Both the position numbers and the translations under genes were made by a program. Positions 1 to 64,000 of a stretch of 64,000 bases of DNA are shown here, in pieces. Source of the stretch: Geminocystis sp. NIES-3708 (lineage in GTDB: Bacteria > Cyanobacteriota > Cyanobacteriia > Cyanobacteriales > Cyanobacteriaceae); assembly GCF_001548095.1 (NCBI RefSeq), contig NZ_AP014815.1:2417656-2481655 (forward strand). The letters are read 5' to 3'. Each line of letters begins with the position of its first letter. Positions within the stretch are counted from its first letter, which is position 1. The notes beneath the pieces are model-generated. The model searched no databases. It was given only the letters and a program-made list of their open reading frames with translations, and had not been told where the DNA came from.

Positions 1-524
1 ACAAATTCGCCCGTTGCCAAGCTCAATGCCGAGTTACTCGCTGCAGAAATATGACCATTACAGCTACGAAAGGTTACTTTAATGCGATAATCTTTTTGTT
101 CGTAGGCACGAAGAATATCCTTTATACCAGAAGTTTCCGAGGAAGCATCGTCAGCGATACATAATTGCCAATGAGGATAAACCTGTTTTTGAACACTCTT
201 GATCGCCTCTATGAGATGCTTTCGGTCTGGATTATAGACAGGCATAATAATGGAAATAAGGGGAGGTTTATGCCATGAACTGCTTATATTTTTGAATACT
301 GGATAGTCTTTTGATTTTATATTATATTTCTGAAGCCAAATTTGATACATTAATGGTGTTATTTCTCTCGGCTGAAACATGAAAAGGAAAATACTTTTAC
401 TTCCTTCCAATTTAATCCTAGATAAGACTCTAAAAAAATATTTGGGGTCAAGAAGAAGTTTTTTTAAGTATTTAAAGCAGTTTTGCAAAAAATTAAGAAA
501 TAAATAAAAATACGAACTTAGCAT
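1..524 (-). CDS. Glycosyltransferase family 2, N-terminal part (cut by window edge)
   Basis: The minus-strand frame stays open from an ATG at 522-524 to the left edge, so only the first ~174 residues are present. After a basic, hydrophobic N-terminus it reads PLISIIMPVYNPDRKHL, then a DDASSETSG segment and SAASNSALELGNG. These are the nucleotide-binding start and first Asp motif of GT-A fold family 2 transferases, of the type found in O-antigen and rhamnan assembly. The catalytic C-terminal half lies outside the window, so the sugar and acceptor cannot be inferred. It lies 49 bases downstream of the acyltransferase-like gene in the same orientation and probably shares its transcript. The family call is firm; the exact start is less so, since an in-frame ATG near 382 is an alternative. 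Confidence 0.85.
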   Translation of the reverse strand, partial: MLSSYFYLFLNFLQNCFKYLKKLLLDPKYFFRVLSRIKLEGSKSIFLFMFQPREITPLMYQIWLQKYNIKSKDYPVFKNISSSWHKPPLISIIMPVYNPDRKHLIEAIKSVQKQVYPHWQLCIADDASSETSGIKDILRAYEQKDYRIKVTFRSCNGHISAASNSALSLATGEF

Positions 525-573
525 TAAAAATATACGGCTTACTATAAAAGTTTATATCGATACACTTAACTTT

Positions 574-1587
574 TTAGATGTTTATCACAGGATGTACTGG
601 ATACAATGCCCAATCTAACATACTAGGATACCACCACCATCCCTCCCAAGCCCATGATACATTCTGTAAATGTGTTTCCAAAAAATCGAAATATCCTTGC
701 ATATCTTGTTCAATATTCATTAATGGTGGCATAGCCTTTAGATGAAGATTATATCCTCCTGTAAAATTAGGATAAAGAATGGCAAAATAGACGGGAACTT
801 TCGCTTTTTTGGCTAACCGTAACATTCCTCCTGCATTTATCCTAATAGGAAGTCCTAATAAATTTAGAGGGGGGAATTTGCTGTCTATGTGATGGGTATC
901 ACAAGCCAACAAAACCACATCTCCGTTGGCAAAAGCTGTTTTCGCACTTTTTATCAAATTATATTTATCATCAGTGTAAATAATATTCCCCCCAGATAAT
1001 TTTAATTTCTTATCTATAGCCTTGTTTCTAAGATGTTTATATCGAGTGACATGACGATAATGCAAATGTTTAAATGGATTCGCTCCCACTGCTATCAAAC
1101 GTATTCCAAAAGAACTAAAAATTATAGGTAACATATTTTGGTGAAATGTATGATAAGTAAGTACTAATCCCCCCACTTTTGCTATTTTTTCTAAAACAGA
1201 AATGTTTTCAATCTCTACATATCGATTTATCCATTCTTTATCAATCTGGAAATATCTAAATATATTCAAAGTACTAAGCCCTTTACTGGCTTCCCATTGA
1301 TTTAAGATAGTTTTTGCTTCAGACAAATTGACTCCGAGAGCAGTCTGAAAAGATGACAACAAAACAGGATGTACCCTACGAAAAGGACTCAATATACGCC
1401 CAAGTTGATAAGCAATGCTATTTTGTACAGAATAGTCTAATGGTAGAATTGCCACCAGACTAGCTATTTTAAACCGTAGGCGACGACATAATACCCATAA
1501 GAAGTCTTCGCAGAATCTCTTGACCAAATTGAGTTTTTGTTTAATTTTTCTGAGAATATTTGCAATAATATCCTTTTTTATTGTCAT
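574..1587 (-). CDS. Lysophospholipid/LpxL-type acyltransferase-like protein
   Basis: The 337-residue protein resembles the lysophospholipid acyltransferase (LpxL/HtrB-like) group in length and layout. It has a basic N-terminus with a hydrophobic stretch at about 38-50, a core segment GGLVLTYHTFHQNMLP near residues 139-154, and an aromatic C-terminal block (WAWEGWWWYP near 312-321). The usual catalytic signature is His-x4-Asp/Glu. Here His146 is followed at the acidic position by Asn151, so the canonical acid is missing and activity is uncertain. Members of this group acylate lipid A, glycolipids or peptide thioester products. In this glycan cluster it could acylate a lipid-linked sugar. It is divergent from the TauD-like gene at 1687, with a 99-base gap. 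Family assignment is moderate; the substrate is unknown. Confidence 0.6.
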   Translation of the reverse strand: MTIKKDIIANILRKIKQKLNLVKRFCEDFLWVLCRRLRFKIASLVAILPLDYSVQNSIAYQLGRILSPFRRVHPVLLSSFQTALGVNLSEAKTILNQWEASKGLSTLNIFRYFQIDKEWINRYVEIENISVLEKIAKVGGLVLTYHTFHQNMLPIIFSSFGIRLIAVGANPFKHLHYRHVTRYKHLRNKAIDKKLKLSGGNIIYTDDKYNLIKSAKTAFANGDVVLLACDTHHIDSKFPPLNLLGLPIRINAGGMLRLAKKAKVPVYFAILYPNFTGGYNLHLKAMPPLMNIEQDMQGYFDFLETHLQNVSWAWEGWWWYPSMLDWALYPVHPVINI

Positions 1588-1641
1588 TATTCTGATTTGA
1601 GCCTAGCAAATAATGGTTAAACAACTGATTGCTGTAAACAG

Positions 1642-1647
1642 TATAAT
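1642..1647 (+). promoter_or_regulatory. Candidate -10 box for the TauD-like gene
   Basis: A TATAAT hexamer lies 40 bases before the ATG at 1687, in the 99-base gap between two divergent genes. No convincing -35 box sits at 17 +/- 1 bases; a TTAAAC at 1617-1622 is 19 bases away. Random AT-rich sequence often yields such a box, so this is only a candidate. Confidence 0.3.
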
Positions 1648-1686
1648 CTGAAATTAAATAATTAATAAATCCTGAGATAAGAAAAA

Positions 1687-2718
1687 ATGAAAACAAAACC
1701 ATTATCAAATTATGGAGCAAGTGTTGGACTTGAAGTATATAATATTGATTGGGATTGTCAAGAAGAAATTATCGAACTGGGTAAATTGTGTGCTTCACAA
1801 TGTATTGTTTTTGTTAATCAAAATATTCCTGTCAAAAAAATCAATGAAGTTATGATCCGTTGGGGAGATCCCAGTATCGCTCTTATTCATGAAGCAATTA
1901 TTTCTAAACAAGTTCATGGCAGACACTGGAGAGAGATATTTCTTAACGTCGGTTATCCGAATAAAGAAATCGATGAAAATATCCCTAAATATGCAAGTAT
2001 TATAAGTTATAAGAAAAGTAAGAAAAATAGACCATTAGGTTTTTTCCAGAATGGTGAGTTAAATTGGCACAGCGATCAATGTGCCTTTGATGATGGTCAA
2101 AGAATTATCGGACTTCAAAGTTTAAGTGGAAGTGAAAACAGTCAAACACAGTTTTTGTGTACTCATGATGCCTATGAGTCTTTGAGTTCCCAGATGCAAA
2201 GTATGATTAAAGAACTTATTGTGAAACACAAGTGGGTTGACAATTTTATGGCTCCCGGACTCAATTCTCTCCAAAATGTCACTCTCCGTTATGGTATGGT
2301 TCCAATTGATGGGATGGAAACTAGACTTTATAGTGAAACAGCTTCTGGTTTACCCGGAATGAAAATCCCTAGTCACAGTTTTGATGGATTTGTAGGGATG
2401 TCGAGGGCAGAGAGCGATCGCATCATGGATGAAATCAAAAAAACAACTTATAACGAAAAATACATTTATACCCAGAATTGGCAAGATGGACAAATTGTGT
2501 TTATGGATCAAGAAATTACCTTACACAAAAGACCAACCAACATTCAAGATGGAGATCAAAGAACAATGGCTCGATCTATTTTTTATGTAAATAAAATTTT
2601 TAACACTCAAAAATCTCAAAGATTAACTCAAATCAGATACAAAGGGGCTTTTCATAGTGTAGATGATTTTGTAGATCTAGTTGACAAAGACAGAAGAAGA
2701 ATGTTTGAAGAATTTTAA
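1687..2718 (+). CDS. TauD/TfdA-family Fe(II)/2-oxoglutarate dioxygenase
   Basis: The 343-residue protein carries the iron-binding facial triad of the TauD/TfdA family. His128 and Asp130 are in NWHSDQCAF, and the distal His280 is in MDQEITLHKRP, with Arg292/Arg296 (QRTMARSIFY) available to bind 2-oxoglutarate. The N-terminal half (ASVGLEV, VFVNQNIP) matches the family's opening strands. Such enzymes hydroxylate, desaturate or cleave small molecules using O2 and 2-oxoglutarate. The substrate cannot be told from sequence. It is transcribed divergently from the acyltransferase-like gene and runs towards the broken Wzm relic. It is the first of six non-heme iron oxygenases within 22 kb, which suggests tailoring of a cluster product. 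The start is an ATG after an A-rich leader with no strong Shine-Dalgarno. Confidence 0.85.
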   Translation: MKTKPLSNYGASVGLEVYNIDWDCQEEIIELGKLCASQCIVFVNQNIPVKKINEVMIRWGDPSIALIHEAIISKQVHGRHWREIFLNVGYPNKEIDENIPKYASIISYKKSKKNRPLGFFQNGELNWHSDQCAFDDGQRIIGLQSLSGSENSQTQFLCTHDAYESLSSQMQSMIKELIVKHKWVDNFMAPGLNSLQNVTLRYGMVPIDGMETRLYSETASGLPGMKIPSHSFDGFVGMSRAESDRIMDEIKKTTYNEKYIYTQNWQDGQIVFMDQEITLHKRPTNIQDGDQRTMARSIFYVNKIFNTQKSQRLTQIRYKGAFHSVDDFVDLVDKDRRRMFEEF

Positions 2719-2749
2719 AACAAAAAGAAATTGATTAAATCATAAACGC

Positions 2750-3091
2750 TTACAAACTTTCTAAGAATATTTGCATCATCACGATTCCAAAAATACCATA
2801 AACTTGGGGAGGAACGTTTTGTGTTGTTAAAGCCGAAATACCTGCCTTTTGACCTAAAGTTAATAAAATAGCAATTAAAGCTGAGGGAATAAAAGCCCAA
2901 AATAGCCCTAAAGAAGAGTAACGATAGCGTTTAACTACATTTTGGATAAATAATCGTTTAGCAAAAGGAAGTACTTGAATAACATCATTTCTAACAGTTT
3001 GCAAAAAAGACTTGAAGGGAACTAATTGACTACTGGCATTATAAACAATAGAAGGAGAGACATTTGTTTTGTTGTTTTCAGAATTATTCAT
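2750..3091 (-). pseudogene. Truncated ABC-2 permease (Wzm-like) remnant
   Basis: About 113 residues from an ATG at 3089-3091 look like the cytoplasmic N-terminus and first two membrane spans of a polysaccharide-export permease. They include a basic segment (AKRLFIQNVVKRYRYSSLG), then LFWAFIPSALIAILLTLGQ and VYGIFGIVMMQIFLESL. Complete Wzm permeases have 260-290 residues and six spans, so at least half is missing after the stop near 2750. It is not a close copy of the complete Wzm at 17994. I read it as the 5' remnant of a second exporter lost by deletion. Confidence 0.65.
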
Positions 3092-3333
3092 GAATATCAA
3101 GCTCGGTTAATTACTTATCGGTATTTAGACAAAAATTGAGCATCGAATAAACCCTAAACTGGCTTTATATAAGCTAAATACTTCGACGTTGTCCTTTAAC
3201 CATTGAAAAAAACGAAAAGACACTGCCGTACGAAATGCTGCCCAATTTCTTTGTGTATAAGCTTCTACTATCCAATTTGCATAGACTTTTTTCTTTTTTC
3301 CCAGTTTCATTAGTAATTAAATAATCAATATCG
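3092..3333. other. Spacer with an unassigned minus-strand ORF
   Basis: This stretch separates the Wzm remnant from the Wzx remnant. It contains a 61-codon minus-strand reading frame (3125-3310), rich in basic and aromatic residues (YTQRNWAAFRTAVSFRFFQW). That resembles the helical tail of some cyanobacterial glycosyltransferases, but the match is too weak to name. It is probably more decayed cluster DNA and shows no recognisable regulatory element. Confidence 0.3.
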
Positions 3334-4079
3334 GTGGATTTCTCAAAACTTTTTGCATTCATGACGATAGCCGGAATATTATTAACTATTATTAGTTTTT
3401 TTCTAGCGGAAAATATTGTCATACTTTTTCATCAACCTCGATTAACTTTTATTATTCAATGTTTCTTTTTTCTGTTTATTATTAATTCTTTTGGTCATGT
3501 ATTTCAAGCAATTAAAAAAAAAGAGTTACGCTTCAAAATTTTAGCAGTTCGATCATTAATAGTAATTATTATTAGTGGATTTTTACATTTTTAGGCTTCG
3601 GAGTTTGGAGTTTAGTAATTCAACAATTTACTGATGAATCTGTGATAGTTATTGTAATGTGGAGAGCGATTAATTGGCGATCAAAATTAAGATTTTCTTA
3701 TCCACATTTTCAAGATTTACTAAATTTTAGTATTTACGTTTTTTTTAGTCAATTTTTAATGTTTTTTTATAGAAAATCAGATAATTAACTTATTGGTTAT
3801 TTTTTAAGTGAAATCGCTTTAGGATATTATACGATCACTTATCGAATTTTAGAAGTAATGACTCAATTATATTAATAGGAGTAATCAATCAAGTAGCTTT
3901 TCTATATTTCCAGAAATATAAACAGATATAGCTCTTTTCCAGCAAACATTTTTACAGGCAATAAAATTCACTAGTTTAATTGCTTTTCCTGTATTTTTGG
4001 GGTTGTTGGCTTTAACACTAGAAATAATTATTACTCTATTTCAGATAAAGAATTTACAAATGTATAAGCCCCCACATTG
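3334..4079 (+). pseudogene. Decayed Wzx-type polysaccharide flippase
   Basis: Translating successive plus-strand frames recovers pieces of one lipopolysaccharide flippase in the right order. The pieces are ENIVILFHQPRLTFII and FGHVFQAIKKKELRFK (to 3594), then FGVWSLVIQQFTDES, NWRSKLRFSYPHFQDL and FFYRKSDN with a stop, then LIGYFLSEIALGYYTITYRI, and finally FTSLIAFPVFLGLLAL. Each switch is a frameshift or stop. Both the N-terminal spans and the C-terminal third are absent. Intact flippases of this family move lipid-linked oligosaccharide across the inner membrane. Its loss beside a lost Wzm suggests that an older export route was replaced by the Wzm/Wzt pair at 16.6-18.8 kb. Confidence 0.8.
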
Positions 4080-4168
4080 AAGAAATTACATTCCATTGTT
4101 TTTCGTTAAAAAGAAATCTATTTCGATAATCTCCTTGAATTAATTTAATAATAAGAAAAAAATTATAA

Positions 4169-5503
4169 TTAAATAGAAAAAAAATTACTATATTTTATAA
4201 ATAGTTGATGCCAAAATGATTTTGGTAAAACTTTCCTACCAATCTCAAAACAAGTACTGACTATACTTAGTCTTAGATTTATCATAAATAATCTAAATAT
4301 ATGCGGTTTTCGTCCCTGAGTGCGTCCTACTAAGTCTGGGTGTACTGGTGGTAAACAAATTCTTTTGGGGATTTTTATAGGATAAGTAATTGTAGAGCGA
4401 TCGCTAAGTTCGAAAATTACATTCAGCCAACGCTGGTAGCTGATTTCTTCACTATAGTTTTCAGCTATTAATGATTGAGATGTTGTAGAACATTTCAACC
4501 AAAGTTGGGGATGATTGAGTAAGCGAACAATAGCATTGGCAGCCTGTTCAGGAGTATCATCCACTAATAGTCCAGATTCATTATTTTTAACCAGTTCAGG
4601 AATACCACTAGGAATTGACCGAACTATAGGAACGACTCCTATCGCCATCGCTTCAAGTAACGCAACTGGTAAACCTTCATAATCAGACATTAATAATATG
4701 ACCTGACATAAAGCAAGTCTAGATTGAACTGTCGATGATTCTAAGCGACCTAAGAAAATAATGCGATCGCCTAATCCACGCTCATTTACCCAATCACGAG
4801 ATCTATTAATTTCATCGCCATCACCAATTATCCAACATTCAATCCGTGGATCAAGACAACAGGCTTGAGACATCGCTGCCAAAACCAAGGAAATTCTTTT
4901 TTGTTCTTCAACCACTCTCCCACAAAAGACAACTCGAAATGGAGAATCAGAAAATAAAGCGGCATTTTCAAACATGGATACTCCGTAGGGAATGGTTATA
5001 GGTTGATGAGCTAACTCTTTCTGTATAGCTTTTTTACTTATGTAATCTGATACGCCTATCATCAAACCATTATTCGTTTCTGGTGCAACTGTTTCAGCAA
5101 AAGCCCAGTAAACTGGATCATCAGAATGAATGGCCATTGCCCAAGGCAATCCATAGGAACCTGCAATACCTGCTGTATGATATGTTGATTCAAGACATTG
5201 AGGCAGGAATACTCGAGGTTGATGGCGATTAATAAAAGCTAACATACTAGATATATCTTCTTCTATATAAGATGATTGCATAGCAATTTCAAAGGATATT
5301 CCAGCTTCTCTTAAAATATGCAATAGAGAGGATTCCTCGACATCTAAACCACCATGTATAAGGTAAACTATAATTGGTATCTCATTACTATGCAAATGCA
5401 ATAAAAATTTTTGTAACCAAGTTGTAACTCCACCAATGTCGTTTTTTTTGCTGTAGTGGGCAAATGCAATTAGGGAGGGCTTATGATAACTTGCAACAGT
5501 CAT
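4169..5503 (-). CDS. Glycosyltransferase family 4 (GT-B)
   Basis: The 444-residue protein has the GT-B layout. An acceptor-side N-terminal domain begins SLIAFAHYSKKNDIGGVTTW, and a nucleotide-sugar domain follows from about residue 188 (FRVVFCGRVVEEQKR). The GT4 signature Glu-x7-Glu is present as Glu276 and Glu284 in DYEGLPVALLEAMA, followed by PSGIPELV and NNESGLLVDD. It is a retaining transferase that probably extends the surface glycan; donor and acceptor are unknown. A C-terminal extension after about residue 380 ends in an amphipathic segment (FWHQLFIKYSNFFSI). The same tail type is seen in the remnant at 5556-5714, so a related gene once lay just upstream. It lies between the Wzx relic and that remnant. 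Confidence 0.88.
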   Translation of the reverse strand: MTVASYHKPSLIAFAHYSKKNDIGGVTTWLQKFLLHLHSNEIPIIVYLIHGGLDVEESSLLHILREAGISFEIAMQSSYIEEDISSMLAFINRHQPRVFLPQCLESTYHTAGIAGSYGLPWAMAIHSDDPVYWAFAETVAPETNNGLMIGVSDYISKKAIQKELAHQPITIPYGVSMFENAALFSDSPFRVVFCGRVVEEQKRISLVLAAMSQACCLDPRIECWIIGDGDEINRSRDWVNERGLGDRIIFLGRLESSTVQSRLALCQVILLMSDYEGLPVALLEAMAIGVVPIVRSIPSGIPELVKNNESGLLVDDTPEQAANAIVRLLNHPQLWLKCSTTSQSLIAENYSEEISYQRWLNVIFELSDRSTITYPIKIPKRICLPPVHPDLVGRTQGRKPHIFRLFMINLRLSIVSTCFEIGRKVLPKSFWHQLFIKYSNFFSI

Positions 5504-5555
5504 TATACTAAAAATTGTTTGGATAGAAAAAAGATACTATATCTGAATTTATTAA

Positions 5556-5714
5556 TCAAGGGGTATCACATTTGAGAAGTTTTTTCTTATGGTTTCTTAC
5601 TCCTTGATGCTCCATTTTTGAAACACTAAAAAACTTACCATATTTGTCCCACAATTTATTGCGAAACGGTTGTGCTATAATCTTTCCGCCTAGCGTAAAT
5701 CCAAATTCCACCAA
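5556..5714 (-). pseudogene. C-terminal remnant of a glycosyltransferase paralogue
   Basis: The minus-strand frame LVEFGFTLGGKIIAQPF.. ..LWDKYGKFFSVS aligns with the last ~31 residues of the GT4 protein encoded at 4169-5503 (identical at about 11 positions, including Gly, Lys, Phe, Leu, KY and FFS). No catalytic domain remains. Upstream of 5714 the frame runs antisense into the 5' end of the oxygenase gene at 5737. It looks like the 3' tail of a second, deleted GT4 gene. The alignment is short, hence moderate confidence. Confidence 0.5.
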
Positions 5715-5736
5715 CTTTATAGTATAAAAGAAAAAT

Positions 5737-6582
5737 ATGGCTGAATTTATTAATAAAGGCTTATACAATTTTTTAGAATTTTCTTTTGAGCAGCTTCCTC
5801 CATCTGGAAACCTTTTGAAAGATATGCAGGAAGATAAGCTTGATGGAGTGGTCATTTCAGGGATATTTGATGCAAACGAATTAAAGGCATTTCAGTCTCA
5901 GTTTCAAAAATTTTCAGAACAGATCAAGGGGAGTGACCTGTATGCAGAAACAGACTTTGGCTCTGTAATTGGTTCTTCACTAATGGAAAATAATCTAAAA
6001 GCCTATTTAGATAGAGCTTGTCGTTCATTAAATTTTTTTGAGTCGGTTTTTCAAGGTAATTTTTGTTCTCTCGTTACAGGGGTACTTTCCAAACTAACTG
6101 GAGGACAGAGAGTGTTTCAAGCTCGATTCCCAGACACTGATAAGTCTACTAGTCCTGCTTCAGTTAGAATTTGTAAACCAGAACATAAAGCTCTGAACGC
6201 CCATATTCACCGTGAATTTGGGCTGTATTTTCCTTTGTATCAAAAGATTGCTGCCATCAGTCGTTTAGAAACCGAGTTAAGTTACTATCTAATGTTGCAA
6301 AAGCCCAGTAGTGGCGGTGCTCTTACATTGTACGATTTGCAATGGCACAATACACCCAAAGAATATATCCGTCCAGAAGTGTTTATGGCTGAACAACGTA
6401 ATAACTTTTTAGACAACCTTGATCAAATGCATATAAGCCTATCCGAAGGCGAGATGATTATCTTTGCTGCAAATAGGATATGGCATAAGATTAATGCGGT
6501 TCAGGGGGATACTAACAGAATAACGATTGGTGGTTTCATAACAGAATCTTTGGATTCTCGGTATCAATATTATTGGATCTGA
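5737..6582 (+). CDS. 2-oxoglutarate/Fe(II) oxygenase, prolyl-4-hydroxylase-like
   Basis: The 281-residue protein has a C-terminal double-stranded beta-helix pattern. Metal ligands are probably His158 and Glu160 (HIHREFG, 156-162), with distal His250 in RIWHKINAV. 2-Oxoglutarate would be held by Arg261 in GDTNRITIGGF, the usual H...V..G.R spacing of prolyl-hydroxylase-type enzymes. The first acid is Glu rather than Asp, which is tolerated in some members. The conserved SSGGALTLYD segment (191-200) also fits this fold. The substrate is unknown; with the neighbouring transferases and PhyH genes it may hydroxylate a sugar, amino acid or lipid part of the product. It is the only plus-strand gene between 4 and 26 kb and overlaps the edge of the remnant transferase tail, suggesting insertion into older cluster DNA. 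Confidence 0.7.
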   Translation: MAEFINKGLYNFLEFSFEQLPPSGNLLKDMQEDKLDGVVISGIFDANELKAFQSQFQKFSEQIKGSDLYAETDFGSVIGSSLMENNLKAYLDRACRSLNFFESVFQGNFCSLVTGVLSKLTGGQRVFQARFPDTDKSTSPASVRICKPEHKALNAHIHREFGLYFPLYQKIAAISRLETELSYYLMLQKPSSGGALTLYDLQWHNTPKEYIRPEVFMAEQRNNFLDNLDQMHISLSEGEMIIFAANRIWHKINAVQGDTNRITIGGFITESLDSRYQYYWI

Positions 6583-6660
6583 TAATCTCTTCTCGGTGAA
6601 CAAGTGTTGGGTCACAAAGTTTTCTTATACCATCTATTCACATTACGACATCTATTGTTT

Positions 6661-7941
6661 TCAATATTTTGAATGAAAATCATCGATCGTTTGTCTGTAA
6701 AAATCAACAAGCTGATTAATAACCTTTTCTGGTTGTAAATCCTGTATTCTCTGATATGCTTTTTCCCCTATTTCCAATCTTTTTTTTTCGGTTAAGTTTA
6801 ACACTTCCTTTATAACTCTTAACAGATCTTGAGAGTTATCATTTTCGCACAAAAAACCACTTACTCCATCTTCGATTAATTGTTCAAAACTTGTGCCATT
6901 TGTACCAATAACAATTCGTTTATGTCCCATAGCCTCAATACAGGTATTAGGAAAATTATCTATTCTAGATGGTAAAACCACAGCATTAGCATTAGCAACA
7001 ATTGGATAAAGATAATCGTGAGTTAACCTGTCAAAATGAATTACTCTGTCCTTATTTTCCCCTGCATTTTCTCTGATTTTATCCATCGTACTTTTTCCCT
7101 GAAATCCCATATAGTCTTTATCCTTTCCCACAAAAACAAAGAACAAATTTTCCTTAAAAGCCAACAAAGAATAAATTATTTCTGCAATTAATCCGCATCC
7201 CTTCATTATTCCAATTGTTCCAAAGAATAGTAAATATTGTTTACCTTCCAAATACTCTTTGTAAATACTATAATTTAGTGATTCAGTCTCAATGATAAAC
7301 GGTGTTTCGATAACCTCAACATTTTTTCTAACAATCTTTTCTATTGTTATTGCATTGAGTTTGCTAGGACAAAATAAAGCATCCGATAGTTTATTAGCCA
7401 AATCTTCTTGCTTTTCCATTAACCAAATATCGAGTGTTCTTTTTAATCCATAGGCATCATTCCATTGAGGCAAATATCCAGAAATACGAGTTACTTTAGG
7501 GACATTTTTTAGGTGGAATAGTCCAAGGGCAGCACAATTTGGATATTGAACAAGAGATATGGGATGTTCAATTTGTTTGAGTTTCTCTCTTAATTGCCAA
7601 CTCATTAAAACTTGGATAGTAGAGTGATACAGTTTTCCAAAAGTTATCCAATTCCAAAATCTAAATAGAGAATCATTGTACTTTCTAGAGTTAAATATTT
7701 CAAAAAATATCCCAGTGTAAACTCTAAATCTATGTACTTCAATACCTTTATGAATAAATACATCCTCATTTTCGTGAGAGAGAACGAAAACAATCGGTTT
7801 ATGTCCAAGTTTTTTTAACCCTAAGGCAGCTCTATGAACATAGTTAGATAGTCCACCATCAAAAAAGTCTTCAGTAACATACTCAGTTGTGACTAAAACA
7901 ATTGTTAAAATTGATTTATTATCTTCCATAACTAAATCCAT
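6661..7941 (-). CDS. Glycosyltransferase family 4 (GT-B)
   Basis: The 426-residue protein begins with LTIVLVTTEYVTEDFFDGGLSNYV, the GT-B opening strand and glycine loop. Its C-terminal domain holds LLFFGTIGIMKGCGLI and the donor-binding segment DNFPNTCIEAM (Asp328, Glu336), where the first acid of Glu-x7-Glu is Asp. GTSFEQLIEDGVSGFL completes the GT4 core. It starts six bases after the asnB stop codon and is surely co-transcribed with it. The tight coupling suggests that the two act on the same intermediate, for example an amidated uronic-acid or aminoacyl sugar; this is inference. An in-frame Met at residue 5 is an alternative start. Confidence 0.88.
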   Translation of the reverse strand: MDLVMEDNKSILTIVLVTTEYVTEDFFDGGLSNYVHRAALGLKKLGHKPIVFVLSHENEDVFIHKGIEVHRFRVYTGIFFEIFNSRKYNDSLFRFWNWITFGKLYHSTIQVLMSWQLREKLKQIEHPISLVQYPNCAALGLFHLKNVPKVTRISGYLPQWNDAYGLKRTLDIWLMEKQEDLANKLSDALFCPSKLNAITIEKIVRKNVEVIETPFIIETESLNYSIYKEYLEGKQYLLFFGTIGIMKGCGLIAEIIYSLLAFKENLFFVFVGKDKDYMGFQGKSTMDKIRENAGENKDRVIHFDRLTHDYLYPIVANANAVVLPSRIDNFPNTCIEAMGHKRIVIGTNGTSFEQLIEDGVSGFLCENDNSQDLLRVIKEVLNLTEKKRLEIGEKAYQRIQDLQPEKVINQLVDFYRQTIDDFHSKY

Positions 7942-7946
7942 AAATA

Positions 7947-9788
7947 TTAGATATTTTGATTAAGCCATTCATCCAGAACAAGAAGTAACCAAAGGGAATT
8001 AGTTTGTTCCTGTTCAATCATTTTCTTAATTGTTTCTGGACGGAAATATTCATATATTTTACACCCAGAATCTAGGAAACGCGCCTCTAATATTTTTCTA
8101 TAATTACCATCAGCAGACAAAAATTTTTCAATAGGAGGACTAAATCCCATCTTTCGACGATGTAAAAAATCATCAGAATAATAACGACTTAGTAATTTTT
8201 TAAGAAGTAGCTTTCCTTCCCAAATCCCTTGATCGTTTCTGCCAATATTAAAAGACTCAGGAATACTTCCTGCAAACTCAAATACCTTGGTATCAACAAT
8301 GGGTGTTCTTACTTCTAGTCCGTTCATCATACTCGCTATATCTACTTTTGTCAAAATACAAGAAGGCATATAAGTTTTGATGTCTAAATATTGAGCTTTT
8401 TGATTCCAATTATAATTACTAACTTTCTTGTATTCTTCTTCAAAAATATTTATCGGTTGATTAACGATAGAATTATGTTCCCTCCTCCATAATTCAAGGC
8501 GATCGTCAGAGGACATTTGAGTTATATGCCGAAACCAAGTTTGCAAGTCAGGAATACGATAGGGATAGTGATCTCGTTTCCAAAAGCGATAAAAAAAAGG
8601 ATGGGTTATTTTTTCCCATCGGGGCTTTTCTTCTTGATATTTATGTAGCCAATACATCCAATCAAGATAATTATTATAGCCAGCAAACAATTCATCGCCT
8701 CCATCCCCTGACAAAACCATTGTTACTTGTTGACGTGCCATTTTACTGACGTAATAGGTTGGAATTGCTGAACTGTCTCCAAAGGGTTCACCATAATGTT
8801 TAACTAATTTAGGTAAAAGCTCTTCTAGTGCTTCCAGTTTAACAATTTCTGTATGGTGGTCTGTTTTCCATCTCTGAGCTACAATTTCTGCATATTGAAG
8901 TTCATTAAAATCAGCTTCATCAAAACCAATACTGAAAGTTTTCACAGGTTGTTCTAATAATTGACTCATGTAGGCAACTATTGCACTTGAATCAACACCT
9001 CCTGAGAGAAACGCTCCGAAGGGAACATCAGATTCCAAATGTGCTTTGACTGATTCCTTGAAAACAAAGTCAAATTCTTCTAACCAATCTGCTTCATTTT
9101 TAGTGTTATTGGGCTTGAAGTCTAAATGCCAATATTGTTTGCTTTCGGAAATAGCACCGCCAAAGGTGATATTAATATAATGAGCTGGAAGTAATTTTTT
9201 GATCTGTTGAAATATGGTTTTTGGAGCTGGAATATATTTTAACCAAAGATATTGATCAATTGCTTGTAAATCTATATCTAAGTTAATTGAAAGTTGACGT
9301 AAAGCCTGAATTTCTGAAGCGAAGGCAAAAAAAGTATCGGTAAAAATATAATATAAAGGCTTAATTCCTAATGGATCACGAGCAATAAAAACTTTTTGAC
9401 GATTCAAATCAACAATGCCAAAGGCAAACATTCCGCGAAATCTTTGGACACAAGAATCGCCCCATTCTTCATAACTATGTACAATTACTTCTGTATCAGA
9501 ATTGGTTTTAAATCTATGACCTTTACTAACTAACTGTTGTCTTAGTTCTTGATAGTTATAAATTTCTCCATTAAATGTTATCCATATAGTTTCATCTTCA
9601 TTGCAAAGTGGTTGCCCTCCTGTATCTAAATCGATAATAGCTAATCTCCGATGACCAATCGCCACTTGTCCATTGATCCAGATCCCGTCGCCATCTGGAC
9701 CACGATGACTAAGGGAATTTGTCATTAATTGAATGTCTTGACGATTAGCTTTTTCTTGGAATTGAAGAATGCCAGTGATACCACACAT
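7947..9788 (-). CDS. asnB: Asparagine synthase (glutamine-hydrolysing) family protein
   Basis: The 613-residue, two-domain protein has the class II glutaminase N-terminus with catalytic Cys2 (MCGITGIL), SHRGPDGDG and NGEIYN. The C-terminal ATP-pyrophosphatase domain has the PP-loop FLSGGVDSSAI near 262-273, and LSGDGGDELFAGY follows. Full length and all key motifs are present, so it should move glutamine ammonia to an activated carboxylate. AsnB-type enzymes in sugar and natural-product clusters often amidate uronic acids or other acids instead of aspartate. Its place between three PhyH genes and a GT4 gene makes a tailoring role likely, but plain asparagine synthesis cannot be excluded. The next gene follows after five bases. 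Confidence 0.93.
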   Translation of the reverse strand: MCGITGILQFQEKANRQDIQLMTNSLSHRGPDGDGIWINGQVAIGHRRLAIIDLDTGGQPLCNEDETIWITFNGEIYNYQELRQQLVSKGHRFKTNSDTEVIVHSYEEWGDSCVQRFRGMFAFGIVDLNRQKVFIARDPLGIKPLYYIFTDTFFAFASEIQALRQLSINLDIDLQAIDQYLWLKYIPAPKTIFQQIKKLLPAHYINITFGGAISESKQYWHLDFKPNNTKNEADWLEEFDFVFKESVKAHLESDVPFGAFLSGGVDSSAIVAYMSQLLEQPVKTFSIGFDEADFNELQYAEIVAQRWKTDHHTEIVKLEALEELLPKLVKHYGEPFGDSSAIPTYYVSKMARQQVTMVLSGDGGDELFAGYNNYLDWMYWLHKYQEEKPRWEKITHPFFYRFWKRDHYPYRIPDLQTWFRHITQMSSDDRLELWRREHNSIVNQPINIFEEEYKKVSNYNWNQKAQYLDIKTYMPSCILTKVDIASMMNGLEVRTPIVDTKVFEFAGSIPESFNIGRNDQGIWEGKLLLKKLLSRYYSDDFLHRRKMGFSPPIEKFLSADGNYRKILEARFLDSGCKIYEYFRPETIKKMIEQEQTNSLWLLLVLDEWLNQNI

Positions 9789-9856
9789 AATGGTTATTAT
9801 TGTCTCTTAAAATATGTGTTAACTAAATTTCTATCTAGTCATTAGTACCAATCTAA

Positions 9857-10732
9857 CTAACCAAATAATTTTGAAATAAAATCTTTTGCCCACCTCAACG
9901 GTTTCCCATTTTGATGACGGTCTTTGTCCATTTTATTAACAAAATCTTCTATAGTTATTGGCTCAAATTCACGATCGACAAAACCCAAGCTAGTTAAACC
10001 TTCTGGTCTAACTCCCCAGATGTTCGAGGTATAAAACTCATCATCAACCTCAAAAACTTCTAACTTCGAGGCATCCTTTTCAGTGTCACAATAATAATAA
10101 CGCAAGGTACTATCGATTGAAATCATTAACCCAGCTAGAACCACTCGCTCGTTGGTAGTTTGATTCGGTGGCGAACCATGGAAAATATTTGTATCATAAA
10201 TCACGGCTTCTCCTGCTTTAATCGACAATTCCGTTAAATACTTTTCTTCAATTGTTGGCAGAAGATGTTTATAAGGAAAATCACTGTACCCTCCTGATGG
10301 TTTGTTATTCAAGTTGTGACTACCTTTAACTACTTTAAGACAACCATTATAATTATTAACATCAATCAGAGGACACCAAACCCCCACAGAATTAAATCTA
10401 TTTATATCTACAAATGACCAATCATAGTGTAATCCTATTGTGCTATCTAATCTTTGGGCGTGTTTGACAAGAAAACTCCAATGACATAGACGATATGATC
10501 TCAAAAAATGAGCCATTTTTTGAGCAAGAATTTTCTTGATACTACTATTAATAAATTGACGATAATGAATATCATTACTCATCATAGTAGGGACAAAACC
10601 ACTACTAAAATTGTGGGTTAGAGAATTATAGATATCTTGTATGCTAACTACTTCCTGATCAGCTAAAAATTTAACGACAGCATAGCCGTCTTTTTTTAGA
10701 TCTAAAATGATCTTTTTCTCATCAACTATCAC
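9857..10732 (-). CDS. PhyH-family Fe(II)/2OG oxygenase, copy A
   Basis: The 291-residue protein has the phytanoyl-CoA dioxygenase pattern: His102 and Asp104 (GLHYDWSFVD), CPLIDVNNYNGCLKVVKGSH, GEAVIYDTNIFHGS with distal His185, and Arg196 in NERVVLAG. PhyH enzymes hydroxylate CoA-, carrier- or glycan-bound substrates. The GTG start at 10732 is backed by a strong GGGAGG eight bases upstream and an in-frame stop before it. It is a tandem paralogue of the gene at 11232-12125. The last ~47 residues are nearly identical between the two, while the N-terminal parts differ far more, which suggests gene conversion. It sits 68 bases upstream of asnB. The substrate is unknown. Confidence 0.88.
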   Translation of the reverse strand: MIVDEKKIILDLKKDGYAVVKFLADQEVVSIQDIYNSLTHNFSSGFVPTMMSNDIHYRQFINSSIKKILAQKMAHFLRSYRLCHWSFLVKHAQRLDSTIGLHYDWSFVDINRFNSVGVWCPLIDVNNYNGCLKVVKGSHNLNNKPSGGYSDFPYKHLLPTIEEKYLTELSIKAGEAVIYDTNIFHGSPPNQTTNERVVLAGLMISIDSTLRYYYCDTEKDASKLEVFEVDDEFYTSNIWGVRPEGLTSLGFVDREFEPITIEDFVNKMDKDRHQNGKPLRWAKDFISKLFG

Positions 10733-11043
10733 GAATTTTTACCTCCCAGTGAGTTAATAATTTTAAAGTTCTGAGGAAAAGATCTATGCAAACGTGCGAG
10801 GGAATTCATGAATTGCCTTTACGGTAAAAACAGAGATTCAAAGCTATTCTGCGTAGATCTTAATTTTTCTCAAGAATAGATTTGGCTTCTGATTTCGTCG
10901 CCATTTTTGAGTAGTTCCACAAACTCTTCTTCTGAAATTAGCCGATTTTGATTTTTGACAAATCCTTCACTCTTCCATTCAGGTTTGCGATCGTCATATA
11001 ATTCGCTGACATTGCTTGTAAGAAAGAATTCACTGTCTGCATG
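9877..11043 (-). repeat. Tandem segmental duplication, copy A (about 1.2 kb)
   Basis: This block matches 11257-12445 in gene order and sequence: a whole PhyH gene, its leader, and the 3' end of a third PhyH gene. The shared leader includes a TTTACGGTAAAA-type stretch near 10820. Identity is highest across the last ~190 bases of the PhyH coding part and lower elsewhere. Boundaries are by eye and may shift by tens of bases. Confidence 0.8.
10870..11042 (-). pseudogene. 3' remnant of a PhyH gene
   Basis: The minus frame encodes ADSEFFLTSNVSELYDDRKP.., then GFVKNQNRLISEEEF and ends EIRSQIYS at a stop (10870-10872). This is the C-terminal ~55 residues of the protein encoded at 12268-13125, with substitutions but no frameshift. 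The rest of that gene is missing here, and 11043-11231 holds nothing I recognise. The remnant marks the far end of the duplicated block. Confidence 0.85.
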
Positions 11044-11231
11044 AAATTAGCTCCAAACAACTTAAATAAATTTAAATTTATTGCTTTAATTTTAGATATA
11101 GCCCTTTCGTAGTCAAGCGCGATATAGATGATTCCTACTTCACACTAAAAATGCTACCAAACTTTACAGTATCTCACAATTATAGTCAAGCCTAATAGTA
11201 GATAGGTCGACAAGACAACCGAACAAACTTC

Positions 11232-12125
11232 TTATTTATCCCAGTTTATATAGTCAGATAATTTTGAAATGAAATCTTTTGCCCACCTCAACGGTTTCCC
11301 ATTTTGATGACCGTCTTTGTCCATTTTATTAACAAAATCTTCTATAGTTATTGGCTCAAATTCACGATCGACAAAACCCAAGCTAGTTAAACCTTCTGGT
11401 CTAACTCCCCAGATGTGCGAGGTATAAAACTCATCATCAACCTCAAAAACTTCTATCTTCGAGTCATTTTTTTCAGTGTCACAATGATAATAACGCATGG
11501 TACTATTGATAGGGATCATTATGCCTGATAAAACCACTCGTTCGGTCTTAGTTTGATTTGGTGGTGAACAATGAAAAACCCTAGTATCAAAAATTACAGC
11601 TTCCCCCGCTTTAATCGGCAACTCCGTTAAATACTTATCTTCAATTATTGATAAAAGATGTTTATAAGGAAAATCCATAAATACTCCCCATGGTTTATTA
11701 TTCAAGTTGTGACTACCTTTAACTACTTTAAGACAACCATTTGAATTATCAACATCAATAAGCGGACAAAAAATATTCAAGGAATTAAATTTTTCTTTAT
11801 CCACAAATGACCAATCATAGTGTAGCCCTAGTGTGCTATCTAATCTTTGGGCTTGCTTGACAAGAAAACTCCAATGACAAAGACGATATGATTTGAAAAA
11901 ATGGCTCATTTTTTGTGCCAGAATTTTCTTGAGCCTACTATTAATTAATTGACGATAATGAATATCATTACTTATCATAGTAGGTGCAAAACCACTATTA
12001 AAATTGTGGGATAGAGAATCATAGAAATGTTGTATATCAATTATTTCCTGATAGTCTAAAAATTCAACTATAGTATACCCATCTCTTTTTATATCTAAAA
12101 TGATCTTCTCTTCATCAAATATCAC
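11232..12125 (-). CDS. PhyH-family Fe(II)/2OG oxygenase, copy B
   Basis: This 297-residue paralogue of the gene at 9857-10732 keeps the same ligands (His102, Asp104 in GLHYDWSFVD; His185; Arg196 in TERVVLSG). The frame is open to 12182, but the GTG at 12123-12125 is chosen because it aligns exactly with the copy A start and has the same AGAGGT Shine-Dalgarno region; the extra upstream codons are leader read in frame after a one-base loss. The distal-His segment reads FDTRVFHCSPP against YDTNIFHGSPP in copy A, and the central surface differs (WGVFMDFPYKHL against SGGYSDFPYKHL). The substrate may therefore have drifted. It is the middle of three PhyH genes in a row; the substrate is unknown. 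Confidence 0.88.
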   Translation of the reverse strand: MIFDEEKIILDIKRDGYTIVEFLDYQEIIDIQHFYDSLSHNFNSGFAPTMISNDIHYRQLINSRLKKILAQKMSHFFKSYRLCHWSFLVKQAQRLDSTLGLHYDWSFVDKEKFNSLNIFCPLIDVDNSNGCLKVVKGSHNLNNKPWGVFMDFPYKHLLSIIEDKYLTELPIKAGEAVIFDTRVFHCSPPNQTKTERVVLSGIMIPINSTMRYYHCDTEKNDSKIEVFEVDDEFYTSHIWGVRPEGLTSLGFVDREFEPITIEDFVNKMDKDGHQNGKPLRWAKDFISKLSDYINWDK

Positions 12126-12445
12126 GGATTTTACCTCTATTGAGTGAATAATTTTAAAATTTTGAAGATAAAACTTACGCAAGTGTCAAAAATGTGACGA
12201 AATTCACGAATTACCCTTACGGTAAAATCAGACATTCAAAGCAGTTTTGCATAACTCTGAATTATTTTCAAGAATAGATTTGGCTTCTAATTTCTTCACC
12301 ATTTTTGAGAAGTTTCGCAAACTCTTCCTCTGTAATCAAACGATTTTGATTTTTGACAAAACCTACACTCTTCCAGTCAGGTTTGCGATCGCCATACAAG
12401 TCGCTGACATGACTTGTGAGGAAGAATTCACTGTCCGCATGAATC
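11257..12445 (-). repeat. Tandem segmental duplication, copy B (about 1.2 kb)
   Basis: This partner of 9877-11043 holds the copy B PhyH gene and the 3' end of the PhyH gene at 12268. Because that third gene is intact here, this is probably the parental block and 9877-11043 the daughter. Confidence 0.8.
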
Positions 12446-13125
12446 AATTCAAATCTCTCCTCACATTCTTTAAAAAAGAATGTTGGGGTAGCATCACTGG
12501 GAATACAGAGTATTTGAATCGCAATGCGAGACTGATCAGAGTCATTCTTTCGAGACCAATGAATGAGTCCATCATCAAAAATGATCGCTTCTCCTGCCTT
12601 CATTGGGAACGGTTTGAGGTATTTCTCAATCAATGCCTCTTGGAAGTTTACAAAATAGGGGGGACTATTTGGTGCTTCGATATGGGGCAGGATTTTATGA
12701 CTACCCGCAACAACCTGAATAGCACCGTTTGATTCAATAACATCCACTAGCGGACACCAAATAGTCACTGTAGTGTCGTTAATATCAGCGATCGCTGGCC
12801 AGTTTTGATGAATTTGAAATTCCCCTGTATGGGGAGGTTTGACATAAAAATTGCAGTTGAGAATTTCGTATCCTACAAGGTATTCATTTACAAAAGGCGT
12901 AAATATCCCTCTAATTAGATTGTAAGTTTGGCGTTTATATTCAAGATTTGGGTCTAGGAATGAACAATGGTAAGAGTTTTTTGGTGCAAAATTGTCATAT
13001 GGACGCAACTTAGCTATTTCTTCTAAGAGATACATAACTTGCGTTGAAGATAACATTGGAACTTGTACATAGCCTTTTTTCAAAAAGCTTTTCTGTAAAT
13101 CATTGTCTTGAAATATTTGTCGCAT
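12268..13125 (-). CDS. PhyH-family oxygenase with altered HxD motif (HQN)
   Basis: The 285-residue protein has the PhyH fold signals: VTIWCPLVDVIESNGAIQVV, AGSHKILPH, GEAIIFDDGLIHWS (distal His189) and SRIAIQ with Arg200. The first ligand motif is IHQNWPAIAD: His106 is present but the expected Asp at 108 is Asn. Loss of this carboxylate occurs in non-heme iron halogenases (Gly or Ala) and in inactive members; Asn is unusual and could weaken or change iron binding. The C-terminus (LYGDRKPDWKSVGFVKNQ) recurs in the remnant at 10870-11042. It lies 93 bases downstream of the E1-lipoyl-thioesterase gene and probably works on the product or intermediate of that enzyme. Family firm, activity uncertain. 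Confidence 0.85.
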   Translation of the reverse strand: MRQIFQDNDLQKSFLKKGYVQVPMLSSTQVMYLLEEIAKLRPYDNFAPKNSYHCSFLDPNLEYKRQTYNLIRGIFTPFVNEYLVGYEILNCNFYVKPPHTGEFQIHQNWPAIADINDTTVTIWCPLVDVIESNGAIQVVAGSHKILPHIEAPNSPPYFVNFQEALIEKYLKPFPMKAGEAIIFDDGLIHWSRKNDSDQSRIAIQILCIPSDATPTFFFKECEERFELIHADSEFFLTSHVSDLYGDRKPDWKSVGFVKNQNRLITEEEFAKLLKNGEEIRSQIYS

Positions 13126-13218
13126 GATATTTTTTACTTCAAAAAATTCGGCGTTGCATCAATGCCCATAATTTAGTTGCACACATGATTATAGGTGAAT
13201 TCGTGGGAGAGGATCAAG

Positions 13219-16200
13219 TTAATCAAAATGCTCTAAACAAATATTAATTTTTTCAGCGAGCTTCTCCGCATTAGGATCGAACAAAATAGAGAGATGATTA
13301 CCTTCAATTTGATGCATTTCAAATCCACCGCAAACAAGACTCTTCCAACTATTTGGTTGTGTAGGATTAAAGTAATTGCCCTCAATCATCTTTTCAGTAG
13401 CTGAAAAATATATGATTTTGCCATCATATAATTGAGGCTTGTAGTTACCTAGAGCTTTAATATTTGCCTTCCACATTCTAAATCTAGTAAGATTTTCAAC
13501 AGACAATAGATATTCTTCTGTATCATAAGTCCAAGGTGGTGGAAATTTTCCTTGTTGAGAAATTGTATCTGCTAAGAACCCAATATCCTTCTCCAAAAGA
13601 AATGGCTTGGGACTATCTACCATCATAATAGGTAATACTTCTTGACCGTGTTTAGTCATTTTTTGTGCAATTTCAAAAGCAATACTTCCGCCCATACAAA
13701 CACCCCCAATTAGATAAGGTCCTTTAGAAACCACTTTCTGAATTTCCTGAATATAGTAATTTGCGATATCCTCTATCTTTGTATAAGGGGAATTTTCCCC
13801 ATTAATTCCTAACGCTTGCATTCCATAAATTGGTCGTTCTGGATCGATGTACTTGATAAAATCTAAGGTGACATTTGGATGATCACCAGTTACCCCATGT
13901 ACATAGAAAAATGGTATTTTATGACCGGTTGACTTCAGAGGCACAATAGCTATAGAGTCTAAATTGTTTTTGTCTTGAGAAGACAAACTTACTACTCTCT
14001 CAATTTTTGATGGTGGTGTTAAAGTGGGCAGAATAACTTTGTGGCTAAAGCTCATCGGATAGATTTTTTTTTCGGAGGCTTCCGATGAAACCTTTTTTCG
14101 CTCCTTCTGTTTAAATACTGGTGTCCCTATTTCTTCACGTGTGACTGGTTTAGGTGCAACTAAATGGTTGCGAGAAAGGCTGACTTCTAGCAATGGAGAG
14201 CCAACTAAGATTTTTTGATTTTCACCTACAAAAATTTTTTCTATAATGCCATTGACAGGACTATCAAAATCAAGGACTGCTTTTGAAGTTTCTAACAATG
14301 CTACCGTTTGCCCCTCAGAAATTTCTTCTCCTACCTGAACACATAACTCTAAAACCTTTAAAACTTCATCCGAAGGTGCCACTCCAACAGCCTCAATCAT
14401 AAAACTACCTTCTTGAGATTTTTCGGGTGTAAAAATCCAATCTATCTCAAGATCTAAAAGATCGACAGCAGATTCAAGTATCCGCTTATATGATGGTAAA
14501 ACTTCCAATTGATTAGAAAAATTAAATGGAATATAGGTGTCAGGTCTTGTGACTCGTTTCATACGGACAGAGGAGTTAAGTGCCTCGGCAACAGTAGCCA
14601 TAATTTCACCTCCCATGCCACAACTGTGATTATCCTCATGGGTAACAATTAATTTACCAGTCTTACGAACTGAAGCAATTACCGTCTCGGAATCCCAAGG
14701 TGATAGCCAACGCAGATCGATTACCTCTGATTGGATACCCACAATCGCTAGTGCTTCTGCCGCTTGGCTACATTTCTGTACTAAGTTACCATAAGCAACA
14801 AACGTAATGTCAGATCCAGTGCGGACAATACGAGCCTTACCGATAGGAACAAATTGTTTATGAACATCTGACGAAGTGGTGGCGGTTAAATCAACCAAAT
14901 TTAAGCAACTTTTCGGATAGAAGAATAGGGTAGGACGATGGGAATCAAAAGCGGCGTTTAGAGTTCCGGCCGCATCTCCTGCCGTTGAACACATAACTAC
15001 ATCAATACCAGGTGTATGAACTGCTATAGATTCTAAAGACTGAGAATGAAATGGGCCTAGTCCTGGACGATACCCACCACAACTAATCATAACGATGACT
15101 GGACATTCCCACTCCCCATCGGTACGCCAATAGATACTCCCTAACTCAGAAATAATTTGGTTGAAAGCCAAAGGCATAAAATCAGCAAACTGCAAAAAAG
15201 CTACTGGACGACCACCAGCAAGTGCTCTACCGATACAAGTGCCAATAATAGTTGATTCACTCAATGGAGAGTTGATGATCCGTCCTGGAAACTCTGTACT
15301 CAATCCTTTCGTTAAACCAAATACATCTCCTTTTGGATCTTCGATGTCTTCCCCATATAAAGTAATCTGTGGTTCTCTTTTCATCCGATGCCAAAATACC
15401 TTGCAGATAGCTTCACGCATGGTTAGTCGATTTGCACTGTTATACCCTGTATATTCACTAGAAGGATCAGACAGTCCATGAGACAAAGTTTTTTTAGCAT
15501 GGAAAATTGCTTGGGGATCACAGCTAGATTGAGATTTCTTGGCTGCATTTTTGACTGATTTTTGAATATCAGCATCAATTTTTTCTAGTTCCTTAGTTGT
15601 TACCCCCAATTGCTGTAGATAATTTCTCAAGTTTTTAATCGGGTCGGCTTCTGCTCGTATCCGATCGATTTCCGAAACCTGACGATAAAGGGTTTGATCA
15701 TCAGCATTAGTGTGACTATTCAATCGTTCAAGAGTCATAACTATTAGGGCTGGTTTCCTTGTGTGACGAATGCTAGAGATAATTTTTTCAAAAGTCTCAT
15801 AACAAGCAATGCAATCCCATCCTTTGACACGATGAATTGGCAATCCATAAAAAGTCTCTGGAGTTTGGTCGGGCAATTTATAAAAAGTCTTCTTGTCGGT
15901 GACAGTAGAGATAGAGAAACGATTGTCCTCAATTAAAAACAAAACTGGTAATGAAAACCTTACAGCTTCGCCAATAGCTTCAATTACTTCCCCTTGTTGC
16001 GTTGTACCATCACCTAAAGCACAGACTACTAAAGGATGATTAGGGTTTTCTTTGATCTGTGCTGCTATACCGACAGCCTGTAAAGCATTATTCCCGACAA
16101 GTACTACCATATTTACAATGTTGGTATTGCGATCACTCATAAAAGCACTCATTTGACGTCCGCGTGAATGGGAATCATTTTTAGCAAACAGGCTATGAAA

Positions 16201-16476
16201 AAACATCTCAGGAGAGATACCACGAGCGAGCATCAGAGCTTTATCTCGATAGTGTAAATGTAGGTAATCTGCGGAAATGAGATGAGGGTTTAGCATCGCA
16301 ACCGCCTCATGCCCACCTCCAGAAACATGAAAAAATGCTTCACCTTGGGTGACGTATTGCTCTTCTATATAATCAATTTCTCTTGCTGTTATCATATTTT
16401 GATAAAGATTGAGAAATTGATTCAACAAGTCCGGAGACAATGGAGAAGGATTAGAATGAAGAATAGAATCTGACAT
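13219..16476 (-). CDS. 2-oxoacid dehydrogenase E1-alpha/E1-beta/lipoyl/thioesterase fusion
   Basis: The 1,085-residue protein joins four domains. Residues ~25-330 are E1-alpha: HYRDKALMLARGISPE, SRGRQMSAF and the thiamine diphosphate motif from GDG (155-157) to Asn185. Residues ~350-675 are E1-beta, with SPLSESTIIG (Glu407) and GPFHSQSLE. Residues ~692-766 are a lipoyl domain with the attachment lysine Lys732 (ETSKAVLDFDSP). Residues ~843-1085 are a type I thioesterase (PFFYVHGVTGDHPN; GGVCMGG with Cys927; Asp954; His1061). The usual Ser nucleophile is Cys. No E2 catalytic domain or E3 is present. It should decarboxylate a 2-oxo acid, load the acyl group on its own lipoyl arm, then pass or release it by the thioesterase. 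It is flanked by Wzt and three PhyH genes. The domain calls are strong; the reaction is inferred. Confidence 0.92.
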   Translation of the reverse strand: MSDSILHSNPSPLSPDLLNQFLNLYQNMITAREIDYIEEQYVTQGEAFFHVSGGGHEAVAMLNPHLISADYLHLHYRDKALMLARGISPEMFFHSLFAKNDSHSRGRQMSAFMSDRNTNIVNMVVLVGNNALQAVGIAAQIKENPNHPLVVCALGDGTTQQGEVIEAIGEAVRFSLPVLFLIEDNRFSISTVTDKKTFYKLPDQTPETFYGLPIHRVKGWDCIACYETFEKIISSIRHTRKPALIVMTLERLNSHTNADDQTLYRQVSEIDRIRAEADPIKNLRNYLQQLGVTTKELEKIDADIQKSVKNAAKKSQSSCDPQAIFHAKKTLSHGLSDPSSEYTGYNSANRLTMREAICKVFWHRMKREPQITLYGEDIEDPKGDVFGLTKGLSTEFPGRIINSPLSESTIIGTCIGRALAGGRPVAFLQFADFMPLAFNQIISELGSIYWRTDGEWECPVIVMISCGGYRPGLGPFHSQSLESIAVHTPGIDVVMCSTAGDAAGTLNAAFDSHRPTLFFYPKSCLNLVDLTATTSSDVHKQFVPIGKARIVRTGSDITFVAYGNLVQKCSQAAEALAIVGIQSEVIDLRWLSPWDSETVIASVRKTGKLIVTHEDNHSCGMGGEIMATVAEALNSSVRMKRVTRPDTYIPFNFSNQLEVLPSYKRILESAVDLLDLEIDWIFTPEKSQEGSFMIEAVGVAPSDEVLKVLELCVQVGEEISEGQTVALLETSKAVLDFDSPVNGIIEKIFVGENQKILVGSPLLEVSLSRNHLVAPKPVTREEIGTPVFKQKERKKVSSEASEKKIYPMSFSHKVILPTLTPPSKIERVVSLSSQDKNNLDSIAIVPLKSTGHKIPFFYVHGVTGDHPNVTLDFIKYIDPERPIYGMQALGINGENSPYTKIEDIANYYIQEIQKVVSKGPYLIGGVCMGGSIAFEIAQKMTKHGQEVLPIMMVDSPKPFLLEKDIGFLADTISQQGKFPPPWTYDTEEYLLSVENLTRFRMWKANIKALGNYKPQLYDGKIIYFSATEKMIEGNYFNPTQPNSWKSLVCGGFEMHQIEGNHLSILFDPNAEKLAEKINICLEHFD

Positions 16477-16620
16477 ATAGACTATAATTCTTAGTAAGGG
16501 TTTAAAAACAGGAAAATTTAGATATAAGCAGGTTTGATAAGAACAAAATATATCGCTTTATACTAATTGATAATACAATATTTTAAAACTGTCTGGAGTA
16601 TTGTTAGATCTTAAATTTAG

Positions 16621-17997
16621 TTATATTTTCTGCTTATTTGGCTTGACTTGGATTTGGCAATCACCGAGTAAGTTACAAATTCCAAAATGCGAGTGTTCAT
16701 CATAGCTGTAACGATGAAGAAGATTAAACGCCACAATTCCGTCATAAACATCGCCTACTTGTAAGTGGCTAATAAACTCATCTTTTAAAACTACGTTTAA
16801 GGAGGCATAATCATCCTTAGACATCGTACCGAATGCAATATTAAGAACATATTCGTTCGGCTCTATACTCAAGGTAATATGGCGACTGAAGCGAATGCAA
16901 TCGCCCTTATTAACCTGGCTAGGAACATTAATTTTGTGCTGAAATGAAGTTTTGTTATGAATTATTACATTATACTTATTAGTAATGCTCACACCAACAA
17001 TCGGCACACCTATATCTTGCTTAATCAGGAATTCACAATAGATATAGGATTCTTCACCTTGTAAAAAATTTAAGGTCGGCTCACCTTTAGAATTACACAT
17101 AGCATAGCGAGTTAGTTGAGCATAACTAGCATCGGGAAAATCCACAGGAATGAAAAATTCATCATTAGGCCAAGAAAAATTATCGGAACTATTAAATGAT
17201 GGTAGAGATGATTTTTGGCTAGAAGTATCTGTTTTTATGCCCAGAGATTTCTTCTGTATAAATCCATGCTTGAGCTGATGAAACTGCCAAATACCTTCCT
17301 TCGGAAGACCTTGATAGATTTTTTTGCCTTGATGTAATAATAAGACTTCTTGACAATATTGCTGCACAGCACCTAACTCATGAGTAACTAAAATAATTGT
17401 TGTTTTTTTAGCAATAAGTTCTTCGAGAAGCTGATAACATTTTTGTTTGAAAAAAATATCGCCAACTGCTAAAACCTCATCTAATATTAAGATATCACTC
17501 TCCAAGAAAGCGAAGAGGGAGAAAGCTAGTCTTATTTTCATTCCAGATGAATATAATTTCATCGGCCGATCAAAAAATTCTTCCAACTCAGAAAACTGAG
17601 CGATTTCTTCCATTCTTTCTTGAACATAACCTTCTGGAAAACCTAACAATTCGGCACTATAAATAGCATTTGCCCTACCACTAAGTTCCGGATTAAAATC
17701 AGTCCCTAATTCCAATAGTGAAAGAACTTTACCATTTAATTCATAGGTTCCTTCTGTTGATCGTAGTACTCCTGTAATGATTTTAAGTAATGTACTTTTA
17801 CCGGCACCATTTTCGCCAATAATACCAATAAAATCACCTCGACGCACTTCAAAGGAAATATCTTTAATTGACCAATATGGTTGATGATAGCTGCGCTTGC
17901 TTATACTGAGCCATTCCCTAGCCCTATTCCAAGGATTATCATAAATCTTAAAACATTTACCTAGGTTTTCTACGCGCAAAATAATGTCATCATTCAT
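16621..17997 (-). CDS. wzt: ABC transporter ATPase Wzt with C-terminal carbohydrate-binding domain
   Basis: The 458-residue protein has Walker A GENGAGKST (61-69), the signature region YSSGMKIRLAFS (149-160), Walker B ILILDE (169-174) and switch His206. The tail beyond ~290 matches the Wzt C-terminal domain that in O-antigen exporters recognises the modified end of the glycan (GVSITNKYNVIIHNKT). It overlaps the Wzm stop by four bases, as expected for a translationally coupled pair. Such transporters export a lipid-linked polymer or glycolipid built on the cytoplasmic face. The terminal modification it reads could be made by the neighbouring oxygenases or the acyl-forming fusion enzyme, but this is inference. 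Function of the pair is confident; cargo unknown. Confidence 0.93.
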   Translation of the reverse strand: MNDDIILRVENLGKCFKIYDNPWNRAREWLSISKRSYHQPYWSIKDISFEVRRGDFIGIIGENGAGKSTLLKIITGVLRSTEGTYELNGKVLSLLELGTDFNPELSGRANAIYSAELLGFPEGYVQERMEEIAQFSELEEFFDRPMKLYSSGMKIRLAFSLFAFLESDILILDEVLAVGDIFFKQKCYQLLEELIAKKTTIILVTHELGAVQQYCQEVLLLHQGKKIYQGLPKEGIWQFHQLKHGFIQKKSLGIKTDTSSQKSSLPSFNSSDNFSWPNDEFFIPVDFPDASYAQLTRYAMCNSKGEPTLNFLQGEESYIYCEFLIKQDIGVPIVGVSITNKYNVIIHNKTSFQHKINVPSQVNKGDCIRFSRHITLSIEPNEYVLNIAFGTMSKDDYASLNVVLKDEFISHLQVGDVYDGIVAFNLLHRYSYDEHSHFGICNLLGDCQIQVKPNKQKI

Positions 17998-18800
17998 ATC
18001 CTGTCTCTAACTTCACTCTGGAGTTTGTCATTTATATTAGCCCCTAACCAGACAAAAGAAGCTATCCAGCCTATCATTATCACCCAAATATTCAGATCTG
18101 GAATTCTATCTTCTAAAACTAAATCACGAAATGATTTAATGAAAGCATAGGGAGGATTAGCATAGAGCCAAGGTAAGAAGCGATCGGGAATGATTGAGGT
18201 TGGATAATAAATCGGTATTGTCCAAGACCACAGAGGAATAATAAATTGTAAAATTTGTTTAATGTCAGGGAAGAGAATTTGTAGATTTGCTAAAGCTAAA
18301 CTCATCCCAAAAGCTAATCCTTGAAAAAGTAGCCCCACAATTGGTAAAAACAAAATATTCCAGCCTAAATCTTTGCCAAACAGAGGAGTGATCAGTATTA
18401 TTAAGCCTAAATAAATATAAACAAGGAACAAGGAAGCTAATGTAACTTTACCGACAAAAATTTCTGAAGGGATTGCTAAACGTCTTAAATAGATAGCATT
18501 TTTAAAAAAAGCATCACTACCTTGAACAATAGTTTCTGTAAAACCACGCCAGGGTAATAAAGCCGCCATAAGATATAACGAATAAGAATTACCCTCGATT
18601 TTATTAGGGATCAAAAGTGAGAAAACGATCGTATAAATAATGATTTCAAATAGTGGGCTAATCACATTCCAAAGTATGCCTATTCCAGTACCAGCATAGC
18701 GATGACGCAATTCGTACCAAGCGTTGTAAAACATATACCGCCTGTACTTATAAAAATTCAGAAAAAAGCTATTTCTTTGATTATTACTCATGTATTTCAT
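17994..18800 (-). CDS. wzm: ABC-2 type permease Wzm
   Basis: The 268-residue membrane protein starts with a cytoplasmic YRRYMFYNAWYELRHRYAG segment. About six hydrophobic spans follow, beginning with GILWNVISPLFEIIIYTIVF and SLYLMAALLPWRGF. It ends in the PIYYPTSIIPDRFLPWLYANPPYAFIKSFRD motif common to polysaccharide-export permeases. With the adjoining ATPase it forms the inner-membrane channel for a lipid-linked glycan. The start at 18800 is used, but an ATG three codons in (KYMSNN) is also possible. It is the first gene of the minus-strand run Wzm-Wzt-E1 fusion-PhyH x3-AsnB-GT4. Immediately upstream lies a sulfotransferase remnant followed by IS DNA, so the operon's original promoter may be gone. 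Confidence 0.93.
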   Translation of the reverse strand: MKYMSNNQRNSFFLNFYKYRRYMFYNAWYELRHRYAGTGIGILWNVISPLFEIIIYTIVFSLLIPNKIEGNSYSLYLMAALLPWRGFTETIVQGSDAFFKNAIYLRRLAIPSEIFVGKVTLASLFLVYIYLGLIILITPLFGKDLGWNILFLPIVGLLFQGLAFGMSLALANLQILFPDIKQILQFIIPLWSWTIPIYYPTSIIPDRFLPWLYANPPYAFIKSFRDLVLEDRIPDLNIWVIMIGWIASFVWLGANINDKLQSEVRDRI

Positions 18801-18809
18801 TAAATTGTC

Positions 18810-19060
18810 TCACTCCCAGTCAAATTCCATACCTAAATATTTTTCTAATTCCTGATTATAAGCACGATAAAATGCTTTTAGCTTAGAGCGTAAATCATCG
18901 GAGATAGGGGAGTAAGAACCAATATTACTATTTCTGTAAAAACTAAGTTGATGATAAGATAAACCCAAAAATTGATAAACGCTTTTCATTGTACCTGATG
19001 GATCGCTTAATAAATCTCACTCTTGAGGAATAGAAACTGCTCTTTTGGTAAAATAGATAA
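18810..19060 (-). pseudogene. 3' remnant of a sulfotransferase
   Basis: The minus frame gives DLLSDPSGTMKSVYQFLGL, then SDDLRSKLKAFYRAYNQELE and KYLGMEFDWE before a stop at 18810-18812. This is the typical C-terminus of PAPS-dependent sulfotransferases (DLL.DP...M..VYQFLGL; FY..YN..L...LG..F.W). A TGA sits just before DLLSDP, and the PAPS-binding N-terminus is absent. The cluster therefore once carried a sulfation step, now lost. The left limit at about 19060 is approximate; from there to ~19226 I see nothing recognisable. Confidence 0.75.
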
Positions 19061-19226
19061 CGATTCTTTTAGATAAAAGACATATAGACCAAACAATAGA
19101 TGGTGTAGTGATAGACAAGGATTATAACCCACATTCCGCATATTTTAATAGAATACTAAAAACAACACTAGAGATTATCTCTTGATTATAGTAAGTGACA
19201 AAAAGTCTATGTTTTAGTGCGATAGT

Positions 19227-20300
19227 AACCTGAGTTCGATCTAAAAATAAACATGAAAACAATGTATAGTAAAGGTTTTAGGCTTTTAACTTATTTTCTG
19301 TTATAAATGATCATAACAAATTGGAGCTAAAAATAAGAATTTTAGCTTAATTTTAATATAAATTAATATTACTTAAATAACTAAATTACTAAAGTAGATA
19401 ATCAATTCATCTCATCTTTTTCTAGTTGTAGTTTTGGCTTTTTATCTTGCCATGTATAAGCAATTAATCCCGCAATTACATTTACTAAAAAATTAATGGA
19501 ACTACGATGACGTAAATGAATTATTTGTGATATGTTTTGCAATTGATCATTAACAGTTTCAATTAATGATCTTTTTCTCAGCATTAATTTTTCCCAGACT
19601 TCTAATAGTCGATTGTTCATATTTTTTTGAAAGGGGTAATTAATTTTATATTTTTTCTATATAATTTTTGAAATAAATCTTGCGAAATATAGCCTTTATC
19701 TCCAAATAATACACCCCATAAATCCTTGGTTAAGTAAAGAACTATTTTTCGTTCATCAATATTTCCAGAAGTTATTTTAAAACTAATAATTTCACCCTAG
19801 TCATTGATAATTAAATGAAGTTTAAAGCAAAAATAATAGTCAAAAGAGCTTTTCCCCAACGATGCTCACTTATCAAAAACCTTGTTTCTTTTTGCTCTTT
19901 TATTATGACAAATGGCTATTCCCATAGTATAAATAAATGAAATTTCTGTATATTTATTTTCCCTTACGAGTATTCATATAATAAATCAAAGGAATAAGAG
20001 CGTGAGACATGAGTAAAAAAAACGATTATAACCGACGAAATTGGGAAAATATTGGCGATGATATATACAAATATGATGTTAATAATAATGTTTAAAATTA
20101 CGATAATTTGAATGGTGAAAGTAAATAATAATAGTCATAATTTCACTCAAACATAATTGAGAATGTTTGATTCTTTTTCTTTCAGAAGAGAACAAAAGTT
20201 GAGCCTGAAAAGATGGTTCAAACATCAGATAAAAATCGTTAACATCACAAAAAAGTTGTTCTAATTCCATAAAATTCATTCTTAGCAAAAACGACAGAAT
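19227..20300 (-). mobile_element. Decayed IS982-family element
   Basis: Three pieces match the intact element at 28994-29960. An AACCTGAGTT end lies near 19227, a transposase C-terminus at 19402-19620 (RKRSLIETVNDQLQNISQI, HRSSINFL), and an N-terminus at 20079-20288 (SQLCLSEIMTIIIYFHHSNY, RNFKHYY). The middle is recognisable only as broken frames with stops. The element cannot encode a working transposase. Its far end near 20300 lies beside the IS4-family insertion, so the true right terminus is unclear. Confidence 0.8.
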
Positions 20301-20345
20301 TATTATGAATTTAAACTTTAAGAAAACAATCTATCAGTCAAAAAA

Positions 20346-21627
20346 CTGAGGGGGCGACAGAACATTCAGAATGCAGATTGGATAAGGGAAATAGCCCTCA
20401 TACCTTGACGATAATAGGACTGTTTCTGAGGAAATAAAGAGGTTAACTTATCTAATTGTTCTTGAAAAAAGCAGATTTCACTTAGCCATTTTATCCCATT
20501 TAAACCAATAGAAAAATCACTATATCTTTTATATCTTCTTCTTTTTTCTGTGGGTCTAACTAGATATTCACTTATTCCTTTTCTTTTAATTTCTTCTCCT
20601 ATAAATGTTGAATAACTATAGGATAATGTTATCAGTATAATTAAAGAAATTAGTCGTTCATTTTCAAGTTTTGTACTTTCTAAGTTATAACCTCCTAATT
20701 TAAAATCTCTAAACATTTCTTCAATACCCATTCTTTTGGAATAAGCAGAGATTGTTTCCGACATACTTTCTAAATTTGTGAGAATAAACCATGGCTGTTT
20801 ACTCGATTTATGTCTATAGTTTTTCTTCCATTTTGCTGCTAAATTAATTCCTGAGAATCCCTTGGTTTTTGTAACTTTTATTCCTCGATAATATACGGAG
20901 AATCCTGGAGATAAACCTAATTCACTCAATCGAAACCATATATCAGTTTCTAACTCCACATATTCACTCTTTTTTAAACGTAGAGATAAATAAACCTGTT
21001 TCTCTACTGATAACCATTTTGCTAAATCCACAGAGCAAAATTCTCTATCTCCTAAAACGATTATTTTATATTCAATTAATAAATTAATACTTGCTTCTAA
21101 TACTTGTTTTTGTTCTGATAAATTACTACTTCCTTTTTTATTTAATCAGATAAAATATACAGGGATAGCTCCTTGATGATGAACTAAACTTACCATCAAT
21201 ATATTAATGTTTTGCCACTGTGTTCTATCCATGACTAAATAAATTACTTTGTTTGATTCCCATTGGTTCATAATCCATGATTTTAAAATCGGAAACCATA
21301 TGGTTTCAACTTTCCAATTTTTCAGACTTAAAAATCTTTGTAACTTTTTAATTCTACTTCTTAATTTAATCGGATAAGGAAAAAGTTTTGCCATTTCTTC
21401 TAACCTAACAGTTTTAAGATTTTGAAGTAAATTAACTAAAAGACAAAGAGTTAAATATTGAGGTAAATTAAACTGTTTTTTTAAATACTCCTGATAAAAT
21501 TGGGGAAGTTGAAACATCTTTTTCTATAGTAATTAATATAAAAACTAAAAACATCTTATTTTTATCCAGATTACCAGCTTCAATCTCTTATACCATCGTC
21601 TGTTTACCTTCATTGTCGCCCCCTCAG
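20346..21627 (-). mobile_element. IS4-family insertion sequence, copy 1
   Basis: A 1,282-bp element bounded by perfect 14-base inverted ends CTGAGGGGGCGACA and flanked by the 9-base direct repeat GTCAAAAAA (20337-20345 and 21628-21636). As far as can be read it is identical to the copy at 44063-45344 in opposite orientation. It carries one transposase gene split by a TGA. It separates PhyH/cyclase/UbiA from Wzm/Wzt and so divides the proposed island. Confidence 0.93.
20366..21517 (-). pseudogene. IS4-family transposase with in-frame TGA
   Basis: The two open stretches (21146-21517 and 20366-21031) are one reading frame separated by an in-frame TGA right after GAIPVYFI. The first catalytic Asp is in VMDRTQWQN, the second in VLGDREFCS (inside the gap, still in frame). 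The IS4 signature Y-x2-R-x3-E-x6-K is exact in YSKRMGIEEMFRDFK. Relatives are expected to have a sense codon, probably Trp, at the TGA. The same TGA is present in copy 2. A complete protein would need readthrough or a partner in trans. Confidence 0.88.
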
Positions 21628-21834
21628 GTCAAAAAATTAACATTTATTGATAAAATTTGATTACTTTTCCTCATTACATAAGTAATAAATATTAAAAATT
21701 GTTAAGGAGAGTAGCGTGCAGCGTAGCTGTGCCTTTGGCATCGCATCTTTTTCCAATTTATACAGACAAAAAATTACAGCTTATTTTCTTACATCAAACT
21801 CAGGTGATCCTCGTTCTCAACCTAAATCTAGAGG
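21628..21834. other. Intergenic DNA with a short palindromic repeat
   Basis: After the target duplication the sequence is AT-rich until 21707-21747, which holds the GC-rich GCGTGCAGCGTAGC...GCCTTTGGCATCGC. This resembles short dispersed repeats of the AGCGTGCCTTTGGCATCGC type seen in many cyanobacterial genomes. Nothing coding was found. It may act as a terminator-like hairpin for the PhyH gene at 21835, which converges on it. Confidence 0.4.
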
Positions 21835-22776
21835 CTATTGCGTAAGTCTTATTAATGCTTGAATATTCTTAGTAACCCAGCGAAAAAGTTCCATTTTTTT
21901 AGGTTCTGATAATGTTTCAATTACAACTGATGTGTTTTCGGGAATCCCTTTTTCCTGTCGGTATTTTCTAAAAAATGCCTTTCGATCTAGTGATTCGGGC
22001 TCAAAGTCTATTGGTCCTAGATTTCTGTACCATTGTGGTCTTTTCCCTTCTATCAGCTCCGGAAAATTGTCATAATAAAAGTTGTCGTCAGTCTCATAAA
22101 TTTCGATCGGCTTGCCATCGCCTGATTCCTGATAATAATGAATATTTCTACTATCTTCAGGGAATACGCTGCAAACTACAGCAACCCTGTTATGGTCAGA
22201 GTTATTAGGCTTTGACCCATGAAAGAGATTGTGAGCATAAATGCAGACTTCGCCTGTTTTCATCGGCACTGGTTGCAAACAAGGTTCTAACTCATCATCA
22301 AACTCAAGAAAAAGGCTGGGCTTAGTCAGGCAACGTACTGTTGTGAAGAATTTATGGCTACTTGGAATTACTTGAAGGCAACCGTTATGCTCATTAACAT
22401 TTTCGAGAGGAACCCAAAAACTCAGGGAAATTCCCTCACGTTCGTCAATGTTGTTAAAATCCTGATGCAGTTGAGATGCACTTTCACTTCCAACACCTTT
22501 CACCAGAAAACTGCCTCCTGCAATTCTATGATTCATGCAAATTTGGTCTATATGAGGTTTAAACAAATCCGTAATAACTTTACCAACATGACGGTTCTGT
22601 TTTTGATCCCTCCTATTGTAAACATTGGAATAAATTCGTTTCAATTCGCCAGGATTGACTTCTTCATATAATTTCGATAATACCTGAATTTCTTGAGGAC
22701 TAAGCATAGGTAATACTAAAAAACCGTCTTGATCGAACTTTTCTTGAAGCGTAATATCCCTGAATAAAGGTTTCAT
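21835..22776 (-). CDS. PhyH-family Fe(II)/2OG oxygenase, fourth copy
   Basis: The 313-residue protein has a complete PhyH site: His104 and Asp106 (QLHQDFNNIDE), LSFWVPLENVNEHNGCLQVI, distal His186 (YAHNLFHGSKP) and Arg197 (HNRVAVV). The frame is open to a TTG at 22803, but the ATG at 22776 is preferred because MKPLFRDITLQEKFDQDGF matches the N-terminus of the PhyH at 13125 (MRQIFQDNDLQKSFLKKGY). It is more distant from the tandem pair. It ends the run UbiA - toroid cyclase - PhyH on the minus strand, 99 bases downstream of the cyclase-like gene. A role hydroxylating the prenylated or cyclised product is a reasonable guess. Confidence in the family is high. Confidence 0.88.
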   Translation of the reverse strand: MKPLFRDITLQEKFDQDGFLVLPMLSPQEIQVLSKLYEEVNPGELKRIYSNVYNRRDQKQNRHVGKVITDLFKPHIDQICMNHRIAGGSFLVKGVGSESASQLHQDFNNIDEREGISLSFWVPLENVNEHNGCLQVIPSSHKFFTTVRCLTKPSLFLEFDDELEPCLQPVPMKTGEVCIYAHNLFHGSKPNNSDHNRVAVVCSVFPEDSRNIHYYQESGDGKPIEIYETDDNFYYDNFPELIEGKRPQWYRNLGPIDFEPESLDRKAFFRKYRQEKGIPENTSVVIETLSEPKKMELFRWVTKNIQALIRLTQ

Positions 22777-22875
22777 AATGGAAATTTTTTCTAAAACAAA
22801 CAACTACAAGGGAGTAGAAAATTTTAAATCTGTCAGTCTCAATATATCATATTAGGATAAATGTTTTGATTCGTC

Positions 22876-23925
22876 TTATTTATGTGAGGTACGATATCTA
22901 GTTAAAGCTTCTATGGCAAAACCAGTGGTTAACACTGCCGAGCCAAAGATTGCTTTATAGTATCCCCCATAGAAAGGGATAAACTGCCATGAACCATCAG
23001 TCTGCTGAGTTTTTAATAAATAATCAATTGCTTTATCTAAATTTGGAGATTGGTAATTAAAATTTAGCAATGTAGATATTGCCAAAGCAGTCAGTAATTC
23101 ATCGCCAAAAGAGCCATCGGATTTTTGTAAATTCAAAACTTTATTAACCAACGAGACTTTTACAAATCTTAAAGATGTCACACCATTAAAATATGCTCTT
23201 GAAAGCATATAGTAAAAACTCACTTTATGATTATAAAATGATATATCTTTATCTTCGGTATCTTTAAGAACAACATCAATCAGATAATTAATTAACTTTT
23301 GGGTTTGTGGGATTTCGCCTAGATATAAAGCGACATTGGCATTAACAGTACAACAAATATCTTCCTTATTTGTTAAGTTCCAGATTTTATCGACATGAGC
23401 AAAAGATTTACCTTTGGTTAAAAGTGATAAAATTAGTCTTCTGGGAGAATTGTTTAGTACCCATGTATAGAATAAACCTCGATCGTTTCTATTCTCAAAA
23501 ATGATTTTAGTGTTATCTGGAAATGGAACATTGTTCATTTTGAGAACGTAGGATATACACGAGATGTCATCTAAATCGGGGGGGATAGTCCTGTGTAATT
23601 TATTCTTAGATGACCAATACCTCCACAAACCACCCTTCTCCATTTCATTTAAAACAAAACTCAGCCCTTTATCTATTAAGTTCTTTACTTTATCTTTATG
23701 CCTTAAAAAACTTAATGAATACAAAATTAATGAAGTAACAAAGGGGGAACTATCAAAAACTAGATTTTCGGTTAACTCCTCATTAATACCAAAATTTTGA
23801 TAAGTTAGACTCAACATTTCTTTTGGTAAAGCGGTTGGAAACTCGCCATCATCTAGTTGATTTTTCTCTAAATAATCTATCGCTTTGGATATACTAATTT
23901 CTAATTCAGTGGAAGGCGATCGCAT
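22876..23925 (-). CDS. Alpha/alpha-toroid terpene-cyclase-like protein with DLDD motif
   Basis: The 349-residue protein is built of helical-hairpin repeats of the prenyltransferase/squalene-cyclase superfamily. These include EKNQLDDGEFPTAL (20-33), LQKSDGSFGDELLTALAIS and KTQQTDGSWQFIPFYGGYY near the C-terminus. Residues 115-120 read PPDLDDIS: DLDD fits the DxDD acid motif of class II (protonation-initiated) terpene cyclases. At ~350 residues it is one domain, about half of squalene-hopene cyclase. It sits 60 bases downstream of a UbiA prenyltransferase and upstream of a PhyH oxygenase, a trio suggesting prenylation, cyclisation and hydroxylation. Many short toroid proteins with PPDxDD are uncharacterised, so cyclase activity is a hypothesis. 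Confidence 0.7.
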   Translation of the reverse strand: MRSPSTELEISISKAIDYLEKNQLDDGEFPTALPKEMLSLTYQNFGINEELTENLVFDSSPFVTSLILYSLSFLRHKDKVKNLIDKGLSFVLNEMEKGGLWRYWSSKNKLHRTIPPDLDDISCISYVLKMNNVPFPDNTKIIFENRNDRGLFYTWVLNNSPRRLILSLLTKGKSFAHVDKIWNLTNKEDICCTVNANVALYLGEIPQTQKLINYLIDVVLKDTEDKDISFYNHKVSFYYMLSRAYFNGVTSLRFVKVSLVNKVLNLQKSDGSFGDELLTALAISTLLNFNYQSPNLDKAIDYLLKTQQTDGSWQFIPFYGGYYKAIFGSAVLTTGFAIEALTRYRTSHK

Positions 23926-23985
23926 AAATAATTCTGTATATCTGGTTTGTAATTCATTGCTTACATTTGTAGTTAGGGGATAATT

Positions 23986-25083
23986 TCATCTCCAGAAATT
24001 TTTGTTTCCTTGAATATAACTTATGGTGGACACAAAAATTGGACTTAAGGAACTCCATCTACCTATTATTCCGGGGTAAAATAAAAGTATATGTAGTATT
24101 AGCAATATAGCAAAAGAAGGTTTTTGTAATGACAAAAAACACAGTAAAGATAAGGGCAACCATACTTCATATAAATCGTGAGGAAATATATAATAACCTT
24201 CAAGATAAGTTAAATCGATTGTATTAAAGAACCACCGTTTAAAATTGATAATACTCAAAATAGCATAAAAAACAAAGAAAGCTATCAGCAAAAGTTGAGA
24301 TTGAGAAATAATAGTTAACATTGCCACCAGAAAAATGATTTCAGTAGGTAAGACAATACGAGTTATCCAGAATTTAATTTGATTAATGCCCACTAATTCT
24401 AGATTTGTTATTAATGTTTTAACGCCAGATTTTAAATCGTTCTCTCGATCTGAAATTTGATGAGATATAATTCCCCGAATCCCCATCAAAAAGAAACAAG
24501 CAGTTGATACAAAACCTAGGAATGAACTTTCTGGTCTAGTCGGATAGTTTAGGTGTGAAAATATAGTAGCTACTAGTAGAGTGGGTATTAGATGTACTGA
24601 AAAAGCGTCGCTAATGACACCCCAAGCATCTCTTTCTTTAAGTCTTAAAGGCGGTGCTGCATAAATGGTTAGAGAAATATATAGTGTAGCCAGTAAAATC
24701 GCTGAAAATGGCATAAATCCAATCCATAACCAAGGAATTAGGCCCGCGATCGCCAATCCTATAATGAGTAAAATACGTTTTAATTTAGAGAGGTAAGCTA
24801 TTCTATTTGGCTTATTTGCTTTTAAATCAGCGTCAATGTCAAAAGTATCATTAATTACATGACCATAAGAAGCTACAAAGAACATAGAAGTTATAAGGGG
24901 AATAACTGTCATAATTGATTTTTGTGGGGATATTCCTTCCAGTAAAATTTCAGCATACCCAACAGCAAGTAATTTTGGAGTTTGGGATAACCACCAATCA
25001 CTACCACGAAATAAATTAAAAACAGATACCAATTTTTCTTTGATAAAAGTTAATTTATTAGTTTTTATCTGTGAATTAATCAT
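23986..25083 (-). CDS. UbiA-family membrane prenyltransferase
   Basis: The 365-residue polytopic protein has both Asp-rich motifs of UbiA enzymes. The first is Asn78-Asp79-x2-Asp82-x3-Asp86 (VINDTFDIDADLKANKPNR) and the second Asp212-x3-Asp216 (HQISDRENDLKSG). YAAPPLRLKERDAWG (141-155) and about eight to nine hydrophobic spans also fit. Such enzymes move a prenyl group from a diphosphate to an aromatic or other acceptor, or make decaprenylphosphoryl-ribose from PRPP. Its place next to a toroid cyclase and among glycan genes rather than quinone or chlorophyll genes points to a special substrate. It leads the run UbiA - cyclase - PhyH. The acceptor cannot be deduced. Confidence 0.88.
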   Translation of the reverse strand: MINSQIKTNKLTFIKEKLVSVFNLFRGSDWWLSQTPKLLAVGYAEILLEGISPQKSIMTVIPLITSMFFVASYGHVINDTFDIDADLKANKPNRIAYLSKLKRILLIIGLAIAGLIPWLWIGFMPFSAILLATLYISLTIYAAPPLRLKERDAWGVISDAFSVHLIPTLLVATIFSHLNYPTRPESSFLGFVSTACFFLMGIRGIISHQISDRENDLKSGVKTLITNLELVGINQIKFWITRIVLPTEIIFLVAMLTIISQSQLLLIAFFVFYAILSIINFKRWFFNTIDLTYLEGYYIFPHDLYEVWLPLSLLCFLSLQKPSFAILLILHILLFYPGIIGRWSSLSPIFVSTISYIQGNKNFWR

Positions 25084-25227
25084 AAAATATTGATTAATGA
25101 AGTAATTTTTATGCGATCAAATGTAACTAATATCTTCATGAGGAAAATAACTAAAGAAAAAAAGAATCAGGATTAAAACCCTTACTCGGAAAAAATACCC
25201 TGTCACTTGGAATGACATTTTTTTTTG

Positions 25228-26478
25228 TTAAGTGTTTTTACACAATTGAATTAAACGCTCTCCTAAATCTTTTTCAGGATGTGGTGAAATAAATTTTCTA
25301 GCAGCAATGGAAGCCATTTTGCCCATTTCTTCCCACTCATAACGACATTGCCATGCTTTTTCCAAGGCTGAGTCAACGGCTTCAACACAAGCTCCTTGAG
25401 CAATAAAACCAGTAATTTCATCTTCTAAAAGTTCTGGAATCCCACCTACGGAAGTGGCGATCGAAACTCTACCACACATCATCGCTTCCACTAAAGCGAG
25501 AGGTAATCCTTCCGCCCTAGAAGGTAATATTAAACCGTGATGATCTTGCCAAATTTCGATAATATTTTGCTTAAATCCCAAAAAATCAACGTTTTTTAGT
25601 TCTAATATTTTTGCCATATCTACTAAACCATTATAGTTACCGCCCTGACCAAAAAAAGATACTTTTATATTTCTTTTTCGCCATTTATCTTGTGCTAAAA
25701 CATTTAGTAAAATATCTTGTCCTTTATCTAATATCCATAAACGAGCAACACAAGCTAATTTTAAATATTCCTCATCTTGAGGGTAAGATAAAGGTTCTGA
25801 AATCATTCCCTGATAAGGATTTTTAACCACTTCAGATAATAGTAATTTAATCCCTAATTGAAATTGTGTTAACTTTAAATTATGATTTGATACAAAAAAA
25901 CTATAAAGAGATTTTTGATAACCCTCTATTAGTAAAGGGCGAATTTCATCAGAAGGCCAAATATGATCTGAGGCTTTTTGAGAAAGAATAGCATAATTGA
26001 GTCCAAGAGATTGACATAGATACATATATATAAAACCGTCAAAATTTTCTCCTTGAGAAATCAAAACTAAATCAGGTTTAATCGATGCTAAAGAGTATTT
26101 AAGAAAAAATAATGAAAGATAATCTTGTATTCGCAACGATTTATATATTTTATTCATGTATAATTTAGTTTTATCAACTACTTCAACTATCAATTTATGA
26201 GAAAAAAAATTCGGGAAAGATATATGATAATGTAAGTTTTTAAGAGGTTTGGGAAGTAGTTTGAAACCTAATTTATAAATATCAAAAATGTCAATTCCTA
26301 ACTCTTGTAATTTTTGAATTTTTCTATGTTTTTGATCAACATAAGTTTTAAAAACCTTAACTTGATGATGTTCTTGATGTAGATAAATAGCTGTTTGAAA
26401 CCAAAGTTCTTCGCTACCTCCCCAAGAATCAGGACAAGAACTAATGAACACAAATTTAAAAGAGGATAAATTCGGCAT
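25228..26478 (-). CDS. Glycosyltransferase family 4 (GT-B)
   Basis: The 416-residue protein starts FKFVFISSCPDSWGGSEELW, with a glycine loop typical of GT4 N-domains. Its C-domain has LACVARLWILDKGQDILL, the Glu-x7-Glu motif in SRAEGLPLALVEAMM, and SVGGIPELLEDEITGF. It is a retaining GT-B transferase; donor and acceptor are unknown. It lies 145 bases upstream of the UbiA gene on the same strand and could start that transcript. Its ATG faces the GT2 gene across a short divergent gap of about 64 bases. Confidence 0.88.
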   Translation of the reverse strand: MPNLSSFKFVFISSCPDSWGGSEELWFQTAIYLHQEHHQVKVFKTYVDQKHRKIQKLQELGIDIFDIYKLGFKLLPKPLKNLHYHISFPNFFSHKLIVEVVDKTKLYMNKIYKSLRIQDYLSLFFLKYSLASIKPDLVLISQGENFDGFIYMYLCQSLGLNYAILSQKASDHIWPSDEIRPLLIEGYQKSLYSFFVSNHNLKLTQFQLGIKLLLSEVVKNPYQGMISEPLSYPQDEEYLKLACVARLWILDKGQDILLNVLAQDKWRKRNIKVSFFGQGGNYNGLVDMAKILELKNVDFLGFKQNIIEIWQDHHGLILPSRAEGLPLALVEAMMCGRVSIATSVGGIPELLEDEITGFIAQGACVEAVDSALEKAWQCRYEWEEMGKMASIAARKFISPHPEKDLGERLIQLCKNT

Positions 26479-26542
26479 TAAAGTATTAAAATCTTATTTA
26501 TGGCAATTAATGGGCATGATAACTATACCATTAATAATACAA

Positions 26543-27427
26543 ATGTTAAATACAAATAATAAATTACCTTTTTTTTCTATAATTATTCCTACCTATAATC
26601 GTCCTAAAAAACTAAAAAATTGTCTTAAATCTATAACTCAATTAGATTATCCTCTCGATCAATTTGAAGTTATTATTGTCGATGATGGTAGTTCTCAATC
26701 TTTAGAGTCAATTATCAATTATTTTCAACCTTTAATTAAGCTGAAATTTATTCAACAAAAAAATTCTGGTCCTGCTACAGCAAGAAATAATGGGGTTTCT
26801 CAAGCTCAAGGGAAATATATTGCTTTTATCGATGATGATTGTGAAGTAACTCCTTCATGGTTGTCAATTTTTGCTGACGGTTTTCAACGAAGTCCTAATG
26901 CAATATTAGGAGGATATACTATCAATAAACTTACGGAAAATATTTATTCAGAAGCTAGTCAAAAATTAGTTGATTATCTTTATAGTTATTATAATGTTAT
27001 TCTCGATCAAGCTAAGTTTTTTACATCTAATAATTTTGTTATTCCTAAAGTAATTTTTGAAAAAATAGGCGGTTTCAATACTACTTTTTCTTTAGCGGCA
27101 GCAGAAGATAGAGAATTGTGTGAAAGGATTTATTCTCAAGGTTATAAAATGATTTATTCACCCCAAGCTCAAGTAAAACATTCTCATTATTTAACTCTCA
27201 AAACTTTTTGGCGACAACATATAAATTATGGAAAAGGGGCAAGATATTTTCATAAAATTAAAGCAAAAAATAATTCCACAAATATAAAAATAGAACCCCT
27301 TAATTTTTATTTCAATCTCTTAATATTTCCCATTAAAGGTAAATTAGAAATCAAAAATATTAAAATAATCATACTCTTTATTGTTTCTCAAATAGCTAAT
27401 ACTATAGGATTTTTGTTAAACAAATAG
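26543..27427 (+). CDS. Glycosyltransferase family 2 (GT-A)
   Basis: The 294-residue protein opens PFFSIIIPTYNRPKKLKNCL. It continues VIIVDDGSSQSLES, GPATARNNGVSQAQGKYIAFIDDDCEVTPSW (the DDD/DxD metal motif) and FSLAAAEDRELCERI (catalytic base region). This is a complete family 2 core with a C-terminal hydrophobic helix (IIILFIVSQIANTIGFLL). The frame is open to 26444, but that start would overlap the divergent GT4 gene; the ATG at 26543 puts the first strand near residue 8, as usual in this family. The FAD enzyme at 27471 follows after 43 bases, so the two probably form an operon. Confidence 0.88.
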   Translation: MLNTNNKLPFFSIIIPTYNRPKKLKNCLKSITQLDYPLDQFEVIIVDDGSSQSLESIINYFQPLIKLKFIQQKNSGPATARNNGVSQAQGKYIAFIDDDCEVTPSWLSIFADGFQRSPNAILGGYTINKLTENIYSEASQKLVDYLYSYYNVILDQAKFFTSNNFVIPKVIFEKIGGFNTTFSLAAAEDRELCERIYSQGYKMIYSPQAQVKHSHYLTLKTFWRQHINYGKGARYFHKIKAKNNSTNIKIEPLNFYFNLLIFPIKGKLEIKNIKIIILFIVSQIANTIGFLLNK

Positions 27428-27470
27428 GATAATTTATGATATAAAGGAAGATTATATTTATTTTAAATTA

Positions 27471-28910
27471 ATGAAAATAAATTACCAAAATATCATTATA
27501 ATTGGTGCTGGTCCTGCTGGTTTAACTTGTGCTTATGAATTAGTAAAAAATAATCATCAACCTTTAGTTTTAGAACAAGCAAATTTAGTAGGTGGAATAT
27601 CTCGAACTGAAGTTTATGAAGGTTATCGTTTTGATATTGGTGGTCATCGTTTCTATACTAAAGTAACACAAGTAGAACAATTATGGCGAGAAGTTTTAGG
27701 AGATAATTTTATTCGAGTACCTCGTTTATCTCGTATTTATTATCAGGGCAAATTTTTTGATTATCCTTTATCTTTAAAAAGTACATTATTTAACTTAGGT
27801 TTAATAGAAAGTTCCTTAATTATTTTAAGTTATTTGAAAGCAAAATTAAGATTTATTATAAACAAAAAAAAATCGGAAACTTTTGAAGATTGGATAATTC
27901 ATTGTTTTGGAGAAAGACTATATTACACTTTTTTTAAAACTTATACAGAAAAAGTATGGGGAATTCCTTGTAATCAAATTCAGGCTGAATGGGCAAAACA
28001 AAGAATAAAAGGATTATCTTTGAAAGAGGCAATAATTAATATTTTTTTTGGTAAAAGTAACGCTAAAAGTTTAATCAATGAATTTGACTATCCCATTCTA
28101 GGCCCTGGAATGATGTGGGAAGCCTTTGCAGATGTGATCGAAAATAAAAGAGGGAAAGTACAATTAAATAGTAAAATAATTAAAATTAATCGAAAAAGCA
28201 CAAAAATATTATCGATAGAAGTAGAAGAAAAAGGAGAAATAAAAATAATAGAAGGAAAGCATTTTATTTCTAGCATGCCGTTAACAAAATTGTTAAATAT
28301 AATTGAACCAAAGCCACCAGAAAACGTTTTAAAAACAGCGAATAAATTAAACTATAGAGACTTTTTAATTGTTGCTTTAATTATTGATGCAGAAAATTTA
28401 TTTCCTGATAATTGGATATATATTCATGACCAAAATTTTAGGGTAGGTAGGATTCAAAATTTTAAAAATTGGAGTCCAAAAATGGTACCTGATATAACTA
28501 AAACTTGTTTAGGAATGGAATATTTTTGCTCAGAAGGTGATGACTTATGGAATTTATCCAATCCAGAATTAATTGAATTAGCAACTAAAGAATTAAAAGA
28601 ATTAGGATTAGCTAGATATAAATTAGTTGAAGGAGGTACAGTGTTACGTCAGAAAAAAGCCTATCCTGTCTATGACAAAAATTATTATGAATATTTAACA
28701 ATAATTAAAGATTATTTAGGCACTTTTGAAAACTTACAAACTATTGGTAGAAATGGAATGCACCGTTACAATAATCAAGACCATTCTATGTTAACAGGAT
28801 TATTAGCTGCTAAAAATATATTAGGGGAAAAACACGACTTATGGAAAGTTAATACAGAAAAATCTTATTATGAAGAATTTCAGGTAAGTTCTAAAACTAC
28901 TGTAAATTAA
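27471..28910 (+). CDS. FAD-dependent NAD(P)-binding oxidoreductase, UDP-galactopyranose-mutase-like
   Basis: The 479-residue protein begins with the dinucleotide fold NIIIIGAGPAGLTCAYELVK (8-26), then LEQANLVGGISRTEVYEGYRFDIGGHRFYTK. This is the amine-oxidase/mutase-type FAD site with GG and GGHRF. The C-terminus (IGRNGMHRYNNQDHSMLTGLLAAKNIL) carries the second FAD-contact motif. Cyanobacterial homologues next to glycosyltransferases are usually annotated as Glf-like or protoporphyrinogen-oxidase-like. Substrate could be a UDP-sugar or a carotenoid-like lipid. It follows a GT2 gene in the same direction, supporting a glycan role. FAD binding is confident; the reaction is not. Confidence 0.75.
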   Translation: MKINYQNIIIIGAGPAGLTCAYELVKNNHQPLVLEQANLVGGISRTEVYEGYRFDIGGHRFYTKVTQVEQLWREVLGDNFIRVPRLSRIYYQGKFFDYPLSLKSTLFNLGLIESSLIILSYLKAKLRFIINKKKSETFEDWIIHCFGERLYYTFFKTYTEKVWGIPCNQIQAEWAKQRIKGLSLKEAIINIFFGKSNAKSLINEFDYPILGPGMMWEAFADVIENKRGKVQLNSKIIKINRKSTKILSIEVEEKGEIKIIEGKHFISSMPLTKLLNIIEPKPPENVLKTANKLNYRDFLIVALIIDAENLFPDNWIYIHDQNFRVGRIQNFKNWSPKMVPDITKTCLGMEYFCSEGDDLWNLSNPELIELATKELKELGLARYKLVEGGTVLRQKKAYPVYDKNYYEYLTIIKDYLGTFENLQTIGRNGMHRYNNQDHSMLTGLLAAKNILGEKHDLWKVNTEKSYYEEFQVSSKTTVN

Positions 28911-28993
28911 TTAAAATAATACTGAATCATATAAATGTAGTTGCATCGTTAAATCGGTTTTCTTTTTCGAGAAATTTGAAAATATATAATAGT

Positions 28994-29960
28994 AACCTGA
29001 GTTTTGGTTAAGCAGATTGAGGTAAAAGCCATTCTAAAAGGAGACTCGGCTTTTTTGCTTGGTGAGAATATGCGATTAATCCACATAATAATTTGACACA
29101 AAAATTTATTGGTGAACGATGGCGTGAATGTTCTATTTGTGAGATATTCTTTAATTGATCATTAATGGTTTCGACAATCGATCGCTTACGAGATAGTAAT
29201 TTGTCGTGAAGACGCATTAATTTGTTTTTCATGTTACGTTTCCTCTTGGCAAAAAACTCGATTCCGTAATCTTTCAAAAGTTTGGTCGTTAATTTTTGAG
29301 ATACATAACCTCCATCAGCAAACACTTTACCCCAAAGTTTTTGGAGAAGATCAATTACTGGTTTTCGGTCATCCACATTTCCCCCAGTCAGACTCATATG
29401 GAGAATTTCTCCCAGTTCATTGACTACTAGATGAAGTTTAAAACCAAAAAACCAATCCACAGAGGTTTTTCCTCTCGCCCCTAAATCCTGAAATACCTTA
29501 TGTCGTGAAATACGTCGATTATGACACACTTGAATCTTCGTAGAATCAATAAAACTAATCCCTGTACAATTGCCAAAGCAATGTTTGAGATAAACACACA
29601 AAGGAATGACAGTTGATGGTACCCATTGAATAAAACGTTGATAACTAGGTAGTTTTGGAAAAGCATCGAACCAATATTGTTGAACGTGATTGAGATAAAA
29701 ATGTTTGAAATTACGGTAATGGTTCTGATGGAAAGCGATAAGGATGGTCATAATTTCACTTAGACAAAGACTTTTGGCTCTAAGACGAGTAATAGCTCCA
29801 TGAGATAAGAGCTTTTGTTGCCATTGAGTCTCAAATTGTTGGCAGAAATCATCGACATGACAAAATAAATAGTCTAAATTAAACATAAGGCAGTAGTTAG
29901 TTTGATAGTTTGCTATATTCAGCTTACTATTTGCCTGTTTTCTTATCCAAAACTGAGGTT
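28994..29960 (-). mobile_element. IS982-family insertion sequence, apparently intact
   Basis: A 967-bp element with imperfect inverted ends (AACCTGAGTTTTGGTTAAG and AACCTCAGTTTTGGATAAG) and a 6-base direct repeat AATAGT on both sides (28988-28993 and 29961-29966). One full transposase gene fills it. It lies between the FAD enzyme gene and the cobW region, at the junction of accessory and core DNA. A decayed relative lies at 19227-20300. Confidence 0.9.
29008..29886 (-). CDS. IS982-family transposase
   Basis: The 292-residue protein has the N-terminal LCLSEIMTILIAFHQNHYRNFK block and an intact DDE triad. The first Asp is in GISFIDSTKIQV, the second in KVFADGGYVSQK, and Glu is in RKRSIVETINDQLKNISQ. 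Length is normal for the family and no stop or shift interrupts it, so it may be functional. It could also supply transposase in trans to related ends in the genome. Confidence 0.92.
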   Translation of the reverse strand: MFNLDYLFCHVDDFCQQFETQWQQKLLSHGAITRLRAKSLCLSEIMTILIAFHQNHYRNFKHFYLNHVQQYWFDAFPKLPSYQRFIQWVPSTVIPLCVYLKHCFGNCTGISFIDSTKIQVCHNRRISRHKVFQDLGARGKTSVDWFFGFKLHLVVNELGEILHMSLTGGNVDDRKPVIDLLQKLWGKVFADGGYVSQKLTTKLLKDYGIEFFAKRKRNMKNKLMRLHDKLLSRKRSIVETINDQLKNISQIEHSRHRSPINFCVKLLCGLIAYSHQAKKPSLLLEWLLPQSA

Positions 29961-30152
29961 AATAGTAGAATAAAATCGGCAATTGGTAAAAGAAAAATAT
30001 TCTCCACTTTTTTTCACTGATAAGCAAAAACATATTTAACTTGCATTTCTTAAAATTGGTAAAAAATCAAAAAACTTTTACCCATTGCAAGACTGCTTAC
30101 CCTATTATTCTAATTAAATGTGCCTGACTTTACTTAATACTACTTTATTTAA

Positions 30153-31172
30153 CTATTCAAAGTCTGAGGCTTTTAAATTACGTCCAATGACGACTAATTT
30201 AGTGGTTCTTTTTTCTTCTGGTTGCCATAATCGATCATAGAATGTTTCAAAGCGATCGCCTACTCCTTGTAACACCATACGCATAGGTTTATCGGTAACA
30301 TTAACAAAGCCTTTTATACGATAGATTTCTAAATTTTTGACAAGATTTTTTAGGCGAGACACTAAAACTTGAGGGTTAATGGTTTCTTCCATAGATAATT
30401 CTAAAGAATTAATTTCATCATCATGATCATGTTCTTCCTCAGTATCATGATGAGAAGGACGATTAATAATATCATCTTCAACGGCGGCATTAAAACCTAA
30501 TAAAACCTCAGAATTAATTTCTCCTTGATGACAGGGTATAATTTTCATTCCGAGGGGCAATTTTTTTTCTAACCAATCTTTGACTTGACTTAATTCACCT
30601 TGTTTTAATAAATCAGTTTTAGTTAATAATACCAAGTCAGCACAAGCTAATTGATCTTCAAACAACTCTTCAATAGGGGTTTCATGATCTAAATTTAGAT
30701 CATCTGATCTTTGTTTCTCTAAAGCATCTAAGTCACCGACTATAGCACCATTAGCCAAAGCATAGGCATCTACAATAGTAATAACTCCATCAACGGTAGT
30801 ATGATTACGAATTTCTTGCCACTTAAAGGCTTGTATTAAAGGTTTTGGTAAGGCTAACCCAGAAGTTTCGATGACAATAGCATCAATTTGATCTTTTCTG
30901 GTTAACAATTCTTGCATAGTGGGATAAAATTCTTCTTGAACTGTGCAACAAAGACAACCGTTAGTTAATTCGATAATATTACTATTAATTTCGCCATCAT
31001 CATCACAAACTTGACAGCTACGCAATAATTCCCCATCGATCCCAATTTCGCCAAATTCATTAACAACAACGGCGATTTTTTTGCCTTGATTATTTTGTAA
31101 AAGATTGCGTAATAAAGTGGTTTTTCCTGCTCCAAGAAAGCCTGTAATGACGGTAACGGGTATTTTGTGCAT
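30153..31172 (-). CDS. cobW: CobW-family G3E GTPase (metal-chaperone type)
   Basis: The 339-residue protein has the P-loop GFLGAGKTTLLR (11-22), VVNEFGEIGID, the metal motif CxCC in NGCLCCTV, and LLTKTD (guanine specificity). An acidic, His-rich linker (HHDTEEEHDHDDE) precedes a C-terminal CobW_C domain ending in a beta strand (RTTKLVVIGRN). Members deliver Zn2+ or Co2+ to client enzymes; the His-rich loop supports metal handling. It follows the response-regulator gene after 37 bases on the same strand, with a ferredoxin-like gene before that, so the three probably share a transcript. No Zur-type palindrome was recognised. Confidence 0.9.
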   Translation of the reverse strand: MHKIPVTVITGFLGAGKTTLLRNLLQNNQGKKIAVVVNEFGEIGIDGELLRSCQVCDDDGEINSNIIELTNGCLCCTVQEEFYPTMQELLTRKDQIDAIVIETSGLALPKPLIQAFKWQEIRNHTTVDGVITIVDAYALANGAIVGDLDALEKQRSDDLNLDHETPIEELFEDQLACADLVLLTKTDLLKQGELSQVKDWLEKKLPLGMKIIPCHQGEINSEVLLGFNAAVEDDIINRPSHHDTEEEHDHDDEINSLELSMEETINPQVLVSRLKNLVKNLEIYRIKGFVNVTDKPMRMVLQGVGDRFETFYDRLWQPEEKRTTKLVVIGRNLKASDFE

Positions 31173-31209
31173 ATTTATTTATATTTTTAAATTGAGATAT
31201 AGTTAGAAG

Positions 31210-31848
31210 TTATACAATTTCATTTTGAATCGCCCAACGAGATAATTCTGTGCGATTATGCAAACCAGTTTTATTTAACATATTAGAAACATGACTTTCA
31301 ATTGTACGTTGACTAACTCCTAATTCTTGGGATATTTCCTTGTTAGATTTTCCCTGTGCCACTAAATCTACTACTCTTTTTTCTGTAGGTGTTAATTCTA
31401 CACTTTTTGGCACTTGAATTCGAGGTATATTATCTACTTTGCGATGACTTCCCCCCATCATTCGTAAACTTTGATTAAGAGTGGATTGCACCTGTGCCAC
31501 TAACTCATCAGGCTCAAAGGGTTTTACCATATAAATATCAGCACCTTGAGTTAAACCTTTAATACGATCTTTACTATGGCCTTTAGCAGATAAGAAAATC
31601 ACTGGCAACCATTCTAAGCGAGGATTTTGCCTGATTTGTTGTACGAAAGTATAACCATCCATTTCTGGCATCATCACATCACAAATAATCAAATCTGGAG
31701 TATCTTGTTCAAGAATTTTAATGGCTTCTCTGCCTTGACTAGCCGTTAAAACTTGATAACCACTAAATTCTAAATAATCTTTTACTAATAAAATTAAATT
31801 AGGATCATCATCAATAAGTAATAATTTTTGTTTAGATGAATCTTTCAT
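31210..31848 (-). CDS. NarL/LuxR-type response regulator, Rre1/Ycf29-like
   Basis: The 212-residue protein pairs a receiver domain with a LuxR-type helix-turn-helix. In the receiver (LLLIDDDPNLILLVKDYLEF) the phospho-acceptor is Asp57 in DLIICDVMMPEMDGY and the conserved Lys is in YMVKPFEPDEL. The output domain at ~150-205 reads LTPTEKRVVDLVAQGKSNKEI and SQRTIESHVSNMLNKTG. The whole pattern, including the receiver sequence, resembles cyanobacterial Rre1 (plastid Ycf29), a stress-response regulator paired with Hik34/Hik2-type kinases. No kinase gene is in the window. It lies in the ferredoxin-regulator-cobW run. The class is certain; the Rre1 label is by recalled similarity. Confidence 0.85.
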   Translation of the reverse strand: MKDSSKQKLLLIDDDPNLILLVKDYLEFSGYQVLTASQGREAIKILEQDTPDLIICDVMMPEMDGYTFVQQIRQNPRLEWLPVIFLSAKGHSKDRIKGLTQGADIYMVKPFEPDELVAQVQSTLNQSLRMMGGSHRKVDNIPRIQVPKSVELTPTEKRVVDLVAQGKSNKEISQELGVSQRTIESHVSNMLNKTGLHNRTELSRWAIQNEIV

Positions 31849-31909
31849 GATTTTAATAACTGAATAAGTAATATATTTATTATGATATGGTTACTGAAAA
31901 ATTAGCTTT

Positions 31910-32314
31910 TTAAGAATTGTTTTTAGATTCCAATAAAGGCAAAGAATGTTCATGAAATAAGTATTCTTTCACGATTTCATTGTTAATTAAATGCTGTTGA
32001 ATAATTTTTTCAATTACTTCAGGTGTAGCGTGACGATACCAAGTACCATCAGGATAAACTAACAAAATTGGTCCGTCAATACAAACCCTTAAACAATCAG
32101 CTTTAGTCCTAAAAATACAATGAGGATTATCTAAAGTAGGACGATCTAAGTTTAACTCTTTCAATCTAGTTTTTAGATATTCCCAAGATTTTAAACTATT
32201 TTCTTTTGAGCAACATTTTGGTTTAGCTTGATCACAACACAAAAAAACATGACGTTGTATGACCGATAATCCTAATTGTTGTATTGATTCAGCTAAGGGG
32301 TTTTTACTACTCAT
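31910..32314 (-). CDS. Thioredoxin-like [2Fe-2S] ferredoxin-domain protein
   Basis: The 134-residue protein shows the four-cysteine pattern of thioredoxin-fold [2Fe-2S] ferredoxins. RHVFLCCDQAKPKCC lies near 21-35, and TKADCLRVCIDGPILLVYPDGTWY lies in the second half with the last ligands. It is the stand-alone cyanobacterial form often called (2Fe-2S) ferredoxin domain-containing protein; a redox or regulatory electron-carrier role is likely, but partners are unknown. It lies 61 bases upstream of the response-regulator gene on the same strand and is divergent from the solenoid protein at 32488. Confidence 0.85.
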   Translation of the reverse strand: MSSKNPLAESIQQLGLSVIQRHVFLCCDQAKPKCCSKENSLKSWEYLKTRLKELNLDRPTLDNPHCIFRTKADCLRVCIDGPILLVYPDGTWYRHATPEVIEKIIQQHLINNEIVKEYLFHEHSLPLLESKNNS

Positions 32315-32487
32315 AAAATGATCATATCGTTATTGTGAAGTTTCGGGTGTCAAGAATTCATTGTCATGTTAAGATATGCTAAGTAAAATTTCTTCTGTCA
32401 TTATTTTAAATCCTCGAAATATTCTCCTTCATTTAATTAAATTATATTTACTCTTAAAAAGCAATTTTAAATTCATTCTCTGATCAT

Positions 32488-34332
32488 ATGATTACAAAAA
32501 CTGAAAGTAATAATTGGAAAATTTCATGGCAGTTATTAAGTGTTATTTTAGCTGTTTCTTTTGGTGGGGTGGGATTTATCGCTACCACTGCTTTATTACG
32601 TTTACCAAATAATCCTAGTTGTAATCGTATTTCTTTATTTTTCAGTTCAGCTACAAATAGAATTTACTGTGCACAGTTACAGGCAGAAAAAAACACGGTA
32701 GATAGTTTATTAGAAGCGATTACTTTGGTGGAAGCTTTATCACCTAATCATCCTTTACGCAATGAAATTAATCGTCATGTGGAGGAATGGTCTAATGATA
32801 TTTTATTATTAGCAGACAAAGAATTAAATAAAGGAAAACTAGAAGAAGCCATTGCCATTGCTCGAAAAATCCCCTCAGAGGTAAAAAATTATACTGCTAT
32901 CGAAGACAAAATTGCCCAATGGACTGAAATTTGGGATCAAGCTGAAGTAATTCAAGAAGAAGTAGAAGCCGAATTAAGAAATTCTCAATGGAATAAGGCT
33001 TTCTTAGTAGCCGTGAAATTTTTAAATATTGATAATGATTATTGGCAAAATATAAAATATCAAGAAACAGTTAAAACCATTAATTTAGCCAGAGAGGAAA
33101 GTAAACAACTAGATGGAGCTTATGTTACTTTGAGGGCTGGTGATATTGATAGTTTGCTTAAAACCATTGAAACCGCATCGGTAATTCCCCCTTCTAGTTA
33201 TTCTTATAATGAAGCTAGTAAATTAATTAAAGAAGCAGAAGAAAAAATTACGGCTATTGTTGAAAAATTTGTCGAAAATCAGGATTGGAATAATTTATCA
33301 GAGTTAACAATGAAAATTCCTGATAATAGCAATCTTAAAAATCAAGCCAGAGATTGGAACATTATTGCGAGTGCCGGGAAAAATGCTAATTTAGGTACAG
33401 TATCTGGTATGGAATTAGCTATCGCTGAAGTAGAACAGATTCCTAGTGATAGTAAATTTTATAATCAAAGTCGAGAATTAGTTCAAGGATGGATGACTCA
33501 AAAAGAAGATTTAACCTATTTAGCTAATGCTAGAGATTTAGCGAGATCTGGTCAAGTAGGTGATTTGAATGCTGCGATTGCGAAGGCTGAATTAGTTAAT
33601 AACGAAAATCCTCTTTATCGGGAAGCACGACAAGAAATACGACAATGGAAAAGAGACATTCAAATTCAAGAAGATAAACCTTTATTAACTAAAGCAGAAG
33701 AATTAGCAAGGGTAAATAATCTTCAAGGATGGCAGAATGCTATTAATCAGGCTAGTCAAATTAAATCGGATCGGGCATTATATACTGAAGCTAGTAATTT
33801 AATGCGTGAATGGCGCCGTAATATTGAAAGAGTTGAAGATCAACCCGTATTAGATCAAGCTATCGCCCTAGGAAATAATAATAATTACCAAGAAGCCGTT
33901 AATATTGCTAGTCGTATTGGCAGAGGAAGGGCATTATATTCTGATGCACAAAACCAAATCCGTCGATGGCGTAGAGAAATCAATGCGCAAGAAGATTTAC
34001 AAAGAGCATATCAAACAGCACAAAATAATGATCCTCAATCCTTATCAAGTGCTATTAGTATCGCTCGTAGAATACCATCTTCTTCCACTGTAGAATCTCA
34101 AAGTCGTCAAGCTGTCAATCGTTGGTCAGAACAATTATTAATTATAGCTCGAAGAGTAGCAGGAGATTACGCACCATCATCAATTGAACAAGCTATTCGC
34201 ATTGCGGAAATGATCCCGTCTAGTAGTTCAGCTTATAATCAAGCCAGACAAGAAATTAGAAGTTGGAAAAATGAATTAAATCCTTCTATAAATGATAATA
34301 GTCCTATTCAAGAAACCAATTTTTATAATTAA
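32488..34332 (+). CDS. Membrane-anchored helical-repeat (solenoid) protein of unknown function
   Basis: The 614-residue protein has one N-terminal membrane span (LLSVILAVSFGGVGFIATTAL, ~17-37). The rest is a helical array of about nine units of ~55-60 residues. Each unit holds a pattern like A-I-x-x-A-x-x-I-P/K...S..Y.EA...I..W, as in AINQASQIKSDRALYTEASN and AISIARRIPSSSTVESQSRQ. This looks like a TPR/HAT-type solenoid facing the periplasm or lumen. Similar cyanobacterial proteins are sometimes misnamed chromosome segregation ATPases; no ATPase motif is present. It stands alone, divergent from the ferredoxin-like gene. Function unknown; the repeat structure is clear. Confidence 0.75.
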   Translation: MITKTESNNWKISWQLLSVILAVSFGGVGFIATTALLRLPNNPSCNRISLFFSSATNRIYCAQLQAEKNTVDSLLEAITLVEALSPNHPLRNEINRHVEEWSNDILLLADKELNKGKLEEAIAIARKIPSEVKNYTAIEDKIAQWTEIWDQAEVIQEEVEAELRNSQWNKAFLVAVKFLNIDNDYWQNIKYQETVKTINLAREESKQLDGAYVTLRAGDIDSLLKTIETASVIPPSSYSYNEASKLIKEAEEKITAIVEKFVENQDWNNLSELTMKIPDNSNLKNQARDWNIIASAGKNANLGTVSGMELAIAEVEQIPSDSKFYNQSRELVQGWMTQKEDLTYLANARDLARSGQVGDLNAAIAKAELVNNENPLYREARQEIRQWKRDIQIQEDKPLLTKAEELARVNNLQGWQNAINQASQIKSDRALYTEASNLMREWRRNIERVEDQPVLDQAIALGNNNNYQEAVNIASRIGRGRALYSDAQNQIRRWRREINAQEDLQRAYQTAQNNDPQSLSSAISIARRIPSSSTVESQSRQAVNRWSEQLLIIARRVAGDYAPSSIEQAIRIAEMIPSSSSAYNQARQEIRSWKNELNPSINDNSPIQETNFYN

Positions 34333-34708
34333 TCTTGGGATTGATGATTAGAAATATGATTATTAATTAATTGGATATTTTTCATCTTACATAAGGTACA
34401 CAGAAAAAATACTGTGATCAGATTTGAATATTGACAGTAGTGTGGAGCGGGGATTACCCAATCTACATTTAGTGGTGGTGTATAATTCTTAAGCTAGATT
34501 AAGCAACACGATAACTTTTTTTTGAAACTTAGTTAAAGAAAATTTAAGTAAATATAATTTTGTCTAATTATTGATTTATCATGATAGCAGAAAACGAGTT
34601 GATTAAGACATTCTAAAAATCGAAGAAGTAATTATAAGTCCATATTTCTTGTTTATCTCTTGCCTTTTGCTATATATTGAATAATTCTTTTTGTTAAACT
34701 TAATTATC
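34333..34708. other. Intergenic region with a possible IS200/IS605-type end
   Basis: Within this AT-rich gap, 34431-34490 stands out by GC content. On the minus strand it reads GATTGGGTAATCCCCGCTCC followed by ACACTACTGTCAA. The GGGTAATCCC hairpin and terminal TCAA recall the right ends of cyanobacterial IS200/IS605 elements. No tnpA or tnpB frame is nearby, so it could be a solo end or an unrelated hairpin. The remainder shows no gene. Confidence 0.3.
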
Positions 34709-36142
34709 ATGAATATATCTATAAAAAAACCTATTTTATTTGCAGGAATAAGTATTTCTTTTTTACTTTGGATTCTGCAAATTTTTAAAAATTCTGTGGG
34801 TGAAATAGGTGATCTTAATGTTTTGATCATAACTATTATGGCTGGTTTTTGGTTACTGATAAAACGAAAAAAAAGTCAAAATTTAATTAATTTGCCTCAG
34901 AAATTATTTATCACTTCTCAAGATTTTCAAAAAAAAATTAGTACCATAAAAATAATGATCAGTAATTTAATTACAGAGGCAGAAGAATCTGATTATAAAA
35001 AAGAATTTAATATTAACTATAATAATTTTGAGGAAAGATTAACAATAATTGAGAATAATAGTAAAAAAGATTATTTAGATATAGTTATTCTTAGTAGTAA
35101 TAAAGTCAGTCCATCAAGTTTAAAGGATATTTTAAAAATTAATTTTAGTGACCTTAAATTTAATATCAAAATAGAAACTTTTAATATCTTAGAAAATGTA
35201 GATATTAATCTCGAAATATTATCTTTACAATCAGATTTAATTTTGTTTATGATTCATGGTGATATAACTGAATCGGAAAAAAATATTATTCAGAAAATTA
35301 CAAATAATAATCAGCAAATATTAGTCTTATTCAATGATATAGATTATAATTTAGCTGAAGAAAAAGCTATAATTTTTGAAAATATTAAAACTAAAGTTAA
35401 AGACATTATTCAATCAAAATATTTAATAAAAATATCAACAAAAACTCAGATAATTAAAGTCAAAAAATATGATGATGAAATTAATTATAGAGAATGGGAA
35501 GAAACCACTCAAGGAGATTATAAATTATTAACAAATATTTTTAAAGATATTGTGGATGATGAGAAAGAAAAATTAATCTTATTCACAGCCTATAGAAATA
35601 TTCTTAATTTACAAAAAGATATTCAAGAAAAATTTAATCTAATTAGAAAACAGAAAGCTTTACCTTTAATTGAAAAATATCAAATTATTGCGGCTACAGC
35701 TACTTTTGCTAATCCTGTATCAAGTTTAGATTTATTAGCAACAGCGGCGATAAATACTCAAATGATCATAGATTTAAGTGGTATTTATCAACAGTCATTA
35801 TCTTTAAATCAAGCTCAAGAAATTTCCATCGCTTTAGGAAAATTAATGGTTAAATTAGGTATCGTTGAAATATCCAGTCAAGCCATAACTGCTATTTTAA
35901 AAAGCAATCTCATTACTTACGTAGCTGGGGGCGCTATTCAAGGTATTAGTGCGGCTTATTTAACCCGTATTTGTGGTTTAAGTTTAATAGAATATTATGA
36001 AGTAATCGATTTTAACAATAATGAAGGGATAAATTTAACTAAAATTAAAGAGAAATTACAGTTAATTTTTCAGAAAAATAAAGATAATAATTTCTTAACG
36101 AAATTTGTACAAAAAACTGCTTTACAATTTCAAAATATATAA
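34709..36142 (+). CDS. DUF697-domain membrane protein
   Basis: This 477-residue protein starts at the ATG at 34709; a TTG six codons earlier is less likely. Two membrane spans lie near the N-terminus (ILFAGISISFLLWILQIF and VLIITIMAGFWLLI). Next is a region resembling a GTPase fold without its P-loop (SDLILFMIHGDITESE; ILVLFNDIDYNLAEE). The C-terminus is a cyanobacterial DUF697 domain (~330-440) with ATATFANPVSSLDLLATAAI and GGAIQGISAAYLTRICGL. DUF697 proteins are often fused to Era/dynamin-like GTPases. Here the GTPase part seems degenerate, so nucleotide binding is doubtful. It is followed 43 bases later by a DUF2064 gene. Cellular role unknown. Confidence 0.75.
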   Translation: MNISIKKPILFAGISISFLLWILQIFKNSVGEIGDLNVLIITIMAGFWLLIKRKKSQNLINLPQKLFITSQDFQKKISTIKIMISNLITEAEESDYKKEFNINYNNFEERLTIIENNSKKDYLDIVILSSNKVSPSSLKDILKINFSDLKFNIKIETFNILENVDINLEILSLQSDLILFMIHGDITESEKNIIQKITNNNQQILVLFNDIDYNLAEEKAIIFENIKTKVKDIIQSKYLIKISTKTQIIKVKKYDDEINYREWEETTQGDYKLLTNIFKDIVDDEKEKLILFTAYRNILNLQKDIQEKFNLIRKQKALPLIEKYQIIAATATFANPVSSLDLLATAAINTQMIIDLSGIYQQSLSLNQAQEISIALGKLMVKLGIVEISSQAITAILKSNLITYVAGGAIQGISAAYLTRICGLSLIEYYEVIDFNNNEGINLTKIKEKLQLIFQKNKDNNFLTKFVQKTALQFQNI

Positions 36143-36185
36143 AAAGGTCAAATATAGAAATGCAGAATCCACATTTTAAATTATA

Positions 36186-36806
36186 ATGTTATTACCGAAA
36201 AAGTCTGTAATTATTTTTACTCGCTATCCAGAAATTGGAAAAACAAAAACTAGATTAATTCCTGCTATTGGTAAAAAAAAAGCTGCAAATTTACAACAAA
36301 TAATGACAGAAAAAACTCTTCTAAAAGTAGAGAAACTAAAGAAGTTTTTAGCCGTAGAAATTAATATTTATTTTACCGGTGGTAATTTAGATTTAATGAT
36401 AGCATGGTTAGGGAAAAAATATCATTATTATCAACAAATAGAAGGAGATTTAGGGTTAAAAATGTATTCTGCTTTTCAAGATATTTTTAATCAAGATAAT
36501 CAACAAGTTATTATTATTGGTATTGACTGCCCAACATTAGATTCTGAGATTTTAAAAGAAGCATTTATCGCTCTAAATAATTATGATTTAGTCATCGGTA
36601 AAGCTATGGATGGAGGTTATTATCTCTTAGGTTTAAATCAATTAAAAAAATCTTTATTTACTAATATTAATTGGGGTACAAATCAAGTTTTTAATCAAAC
36701 TATGGAGATCGCCAATAAACTGAAATGGAGTGTTTATCAATTACCAGTGTTAAGAGATATAGACACACCTGAAGATCTAAAATTTTATCATATTGATTTT
36801 TTTTAA
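36186..36806 (+). CDS. DUF2064/TIGR04282-type nucleotidyl- or glycosyl-transferase
   Basis: The 206-residue GT-A-like protein has SVIIFTRYPEIGKTKTRLIP at the N-terminus (a pyrophosphorylase-like loop). The metal-binding aspartate lies in VIIIGIDCPTLDSEIL, then VIGKAMDGGYYLLGL, NWGTNQVFNQT and VLRDIDTPEDL. This set defines the family named arsenosugar-biosynthesis glycosyltransferase-like (TIGR04282) or DUF2064; the true substrate in most members is unproven. No other arsenosugar gene is adjacent, so the name should not be taken as function. It follows the DUF697 gene closely. Confidence 0.8.
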   Translation: MLLPKKSVIIFTRYPEIGKTKTRLIPAIGKKKAANLQQIMTEKTLLKVEKLKKFLAVEINIYFTGGNLDLMIAWLGKKYHYYQQIEGDLGLKMYSAFQDIFNQDNQQVIIIGIDCPTLDSEILKEAFIALNNYDLVIGKAMDGGYYLLGLNQLKKSLFTNINWGTNQVFNQTMEIANKLKWSVYQLPVLRDIDTPEDLKFYHIDFF

Positions 36807-37123
36807 CAAAAAATTACTCAATTCCATCCTTTTTTTTCAGCAACAGAAAGAGTATTATCCTGCTTAACTAATTAACGGTTGCCAATAAAAATTAAAACCT
36901 TTATCTGTTTAAGGATTGAGTTGTCAAAATAAAAAGTGAAGTGTAATAGAAAAATAAGCTATAATGCCTTTGAAAATAATTTAATTTACACCTAATTGAT
37001 AACATTAAAGAAATCCTCTAACAAATTCAAGAAAGTCCTTAATTTACAATATTTTGTTGTCTTAGACAAATTTACAAATTAATTTTACAAGTCTTTAAGT
37101 AATTTTTATTAAAAATAATAAAT
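36807..37123. other. Intergenic region upstream of an ABC-2 permease
   Basis: No gene is visible here. A TATAAT at 36960-36965 is the best promoter-like hexamer but has no clear -35 partner. A T-rich tract follows the stop of the DUF2064 gene (36824-36837) without a strong stem. A leader of ~150 bases before the permease ATG is AT-rich and unstructured by eye. Confidence 0.3.
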
Positions 37124-37918
37124 ATGAGAATAATTAACAATATAATCGCTATTTTACAAAAAGAGTTACAAAGTTATTTTAGATCTCCTTTAGCTTTTAG
37201 TATTGCAGGAATTTTTTGGTTAATTTCTGGTTTATTCTTTATATTTATTCTTTTAAGTGATCAAGGAGTAATTCAAAATGTTACTGTACAAGAACAAATG
37301 GGAAATCAGATTTCTATTGATGTTGTTTATGAGTTTATGCAGATATTTTTCGGTGTAATTGGTTCATTAACTATCTTTATTTTACCGATTTTATCCATGG
37401 GTTTATATGCTGAAGAAAGAAAACAAGGTACAATAGAGTTACTTGCAACTTCTCCTATTTTCAATTGGGTAGTAGCAGTAGGTAAATTATTAGGAGTTTT
37501 GCTATTTTTTATAACTATGATCATGCCTATCTTATTATATGAAGCGATCGCTTTTCAAGGGGCAACACCTCCTGTAAATCCTGAAGTGATTATCTTAGCT
37601 CATGTGGGCTTAATTTTAATGGCGGCATCAATATTATCTCTAGGAATGTTTATTTCTTCTTTAACAGATAGCACAATTTTTTCTGCAATTATGACATTTA
37701 CCCTCGTGATTATTATTTCAATTTTAGATGGAATAGGAAATCTTTTTGGTGGACAAATTGGGGAAATAATTGCTCATTTTTCTTTACTAAAAAATTATGA
37801 AAATTTTGTTAGAGGAGTTTTTGAAACAAGTAATTTAATCGTATTTTTGACCTATATAATTTTGGGTTTATTTTTAACTTCCCAATCTATAGAAACTTTA
37901 AGATTTACCAGAAAATAA
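37124..37918 (+). CDS. ABC-2 type transporter permease (GldF/NosY-like)
   Basis: The 264-residue protein opens with a cytoplasmic IIAILQKELQSYFRSPLAF segment typical of this permease class. It has about six spans (AGIFWLISGLFFIFIL; FFGVIGSLTIFILPILSMGL) and the GLYAEERKQGTIELLATSPI loop that contacts the ATPase. Related cyanobacterial genes usually sit next to an ABC ATPase and a GldG-like protein. Neither is adjacent here, so the ATPase must be encoded elsewhere. The substrate is unknown. The methyltransferase-HIT gene begins 41 bases downstream. Confidence 0.82.
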   Translation: MRIINNIIAILQKELQSYFRSPLAFSIAGIFWLISGLFFIFILLSDQGVIQNVTVQEQMGNQISIDVVYEFMQIFFGVIGSLTIFILPILSMGLYAEERKQGTIELLATSPIFNWVVAVGKLLGVLLFFITMIMPILLYEAIAFQGATPPVNPEVIILAHVGLILMAASILSLGMFISSLTDSTIFSAIMTFTLVIIISILDGIGNLFGGQIGEIIAHFSLLKNYENFVRGVFETSNLIVFLTYIILGLFLTSQSIETLRFTRK

Positions 37919-37959
37919 ATAATAAATAGGAATGATAGAAAGGAAAATAAGATTTAAAA

Positions 37960-38811
37960 ATGAGAGACGATTTGTCAGAAAATAAATATACTCATTTAAC
38001 TGCAATAGAAAGAGAAAAAATATCTCTTCCCACACAATATCTACTGAAAAATAAATTATTGAAAGGAAATATTCTCGATTTTGGTTGTGGCTATGGTAAA
38101 GATGTTGAAGTTTTAAGAAAAGAAGGTTTGAATATCGAGGGATATGATAGTTATTATTTTCCTCAATATCCTCAAAAAAAATTTGATACAATTTGCTGTA
38201 TTTATGTCTTAAATGTACTTTTAAAGGAAATACAAGAATCAGTAATTATAGCAATTTCCCAACTATTAAAGCCAAAAGGAAAAGCTTATTTTGCTGTAAG
38301 AAGAGATTTAAAAACTGAAGGATTTAGAAAACATTATATTCACAAAAAATTAACTTATCAATGTTTAGTAACATTACCTTTTAAATCTATATACTTAGAT
38401 GAATTTTGCGAAATTTATGAATATAGACATTATAATCAACAAAAAAATAATACTAATCGATGTATTTTCTGTAATCCTTATTCTAAATTAACTTTGTTAA
38501 CTGAATCAAGTTTAGCCTATGCTATTTTAGACGGTTATCCCCTTAGTAAAGGACATAGTTTAATTATTCCGAAAATTCACGAAGAAAATTACTTTAATTT
38601 ACCTTTTTCTATTCAAAATCACTGTTGGCAAATGGTAAATGAAGTGCAAAATATCATCACCAAAAAATATCAAATAGATGGTTTTAATATTGGTTTAAAT
38701 ATACACCAAGCAGGAGGACAAAAAATTAATCATACGAATATTCACATAATTCCCCGCTATCGAGGAGATAATCAAGGAAAAAAACACGGTATTCGATGTG
38801 TTATTCCTTAA
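37960..38811 (+). CDS. Fusion of SAM methyltransferase and HIT domain
   Basis: The 283-residue protein has an N-terminal class I methyltransferase domain (ILDFGCGYGKDVEVL, 38-52; Asp63 in GYDSYYFPQ) and a C-terminal HIT-like domain from about 165 (RCIFCNPYSKLTLL, GHSLIIPKIH). The HIT motif His-x-His-x-His is changed to His258-Thr-Asn260-Ile-His262. The middle residue, the nucleophile in active HIT hydrolases, is therefore Asn. CxxC-like pairing at Cys168/Cys171 could bind Zn. The domain pair is known in bacteria as bifunctional methyltransferase/HIT proteins with no assigned reaction. This member may bind nucleotide without hydrolysis. It follows the ABC-2 permease gene. Confidence 0.8.
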   Translation: MRDDLSENKYTHLTAIEREKISLPTQYLLKNKLLKGNILDFGCGYGKDVEVLRKEGLNIEGYDSYYFPQYPQKKFDTICCIYVLNVLLKEIQESVIIAISQLLKPKGKAYFAVRRDLKTEGFRKHYIHKKLTYQCLVTLPFKSIYLDEFCEIYEYRHYNQQKNNTNRCIFCNPYSKLTLLTESSLAYAILDGYPLSKGHSLIIPKIHEENYFNLPFSIQNHCWQMVNEVQNIITKKYQIDGFNIGLNIHQAGGQKINHTNIHIIPRYRGDNQGKKHGIRCVIP

Positions 38812-39626
38812 TTGTTGGCAAAAATTAAAAAAATCAAAACTTTAAACTAATCCTATTTTGTCAAACTCCAAAATACTTGCAATTTATCAATAATTTTATA
38901 AGCCTTTAATAGAAGGCAATGCTGAAGAGACAGCGACGCCGCCCATCCACTTATTTGATTTTATAAAATAAAAAATATTTTAAATTTGACAAAAATAATT
39001 TATAGTCTGTTTAGTCCTTTGATTTTGAACGGTTGTGAAAAATATTAGTAATAGAAAAAATGGAAGGTGACAAAAAAGGGATAAAGTATATGTTTACTTT
39101 TTGTATGGAATTAAATACAACAAAAGTTACAAGCATTTTCTCATAAGATTATAATAAATACCAAATTAGTTCTATACCAATAACATTAGCCTATAGTTAT
39201 CCAACACTTGTACAAGTAAACACTTATTTCGTCCGACAAAAAAAGGAAGAAGACATAAAAGATATTTTGATTATTTGATTGTTTTAAAAATAATAAAAGT
39301 GAAATCTGCTTTTTTCAAGAACAATTAAAATAATTAACCTATTTGAACTAAAACGCATTTATTTTGCAATCCCAAATCTCTGATTGCAAAGGATTTGAGT
39401 AAAAAAAAGAAGGTTAAATACGTCTTAGCTTATTCCCTCAAAAATACTCATATTATTGTTAAAGTATAAGCGCTGTTTTTGTCATTTAACCTGTATTATG
39501 AGTCCTTTATTCCTCTTTCAATTCAGAGTTTACCAAAACAGAGTTAAAGAAAAAAATTTTGCATAAGTACTGAGATTATGGCACAATCACCCTAGTCTTT
39601 AGAAATCACACTTAAACTAAATCACT
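38812..39626. other. Long intergenic region upstream of glgA, containing an IS relic
   Basis: This 815-base gap has no convincing gene. A GC-rich patch at 38920-38945 (CAGCGACGCCGCCCATCC) may be a dispersed repeat. Positions 39180-39345 are an IS4-family relic, listed separately. The last ~270 bases form the glgA leader and promoter region; no box pair was clear enough to mark. Confidence 0.4.
39180..39345 (+). mobile_element. IS4-family relic (3' transposase fragment)
   Basis: Stretches match the IS4 element around 45060-45250, for example CCTATAGTTAT, GAAGAAGACATAAAAGATAT and GTGAAATCTGCTTTTTTCAA. Indels between them destroy the frame. Neither inverted end is present. It is older than the two complete copies. 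Confidence 0.75.
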
Positions 39627-41000
39627 ATGCAAATTTTATTTGTGGCGGCAGAGGCTGCACCAGTAGCTAAAATTGGGGGAATGGGAGATGTTGTGGGTGC
39701 GTTACCTCAGATTTTACGCAAATTAGGTCATGATGTGCGAATTTTCATGCCGTATTATGGCTTTTTACCCGATAAATTAGATGTTCCTAGTGAACCAATT
39801 TGGTGGGGTGATGCTATGTTTCAGAAATTTGCAGTCTATGAAACTCTTTTGCCAGAAACAGATGTACCACTATATCTTTTTGGTCATCCTTGTTTTGGTG
39901 GCAGAAATGTTTATGGTGGCGATGATGAATACTGGCGTTTTACCTTTTTTTCCAATGGTGCAGCAGAATTTGCTTGGAATTACTGGAAACCAGATATTAT
40001 TCATTGTCATGATTGGCATACAGGTATGATTCCTGTATGGATGCACCAATCTCCTGATATTAGCACTATCTTTACTATTCATAATCTAGCCTATCAAGGA
40101 CCGAGTCGAGAAATATTAGAAACAATGACATGGTGTCCTTGGTATATGATGGGAGATAATGTAATGTCAGCCGCTTTACAGTTTGCAAATATAGTTAACA
40201 CCGTTTCTCCTACCTATGCTGCTCAAATAAAAACCCCTGAATATGGGGAAAACCTACACGGTTTATTGTCTTGGATTAGTGGCAAATTACGGGGTATTGT
40301 TAATGGCATTGATACAGAAAAATATGATCCTGCTACAGATAAATTAATTCATCAAAATTTTAGCACTGAAACTATTGATAAACGACGGCTAAATAAAGTT
40401 AAACTTCAAGAAGAATCGGGCTTAGAAGTTAACCGTAATGCTTTTCTTGTCGGAATGGTGACAAGATTAGTAGAGCAAAAAGGTATTGATTTAGTCTTAC
40501 AAACTATTGATCGATTTTTAGCTTACACTGATGCACAATTAATTCTTTTGGGTACAGGCGATCGCTTTTACGAAACTCAATTATGGGAACTTTCTTCTCG
40601 TCATCGGGGACGAATTTCCGTACAATTATTGCATAATGAAGCTATTTCTCGTCGAGTTTATAGCGGGATTGATGCTTTTTTAATGCCTTCTCGATTTGAA
40701 CCTTGTGGTATAAGTCAACTATTGGCAATGCGTTATGGTGCCATTCCCATTGTACGCAAAACAGGCGGTTTAGTTGATACTGTTTCTTTCTTTGATCCTA
40801 CTGCCGAATCTGGTACTGGCTATAGTTTTGATCGTTATGAACCATTAGATCTATACACCTGTATGATCAGAGCCTATGAAGGTTTCCGCTTTAAAAAAGA
40901 ATGGCAAAAACTGCAAATTCGAGGTATGAATCAAGATTTCAGTTGGTATAAATCCGCCATTGAATACCTAAAAATGTATGAAGAAACAATTAAGAATTAA
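39627..41000 (+). CDS. glgA: Glycogen synthase, ADP-glucose type
   Basis: The 457-residue GT5 enzyme has the ADP-glucose-binding Lys15-Ile-Gly-Gly at the N-terminus ([16 protein letters not shown]), HDWHTGMIP, and [10 protein letters not shown]. The C-domain has [27 protein letters not shown] and [10 protein letters not shown]. The overall sequence closely resembles the cyanobacterial GlgA1 type (Synechocystis sll0945 as recalled). It elongates alpha-1,4-glucan from ADP-glucose in the cytoplasm. No other glg gene is nearby, and the gene has a long upstream region of its own. Assignment is firm; the GlgA1 rather than GlgA2 label is by memory of the sequence. Confidence 0.95.
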
Positions 41001-41062
41001 TAATTAATAATCAACTAACAATTAACAATTAAAAGCTTCATTATTGATTTTTTATTGTCAAT

Positions 41063-41263
41063 TTAACTTAAAGAAGCATTACTACGGTCATAGGTGACAC
41101 GGAAACTAGCGTTAGGTTTGCCTTGGGTGGGATTCCAATATTCAGAAGGGTTAATATCCATCCCTATTTCAGAAGCAGCACGACCCAACATAGACTGTTG
41201 ACGATTTTTAATCATTTTATGATGACGCATCATTAAGGCACGGGCTTGTTTTTGAGTATCCAT
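41063..41263 (-). CDS. PirA-like small PII-interacting regulator
   Basis: This 66-residue basic protein (RALMMRHHKMIKNRQQSMLG, AASEIG, YWNPTQGKPNASFRVTYD) matches in length and pattern the cyanobacterial PirA family (Synechocystis ssr0692). PirA binds PII (GlnB) and relieves its activation of N-acetylglutamate kinase, lowering flux into arginine and the ornithine-ammonia cycle. An AGGAGA Shine-Dalgarno precedes the ATG. A perfect NtcA site (41317-41330) lies upstream, positioned to overlap the promoter. That fits the known NtcA repression of pirA under nitrogen limitation and strengthens the call. It converges on glgA. The identification rests on recalled family features. Confidence 0.65.
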   Translation of the reverse strand: MDTQKQARALMMRHHKMIKNRQQSMLGRAASEIGMDINPSEYWNPTQGKPNASFRVTYDRSNASLS

Positions 41264-41316
41264 ATTTCTTTTCTCCTAAAATGTTTTCCACATATTTATA
41301 TATTAAACAAGATTCT

Positions 41317-41330
41317 GTATAATTTGTTAC
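41317..41330 (-). promoter_or_regulatory. NtcA binding site (GTA-N8-TAC)
   Basis: The 14-mer is GTATAATTTGTTAC on the plus strand, a perfect match to GTAN8TAC. Read on the minus strand, an AT-rich TATATAAAT that can serve as -10 follows 14 bases later. That is closer than the ~22 bases of NtcA-activated promoters, so NtcA here should block polymerase. It lies 54 bases before the ATG of the PirA-like gene. Confidence 0.7.
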
Positions 41331-41609
41331 TAAAATCAGTTTTCTTTATAAAAATTAACATTTATGAGAAAATTAATCATGAGATTATGATTTTTGAACA
41401 ATTATTAAAAATGATTACAAGATTATTGTAATTTTTTTCAAATCTATAAGACAAAAATAACAACCAAAATTAGTAGAGACTGAATAATAGTTTACAAAAT
41501 ATTAAAAAAAAAGTAGTTTTTACTATTATTATTATTTTTGCGTTAGACTCTTGAGAACCTTAATCTTAAAAAAGGTTGACAAATCTTAACATTATTCTTA
41601 TTTTTCATC

Positions 41610-41840
41610 ATGATGATTCCCTGTTTCCATTTTGACTTTCCCCCTCCCAATCCTGATAATCCCGTTTCTGAAGAAGTAGTAGCTGAAGCGATCGCCTGTG
41701 TGGTAGAATCAGCACGTTATCAAGGACAATCTTTAGATGATTTAGTGGCAGAAGTTTTACAAGATGATCCAATATTAGATCAAGTACAAAGACAATGGTT
41801 AAGTAAAATAGTAACTCAGGCATGGAGGAATTTACCATAA
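41610..41840 (+). CDS. Small conserved-type hypothetical protein
   Basis: A 76-residue acidic protein: MMIPCFHFDFPPPNPDNPVS then a helical region (EEVVAEAIACVVESARYQGQ, LDDLVAEVLQDDPILDQVQR) ending RQWLSKIVTQAWRNLP. No known domain is recognised. Codon use and the HIP1 octamer inside it look native, and it lies 40 bases before the dihydroorotase-like gene in the same direction, so it is probably expressed with it. ATG codons at both 41610 and 41613 could start it. Confidence 0.65.
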   Translation: MMIPCFHFDFPPPNPDNPVSEEVVAEAIACVVESARYQGQSLDDLVAEVLQDDPILDQVQRQWLSKIVTQAWRNLP

Positions 41841-41880
41841 TACTCTGATTGCCGACATTAAACGTTAACAAAAAATCACG

Positions 41881-43140
41881 GTGAATAATAGAAAGTTTTT
41901 TCAACAAATTAGAATTTTAGATCCATTATCAGGTATTGATGAAGTTACTAACTTATTCTTAGATCAAGGTGTTATTACAGAAATAGGAGATCATAATATA
42001 TCCGATGATGGTCAAATTGAAGTGATTGACGGTACAAATTTAATCTTAGCACCAGCATTAGTAGATTTATATAGCAGAAGTGGTGAGCCCGGATACGAAG
42101 AAAGAGAAACTTTAAAAAGTTTAATGGAAGCTTCACAAGACGGGGGTTTTAGCCGTTTAGGAATTTTACCAAATACTAACCCTGTTATTGATAATCCAAG
42201 TATGGTGACATGGATAAAAGAAAAAACTTCACACAGTAACACTAAATTTTATCTTTGGGGTGGATTAACAAAAGATTTGGAAGGTGTAACCATTGCCGAA
42301 TTAGCACAATTGGCACAAGCAGGGGTAATTGGTTTTACAGATAATCGTCCTCATCATAATTTGCAATTGGTAAGAAAGTTATTAGAATATGCTCAACCTT
42401 TGAATTTGCCAGTGGCATTAGTACCAACGAATATACAATTAAGGGGAAATGGAGTTATTCGGGAAAGTAGTACTTCTATTCGTCTTGGTTTAGTTGGTAA
42501 TCCTGAAGTTGCGGAAGCAGTTGGTATTGCTTCTATTTTAGAAATTGTCTTTTTAACAAAAACTCCCGTTCATTTAATGCGCATTTCTACCGCCAGAGGA
42601 GTGGAATTAATTAAACAAGCTAAAGAAAATAATTTGCCCGTTACAGCTAGTGTCAATTGGCATCATTTGCTCTTAAATACAGAAACTATAGCTAGTTATA
42701 ATCCTAATTTACGATTTGAGCCTCCTTTAGGTACAGAAATAGATAGACTTGCTTTAATACAGAGCCTCAAAGATAATATAATAGATGCGATCGCCGTTGA
42801 TCATACACCTTATACCTATGAAGAAAAAACCGTTGCCTTTGCTCAAACACCAACAGGAGCAATAGGATTAGAATTAATATTACCCTTGTTATGGGAAAAT
42901 TTAGTTGCGACAGGAGTTTTATCACCGTTGGAATTATGGCGTAGTTTGAGTGTTAATCCCTTAAAGTGTTTAAATCAAAAACCGATTAACTTACAAATTG
43001 GGCAATCTGCGGAATTAGTTTTATTTTCACCTCAACAATCATGGCAAGTAACCTCGTCTCAATTAAAATCTTTATCCTCAAATACCTATTGGTTAGATAA
43101 AGAAATAAAGGGGAAAGTGGTTTTAATAATTAACAATTAA
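41881..43140 (+). CDS. pyrC: Dihydroorotase-like amidohydrolase lacking the HxH metal motif
   Basis: The 419-residue protein (GTG start) follows the class I dihydroorotase layout. It has an N-terminal composite strand domain, LAPALVDLYSRSGEPGYEE (57-74), VHLMRISTARGVELI, NWHHLLLNTE, RFEPPLGTE and DAIAVDHTPYTYEEK. Normal enzymes read DxHxHxREPG at 62-71. Here Tyr64 and Arg66 replace both metal-binding His and Gly68 replaces the substrate Arg. The later His and Asp ligands remain. It may be an inactive dihydroorotase of the kind that supports aspartate carbamoyltransferase, or have changed chemistry; another pyrC would then be needed. It is preceded by a small gene. Family certain, activity doubtful. 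Confidence 0.8.
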   Translation: MNNRKFFQQIRILDPLSGIDEVTNLFLDQGVITEIGDHNISDDGQIEVIDGTNLILAPALVDLYSRSGEPGYEERETLKSLMEASQDGGFSRLGILPNTNPVIDNPSMVTWIKEKTSHSNTKFYLWGGLTKDLEGVTIAELAQLAQAGVIGFTDNRPHHNLQLVRKLLEYAQPLNLPVALVPTNIQLRGNGVIRESSTSIRLGLVGNPEVAEAVGIASILEIVFLTKTPVHLMRISTARGVELIKQAKENNLPVTASVNWHHLLLNTETIASYNPNLRFEPPLGTEIDRLALIQSLKDNIIDAIAVDHTPYTYEEKTVAFAQTPTGAIGLELILPLLWENLVATGVLSPLELWRSLSVNPLKCLNQKPINLQIGQSAELVLFSPQQSWQVTSSQLKSLSSNTYWLDKEIKGKVVLIINN

Positions 43141-43239
43141 GTAAAAGGGTAAAATTAATTATGCGTTTTATTTGTCTCAAACTTATTATAGAAATCGGTT
43201 TAAACCCATTGTGTACTAGAAAGAGATAAAGGAAGTATT

Positions 43240-43425
43240 TATAACGCAGATTGAATAAAGAAAATAGCTCTCATACCTTAATAATAATAAGATTGTTTCT
43301 GAGGAAATAAAGACGTTAACTCTTGTAATTGTTATTACAAAAAGCAGATTTCATTTAACCATTTTATTCCATTTAAACCAATCGAAAAATCACTATATCT
43401 TTTTCCTTTTCTTTTTTAATTGTTT
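43240..43425 (-). mobile_element. IS4-family relic (transposase 3' end)
   Basis: The sequence matches the inner end of the IS4 copy at 20366 onward, including GCAGATTG, TAGCTCTCATACCTT, TTTCTGAGGAAATAAAG and AAATCACTATATCTTTT. It has many substitutions and small indels and lacks a terminal inverted repeat. It lies downstream of the dihydroorotase-like gene; 43141-43239 and 43426-43590 show nothing recognisable. Confidence 0.75.
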
Positions 43426-43591
43426 GTTAATTTTTTTATGTCTAAACGATGACTAAGTAAGCAAAATTAATTGTATGTTTATGTAAAAAAAACTACTTTT
43501 TTTGTCTTAGTTATACAGGTGATCGAACCCCTCCTTACAAAAGTCGATCTCACTTTTTTCTGGAGTCCGATAATTAAAAAATGATACATAT

Positions 43592-44017
43592 TTGTATGTT
43601 GTCATCAGTAAATATTTTTTTACACTTCAAGAAAAAATTATGGTGAGCAAGGGAGAAAAAAATGAAGTTAGAGACAATTTAATTGCTGGGAGAAGAAAAT
43701 ACAAAAAAGATTTTATCGCACCAATGATTTTTCGAGGAAGTCTTAACGCCAAAAGTTTTGAAAAATGGCCAGAAATTTATTTATTACCTTCATTAACTAT
43801 GCCATCAATTTTAATTATGGATAATGCACCTATTCATCGCAAAAATATAATCAAACAATTGATAGAAAACACATAACACAAAGTCATATTCTTACCTCCT
43901 TACTCTCCAGATTTGAATGATATTGAATATGATTTTAGTGCTTTAAAAAGAACAAGAATGTATGTATCAGTTGAAACTTCTATAGATAAAATTATTTTTA
44001 ATTATTGTATTTCTTAG
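43592..44017 (+). pseudogene. IS630-family transposase remnant
   Basis: In one frame it encodes RDNLIAGRRKYKKDFIAPMI, SLNAKSFEKW, ILIMDNAPIHRKNIIKQLIE, then a TAA, then KVIFLPPYSPDLNDIEYDFS. These are the middle Asp and final Glu regions of the DDE domain of IS630 (Tc1/mariner-like) transposases. The first catalytic Asp and helix-turn-helix parts are absent, and the TAA breaks the gene. No TA-flanked ends could be placed. Confidence 0.8.
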
Positions 44018-44062
44018 TGTTCAGTTTATATTTGGAATAACTAACTATAACTGTAAAAAATG

Positions 44063-45344
44063 CTGAGGGGGCGACAATGAAGGTAAACAGACGATGGCAT
44101 AAGAGATTGAAGCTGGTAATCTGGATAAAAATAAGATGTTTTTAGTTTTTATATTAATTACTATAGAAAAAGATGTTTCAACTTCCCCAATTTTATCAGG
44201 AGTATTTAAAAAAACAGTTTAATTTACCTCAATATTTAACTCTTTGTCTTTTAGTTAATTTACTTCAAAATCTTAAAACTGTTAGGTTAGAAGAAATGGC
44301 AAAACTTTTTCCTTATCCGATTAAATTAAGAAGTAGAATTAAAAAGTTACAAAGATTTTTAAGTCTGAAAAATTGGAAAGTTGAAACCATATGGTTTCCG
44401 ATTTTAAAATCATGGATTATGAACCAATGGGAATCAAACAAAGTAATTTATTTAGTCATGGATAGAACACAGTGGCAAAACATTAATATATTGATGGTAA
44501 GTTTAGTTCATCATCAAGGAGCTATCCCTGTATATTTTATCTGATTAAATAAAAAAGGAAGTAGTAATTTATCAGAACAAAAACAAGTATTAGAAGCAAG
44601 TATTAATTTATTAATTGAATATAAAATAATCGTTTTAGGAGATAGAGAATTTTGCTCTGTGGATTTAGCAAAATGGTTATCAGTAGAGAAACAGGTTTAT
44701 TTATCTCTACGTTTAAAAAAGAGTGAATATGTGGAGTTAGAAACTGATATATGGTTTCGATTGAGTGAATTAGGTTTATCTCCAGGATTCTCCGTATATT
44801 ATCGAGGAATAAAAGTTACAAAAACCAAGGGATTCTCAGGAATTAATTTAGCAGCAAAATGGAAGAAAAACTATAGACATAAATCGAGTAAACAGCCATG
44901 GTTTATTCTCACAAATTTAGAAAGTATGTCGGAAACAATCTCTGCTTATTCCAAAAGAATGGGTATTGAAGAAATGTTTAGAGATTTTAAATTAGGAGGT
45001 TATAACTTAGAAAGTACAAAACTTGAAAATGAACGACTAATTTCTTTAATTATACTGATAACATTATCCTATAGTTATTCAACATTTATAGGAGAAGAAA
45101 TTAAAAGAAAAGGAATAAGTGAATATCTAGTTAGACCCACAGAAAAAAGAAGAAGATATAAAAGATATAGTGATTTTTCTATTGGTTTAAATGGGATAAA
45201 ATGGCTAAGTGAAATCTGCTTTTTTCAAGAACAATTAGATAAGTTAACCTCTTTATTTCCTCAGAAACAGTCCTATTATCGTCAAGGTATGAGGGCTATT
45301 TCCCTTATCCAATCTGCATTCTGAATGTTCTGTCGCCCCCTCAG
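44063..45344 (+). mobile_element. IS4-family insertion sequence, copy 2
   Basis: A 1,282-bp element with the same 14-base ends (CTGAGGGGGCGACA) as copy 1, flanked by the 9-base direct repeat TAAAAAATG (44054-44062 and 45345-45353). The right repeat includes the first base of the neighbouring IS1 end, so this insertion happened after the IS1 insertion. The sequence appears identical to copy 1 throughout, implying a very recent move. Confidence 0.93.
44173..45324 (+). pseudogene. IS4-family transposase with in-frame TGA, copy 2
   Basis: This is the same protein as in copy 1: an open stretch 44173-44544 ends in TGA after GAIPVYFI, and the same frame continues through GDREFCSVDLAKW to 45324. The DD and YREK residues are all present. 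The GTG at 44659 could start a C-terminal product, but that would lack both catalytic Asp residues. Confidence 0.88.
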
Positions 45345-45365
45345 TAAAAAATGGCATTGGTGATT

Positions 45366-45794
45366 TTAGGTATGAAGAAGACTAAAAGTAGGTCTCCCTA
45401 AAGGACGAAAAGGAATTGGTATATCTTTAAATTTGAGATAGTGAATCAATAGTGAAACAGAATACTTTAAAATCTCCATGGATTTTGAATAACATAAAGT
45501 TTTTCGATGTAGTCTAGCAAGATAATGTCTTAATCTCGTATTTTCTCCCTCCACTCTGGTCATGTATGTTTTACAGATGATTTGGTCGCCCTCAGGAATA
45601 AAGTTTCCATAGACTTTCCACCCGTCTGTTACATAAAAATAACAATGCCATTTTTTTACTTGCTCCCACAACGGTCTAAATGTTTTTGCACTTCTATCCC
45701 CTATGACCCATTCCAATATACCCTCGTGAAAATGATCTACCGCTGTCCATCGCCAGATTGGTTTTTTTTGAGCCGACAAAGGTTTGCAATTCAT
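45366..45794 (-). CDS. IS1 transposase, catalytic part (InsB-like)
   Basis: The frame carries the DDE core: PIWRWTAVDHFHEGILEWVI, YVTDGWKVYGNFIP and RVEGENTRLRHYLARLHRKT. It has no good start of its own and overlaps the upstream frame by about 100 bases. The protein is completed only by joining the upstream frame at the A8 tract (minus-strand CAAAAAAAACC near 45763). Confidence 0.88.
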   Translation of the reverse strand: MNCKPLSAQKKPIWRWTAVDHFHEGILEWVIGDRSAKTFRPLWEQVKKWHCYFYVTDGWKVYGNFIPEGDQIICKTYMTRVEGENTRLRHYLARLHRKTLCYSKSMEILKYSVSLLIHYLKFKDIPIPFRPLGRPTFSLLHT

Positions 45795-46098
45795 CTAATT
45801 CTCCAACTTCTGGTCGCGTTTCTGGATGATAGCTCTGTGGCAAAATTTGACCCACTGCTTTAACCCAAGAGATGATCGTTGTATGATGCACCTGTTTAAT
45901 CCTCCCAATAGCTCGAAAACCCATACCATTGACGTACATTTTTAAGCATTCTTTTCTGAGATCATCACTATAACCTTTACCACTGAGTTGTTCTGGAGCT
46001 ATAAATTGTCCGCGACAATGAACACAAATATGATTTTGTTTTCCTTTTTTTATGCCATTTTTATTGATATTCTTGGAGCCACATTCTGGACATTTCAT
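45694..46098 (-). CDS. IS1 transposase, N-terminal part (InsA-like)
   Basis: The 134-codon frame begins MKCPECGSKNINKNGIKKGK, with CxxC zinc-finger pairs (CPEC, CVHC), followed by a helix-turn-helix (GMGFRAIGRIKQVHHTTIIS) and GELDELQTFVGSKK. The DDE part follows in another frame. Losing one A from the A8 run (or a -2/+1 shift) would give SKKPIWRW and a normal full-length IS1 transposase. Slippage on the homopolymer is therefore plausible, as is a simple inactivating insertion. Confidence 0.88.
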   Translation of the reverse strand: MKCPECGSKNINKNGIKKGKQNHICVHCRGQFIAPEQLSGKGYSDDLRKECLKMYVNGMGFRAIGRIKQVHHTTIISWVKAVGQILPQSYHPETRPEVGELDELQTFVGSKKTNLAMDSGRSFSRGYIGMGHRG

Positions 46099-46137
46099 GT
46101 TTTTTTACTTCACTTTTTTCCTCTTTCTATCATACCC

Positions 46138-46377
46138 TCATTCACCAACGCCTAAAAAATAAATATGACGATAAAAAACATAACGATTTTGACGAATAAG
46201 CTCATCCATCAACCTTTGACTGGTGTAACTTCGCACTAGACGAATGTTAATTTTTTCTTTAACTTTGCTATTACCCTTAATGTCAGGAAGACAGAGAGAT
46301 AATAACCCATTAGCTACCCCCACAAATTCATCGGTTAACCATTCTTGATGGTTGTTTTCTAATCTTTCTAAGTCCAT
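46138..46377 (-). pseudogene. MerR-like helix-turn-helix gene truncated by IS1
   Basis: The frame encodes MDLERLENNHQEWLTDEFV, KVKEKINIRLVRSYTSQRLM and NRYVFYRHIYF, then runs into the IS1 end. The NIRLVRSYTSQ.L.DE.....Y.YRH pattern resembles cyanobacterial MerR-like regulators (N.RLVRhYTtqGLLDeP...Y.YRHLLQLL). Removing the IS insertions and one target repeat extends it to RHIYFLQL before a TAG, so the gene was probably already decaying or broke afterwards. The distal part is not found to the left. Confidence 0.6.
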
Positions 46378-46494
46378 ACTATGATAATAATATTGACAAA
46401 TAACAAGAAATGACTTTTTATATTGATAGTAATAAATAACAAAAATTGAAAAAGCACCATCAAATTATCTTTTTCGATGTATGCAAGAAAGTCG

Positions 46495-47694
46495 TTACAT
46501 TAATAAGATTTTTTTTGCCATTTTTAATGATGCACCACTGTCACCAATTCTCTTTTTACCGTTATCAATACACTTAGCTAAAAATTCTTTATCTTTTAAT
46601 ATTTCTATTATCTTAAGTGCCGTTTTCTCATAAATTATGGTTTTATTATCATCATCCTCTATAGTAATTGTACTACTCCCTAATAGTCTCATTTGTGCTT
46701 CAGCAAATCGATACGTAAATTGAGGTCCTTTTCCTGAATTTTGTATTACAGGCTTACCTAAGCCAACAGCCTGTTCTACAGCAGTTCCTGCCATGCCTAA
46801 AACTAAGTTACATTGTAGTAAAATATCTGCAAAAGCATCGTTATAAACCTTCACTAAGACATTTTTACCGTCAATTTCTGTACTAAAAACCCCTGAATTA
46901 TAATCCCAACCAAGATTATCAGCAATAGCTTTTAAGTCATTATTGGTAATATTTGGTACTAATGCACCTCGAAATTGCCAATTTTGATTAGATATTTTTA
47001 CCAAAATTTTACAGACTTCTAAGTGTAAGCTCAAGTTATGTAAGGCTTCAGGTAAACGACTACCGGGTAATAGGGCAATCATCGGTATTTCGGGGTATAA
47101 TTCGAGATTTTTTCCAATGGGTTTTAAAGCATCCATAATAGGATAACCTTCACAAATAGTTTTTTTAAATCCTTGAGTTTGTAAATCATCGGCAGTTAAT
47201 TTATCTTTAGCAAAAATTAATTGACAACGAGAAGATTTTAAGAATATCTTAGTTAAGAAAGGAAGTTTTAATTTTCCTTCATAATAACTAGAATTAGCCA
47301 CTAGAAAACTTACAAAATTGTTATCAGTTAAATAAGCAAAAAATAACGATACAATATCACCAATTGAAATGACTAAATCATAATTATTTTTAAGTTTATT
47401 AATAGTAATAATTTGTTTAATAGTTAAGGATAATAAACCTGAAGATAAATCTTTAATTAAGTTGAGAGGATCCAGATAAAAAATACCACCAGAAGGCATA
47501 GATTCAAGAGGAGCAACAATGTTAATGTTTTTACTAAAATAAGATTTTCCTTCGCCGACAATAGGGAAAGCATCAATAGTTAAATTATTATCAACTGATT
47601 TTAAAGCTTCTCCAATTAAACTACCATTTAAGTCTTCACCATGACCATTACTAATTAATAAAATTGTAGTTATTTTTTTCTTTTTTTTGATCAT
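46495..47694 (-). CDS. Lipid-A-disaccharide synthase-related (LpxB-like) protein
   Basis: The 399-residue GT-B-like protein starts ITTILLISNGHGEDLNGSLI and has IALLPGSRLPEALHNL (the LpxB-type phosphate loop), LVLGMAGTAVEQAVGLGKPVI, and GKGPQFTYRFAEAQMRLLG. It belongs to the cyanobacterial/plant LpxB-related family (TIGR03492), which is distinct from true LpxB. Most cyanobacteria lack classical lipid A, so its product is uncertain. It stands alone, divergent from cax with a ~238-base gap in which I see no gene. It is probably a peripheral inner-membrane enzyme. Confidence 0.85.
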   Translation of the reverse strand: MIKKKKKITTILLISNGHGEDLNGSLIGEALKSVDNNLTIDAFPIVGEGKSYFSKNINIVAPLESMPSGGIFYLDPLNLIKDLSSGLLSLTIKQIITINKLKNNYDLVISIGDIVSLFFAYLTDNNFVSFLVANSSYYEGKLKLPFLTKIFLKSSRCQLIFAKDKLTADDLQTQGFKKTICEGYPIMDALKPIGKNLELYPEIPMIALLPGSRLPEALHNLSLHLEVCKILVKISNQNWQFRGALVPNITNNDLKAIADNLGWDYNSGVFSTEIDGKNVLVKVYNDAFADILLQCNLVLGMAGTAVEQAVGLGKPVIQNSGKGPQFTYRFAEAQMRLLGSSTITIEDDDNKTIIYEKTALKIIEILKDKEFLAKCIDNGKKRIGDSGASLKMAKKILLM

Positions 47695-47932
47695 ATTAAG
47701 TTAATTTTTAAGAGTATAGTTTAGAGATAATTAACTAAATTTTAAAATCTAACAATTAATCAAAGCAGTTTTTAGCTTTTGATGATCTTGGGGTTTTAAT
47801 ATACTAATAAAATAAAAACGTCTGTAACGATAATAGCTGTTTTACCATTATGGGTTAATTAGATTGTATATTTTAAGATCAATTAAAATAAATGTGGCTG
47901 ACACTCAAGTTAACAATCATTGATTTATAAGT

Positions 47933-49027
47933 ATGAATAAAAATCTCATTTTTTCTATTTTATTAGTCTTTATCCCTATTTCCATCACAGGACATTTTTT
48001 GCATTGGAGTGAATCCGTAATATTTTTAACTTCTGCCATGGCTATTATACCTTTAGCCGCATTTATGGGACTTGCCACAGAAGAAATTGCTGTAGTTGTC
48101 GGACCAAATTTGGGTGGTTTAATGAATGCTACATTTGGAAATGCTACAGAATTAATTTTAGCCTTCATCGCCTTAAAAAGTGGATTAGTGCAAGTAGTAA
48201 AAGCCACATTAACAGGCTCAATTATAGGTAATTTACTGTTAGTAATGGGATTTGCTATGTTTTTGGGCGGATTACGCTATAAAGAGCAAAATTTTCAGCC
48301 TACCACCGCTCGTTTGAATGCTTCATCGATGAATTTAGCAGTAATAGCCTTATTATTACCTACGGCAGTAGAATATACCTCCACAGGTATCGCACCCGAA
48401 ACGATACAAACTTTATCCGTTGCCGTTGCTCTTGTTTTAATTAGTGTTTATGTATTAACTTTGTTTTTCTCCATGAAAACTCACTCCTATTTATATGATG
48501 TAGGGGTGGCGGAAAATGAAGAAGAAGACGGGGAAAAACCCTCTCATCAGCCAAATATTTGGTTATGGGTGGGAATTTTGTTAATCGTCACCTTGGGAGT
48601 AGCCGTAGAATCAGAATTATTGGTAGAATCCCTTGAAATAGCAACTAAAGATTTAGGTTTACCTGCTTTATTTACAGGGGTAATTTTCTTGCCGATTATT
48701 GGTAACGCCGCCGAACATGCTACGGCTGTAACTGTGGCAATGAAAGATAAAATGGATTTATCGGTATCTGTCGCATTAGGCTCAAGTTTACAGATAGCTT
48801 TATTTGTTGCACCAGTCTTAGTTATTGCAGGTTGGATAATTGGGCAACCCATGGATTTGAATTTTAATCCTTTTGAATTAGTAGCGGTGGCAGTATCGGT
48901 ATTAATTGCTAATTCTATCAGTTCCGATGGTAATTCTAACTGGTTAGAAGGTGTTTTATTATTGGCTACTTATGTAGTGATTGCCTTAGCCTTTTATTTC
49001 CATCCTGCTATCGAAGGATTAGCTTAG
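47933..49027 (+). CDS. cax: Calcium/proton exchanger (CaCA family)
   Basis: The 364-residue protein has about eleven membrane spans in two homologous halves. Each half carries a Cax alpha-repeat: MNATFGNATELILAFIALK and FLPIIGNAAEHATAVTVAMK, which line the Ca2+ site. An acidic loop between the halves (VAENEEEDGEKPSHQ) is the usual linker. It exports Ca2+ (and possibly other divalent ions) against H+. Length and motifs match cyanobacterial and microbial CAX. It is followed by an M41-like gene on the same strand, separated by a spacer of short AATTAATAATTAATAA-type repeats. Confidence 0.95.
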   Translation: MNKNLIFSILLVFIPISITGHFLHWSESVIFLTSAMAIIPLAAFMGLATEEIAVVVGPNLGGLMNATFGNATELILAFIALKSGLVQVVKATLTGSIIGNLLLVMGFAMFLGGLRYKEQNFQPTTARLNASSMNLAVIALLLPTAVEYTSTGIAPETIQTLSVAVALVLISVYVLTLFFSMKTHSYLYDVGVAENEEEDGEKPSHQPNIWLWVGILLIVTLGVAVESELLVESLEIATKDLGLPALFTGVIFLPIIGNAAEHATAVTVAMKDKMDLSVSVALGSSLQIALFVAPVLVIAGWIIGQPMDLNFNPFELVAVAVSVLIANSISSDGNSNWLEGVLLLATYVVIALAFYFHPAIEGLA

Positions 49028-49139
49028 AAAATCATTAATAATTAATAATTAATAAGTATTTTATAGATGTAATTTTAATGGTAAAGTCTTCATTAAAGAA
49101 TCATTTATTATAATTAAAAATTATTAATTGTTAATTGTT

Positions 49140-49817
49140 ATGCAAGATACTGGTTTAAATATTTTAGCGATCGCTATTTTTTCGATAACATTGTCAGTAT
49201 TATTAGGACCACTTTTTAACTTATCCCCTTTTATCCCTGCAGGAGCAACTTTCATAATTTTAGGATTAATTACCATTGATACTTTATCTTGGAAAAATCA
49301 GGGGGTAAATCTATTATTAAATATATTTGCTTCTCAACAAGAAAAAGAAAGAATTATTTATCATGAAGCTGGACATTTTTTAACAGCTTATTTATACCAA
49401 ATTCCTATTATTGATTATACTTTAAACCCTTGGGAAGCAATCAAAAAGAAAATTTCAGGCTCTGCAGGGGTAATATTTGATAATAATTTTATCACTCAAA
49501 AAAAGGCTCAAGATTTAAAAGAATTTAATCTAATAATTGAGCGTTTTGGAGTTGTGTTAATGGCTGGAATTGCCGCCGAAAAGTTTATCTATAATAACAG
49601 CGAAGGTGGGCAAGAAGATCGACAAAAGTTTCAAGAAATTTATAGTAATTTAACTTTAACTTATTCTAATTTTCAGATTAAACAAAGATTAGCAATTATA
49701 CAGGCAACTTCGATTATTGAAACTAATAAAGAGTCTTATTTAGCCTTAGTAGAAGCTATGAAAAAAAGAAAATCTGTAAAAGAATGTGAAGCCATTATAA
49801 AAACCGTAAATAATTAA
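49140..49817 (+). CDS. M41/FtsH-type protease domain protein without ATPase
   Basis: The 225-residue protein has two N-terminal membrane spans (LAIAIFSITLSVLLGPLF; AGATFIILGLITIDTL) and then the zinc motif His75-Glu-Ala-Gly-His79 in RIIYHEAGHFLTAYL. A later VVLMAGIAAEKFIYNNSEGG, followed by QEDRQKF, resembles the third-ligand region of FtsH. The AAA+ ATPase domain is absent. Stand-alone M41-like proteins of this size occur in cyanobacteria and are called ATP-dependent Zn protease-like, though they cannot use ATP themselves. It may be a membrane peptidase or partner. The ATG at 49140 is preferred to the TTG at 49128. Confidence 0.75.
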   Translation: MQDTGLNILAIAIFSITLSVLLGPLFNLSPFIPAGATFIILGLITIDTLSWKNQGVNLLLNIFASQQEKERIIYHEAGHFLTAYLYQIPIIDYTLNPWEAIKKKISGSAGVIFDNNFITQKKAQDLKEFNLIIERFGVVLMAGIAAEKFIYNNSEGGQEDRQKFQEIYSNLTLTYSNFQIKQRLAIIQATSIIETNKESYLALVEAMKKRKSVKECEAIIKTVNN

Positions 49818-49974
49818 CAATTACAGACAATAGATAATTTTCTAATTCCTAATTATTTATTAAGCTAAAACATATTTAACTAGCATAATTTAATATTCAT
49901 AAAAATTGATGAAATTCTGATTTATTGCCTCTTGCCTACTCTCACAACTCCACTTAGATGCGTCTGAAACTTAT

Positions 49975-50763
49975 TTATAGTTGACTAGAATCTAAACTTT
50001 GTGCTTCTTCAACGCTTACAGGTAAATGTAAGCCACACTCTTGTTTAACACCATGAAAACGAGTATCTCTTTCACTGTTATCATTGGCGGTAAGAGGACG
50101 ACTTGAATGCCAATCACCTACAGAAACATAACCTTGATCGAAATAAGGATGATAAGGTAAATCATATTTAATAAGGTATTGATAAATGTCTTTGGAAGTC
50201 CAAGTTAGTATAGGCAAAATCTTATATTGCTCACCTTGTTGATTAACATAACTGAGTTTTTGGCGAAATGTTGTTTGATTCTGTCTTAAACCTGCTAACC
50301 ACGCTTTGGCTTCTAAGTCTTTTAAAGCCCTTTGCATAGGTTCAACTTTTCTGATACGATCATATAAATTCAGGGAATCTAAATCTTTTTGTTTCCATAA
50401 TTTTCCGTGAATAGCTTCCATTCGAGCAGGAGAAAGATGAGATTGATATACTTTTAAATTGAGATTAAGTCTATCAGTTAGTTCTTGAGCAAAAATATAC
50501 GTTTCTTTCGGTAAATAACCCGTATCCACCCAAATAATAGGAATATTAGGAACAACTTGAGTGACTAAATGCAACATTACTGCCGACTGAATCCCAAAAC
50601 TGGTACTCATAACTAAATGTCTGCCAAATTCATTACTTGCCCATGCTATGATTTCTTCAGCACTGGCGACACTTAAATTATCATTGATAATATCGAGATC
50701 AAAATGAAAGTTAGATAATTGATACACTGGTTTTCGGGATGATTTCTCTGGGTTTGCTTTCAA
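49975..50763 (-). CDS. cysH: Phosphoadenylyl-sulfate reductase (thioredoxin-dependent)
   Basis: The 262-residue protein has the ATP-pyrophosphatase-type loop ([16 protein letters not shown]), [29 protein letters not shown] and the C-terminal ECGLH with the redox-active cysteine. The extra Cys pairs that bind [4Fe-4S] in APS reductases are missing, so PAPS is the likely substrate. It makes sulfite in assimilatory sulfate reduction. It is divergent from the GH13 gene by ~63 bases. The trxA gene 4 kb away encodes a possible electron donor, but the two are not an operon. Confidence 0.95.
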
Positions 50764-50826
50764 TAAATAAATGGCTTTTATGTTTTCCTAATCACAATAT
50801 TATCTTAAATATGTAAAAGAAGCCTA

Positions 50827-52299
50827 ATGATTAATATTCAAACTCCTCAATGGGTAAAAGATGCAGTTTTTTATCAAATATTTCCTGATCGTTTTGCCTA
50901 TAGCCATCCTAAAATAAATTATTCTGGGTATTGGCAATCATCGAATTTAGAATCTTGGGAAGCAAAACCCACTCCTCAAAAATATAAAGGTGGTAATTTT
51001 TGGGGCATCATTAATAAACTCGACTATTTACAAGAGTTAGGAATCAACGCCATCTATTTTACCCCTATTTTTCAATCTACATGTAATCATCGCTATCATA
51101 CTCATGATTATTATCAAGTTGATCCTCTTTTAGGTGGTAATATTGCTTTCAAGGAATTTCTTCAACAAGCTCACAAACGCAATATTAAAGTTGTCTTAGA
51201 TGGTGTTTTCAACCATGTCGGCAGAGGCTTTTTTTATTTTAATGATATTCTTGAAAATGGTCCTCATTCTCCTTGGTTAGATTGGTTTAAAGTTGAAGAC
51301 TGGCCCTTATCTGCTTATGATGGTTCTTATCCTGCTAATTATGCCAGTTGGATTAATAATCGTGCTTTGCCTCAATTTAATCATGATAATCCTCAAGTCA
51401 AAGAATATATCATGCAAGTGGCAGAATACTGGATTCAAGAAGGTATTGATGGTTGGCGTTTAGATGTGCCGAATGAAATCACCACAGCAAGTTTTTGGCA
51501 AGAGTTTCGTCATCGTGTTAAAGGGATTAATCCTGATGCTTATATTGTGGGAGAAATTTGGCTAGATGCCCGTCAATGGTTGGATGGCACTCAATTTGAT
51601 GGGGTGATGAATTATCTTTTTACCGAGTCAACCATGGCTTTTATTGGCGGTGATCGTATTATTAAAGAATATGTTGAGCAACCACCTTATAAACCTTATC
51701 CCCTTTTATCTGCGTCAGAATATCAGCAAAAAATAGAACATCTTTTACAATTATATCCGTGGGAAATTACCCTAACTCAATTAAATTTATTAGCCAGTCA
51801 TGATACCGCTAGACTGTTAACTATCGCTGGAGAGGATATAAATACAGTCAAATTATCGACTTTACTTTTATTAACATTTCCGGGAGCTCCTAGTATTTAT
51901 TATGGAGATGAAGTAGGGTTAGCAGGTGGATTTGATCCTGATTGTCGCCGTAGTTTTCCTGCTAAAGATGATTGGAATTTAGAATTATTAGAATATCACA
52001 AAAAATTAATTAAATTACGTCATCAATATTCAGCTTTACGTACGGGAAATTATCAAGTTTTATTCGCAGAAAAAGATGTTTATATTTTTAGTCGCACTCT
52101 TGAGCAAGAAACAATAATAATTGCTATCAATAGCGGTATAAGTGAATCAAATATCATTATTAAAAATTTTTCTCTATCATTTATATCTATAAAAATTATA
52201 TTCGGTGAAGGAATTTATAATTATCAAAAAAAGGATTCTACTATAGATTTATTTCTGACTATTCCTGCCCGTAACAGCATTATTTTCGCTAATATTTAA
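50827..52299 (+). CDS. Glycoside hydrolase family 13 enzyme (maltodextrin-type)
   Basis: The 490-residue protein has the family 13 barrel motifs in order: INAIYFTPIF, VVLDGVFNHVG, GIDGWRLDVPNE with nucleophile Asp213, AYIVGEIWLD with acid/base Glu243, and LLASHDTARL with Asp326. A C-terminal beta domain closes it. The pattern YHTHDYYQVDPLLGG is typical of neopullulanase or cyclomaltodextrinase-like members, although the N-terminal starch-binding domain of those enzymes is absent. It probably trims alpha-glucans from glycogen turnover in the cytoplasm. It is divergent from cysH. Exact specificity is not visible. Confidence 0.9.
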   Translation: MINIQTPQWVKDAVFYQIFPDRFAYSHPKINYSGYWQSSNLESWEAKPTPQKYKGGNFWGIINKLDYLQELGINAIYFTPIFQSTCNHRYHTHDYYQVDPLLGGNIAFKEFLQQAHKRNIKVVLDGVFNHVGRGFFYFNDILENGPHSPWLDWFKVEDWPLSAYDGSYPANYASWINNRALPQFNHDNPQVKEYIMQVAEYWIQEGIDGWRLDVPNEITTASFWQEFRHRVKGINPDAYIVGEIWLDARQWLDGTQFDGVMNYLFTESTMAFIGGDRIIKEYVEQPPYKPYPLLSASEYQQKIEHLLQLYPWEITLTQLNLLASHDTARLLTIAGEDINTVKLSTLLLLTFPGAPSIYYGDEVGLAGGFDPDCRRSFPAKDDWNLELLEYHKKLIKLRHQYSALRTGNYQVLFAEKDVYIFSRTLEQETIIIAINSGISESNIIIKNFSLSFISIKIIFGEGIYNYQKKDSTIDLFLTIPARNSIIFANI

Positions 52300-52507
52300 G
52301 ATTAATTTAGGGTTTAAGAACTGAAATTAATTATTCTCAATTTTACGGATTATTTATTGCTTTTTTCCTAATAATTTTATTCTTTACCCAGAATATTCCC
52401 TTTTGTCAAACTTTCAAAAAAAATAGTGATTTCGTAACAAACAGAATCAAAAGCTATTCATGGTTTAGGATACAATTCAAAGAATATTTATATTTATATT
52501 CTCAAAA

Positions 52508-53899
52508 ATGGCAGATTTAACCCCTAATTCTAGTTTTAGTTTAACAGTCCGCTTAGAATTATTAAACCGAGCAGGTACATTAGCAAAAGTTACCAAAGCT
52601 ATCGCCGAAGTTGGTGGTAATTTGGGACAAGTTTCCCTCATTGAGCGGAATTTGAAAACTATCAAACGAGAATTGACTATTGATGCTTTCAGCACAGAAC
52701 ACGCAGAAAAAATTGTCGCTGCAATTAAATCTGTTGCTGAAGTTAATGTTCTTCATGTAAGCGATCGCACTTTTGATATTCACCGAGGAGGAAAAATTCA
52801 TATTCAAAGTCGTATCCAGATAACCTCTTCCTCTGACTTAGCAATGGCTTATACTCCCGGTGTTGGTAGAATTTGTAAAGCTATTCATGAAGATCCCGAA
52901 AATGTATATTCTTTGACAATTAAAAGTAATAGTGTAGCAATTGTTACTGATGGTAGTGCCGTATTGGGATTAGGAAATTTAGGCCCAGAAGCGGCATTAC
53001 CTGTCATGGAAGGAAAATCTATGTTATTTAAAGAATTTGCTGACATAGATGCTTTTCCCGTCTGTTTAGCAACTCAGGATGTCGAAGAAATTATTAAAAC
53101 CGTTAAAAATATTGCCCCTGTTTTTGGTGGGGTTAACCTCGAAGATATTGCCGCACCTCGTTGCTTTGAAATCGAAAAAAGATTACAGGAAGAATTAAAA
53201 ATTCCTATTTTTCATGATGATCAACATGGTACTGCGATTGTCACCGTAGCGGCATTAATCAATGCTTTGAAACTTGTCAAAAAAGAAATGGAAACCATTC
53301 GGGTGGTTATTAATGGTGCTGGTGCGGCAGGTATTGCCATCGCTCGTTTATTGAATAAAGCTAATTGTACTCATATAATTATTTGTGACTCTAAAGGTAT
53401 TATAAGTAAAGATCGGGAAAATTTAACCTCAGAAAAGCAATTTTTTGCGGTAGAAAAAGGTGGTTTACTAAAAGATGCTTTAGTGGAGGCGGATGTCTTT
53501 ATCGGAGTTAGTGCCCCCAAAATTCTAACTCCAGAAATGGTAAAAATGATGGCAAAAAACCCGATTGTTTTTGCTATGGCTAACCCTATCCCTGAAATTC
53601 AACCGGAATTAATCCAAGATATTGCGGCTGTTGTTGCTACTGGTAGAAGTGATTATCCTAATCAAATTAATAACGTGTTGGCTTTTCCGGGTTTATTTCG
53701 AGGTGCTTTAGATTGTCGTGCTACTGCCTTAACAACGGAGATGTATCTTCAAGCCGCAAAAGCCATCGCCTCTTTAGTTTCTCCTAATGTATTAGATAAA
53801 GAACATATTATTCCTTCTGTGTTTGATAATCGAGTTGCTACTACAGTATCTGCCGCAGTGCAACAAGCCGCCCGAGAAGCAGGTGTTGCTAAATTATAA
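52508..53899 (+). CDS. NAD(P)-dependent malic enzyme with N-terminal ACT domain
   Basis: The 463-residue protein starts with an ACT domain at ~8-85 (FSLTVRLELLNRAGTLAKVT). Malic enzyme motifs follow: MAYTPGVGRICKAI, SNSVAIVTDGSAVLGLGNLG, IPIFHDDQHGTAIV and the Rossmann loop VVINGAGAAGIAIARLL. It oxidatively decarboxylates malate to pyruvate, feeding respiration or biosynthesis. The ACT domain suggests allosteric control by a small ligand, as seen in cyanobacterial homologues. A TACAAT 32 bases before the ATG (52471-52476) may be its -10 box. No operon partner; yfr1 follows ~170 bases later. Confidence 0.93.
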   Translation: MADLTPNSSFSLTVRLELLNRAGTLAKVTKAIAEVGGNLGQVSLIERNLKTIKRELTIDAFSTEHAEKIVAAIKSVAEVNVLHVSDRTFDIHRGGKIHIQSRIQITSSSDLAMAYTPGVGRICKAIHEDPENVYSLTIKSNSVAIVTDGSAVLGLGNLGPEAALPVMEGKSMLFKEFADIDAFPVCLATQDVEEIIKTVKNIAPVFGGVNLEDIAAPRCFEIEKRLQEELKIPIFHDDQHGTAIVTVAALINALKLVKKEMETIRVVINGAGAAGIAIARLLNKANCTHIIICDSKGIISKDRENLTSEKQFFAVEKGGLLKDALVEADVFIGVSAPKILTPEMVKMMAKNPIVFAMANPIPEIQPELIQDIAAVVATGRSDYPNQINNVLAFPGLFRGALDCRATALTTEMYLQAAKAIASLVSPNVLDKEHIIPSVFDNRVATTVSAAVQQAAREAGVAKL

Positions 53900-54057
53900 T
53901 AAAATTGATTATTTTTTTGATGAAAACAAGAAATAGCCTAAATATTGACGAAATTCCCTAAGTTTTAACAAAACAAATCTCCGTCTTCTTCTATGTCTTT
54001 TACTATTTTTAAATGGAACTCAAATAAAATTAAGGATGTAGAATCCCATAAGTAAGC

Positions 54058-54063
54058 TACAAT
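54058..54063 (+). promoter_or_regulatory. -10 box of the yfr1 small RNA
   Basis: TACAAT lies seven bases before the inferred first nucleotide of Yfr1 (54070). A clear -35 hexamer is not seen. The spacing to the conserved 5' stem of the RNA supports it. Confidence 0.6.
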
Positions 54064-54069
54064 AGAGAT

Positions 54070-54140
54070 GACGGAGACAAAGTTTCCGTTCACTCCTCAC
54101 ACCATAACCCGCTCTTACATTGTAGGGGCGGATTTCTTTG
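54070..54140 (+). ncRNA. yfr1: Yfr1 small regulatory RNA
   Basis: The stretch has the Yfr1 hallmark: an unpaired ACTCCTCACAC (54092-54102) between two hairpins. The 5' hairpin pairs ACGGAGAC (54071-54078) with GTTTCCGT (54082-54089) over an AAA loop. The 3' hairpin pairs CCGCTCTTAC (54109-54118) with GTAGGGGCGG (54122-54131), followed by a U-rich ATTTCTTTGTTT terminator. Yfr1 is a cyanobacterial antisense-acting RNA that base-pairs through this motif with mRNAs such as porin genes. Its location just upstream of trxA is the conserved genomic position reported for cyanobacteria. The end points are approximate. Confidence 0.92.
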
Positions 54141-54274
54141 TTTAATCATAAAAAGGTTTTTGAGTCAACCAATGTAAACTTATAGAAATAATTGAGAGCA
54201 ACAGATCAAATATTTGCTATGGTAAAATCTGATAGTATTTTTAATGCAAATAATCTAGTTAAGGAATAAGCAAA

Positions 54275-54598
54275 ATGTCAGAAGTGACAGAAGTCAAAGA
54301 AGCAGATTTTAAAGAAGTTGTTTTAGAAAGTGAACTTCCTGTATTGGTTGATTTTTGGGCGCCTTGGTGTGGCCCTTGTCGTATGGTTGCACCTGTCGTT
54401 GAAGAAATTGCTCAACAATATGAAGGTAAAGTCAAAGTTGTCAAACTCAACACTGATGAAAATCCTCAAATTGCTAGTCAGTATGGAATTCGTAGCATTC
54501 CGACTCTGATGGTTTTTAAAGATGGGCAAAAACAAGAAATGGTAGTCGGTGCAGTGCCTAAAACTACTCTTTCTAACACTTTAGAAAAACATCTTTAA
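54275..54598 (+). CDS. trxA: Thioredoxin, m-type
   Basis: The 107-residue protein has the active site WCGPC (31-35) in [15 protein letters not shown], the cis-Pro segment [10 protein letters not shown] and the C-terminal helix. Length and sequence match cyanobacterial TrxA. It reduces target disulfides using ferredoxin- or NADPH-thioredoxin reductase. An AAGGAAT Shine-Dalgarno-like stretch lies about nine bases before the ATG. A strong hairpin terminator follows the stop. The gene lies ~135 bases downstream of yfr1. Confidence 0.97.
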
Positions 54599-54621
54599 AA
54601 GTTTATCTAAAACTTACTTTC

Positions 54622-54652
54622 TCCCACGTTATTATCTCGTGGGAATTTTTTT
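54622..54652 (+). terminator. Rho-independent terminator of trxA
   Basis: TCCCACG (54622-54628) pairs perfectly with CGTGGGA (54638-54644) over a nine-base loop and is followed by ATTTTTTT. It lies 24 bases after the trxA stop and ends two bases before the next gene's ATG, so that gene needs readthrough or its own upstream promoter. Confidence 0.85.
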
Positions 54653-54653
54653 G

Positions 54654-55739
54654 ATGGATAAGAAACTAATGTCTTTATCAATGTCTGGTGATAAAAAATA
54701 TTTATATCAACAAAAAAATCTTCAACCTTTATTAAATGAATTACCTAATTATGATGGTAACAAATGGTTGAAAAAGTCTTTAAAAACTTTAGGAAAAATA
54801 GTAAAAAAAAATCAAATAGATGTTTTAGAGTGGAAAATTCTAACAGCTACTTTAAAAGATTTAGAAAAAGGATTTAGAATTTTTTCTGATTATCGTCACT
54901 ATCGTAAAATTACTATTTTTGGTTCAGCAAGAACTCCTGTTGATACTTTAGAATATAACCTTGCAAAGGATTTTGCTAAAGAAGTTACCGAATTAGGTTT
55001 TATGGTTTTAACTGGTGCTGGTGGCGGAATTATGGCAGCAGGAAATGAAGGTGCAACATCCAAAAATTCTTTTGGTTTAAATATCAAATTACCTTTTGAA
55101 CAATATGCTAATTCTTTTATTAAAGATGATTCTAAATTAATTAATTTTAAATATTTTTTTACTCGCAAATTGTTTTTCTTAAAAGAAAGCGATGCTATTG
55201 CACTTTTCCCTGGAGGATTCGGCACTCAAGATGAGGCTTTTGAAACTATAACTTTGTGTCAAACAGGCAGACAACCTCCTATTCCTTTGGTATTAATTGA
55301 TAAACCTGATGGTAATTATTGGCAAAGTTGGCATAATTATATTTGTGATCATCTTTTAAAAGACGGTTATATTCAACCCGAAGATACAGCACTTTATACC
55401 ATTACAGATAATGTAAATCATGCTTGTAAAGTTATTCAAGAGTTTTATCGAGTCTATCATTCTTGTCGCTATGTGAAAGATTTATTCGTTATGAGATTAA
55501 ATTATGATTTAACTCCTAATCAAATTGAACAATTAAACGAAAATTTCAAAGATATATTAATGACAGGGAAAATAGAAAAAATGCCAACTCCAAAAAAAGA
55601 TAAAAGAGAAATTCCCCATTTACCTAGTATTGGTTTTTATCTACAACCGAGAAAATTTAGTCGTCTTTATCAAATGATTAACCTAATCAATACTTTACCT
55701 TGTGAAGATTCGGCTTATTGTCCACCCCAATATCGTTAA
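54654..55739 (+). CDS. LOG-family Rossmann-fold protein (TIGR00730-like)
   Basis: This 361-residue protein starts at the ATG at 54654; the alternative GTG at 54639 lies inside the trxA terminator hairpin and is rejected. The core at ~85-280 has KITIFGSARTP, MVLTGAGGGIMAAGNEGA, and the family signature PGGFGTQDEAFE (LOG motif PGGxGTxxE) that binds AMP or a nucleoside monophosphate. It is longer than cytokinin-activating LOG (about 190 residues), with N- and C-terminal helical extensions, like the large PpnN-type nucleosidases. Probable role: nucleotide 5'-monophosphate ribohydrolase. Substrate not proven. Confidence 0.85.
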   Translation: MDKKLMSLSMSGDKKYLYQQKNLQPLLNELPNYDGNKWLKKSLKTLGKIVKKNQIDVLEWKILTATLKDLEKGFRIFSDYRHYRKITIFGSARTPVDTLEYNLAKDFAKEVTELGFMVLTGAGGGIMAAGNEGATSKNSFGLNIKLPFEQYANSFIKDDSKLINFKYFFTRKLFFLKESDAIALFPGGFGTQDEAFETITLCQTGRQPPIPLVLIDKPDGNYWQSWHNYICDHLLKDGYIQPEDTALYTITDNVNHACKVIQEFYRVYHSCRYVKDLFVMRLNYDLTPNQIEQLNENFKDILMTGKIEKMPTPKKDKREIPHLPSIGFYLQPRKFSRLYQMINLINTLPCEDSAYCPPQYR

Positions 55740-55847
55740 ACAATGAGGAATTAGAAATTTTGTTTTCTCTTTTCATTACTGATTACTCGTGATAGCCAAT
55801 TGCTGTAAAATTAAAATGAAAATAATCGTAACCATTGAGGGAAAACG

Positions 55848-57065
55848 ATGCAAACTATTGATAAACCTATAACTAATTCCGATAAAAATTTATTTGATGG
55901 TAGTATTCATAGACGTAAAACTCGCCCTGTAAAAATCGGAAATATTACAATTGGCGGTAATAATCCTGTTGTGGTGCAGTCAATGATTAATGAAGATACC
56001 CTCGACCTTGATGCTTCTGTTGCCGCTATTCGTCGTTTACATGAAATTGGTTGCGAAATTGTCAGGGTGACAGTGCCAAGTCTTGCCCATGCAAAAGCTG
56101 TAGGAGAAATTAAGGCTAAATTAATCAAAACTTATCAAGCAGTGCCATTAGTTGCTGATGTACATCATAACGGCATGAAAATTGCTCTTGAAGTAGCTAA
56201 ACACGTTGATAAAGTACGTATTAATCCGGGTTTATACGTTTTTGAAAAACCAAAAAGCGATCGTATAGAGTATTCTGATACAGAATTTGAAGATATTGGT
56301 GATAAGATTAGAGAAACTCTTGAACCGTTAGTAATTTCCTTAAGAGATCAAGGAAAAGCTATGCGTATCGGTGTTAATCATGGCTCTTTAGCGGAAAGAA
56401 TGCTATTCACTTATGGTGATACTCCTGAAGGAATGGTAGAGTCTGCCATCGAATTTATTAAGATTTGTGAGTCTTTAGATTTTCGTAACTTAATCATCTC
56501 CATGAAAGCCTCTCGTGTGCCTGTTATGTTATCTGCTTATCGCTTAATGGTAAAACGTATGGATGATTTGGGTATGGATTATCCTCTACATTTAGGCGTA
56601 ACTGAAGCAGGAGATGGAGAATATGGCAGAATAAAATCTACCGCAGGAATTGGCACACTACTTGCAGATGGCATCGGCGATACTATTCGAGTTTCTTTAA
56701 CCGAAGCCCCAGAAAAAGAAATTCCTGTCTGCTACAGTATCCTACAAGCACTAGGACTACGTAAAACTATGGTTGAGTATGTAGCTTGTCCTTCTTGTGG
56801 ACGTACTTTGTTTAATCTCGAAGAAGTATTACATAAAGTCAGAGAAGCAACAAAACATTTAACTGGTTTAGATATAGCTGTAATGGGTTGTATTGTTAAT
56901 GGGCCTGGTGAAATGGCTGACGCTGATTACGGTTATGTGGGTAAACAACCCGGTTTTATTTCCCTTTATCGTGGCAAGGAAGAAATTAAAAAAGTCCCAG
57001 AAACTGAAGGCGTTACAGAATTAATCAATTTAATTAAAGCTGACGGTAGATGGGTTGAGCCATAA
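55848..57065 (+). CDS. ispG: 4-hydroxy-3-methylbut-2-enyl-diphosphate synthase (ferredoxin type)
   Basis: The 405-residue protein has [20 protein letters not shown] at the N-terminus, [30 protein letters not shown], and the [4Fe-4S] ligands in [15 protein letters not shown] and [20 protein letters not shown]. It catalyses the sixth step of the MEP isoprenoid pathway with photosynthetically reduced ferredoxin. It is monocistronic by spacing: 108 bases after the LOG gene, with an IS-derived element after it. The start follows a TTGAGGGAAAACG leader with a GAGGG Shine-Dalgarno. Confidence 0.96.
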
Positions 57066-57110
57066 TTAAATAATTAGTAAGTAATAATCAATAAGTAATA
57101 AGTAAATTAG

Positions 57111-57453
57111 CTGAAAGGGCAACAAATCAATTACAATGCAGATTAAATAAAAAAATAGCTCTGATACCTTGAGGATAATAGCAGTATTTCTGAGGAAATA
57201 AAGAAGTTAACTCTGATAATTTTTCTTATAAAAAGCAAATTTCACTTAACCATTTTATTTCATTTAAACTAATCGAAAAATTACTCTGTCTTTTATATTT
57301 TCTTCCTTTTTCTGGCGGACGAACTATATATTCACTTATTCCTTTTCTTTTTATTTCTTCCCCTATAAATACTGAAAATATCTGTTTTTCTCCAGATTAG
57401 CATATTCAATCCTTTACTGAATCTTCTGTTTAGCTTCATTATCCTCCCTTTAG
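57111..57453. mobile_element. Internally deleted IS4-derived element (MITE-like)
   Basis: A 343-bp stretch begins CTGAAAGGGCAACA and ends TATCCTCCCTTTAG, degenerate forms of the IS4 ends CTGAGGGGGCGACA. The left ~260 bases match the transposase 3' end (TAGCTCTGATACCTTGAGGA, TTTCTGAGGAAATAAAG). The right ~80 match the other terminus (GCTTCATTATCC). The whole centre is missing, so it could move only with transposase in trans. A clean target duplication was not found. Confidence 0.75.
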
Positions 57454-57537
57454 GTGTAAAGAGAAGATTTTCTGTTTAGTAATAAGAAATTTAAAATAGG
57501 TGCATGATTTATCATTTTTTTCTTTCTGTGAATTAAA

Positions 57538-60500
57538 TTAATCACCAAAAATAAAGCTAAAAATTTGATAAGGTTTAATTGATTGATCTTGACTATTAAT
57601 TTTATCTTCTAGTAAATTAACTCTGGTTTTTAAGGATAAATCTAAAAGACTTGTTATTGATAAATTAGTCGATTCTCCATGACATTCATAACCACGCAAA
57701 ATAATATTATTAGGATTATTCTCGGTTATTTTTAACGCCATTAAAATTATGTTATTTTCTTTAATGTTAATTAACTCTGCATTAGGAGGTAAAACTGCTA
57801 ATTTTGATTGATTTTTAGATAAGAATAAAACTTGTAAAGGAGTATTTAATTCATAGCCTTTTCTGACAGTTTTCGCCTTTTTCCAGTCAGATTTATGAGG
57901 ATATAAACTATATGTAAATTCATGATAACCTTGATCTGATTTTTCATCGGGCCATTGTGGACTACGTAACAAGCTTAATCTTAATTGATTCGGCTTACTA
58001 TCATAACCATATTTACAATTATTAAGTAAACTGACTCCATAATTATTATTACTTAAATCTGCCCATTGATGTCCACAAACTTCCCATTGTGCTTTTTCAG
58101 CTTCACTTTTAGGCTTTGTTGTACGTTTAATATTAGCACAAGCTATGTCATAAGTAACAAAATCACTTTCAATATTTAGAGAAAAGTTTACTTTTAATAA
58201 GGTATATTTTTCCTGCCAATTAACTTTATTTTTGATAGTTAATATTTGTGAATTAAAGTTTAAAATATAATCTTGAGTAAAGGTAGAAAAGTTAAAAAAC
58301 TTTTCTATTCTGATTATTTGTCTTAATTCTCCTTTTTCTAACCATTTAATTGATGTTAAATTTGGATTTTCTAATCTATGATTTTCATAATTAGGATCTA
58401 TATTCCAAGCATCCCAATATTGTCCTTGATCTTGAAATAATTGTAATTCATTACCATAACCTTCTATAATTTCTTGGTCATTAATTTTGTCATAAACACT
58501 AATTAAGTTACCCGTTTTTTCTTCGACAATAATTTTGACATAATCGTTTTCTAAAATAAATTCAGCTATGGTTACAAGATTTAAACCTGTGATTATTGTA
58601 TTATCAGGCAATATGTCATTACTAATAGTTGCAGTATTTGTAAATTTATAATCTTTTATATTTGATGAACTTTCTTCTTGATTTAAGGGATTAACTATGA
58701 CATTATTTGATGAATTGGGGATTAAATAATATGATTTATAACCAATGCTAGGAATATTTTCTGCTAAAAATAATAATTTGCCTTCGTGAGAAATTTGTGT
58801 TTTTAATGGTTTTTTTTCTTCATCAAAAATTTGATATTTATTGCCTTCTATTTCTAACTCAATAATTTCAGATCTTTGCCAATTTAAGGCATTAAAAATC
58901 ACTAAAATTTTACTATCTTTTAAGGCTATTTTATCGAAATTTATATAAGATGTTATCGCATTCAAACTATCATTTAAAATAGATTGAGTATCGTTAATAA
59001 TTTCTTGCCAAAGTTGATTCGCTTCAGTAAAAACAGGATTTATAGATGTACCGGGTAAAATGTCATGAAATTGATTTAATAATACTTTTTGCCAAATATT
59101 CTTAATTTTTTCTCTATAATTAGCTTTAACTTTAATATTAGACTCAAATTGATAATCTAAAGTTGTCGCAATAGTTGAAAATAACTCAGCCTGATAAAGT
59201 AATCTTTCTGAGTAACGATTAAATGATTTTTGATCTCCATGAGTGGTATAACAACCTCTATGTAATTCTAAATAAAGTTCACTATTCCAAATAGGTAAAT
59301 TTGTTGGAGAAATAGAGCTAATTTTATCTAAATATTCTTCTGCAGTCGTAAAATTTATCTTTGGAAAAAAAGGAGAATTATTATAACGTTTTCCTACTTC
59401 TAACATATCACGAGTAGGACCTCCACCATGATCACCAACCCCCGGAAGCCAAAAAATATCTTTTAATCCCGTCTGATTTTCCCAATCAAGGCTATAGTTA
59501 GTCATGGTAATTGGATTGGTATCCATCACCCCCGCTACATTAGGAGGAGACATCGTTGAAAAAATACGACTACCATCGGGAGATTGCCACCAAAAACAAC
59601 CATGAGGAAATTTCGTGGTATCATTCCAGTGCAATTTTCCTGTAACAAAATAATTAATTTCAGCCTGTTGTAAAATTTGTGGTAACTGCCAAGGAAAACC
59701 AAAAGTATCTGGCAACCATGCAACTTTATTATATTTACCAAATTTTTCTAAGAAATATTTTTGCCCATATAATAACTGCCTAACTAAAGACTCTCCACTA
59801 ATTAAATTGACATCAGGTTCAACCCACATTCCTCCTAAAATTTCCCATCTATTATTACTAACTGCTTCTTGAATTTGATTGAATAATGGTAAATTATTAT
59901 CTTCTATCCACTTATATAGATATGCTGTTGTATGTCCAAAAGTTAAATAAGAATATTTTTTTTGTAAGTTTAAAACCGAATTAAAAGTTCTTTGAGCTAC
60001 TTGATAAGTTTCTTTAATTGTCCATAACCAAGCCATATCTAAATGAGCATGACCCAGTAAATAAAAATTACGTTCTTTGATATAATTAGATAAAGGTAAA
60101 AGTCGATTTCTTAGATTAGTTAATTCTTGGTTAAATAATGACTGGTTATGAATATTATTCCAATTAATATTTTTTGTTTCTTCTTCTAAAAAGGCTTGTT
60201 TTTCTGTATAAAATTTATTAATATATCGATCTAAAATAGTCAATTCATTAGCAACAAAGCTAGGATCAATATCATTATAATTATTTTCATAAAGACATTG
60301 AGAAGACATTAAACCACCAATATCATGACGAGGACTAATCAGACGTAAACTAATAATAAACTTTTGATTTTTTTGTGCTTTTTCTGTTAATAAAATACGA
60401 CTAGAAGAATCAAATAAATCACCTTCACAAACTAACTTATCATTGATGAAAATTTGAGCTGATTCTGCCCACCATATTAAAGCGATTCTAACTGTTAAAT

Positions 60501-60738
60501 CTTCTAAAGTATAACCATAGTTTAAAGTTTCGGGAATAATAATTTGTTGAGCAAACCATCTTATTTTATTTCCTTTTTCCCATACTAAATAATTTTTATC
60601 ATTGACTCTTGCTTTTTGCCAATTTTTTTCTATGATTAAAGGAGCTTTATCTAAATTTTGATCGAGAAAAAACCAATTACTTTGTATATTTAATTCCGTT
60701 AATTTTCTCAAATTTATAATAGTCTCTTGTAAGTGCAT
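57538..60738 (-). CDS. Alpha-mannosidase, glycoside hydrolase family 38
   Basis: The 1,066-residue protein has an N-terminal beta-sandwich (~1-150). The GH38 catalytic barrel follows, with zinc ligands in LLGHAHLDMAWLW (His230, His232, Asp234) and nucleophile Asp344 in VAWLPDTFGFPWQL. PGVGDHGGGPTRDML, HRGCYTTHGDQKSFN and the large C-terminal beta domains complete the family's order. It removes alpha-mannosyl residues; in cyanobacteria it is probably cytoplasmic, as no signal peptide is seen. It is convergent with ispG across the IS-derived element and divergent from the DUF3769 gene. The family is certain; the natural glycan is unknown. Confidence 0.94.
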   Translation of the reverse strand: MHLQETIINLRKLTELNIQSNWFFLDQNLDKAPLIIEKNWQKARVNDKNYLVWEKGNKIRWFAQQIIIPETLNYGYTLEDLTVRIALIWWAESAQIFINDKLVCEGDLFDSSSRILLTEKAQKNQKFIISLRLISPRHDIGGLMSSQCLYENNYNDIDPSFVANELTILDRYINKFYTEKQAFLEEETKNINWNNIHNQSLFNQELTNLRNRLLPLSNYIKERNFYLLGHAHLDMAWLWTIKETYQVAQRTFNSVLNLQKKYSYLTFGHTTAYLYKWIEDNNLPLFNQIQEAVSNNRWEILGGMWVEPDVNLISGESLVRQLLYGQKYFLEKFGKYNKVAWLPDTFGFPWQLPQILQQAEINYFVTGKLHWNDTTKFPHGCFWWQSPDGSRIFSTMSPPNVAGVMDTNPITMTNYSLDWENQTGLKDIFWLPGVGDHGGGPTRDMLEVGKRYNNSPFFPKINFTTAEEYLDKISSISPTNLPIWNSELYLELHRGCYTTHGDQKSFNRYSERLLYQAELFSTIATTLDYQFESNIKVKANYREKIKNIWQKVLLNQFHDILPGTSINPVFTEANQLWQEIINDTQSILNDSLNAITSYINFDKIALKDSKILVIFNALNWQRSEIIELEIEGNKYQIFDEEKKPLKTQISHEGKLLFLAENIPSIGYKSYYLIPNSSNNVIVNPLNQEESSSNIKDYKFTNTATISNDILPDNTIITGLNLVTIAEFILENDYVKIIVEEKTGNLISVYDKINDQEIIEGYGNELQLFQDQGQYWDAWNIDPNYENHRLENPNLTSIKWLEKGELRQIIRIEKFFNFSTFTQDYILNFNSQILTIKNKVNWQEKYTLLKVNFSLNIESDFVTYDIACANIKRTTKPKSEAEKAQWEVCGHQWADLSNNNYGVSLLNNCKYGYDSKPNQLRLSLLRSPQWPDEKSDQGYHEFTYSLYPHKSDWKKAKTVRKGYELNTPLQVLFLSKNQSKLAVLPPNAELINIKENNIILMALKITENNPNNIILRGYECHGESTNLSITSLLDLSLKTRVNLLEDKINSQDQSIKPYQIFSFIFGD

Positions 60739-60985
60739 AATAAAAAAAATTGCTCAATAATAATAAAAACTAAATTCTAAAACAAAAAAATCAATAAAAT
60801 ATTTCAATAAAAAAATTAGGACAATAAAGCTATCTTTTTTATTTATGAAGGTTTAACCGCTCCAATGCTAAAAAAACATTAATGGATAGAATTGATTATC
60901 AATTATCAATTGTGGATTATACTAAAGTCTATAAGTTTTAATACTTAATTTGTTGATTATATTAATTTAGCTAATTTTTGAGCCG

Positions 60986-63652
60986 ATGATTCCGATTATT
61001 AGTAGTGTATTGATTGCCACGACTCCCCATCATATTGATACGTCTGAATTGACGGAAATTGATCATTCTCAATCATCTCTGGCTATAGTTGAAGATAATA
61101 TTAATTCTGTAGATAATGAATCTTTCCGTAATTCTCCTTCTCATTCTGAGTCTATAACTCTAATTCCTTCAACCGAATCATCCCCTAAAAGTATAAAATT
61201 TACTTCCATTGATACAGAAAAAAAACTGGAAAGTTTACCCTCTACTATTACCATTTCTTCTAGCGAGAAAGAGATTCTTCCTCTAAATCAAGAAAAAAAA
61301 CTGGAAAGTTTACCCTCTACTATTACCGTTTCTTCTAGCGAGAAAGAGATTCTTCCCCTAAATCAAGAAAAAAAACTGGAAAGTTTACCCTCTACTATTA
61401 CCATTTCTTCTAGCGAGAAAGAGATTCTTCCTCTAAATCAAGAAAAAAAACTGGAAAGTTTACCTTCTCCTGTCTCAATCCCCGTAGAAAATCCTCCCCA
61501 ACTTAGTGCCAATGATTTAGGAAAACCTCTGAGTTTAAAGCTAAATCAATCAAATTCTGAATTTATAGTAGATGAAAATTCTTCCTTAAAATTTAATATC
61601 AGCAAAAAATTAATTATTACTTCTCGTCAAGGAGAATCTCGTCAGTTTAATTATAATTTTAATTCATCTTCTTTTGAAATAGTCCAAGATACCGAAAATA
61701 CTCCAAAAATCGGACAAAATAACCAAACAACAGAAACTAATACTAACCCTCCTAATGTAGTGGAAATTTTAGCTGATGAACAAGAATATTTGGATCAACA
61801 ACAAATTATCAAAGCTAAAGGAAATGTAGTTATTCGCTTCTCTAATGGTATCTTAATTGCAGATGAAGTTTTAGTCAATTTAGTTGATCGAATAGCCGTG
61901 GCGGAAGGAAATGTCACCTTAAAAAGAGGAGATCAGTCTCTTAAAGGCGATCGTTTTGAGTACTACTTTGTGCAAGACAAAGGAATTATATTTAATGCTA
62001 ACGGTGAAATTTATCAGCCAAGTCTTTCTCAAGATTTTCGAGGACAAACGGCGAATAATCCTCTCCCTCAAAACCCATTGAGTTGGCAGTTTGAAGCAAA
62101 TCAACCCTTGAGAAGAGTCGTTTCTGCCGAAGGTGTGAGTTTTGCTGTGGGTAGCATCAGAGAATATTCTTTAGTGGGAAGAGGAGGCGGTAGTAATCCT
62201 GCGGCAATTGGTGGACAAGTGAATCGTTTTCGCTTTCAAGCTGAAAGAGTTGATTTTGATAGTGATAGTTGGAATGCGACTAATATTCGTATTACAAATG
62301 ATCCTTTTTCTCCTCCAGAATTTGAAATTAGAGCAGATACTGCCAAATTAAAGAATATTTCGCCTTTTCAAGATGAATTAACCACTACTAAGTCACGTTT
62401 AGTGTTTGATCAACGTTTATCTATCCCTTTATTTCAAGATCGTTTAATTTTTGATCGCCGAAATCGTCGTCCAGGATTATTTTCCATCGGTTTTGACGGA
62501 GAAGATTTAGGAGGTTTATATATCGAGAGAGATTTTGAGCTTTATAGTGATCAAAAAACGATATTTACTCTTACTCCTCAAATTCTATTACAAAGAGCAT
62601 TTTTCCCTGACTCCTTTGTTGATGATAATGCTATTAATCCTGATGATAATGGTGGTTTATTAAATCCCTCTAGTTTCGGTTTAGTGGCAAAATTGGTCAA
62701 TGATTTTAGCGATCGCACAAATATTAATGCTATCATTAATTTTACTGGTTTAGACTTAGATAACATAGATAATAGACTTCGTGCCACTGTACAATTAAAT
62801 CAAAAAGTAGGAGATCTAAATGCTCCTCATAATTTTAGTTTACAATACAACTACAGAGATCGACTCTTCAATGGTTCATTAGGATTTCAGACAGTACAAC
62901 AAAGTTACGGATTAGTAGTAACATCACCCTATAATAGAATTGGTAAATCAGGATTTGGTTTTGTTTATCAAGGTTCAATACAAAATGTCACCGCAGATAC
63001 TGATAGACAAGAATTATTGGGCAGCAATCCCCGAAATAATTTAGCCAACCTAACTCGTTTTCAAGGTGCAGGTATCTTAAACGGAAATATATTATTATGG
63101 AAAGGAAAATCTTTACCCGCAACCCCCGAAGAAGGCTTGAAATACACCGCCACTCCTGTTGCTCCTTACTTAAGTTTGAATACAGGATTAACAGGTGTTG
63201 CCAGTTATTACAGTAACGGTGAAACTCAACCAAACTTAACCGCAACCGTTGGTTTAGAAGGACAATTCGGACATTTTTCTAATCCTTTCTTTGATTATAC
63301 AGGCTTTAATGTTAGTTATAGTCAGGGTATTAGAGGTAATCTATCGCCATTTTTCTTCGACCGTGCCGCCGATGATCAAGTGTTATCATTAGGACTAACT
63401 CAACAATTATATGGTCCTTTAAGGGCAGGATTACAGAGCTTTATTAACGTTAAAACCAATGAGGAAATAAGTACTGATTACTTTTTGGAATATAGTCGTC
63501 GTACTTATAATATTATTGTCCGTTATAATCCTGTTTTAGAAATTGGTTCAGTAAATTTACGTATTAGTGACTTTAACTGGGATGGTAACGCCGCACCTTT
63601 TGAAGGTACTGGTATTCGCCCTGTCGTTGATGGAGTAACTAGAGGAAATTAG
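60986..63652 (+). CDS. DUF3769 (cyanobacterial LptD-like) outer-membrane protein
   Basis: The 888-residue protein has three parts. Residues 1-260 are a low-complexity Ser/Glu-rich leader with a tandem 25-residue repeat. Residues ~262-345 are an OstA/LptA-type beta-taco (VEILADEQEYLDQQQIIKAK, VVIRFSNGILIADEVLV, VAEGNVTLKRGDQSLKGDRF). The rest is a long beta-barrel region rich in alternating hydrophobic strands. This is the layout of cyanobacterial LptD-like DUF3769 proteins, which insert LPS into the outer membrane. A short hydrophobic start (MIPIISSVLIATT) is a weak signal, and an upstream TAG fixes the start. It is divergent from the mannosidase, with a 247-base AT-rich gap holding nothing I recognise. 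Confidence 0.88.
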   Translation: MIPIISSVLIATTPHHIDTSELTEIDHSQSSLAIVEDNINSVDNESFRNSPSHSESITLIPSTESSPKSIKFTSIDTEKKLESLPSTITISSSEKEILPLNQEKKLESLPSTITVSSSEKEILPLNQEKKLESLPSTITISSSEKEILPLNQEKKLESLPSPVSIPVENPPQLSANDLGKPLSLKLNQSNSEFIVDENSSLKFNISKKLIITSRQGESRQFNYNFNSSSFEIVQDTENTPKIGQNNQTTETNTNPPNVVEILADEQEYLDQQQIIKAKGNVVIRFSNGILIADEVLVNLVDRIAVAEGNVTLKRGDQSLKGDRFEYYFVQDKGIIFNANGEIYQPSLSQDFRGQTANNPLPQNPLSWQFEANQPLRRVVSAEGVSFAVGSIREYSLVGRGGGSNPAAIGGQVNRFRFQAERVDFDSDSWNATNIRITNDPFSPPEFEIRADTAKLKNISPFQDELTTTKSRLVFDQRLSIPLFQDRLIFDRRNRRPGLFSIGFDGEDLGGLYIERDFELYSDQKTIFTLTPQILLQRAFFPDSFVDDNAINPDDNGGLLNPSSFGLVAKLVNDFSDRTNINAIINFTGLDLDNIDNRLRATVQLNQKVGDLNAPHNFSLQYNYRDRLFNGSLGFQTVQQSYGLVVTSPYNRIGKSGFGFVYQGSIQNVTADTDRQELLGSNPRNNLANLTRFQGAGILNGNILLWKGKSLPATPEEGLKYTATPVAPYLSLNTGLTGVASYYSNGETQPNLTATVGLEGQFGHFSNPFFDYTGFNVSYSQGIRGNLSPFFFDRAADDQVLSLGLTQQLYGPLRAGLQSFINVKTNEEISTDYFLEYSRRTYNIIVRYNPVLEIGSVNLRISDFNWDGNAAPFEGTGIRPVVDGVTRGN
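61217..61471 (+). repeat. 75-bp tandem repeat in the DUF3769 gene
   Basis: Three full copies and a partial fourth of a 75-bp unit encode EKKLESLPSTITISSSEKEI-LPLNQ (25 residues) at residues 78-162. The copies differ at only a few bases (ATT/GTT, CCT/CCC). The low divergence suggests recent slippage expansion, so copy number should vary between strains. Confidence 0.92.
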
Positions 63653-63726
63653 CAATTAAGCGAATAGTAGGAAATGGCAATAAACTATCCAAACTAAATA
63701 AAATATTAGAATAAATTATAATAAAA

Positions 63727-64000
63727 ATGAAACCCATTAATATCCTTTACTTCTCTGATGTTCTTTGTGTTTGGGCTTATGTTGCTCAGATTCGTTTAAA
63801 TGAGTTGAAAATGACCTTTAAAGATGATATAAAGATTGAGCATCATTTCGTTCCTGTTTTTGGTGTGGCTATTGAAAATCTCGAAAATAGATGGCGAGAT
63901 AAAGGTGGATTGGAAGCATACAATCATCATGTTCAAGAAATAGCTCAAAGATTCAACCATATCACTATTCATCCTGATATTTGGACAAAGGTTAAACCAG
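63727..64000 (+). CDS. DsbA-family thioredoxin-fold protein, N-terminal part (cut by window edge)
   Basis: From the ATG at 63727 the frame is open to the right edge (91 residues). It begins INILYFSDVLCVWAYVAQIR, which matches the FrnE/2-hydroxychromene-2-carboxylate isomerase branch of DsbA-like proteins (DVxCPWCY). Here the active-site segment reads DVLCVWAY, with Cys11 and no second cysteine. EHHFVPVFGV and NRWRDKGG.EAYNHHV follow the family pattern. It may be a glutathione-type isomerase or oxidoreductase. The rest lies outside the window. Confidence 0.75.
   Translation, partial: MKPINILYFSDVLCVWAYVAQIRLNELKMTFKDDIKIEHHFVPVFGVAIENLENRWRDKGGLEAYNHHVQEIAQRFNHITIHPDIWTKVKP

What the first reader, a model, noticed from the sequence alone, without database searches (positions are those of the whole stretch)
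13219..16476. Single-chain E1-alpha/E1-beta/lipoyl/thioesterase enzyme
Four domains are visible: thiamine-dependent E1-alpha and E1-beta, a lipoyl domain (Lys732) and a type I thioesterase. There is no E2 acyltransferase core and no E3. Known 2-oxoacid dehydrogenases pass the acyl group to CoA through E2. Here the acyl-dihydrolipoyl arm is on the same chain as a thioesterase, so the product could be a free acid, ester, lactone or an acyl-sugar. I do not recall this architecture as characterised.
Basis: partly seen in the sequence, partly recalled or inferred. Interest (0 to 1): 0.8.

Follow-up and report, generated by a model that had tools for sequence, protein, structure and literature searches.

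The report
Lipoyl-fed thioesterase in glycan gene cluster
A cyanobacterium carries one protein that seems to break down an acid, hold the resulting acyl group on its own swinging lipoyl arm and hand it to a built-in thioesterase, probably to decorate an exported sugar polymer; enzymes of this type normally need separate partners and coenzyme A.

Summary
Residues 1 to about 795 belong to a family in which the same E1alpha-E1beta-lipoyl module is fused to ketoacyl synthase III (KASIII): 32 of 337 Verrucomicrobia genomes match strongly and three cyanobacteria carry it. The tree nests this protein inside that family, so a thioesterase replaced KASIII. I saw the thioesterase form in this genome only; two relatives are cut at contig ends. 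The nearest thioesterases are also Cys-type and end AMP-ligase/ACP proteins; one lies beside a Wzt homologue. In a sister genome the otherwise collinear cluster has a methyltransferase in this gene's slot beside wzt. Best reading: a 2-oxo acid's acyl group passes to in-cis lipoyl, then Cys927, then a glycan acceptor, possibly as export cap. Substrate, acceptor and transfer versus hydrolysis are unproven. New variant of a known kind.

The parts
13219..16476 (-). Whole gene: E1alpha-E1beta-lipoyl-thioesterase chain, 1085 aa
15514..16401 (-). E1-alpha domain (aa 26-321); Asp156, Asn185, His255 kept
   Evidence: PF00676 2e-43; residues checked against 29 relatives, roles recalled
14503..15426 (-). 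E1-beta domain (aa 351-658); Glu407, His477 kept
   Evidence: PF02779 and PF02780; residues matched in 29 of 29 relatives, roles recalled
14185..14355 (-). Lipoyl domain (aa 708-764); Lys732 codon at 14281-14283
   Evidence: PF00364 5.8e-11; Lys732 and Glu729 matched in 29 of 29 relatives
13243..13854 (-). Cys-type thioesterase (aa 875-1078): Cys927 codon 13696-13698, Asp954 13615-13617, His1061 13294-13296
   Evidence: PF00975 2.9e-20; motifs
16621..17997 (-). wzt: ABC exporter ATPase with C-terminal Wzt_C domain
   Evidence: PF00005, PF14524; 84.7% to G003, 54.8% to G041 homologue
17994..18800 (-). wzm: ABC-2 exporter membrane part
   Evidence: PF01061; 88.1% to G003
12268..13125 (-). PhyH3, shared with G003 and G041
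   Evidence: PF05721; 90% in G003, found in 3 of 100 genomes at E <= 1e-15, own included
9857..12182 (-). PhyH1 (9857-10732) and PhyH2 (11232-12182), 79% identical to each other, absent from this stretch of G003
7947..9788 (-). AsnB-like amidotransferase
   Evidence: PF00733; 91.4% to G003
6661..7941 (-). Glycosyltransferase
   Evidence: PF00534; 84.4% to G003
4169..5503 (-). Glycosyltransferase
   Evidence: PF00534; 83.3% to G003

Best explanation
It is a self-contained acyl-transfer enzyme. (1) The fused E1alpha/E1beta unit uses thiamine diphosphate to decarboxylate a 2-oxo acid and reductively acylates the lipoyl group on Lys732 of the same chain. (2) The acyl-dihydrolipoyl arm reaches the C-terminal thioesterase, where Cys927 (with Asp954 and His1061) takes the acyl group directly, without E2, CoA or an acyl carrier protein. 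(3) The thioesterase passes it to an acceptor made by the cluster, most likely a hydroxyl or amino group of the glycan exported by the neighbouring Wzm/Wzt. The cell's general E3 re-oxidises the lipoyl group. Shown by sequence: the domains, the kept active-site residues, the domain swap and the gene slot. Inferred: lipoylation, the 2-oxo acid substrate, direct hand-over and the glycan acceptor. Rough confidence by step: (1) 0.85; (2) 0.75; transfer rather than hydrolysis in (3) 0.55; the acyl group being the cap read by Wzt 0.25.
For: Domains and absence of E2/E3. E1 and lipoyl residues matched in 29 of 29 KASIII-form relatives, except Asp156 in 27 of 29. The relatives end in KASIII, whose Cys, His and Asn are kept in 28 of 28 complete rows, so in them too the domain after lipoyl takes acyl groups on a Cys. 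The thioesterase replaced KASIII just after the lipoyl domain. Host has lipoamide dehydrogenase and lipoyl synthase above cut-off. The two thioesterases that match best over the whole domain in 60 relatives are Cys-type and follow an AMP-ligase/ACP pair; the other six fetched have Ser. One of them (L137) lies beside a Wzt homologue in a cluster with PhyH, UbiA and toroid homologues of window genes. A PhyH3 search rang in only 3 of 100 genomes: own, G003 and that same G041. In G003 the slot beside wzt holds a methyltransferase; terminal methyl caps are read by Wzt in a published case (PMC9445017, passages).
Against: No biochemistry. The thioesterase form was seen in one genome only. The slot region is unstable (PhyH1/PhyH2 also extra, a PhyH3 fragment at 10870-11045, a decayed sulfotransferase), so methyltransferase and E1-thioesterase may share a site without sharing a role. 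The weaker conservation of the Wzt C-terminal half (68-86% against 90-98% in the ATPase part) may be ordinary. KASIII relatives show no shared neighbours that point to glycans. Cys-type thioesterases of this Asp position have no characterised case in the paper read. The attempted fold of the thioesterase failed.
Confidence: 0.45

Rival explanations
1. The thioesterase is a hydrolase: the enzyme turns a 2-oxo acid into a free carboxylic acid, with lipoyl and the cell's E3 as electron sink, as a CoA-free bypass or to supply a small acid to the cluster.
For: Most thioesterase domains can hydrolyse (family knowledge); no acceptor is identified; step 3 has no direct evidence.
Against: Cys nucleophile shared with the two nearest thioesterases; placement among glycan genes beside wzt in a slot otherwise holding a methyltransferase.
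Confidence: 0.25
2. Acyl transfer as in the best explanation, but to an acceptor other than the glycan (a lipid, a small metabolite, a free ACP or CoA).
For: The window also has UbiA and toroid genes further along; the KASIII relatives would pass acyl groups into chain building, not to sugars.
Against: The genes conserved around the slot in G003 are glycan genes and the exporter.
Confidence: 0.13
3. The E1 part works alone as a carboligase that adds a two-carbon or acyl unit to a keto-sugar; lipoyl and thioesterase are carried along.
For: Sugar cluster; thiamine-dependent ligations to keto-sugars are known (recalled).
Against: Lipoyl Lys732 and its Glu729 are kept, as is a full Cys-Asp-His set.
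Confidence: 0.08
4. Chimaera or relic: a recent recombination joined the thioesterase to an E1-lipoyl piece and the product has no settled role, or the junction is an assembly error.
For: Thioesterase form in one genome only; different G+C on the two sides of the junction; unstable region.
Against: Intact ORF with the checked catalytic residues kept, at 69% identity to its nearest relative; the neighbouring sulfotransferase, by contrast, is decayed.
Confidence: 0.09

Closest known systems
Single-chain E1alpha-E1beta-lipoyl-KASIII proteins (found here in Verrucomicrobia and three cyanobacteria; no publication located)
   Same: Same family for residues 1 to about 795 (up to 69% identity, tree support 100/100); lipoyl Lys and E1 residues kept; no E2
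   Different: C-terminal domain is KASIII instead of a thioesterase
E1/E2-like loading of carrier proteins: pepteridine locus, pristinamycin IIA, naphthyridinomycin NapB/NapD (as named in PMC5384830 and PMC7570522, passages)
   Same: E1-type chemistry feeding a biosynthetic acceptor instead of CoA; E3 absent from the locus in the pepteridine case
   Different: Those use an E2-like part (pepteridine) and a carrier protein; here neither. NapB/NapD sequences were not held, so not compared
Streptomyces loci L017-L019: E1alpha-beta chain beside a PKS/NRPS
   Same: Fused E1alpha-beta, about 35-37% identity
   Different: Lipoyl is on the synthase, followed by E2, ACP and KS (Pfam on L017 only)
2-oxo acid dehydrogenase complexes (PDH, BCKDH); E1alpha-beta-lipoyl-E2 single chains of Verrucomicrobia (L125)
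   Same: E1 and lipoyl domains and residues
   Different: They have the E2 acyltransferase domain; here absent
Cyanobacterial AMP-ligase/ACP/Cys-thioesterase proteins (L137, L138)
   Same: Nearest thioesterases over the whole domain (35% and 32%), Cys nucleophile; L137 beside a Wzt homologue
   Different: Acyl group activated by an AMP-ligase and carried by ACP, not E1/lipoyl (Pfam on L138)
AB3403 synthetase thioesterase (PDB 4zxh)
   Same: Best solved relative of the thioesterase; Cys aligned with Cys927; Asp after beta-6
   Different: NRPS; called uncharacterised in PMC11298585

Membership tests
2-oxo acid dehydrogenase complex | Thiamine-dependent E1 with catalytic residues | tested here: met
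   PF00676, PF02779, PF02780; residues
2-oxo acid dehydrogenase complex | Lipoyl domain with modifiable Lys | tested here: met
   PF00364, Lys732 in ETSKA; modification itself not testable
2-oxo acid dehydrogenase complex | E2 acyltransferase domain passing acyl to CoA | tested here: not met
   No PF00198 hit, although the same scan finds it in L125
E1alpha-E1beta-lipoyl-KASIII family | E1alpha-E1beta-lipoyl part within the clade | tested here: met
   Clade of 28 KASIII-form rows plus this protein, 100/100; with L116 and L117 100/99
E1alpha-E1beta-lipoyl-KASIII family | C-terminal KASIII | tested here: not met
   Thioesterase instead; identity to L117 6-24% beyond aa 800
Type I thioesterase of synthases | PF00975 domain with nucleophile, Asp and His | tested here: met
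   Cys927, Asp954, His1061; geometry not shown, model failed
Type I thioesterase of synthases | Serine nucleophile (the common form) | tested here: not met
   Cys927; the less common Cys form is described in PMC11298585
SulM/ObiF strained-ring thioesterases | Asp on the loop after beta-7, and Gln-Cys-Asn in SulM | tested here: not met
   Asp954 27 residues after Cys927, aligned with the AB3403 Asp; motif is Val-Cys-Met
Carrier-protein loading by E1/E2 (NapB/NapD, pepteridine type) | E2-like part and carrier protein | tested here: not met
   No PF00198 and no PP-binding hit on the chain; no such gene among the window ORFs scanned by Pfam from 574 to 31848
Cap-dependent ABC-exported glycan locus | Wzm/Wzt with C-terminal carbohydrate-binding domain | tested here: met
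   PF14524 on Wzt, PF01061 on Wzm
Cap-dependent ABC-exported glycan locus | This enzyme adds the cap | not testable with these tools
   Only the exchange with a methyltransferase gene in G003 supports it

The most novel reading that the evidence does not exclude
A CoA-free and ACP-free acyltransferase with lipoyl as the acyl carrier of a tailoring reaction: a 2-oxo acid is decarboxylated, its acyl group rides the in-cis lipoyl arm to a Cys thioesterase and is placed on the end of a cyanobacterial glycan as an acyl cap, in place of the methyl cap of a sister strain, and is read by the Wzt cap-binding domain. The E1alpha-E1beta-lipoyl module would be a portable acyl-loading cassette, paired in nature with KASIII, E2 or thioesterase.
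Probability: 0.22. Interest if true: 0.85.

Novelty: new variant of a known kind. Interest (0 to 1): 0.62.

Why it matters
Acyl groups for biosynthesis are normally carried on CoA or a carrier protein. A chain that goes straight from a 2-oxo acid to an acyl-enzyme by way of lipoyl would add a further carrier to biosynthetic acyl transfer. Related E1-lipoyl modules end in KASIII, E2 or a thioesterase in different bacteria, so the idea of an exchangeable loading cassette can be tested with single-chain proteins. The KASIII form, in about a tenth of the Verrucomicrobia genomes sampled (32 of 337), suggests a CoA-independent way to start acyl chains. The gene slot beside wzt raises a testable question about non-methyl caps in ABC-dependent glycan export.

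Tried and rejected
Rejected or disfavoured. Frame error or gene join: unbroken frame here and in the relatives. Ordinary fused E1 as in Bacteroidota: nine sampled chains of 694-740 aa are a separate clade at 34-36% identity; other Bacteroidota hits were not opened. Lactone/lactam-forming thioesterase: Asp position. KASIII fusion as a replacement of housekeeping FabH in the relatives: all 19 fusion genomes tested keep a separate FabH above the cut-off. Shared operon partners of the KASIII form: none in more than 7 of 28 loci compared; those scanned are a PEP-using enzyme (7 loci), an ammonium transporter (5) and a penicillin-binding protein (5).

Led nowhere. Single-sequence AlphaFold of the thioesterase part (mean pLDDT 36.5); no fold search was run. 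Viral-contig scan: one weak locus, L122. Paper searches: searches gave 0 papers; searches gave none on this architecture by listing. The NapB/NapD paper is not held. The E1 substrate was not resolved; in one KASIII relative (L124) a Glu/Leu/Phe/Val dehydrogenase gene lies divergently next to the fusion gene, one case only.

Limits of the counts. The cyanobacterial draws (386 phylum, 388 order, 388 class, own genome in each) overlap, used E limits of 1e-60, 1e-60 and 1e-120, and are no census. Of 19 other places I opened 11 (ORF lengths only); of the 6 and 4, all. Two of the last, L145 and L147, are cut at contig ends, so their C-terminal domain is unknown. Of the 32 strong Verrucomicrobia genomes, 26 C-termini were aligned: 25 complete KASIII, one (L064) cut. 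The tree used this protein, 29 rows labelled KASIII form (L064 included) and 27 sampled others; three long branches and unlike letter make-up were flagged by the program.
Full report
What is there. The ORF at window:13219-16476 (minus strand) is a single reading frame of 1085 aa. Pfam finds E1_dh (26-321), Transket_pyr (351-525), Transketolase_C (546-658), Biotin_lipoyl (708-764) and Thioesterase (875-1078), all above the curated cut-offs, and no E2 catalytic or E3 domain. The lipoyl lysine is Lys732 in ETSKA; the thioesterase motif is G-V-Cys927-M-G, with Asp954 27 residues on and His1061 near the end. The best solved relative of the thioesterase, 4zxh, also has C aligned with Cys927 and D aligned with Asp954. 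The host is very probably a cyanobacterium: a Yfr1 RNA in the window (38.6 bits against a gathering score of 38), an slr1306-family protein (444.9 bits, under its cut-off of 490), and a magnesium chelatase subunit ChlI/BchI beside the cluster in a genome of the same genus. 'Cyanobacterial' below rests on this. The host also has separate E1-alpha-like and E1-beta-like genes, a lipoamide dehydrogenase and two lipoyl synthases above their cut-offs, and one FabH.

A family behind it. The genome-contig scan gave three loci; the only one matching beyond E1-beta is a Verrucomicrobia MAG protein, L005 (55% in the best segment; 54% in alignment A1), whose C-terminal domain is KASIII. With A1 as query, 32 of 337 Verrucomicrobia genomes (L005's own included) matched at E <= 2.1e-239, 29 of them in frames of 1106-1210 aa and three in frames of 744, 1339 and 1521 aa. 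Two cyanobacteria of the host's order (of 388 genomes) and one more diverged one of its class (L146; of 388) have the same form. KASIII Cys, His and Asn are kept in 28 of 29 aligned rows; L064 is cut before them. Window residues Asn185, His255, Glu407, His477, Glu729 and Lys732 are matched in 29 of 29 and Asp156 in 27 of 29 (residue roles recalled). A second Verrucomicrobia group (E about 1e-130) ends in E2 where scanned (Pfam on L125 only), so an E2 here would have been seen.

The thioesterase is a domain swap. In a maximum-likelihood tree of the E1 part (57 rows) this protein joins the two cyanobacterial KASIII fusions (100/99) inside a clade of itself and 28 KASIII-form rows (100/100). Identity to L117 is 38-84% per 50 residues over aa 51-750, 34% over 751-800 and 6-24% beyond. 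So KASIII was replaced by a thioesterase just after the lipoyl domain. Among the hits opened, only this genome has the thioesterase form; L145 and L147 are cut at contig ends and cannot be judged. In plasmids, 787 records matched the E1-lipoyl part; the 30 listed are at most 38% identical. In the three Streptomyces loci opened, a fused E1alpha-beta gene lies beside an NRPS-annotated synthase, which in L017 begins lipoyl-E2-ACP-KS. The Cupriavidus place opened is unannotated and its frame has stops.

Where the thioesterase points. In 60 relatives the best matches over the whole thioesterase domain were in G041 (35%) and G047 (32%). Both proteins (L137, L138) have Cys as nucleophile, while the six other thioesterases fetched have Ser. 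L138 is AMP-binding/PP-binding/thioesterase by Pfam; L137 reads the same by sequence. L137 lies near a Wzt homologue 55% identical to the window's, with a sulfotransferase between them, and some 8 kb further on is a giant ORF with PhyH parts and homologues of window 22876-23925 (toroid, 56%) and 23986-25083 (UbiA, 49%); L138 lies about 3.4 kb from UbiA and PhyH homologues. A search with PhyH3 rang in 3 of 100 genomes: own, G003 and G041. These recurrences suggest that Cys thioesterases of this kind serve one type of glycan cluster, with an ACP arm as donor there and a lipoyl arm here.

The gene slot. G003, of the same genus, carries the cluster at 83-91% protein identity over seven genes (GT, WelO5-like, GT, AsnB-like, PhyH3, wzt, wzm) and 87-89% DNA identity in the four long aligned blocks. 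Between PhyH3 and wzt it has a 291-aa methyltransferase where the window has the E1-thioesterase gene. The window also has PhyH1 and PhyH2, absent there, and only a C-terminal remnant, in two frames, of a sulfotransferase that is intact in G003. In a published system Wzt's carbohydrate-binding domain reads a methylated end sugar, and cap attachment stops elongation and licenses export (PMC9445017, abstract and passages). The window Wzt has the Wzt_C domain; against G003 its C-terminal part is 68-86% identical per 50 residues and its ATPase part 90-98%. That is consistent with a changed cap but not diagnostic.

Mechanism. I propose that E1 decarboxylates a 2-oxo acid and acylates the in-cis lipoyl arm, the arm delivers the acyl group to Cys927, and the thioesterase passes it to a glycan acceptor; E3 re-oxidises the arm. 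The first step rests on kept residues and family knowledge. Direct hand-over rests on the lack of an E2 or carrier on the chain and on the KASIII relatives. The acceptor rests on gene context alone. Hydrolysis to a free acid is the main rival. Strained-ring chemistry is disfavoured: SulM and ObiF have Asp after beta-7, whereas AB3403, the only other Cys case among the structures compared there, has it after beta-6 (PMC11298585, passages), as the alignment suggests here.

Known and new. Feeding of biosynthetic carriers by E1/E2-like enzymes is known (PMC5384830 and PMC7570522, passages). I found no paper on E1-lipoyl-thioesterase or E1-lipoyl-KASIII chains in a library that lacks most subscription journals. 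I rate it a new variant of a known kind, with a bold, unproven reading as a lipoyl-carried acyl-cap enzyme.

Noticed in passing
L041, L047-L070, L112, L116, L117, L146: Single-chain E1alpha-E1beta-lipoyl-KASIII proteins, seemingly undescribed; a separate FabH is kept in all 19 fusion genomes tested, so the fused KASIII has an extra role.
   Followed up: partly
window 18813-19126 (-): Two-frame C-terminal remnant of a sulfotransferase gene (75-81% to the intact one in G003, L161:17849-19087), near a partial transposase ORF at 20366-21031.
   Followed up: partly
window 12268-13125 (-): PhyH3 reads H-Q-N where PhyH1 and PhyH2 read H-Y-D (usual metal motif HxD, recalled); the N is kept in the G003 orthologue.
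   Followed up: partly
window 5737-6582 (+): WelO5-like protein (PF22814, 2.6e-51) with H-R-E at the likely metal site, in G003 too; halogenases of the type have Gly there (recalled), so a hydroxylase is more likely.
   Followed up: partly
L162:15584-20000 (+): Giant ORF in G041 (1472 aa to the end of the stretch) with PhyH, UbiA, toroid, PhyH and TPR parts; the window has UbiA, toroid and PhyH as separate genes.
   Followed up: no
window 10870-11045 (-): Fragment matching the 3' end of the G003 PhyH3 gene (83.5% DNA identity), a relic of duplication or recombination.
   Followed up: no
L164 (just upstream of the window): Two further Wzm/Wzt-like pairs and more UbiA, toroid and PhyH homologues lie in the 19.7 kb upstream of the window.
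   Followed up: no
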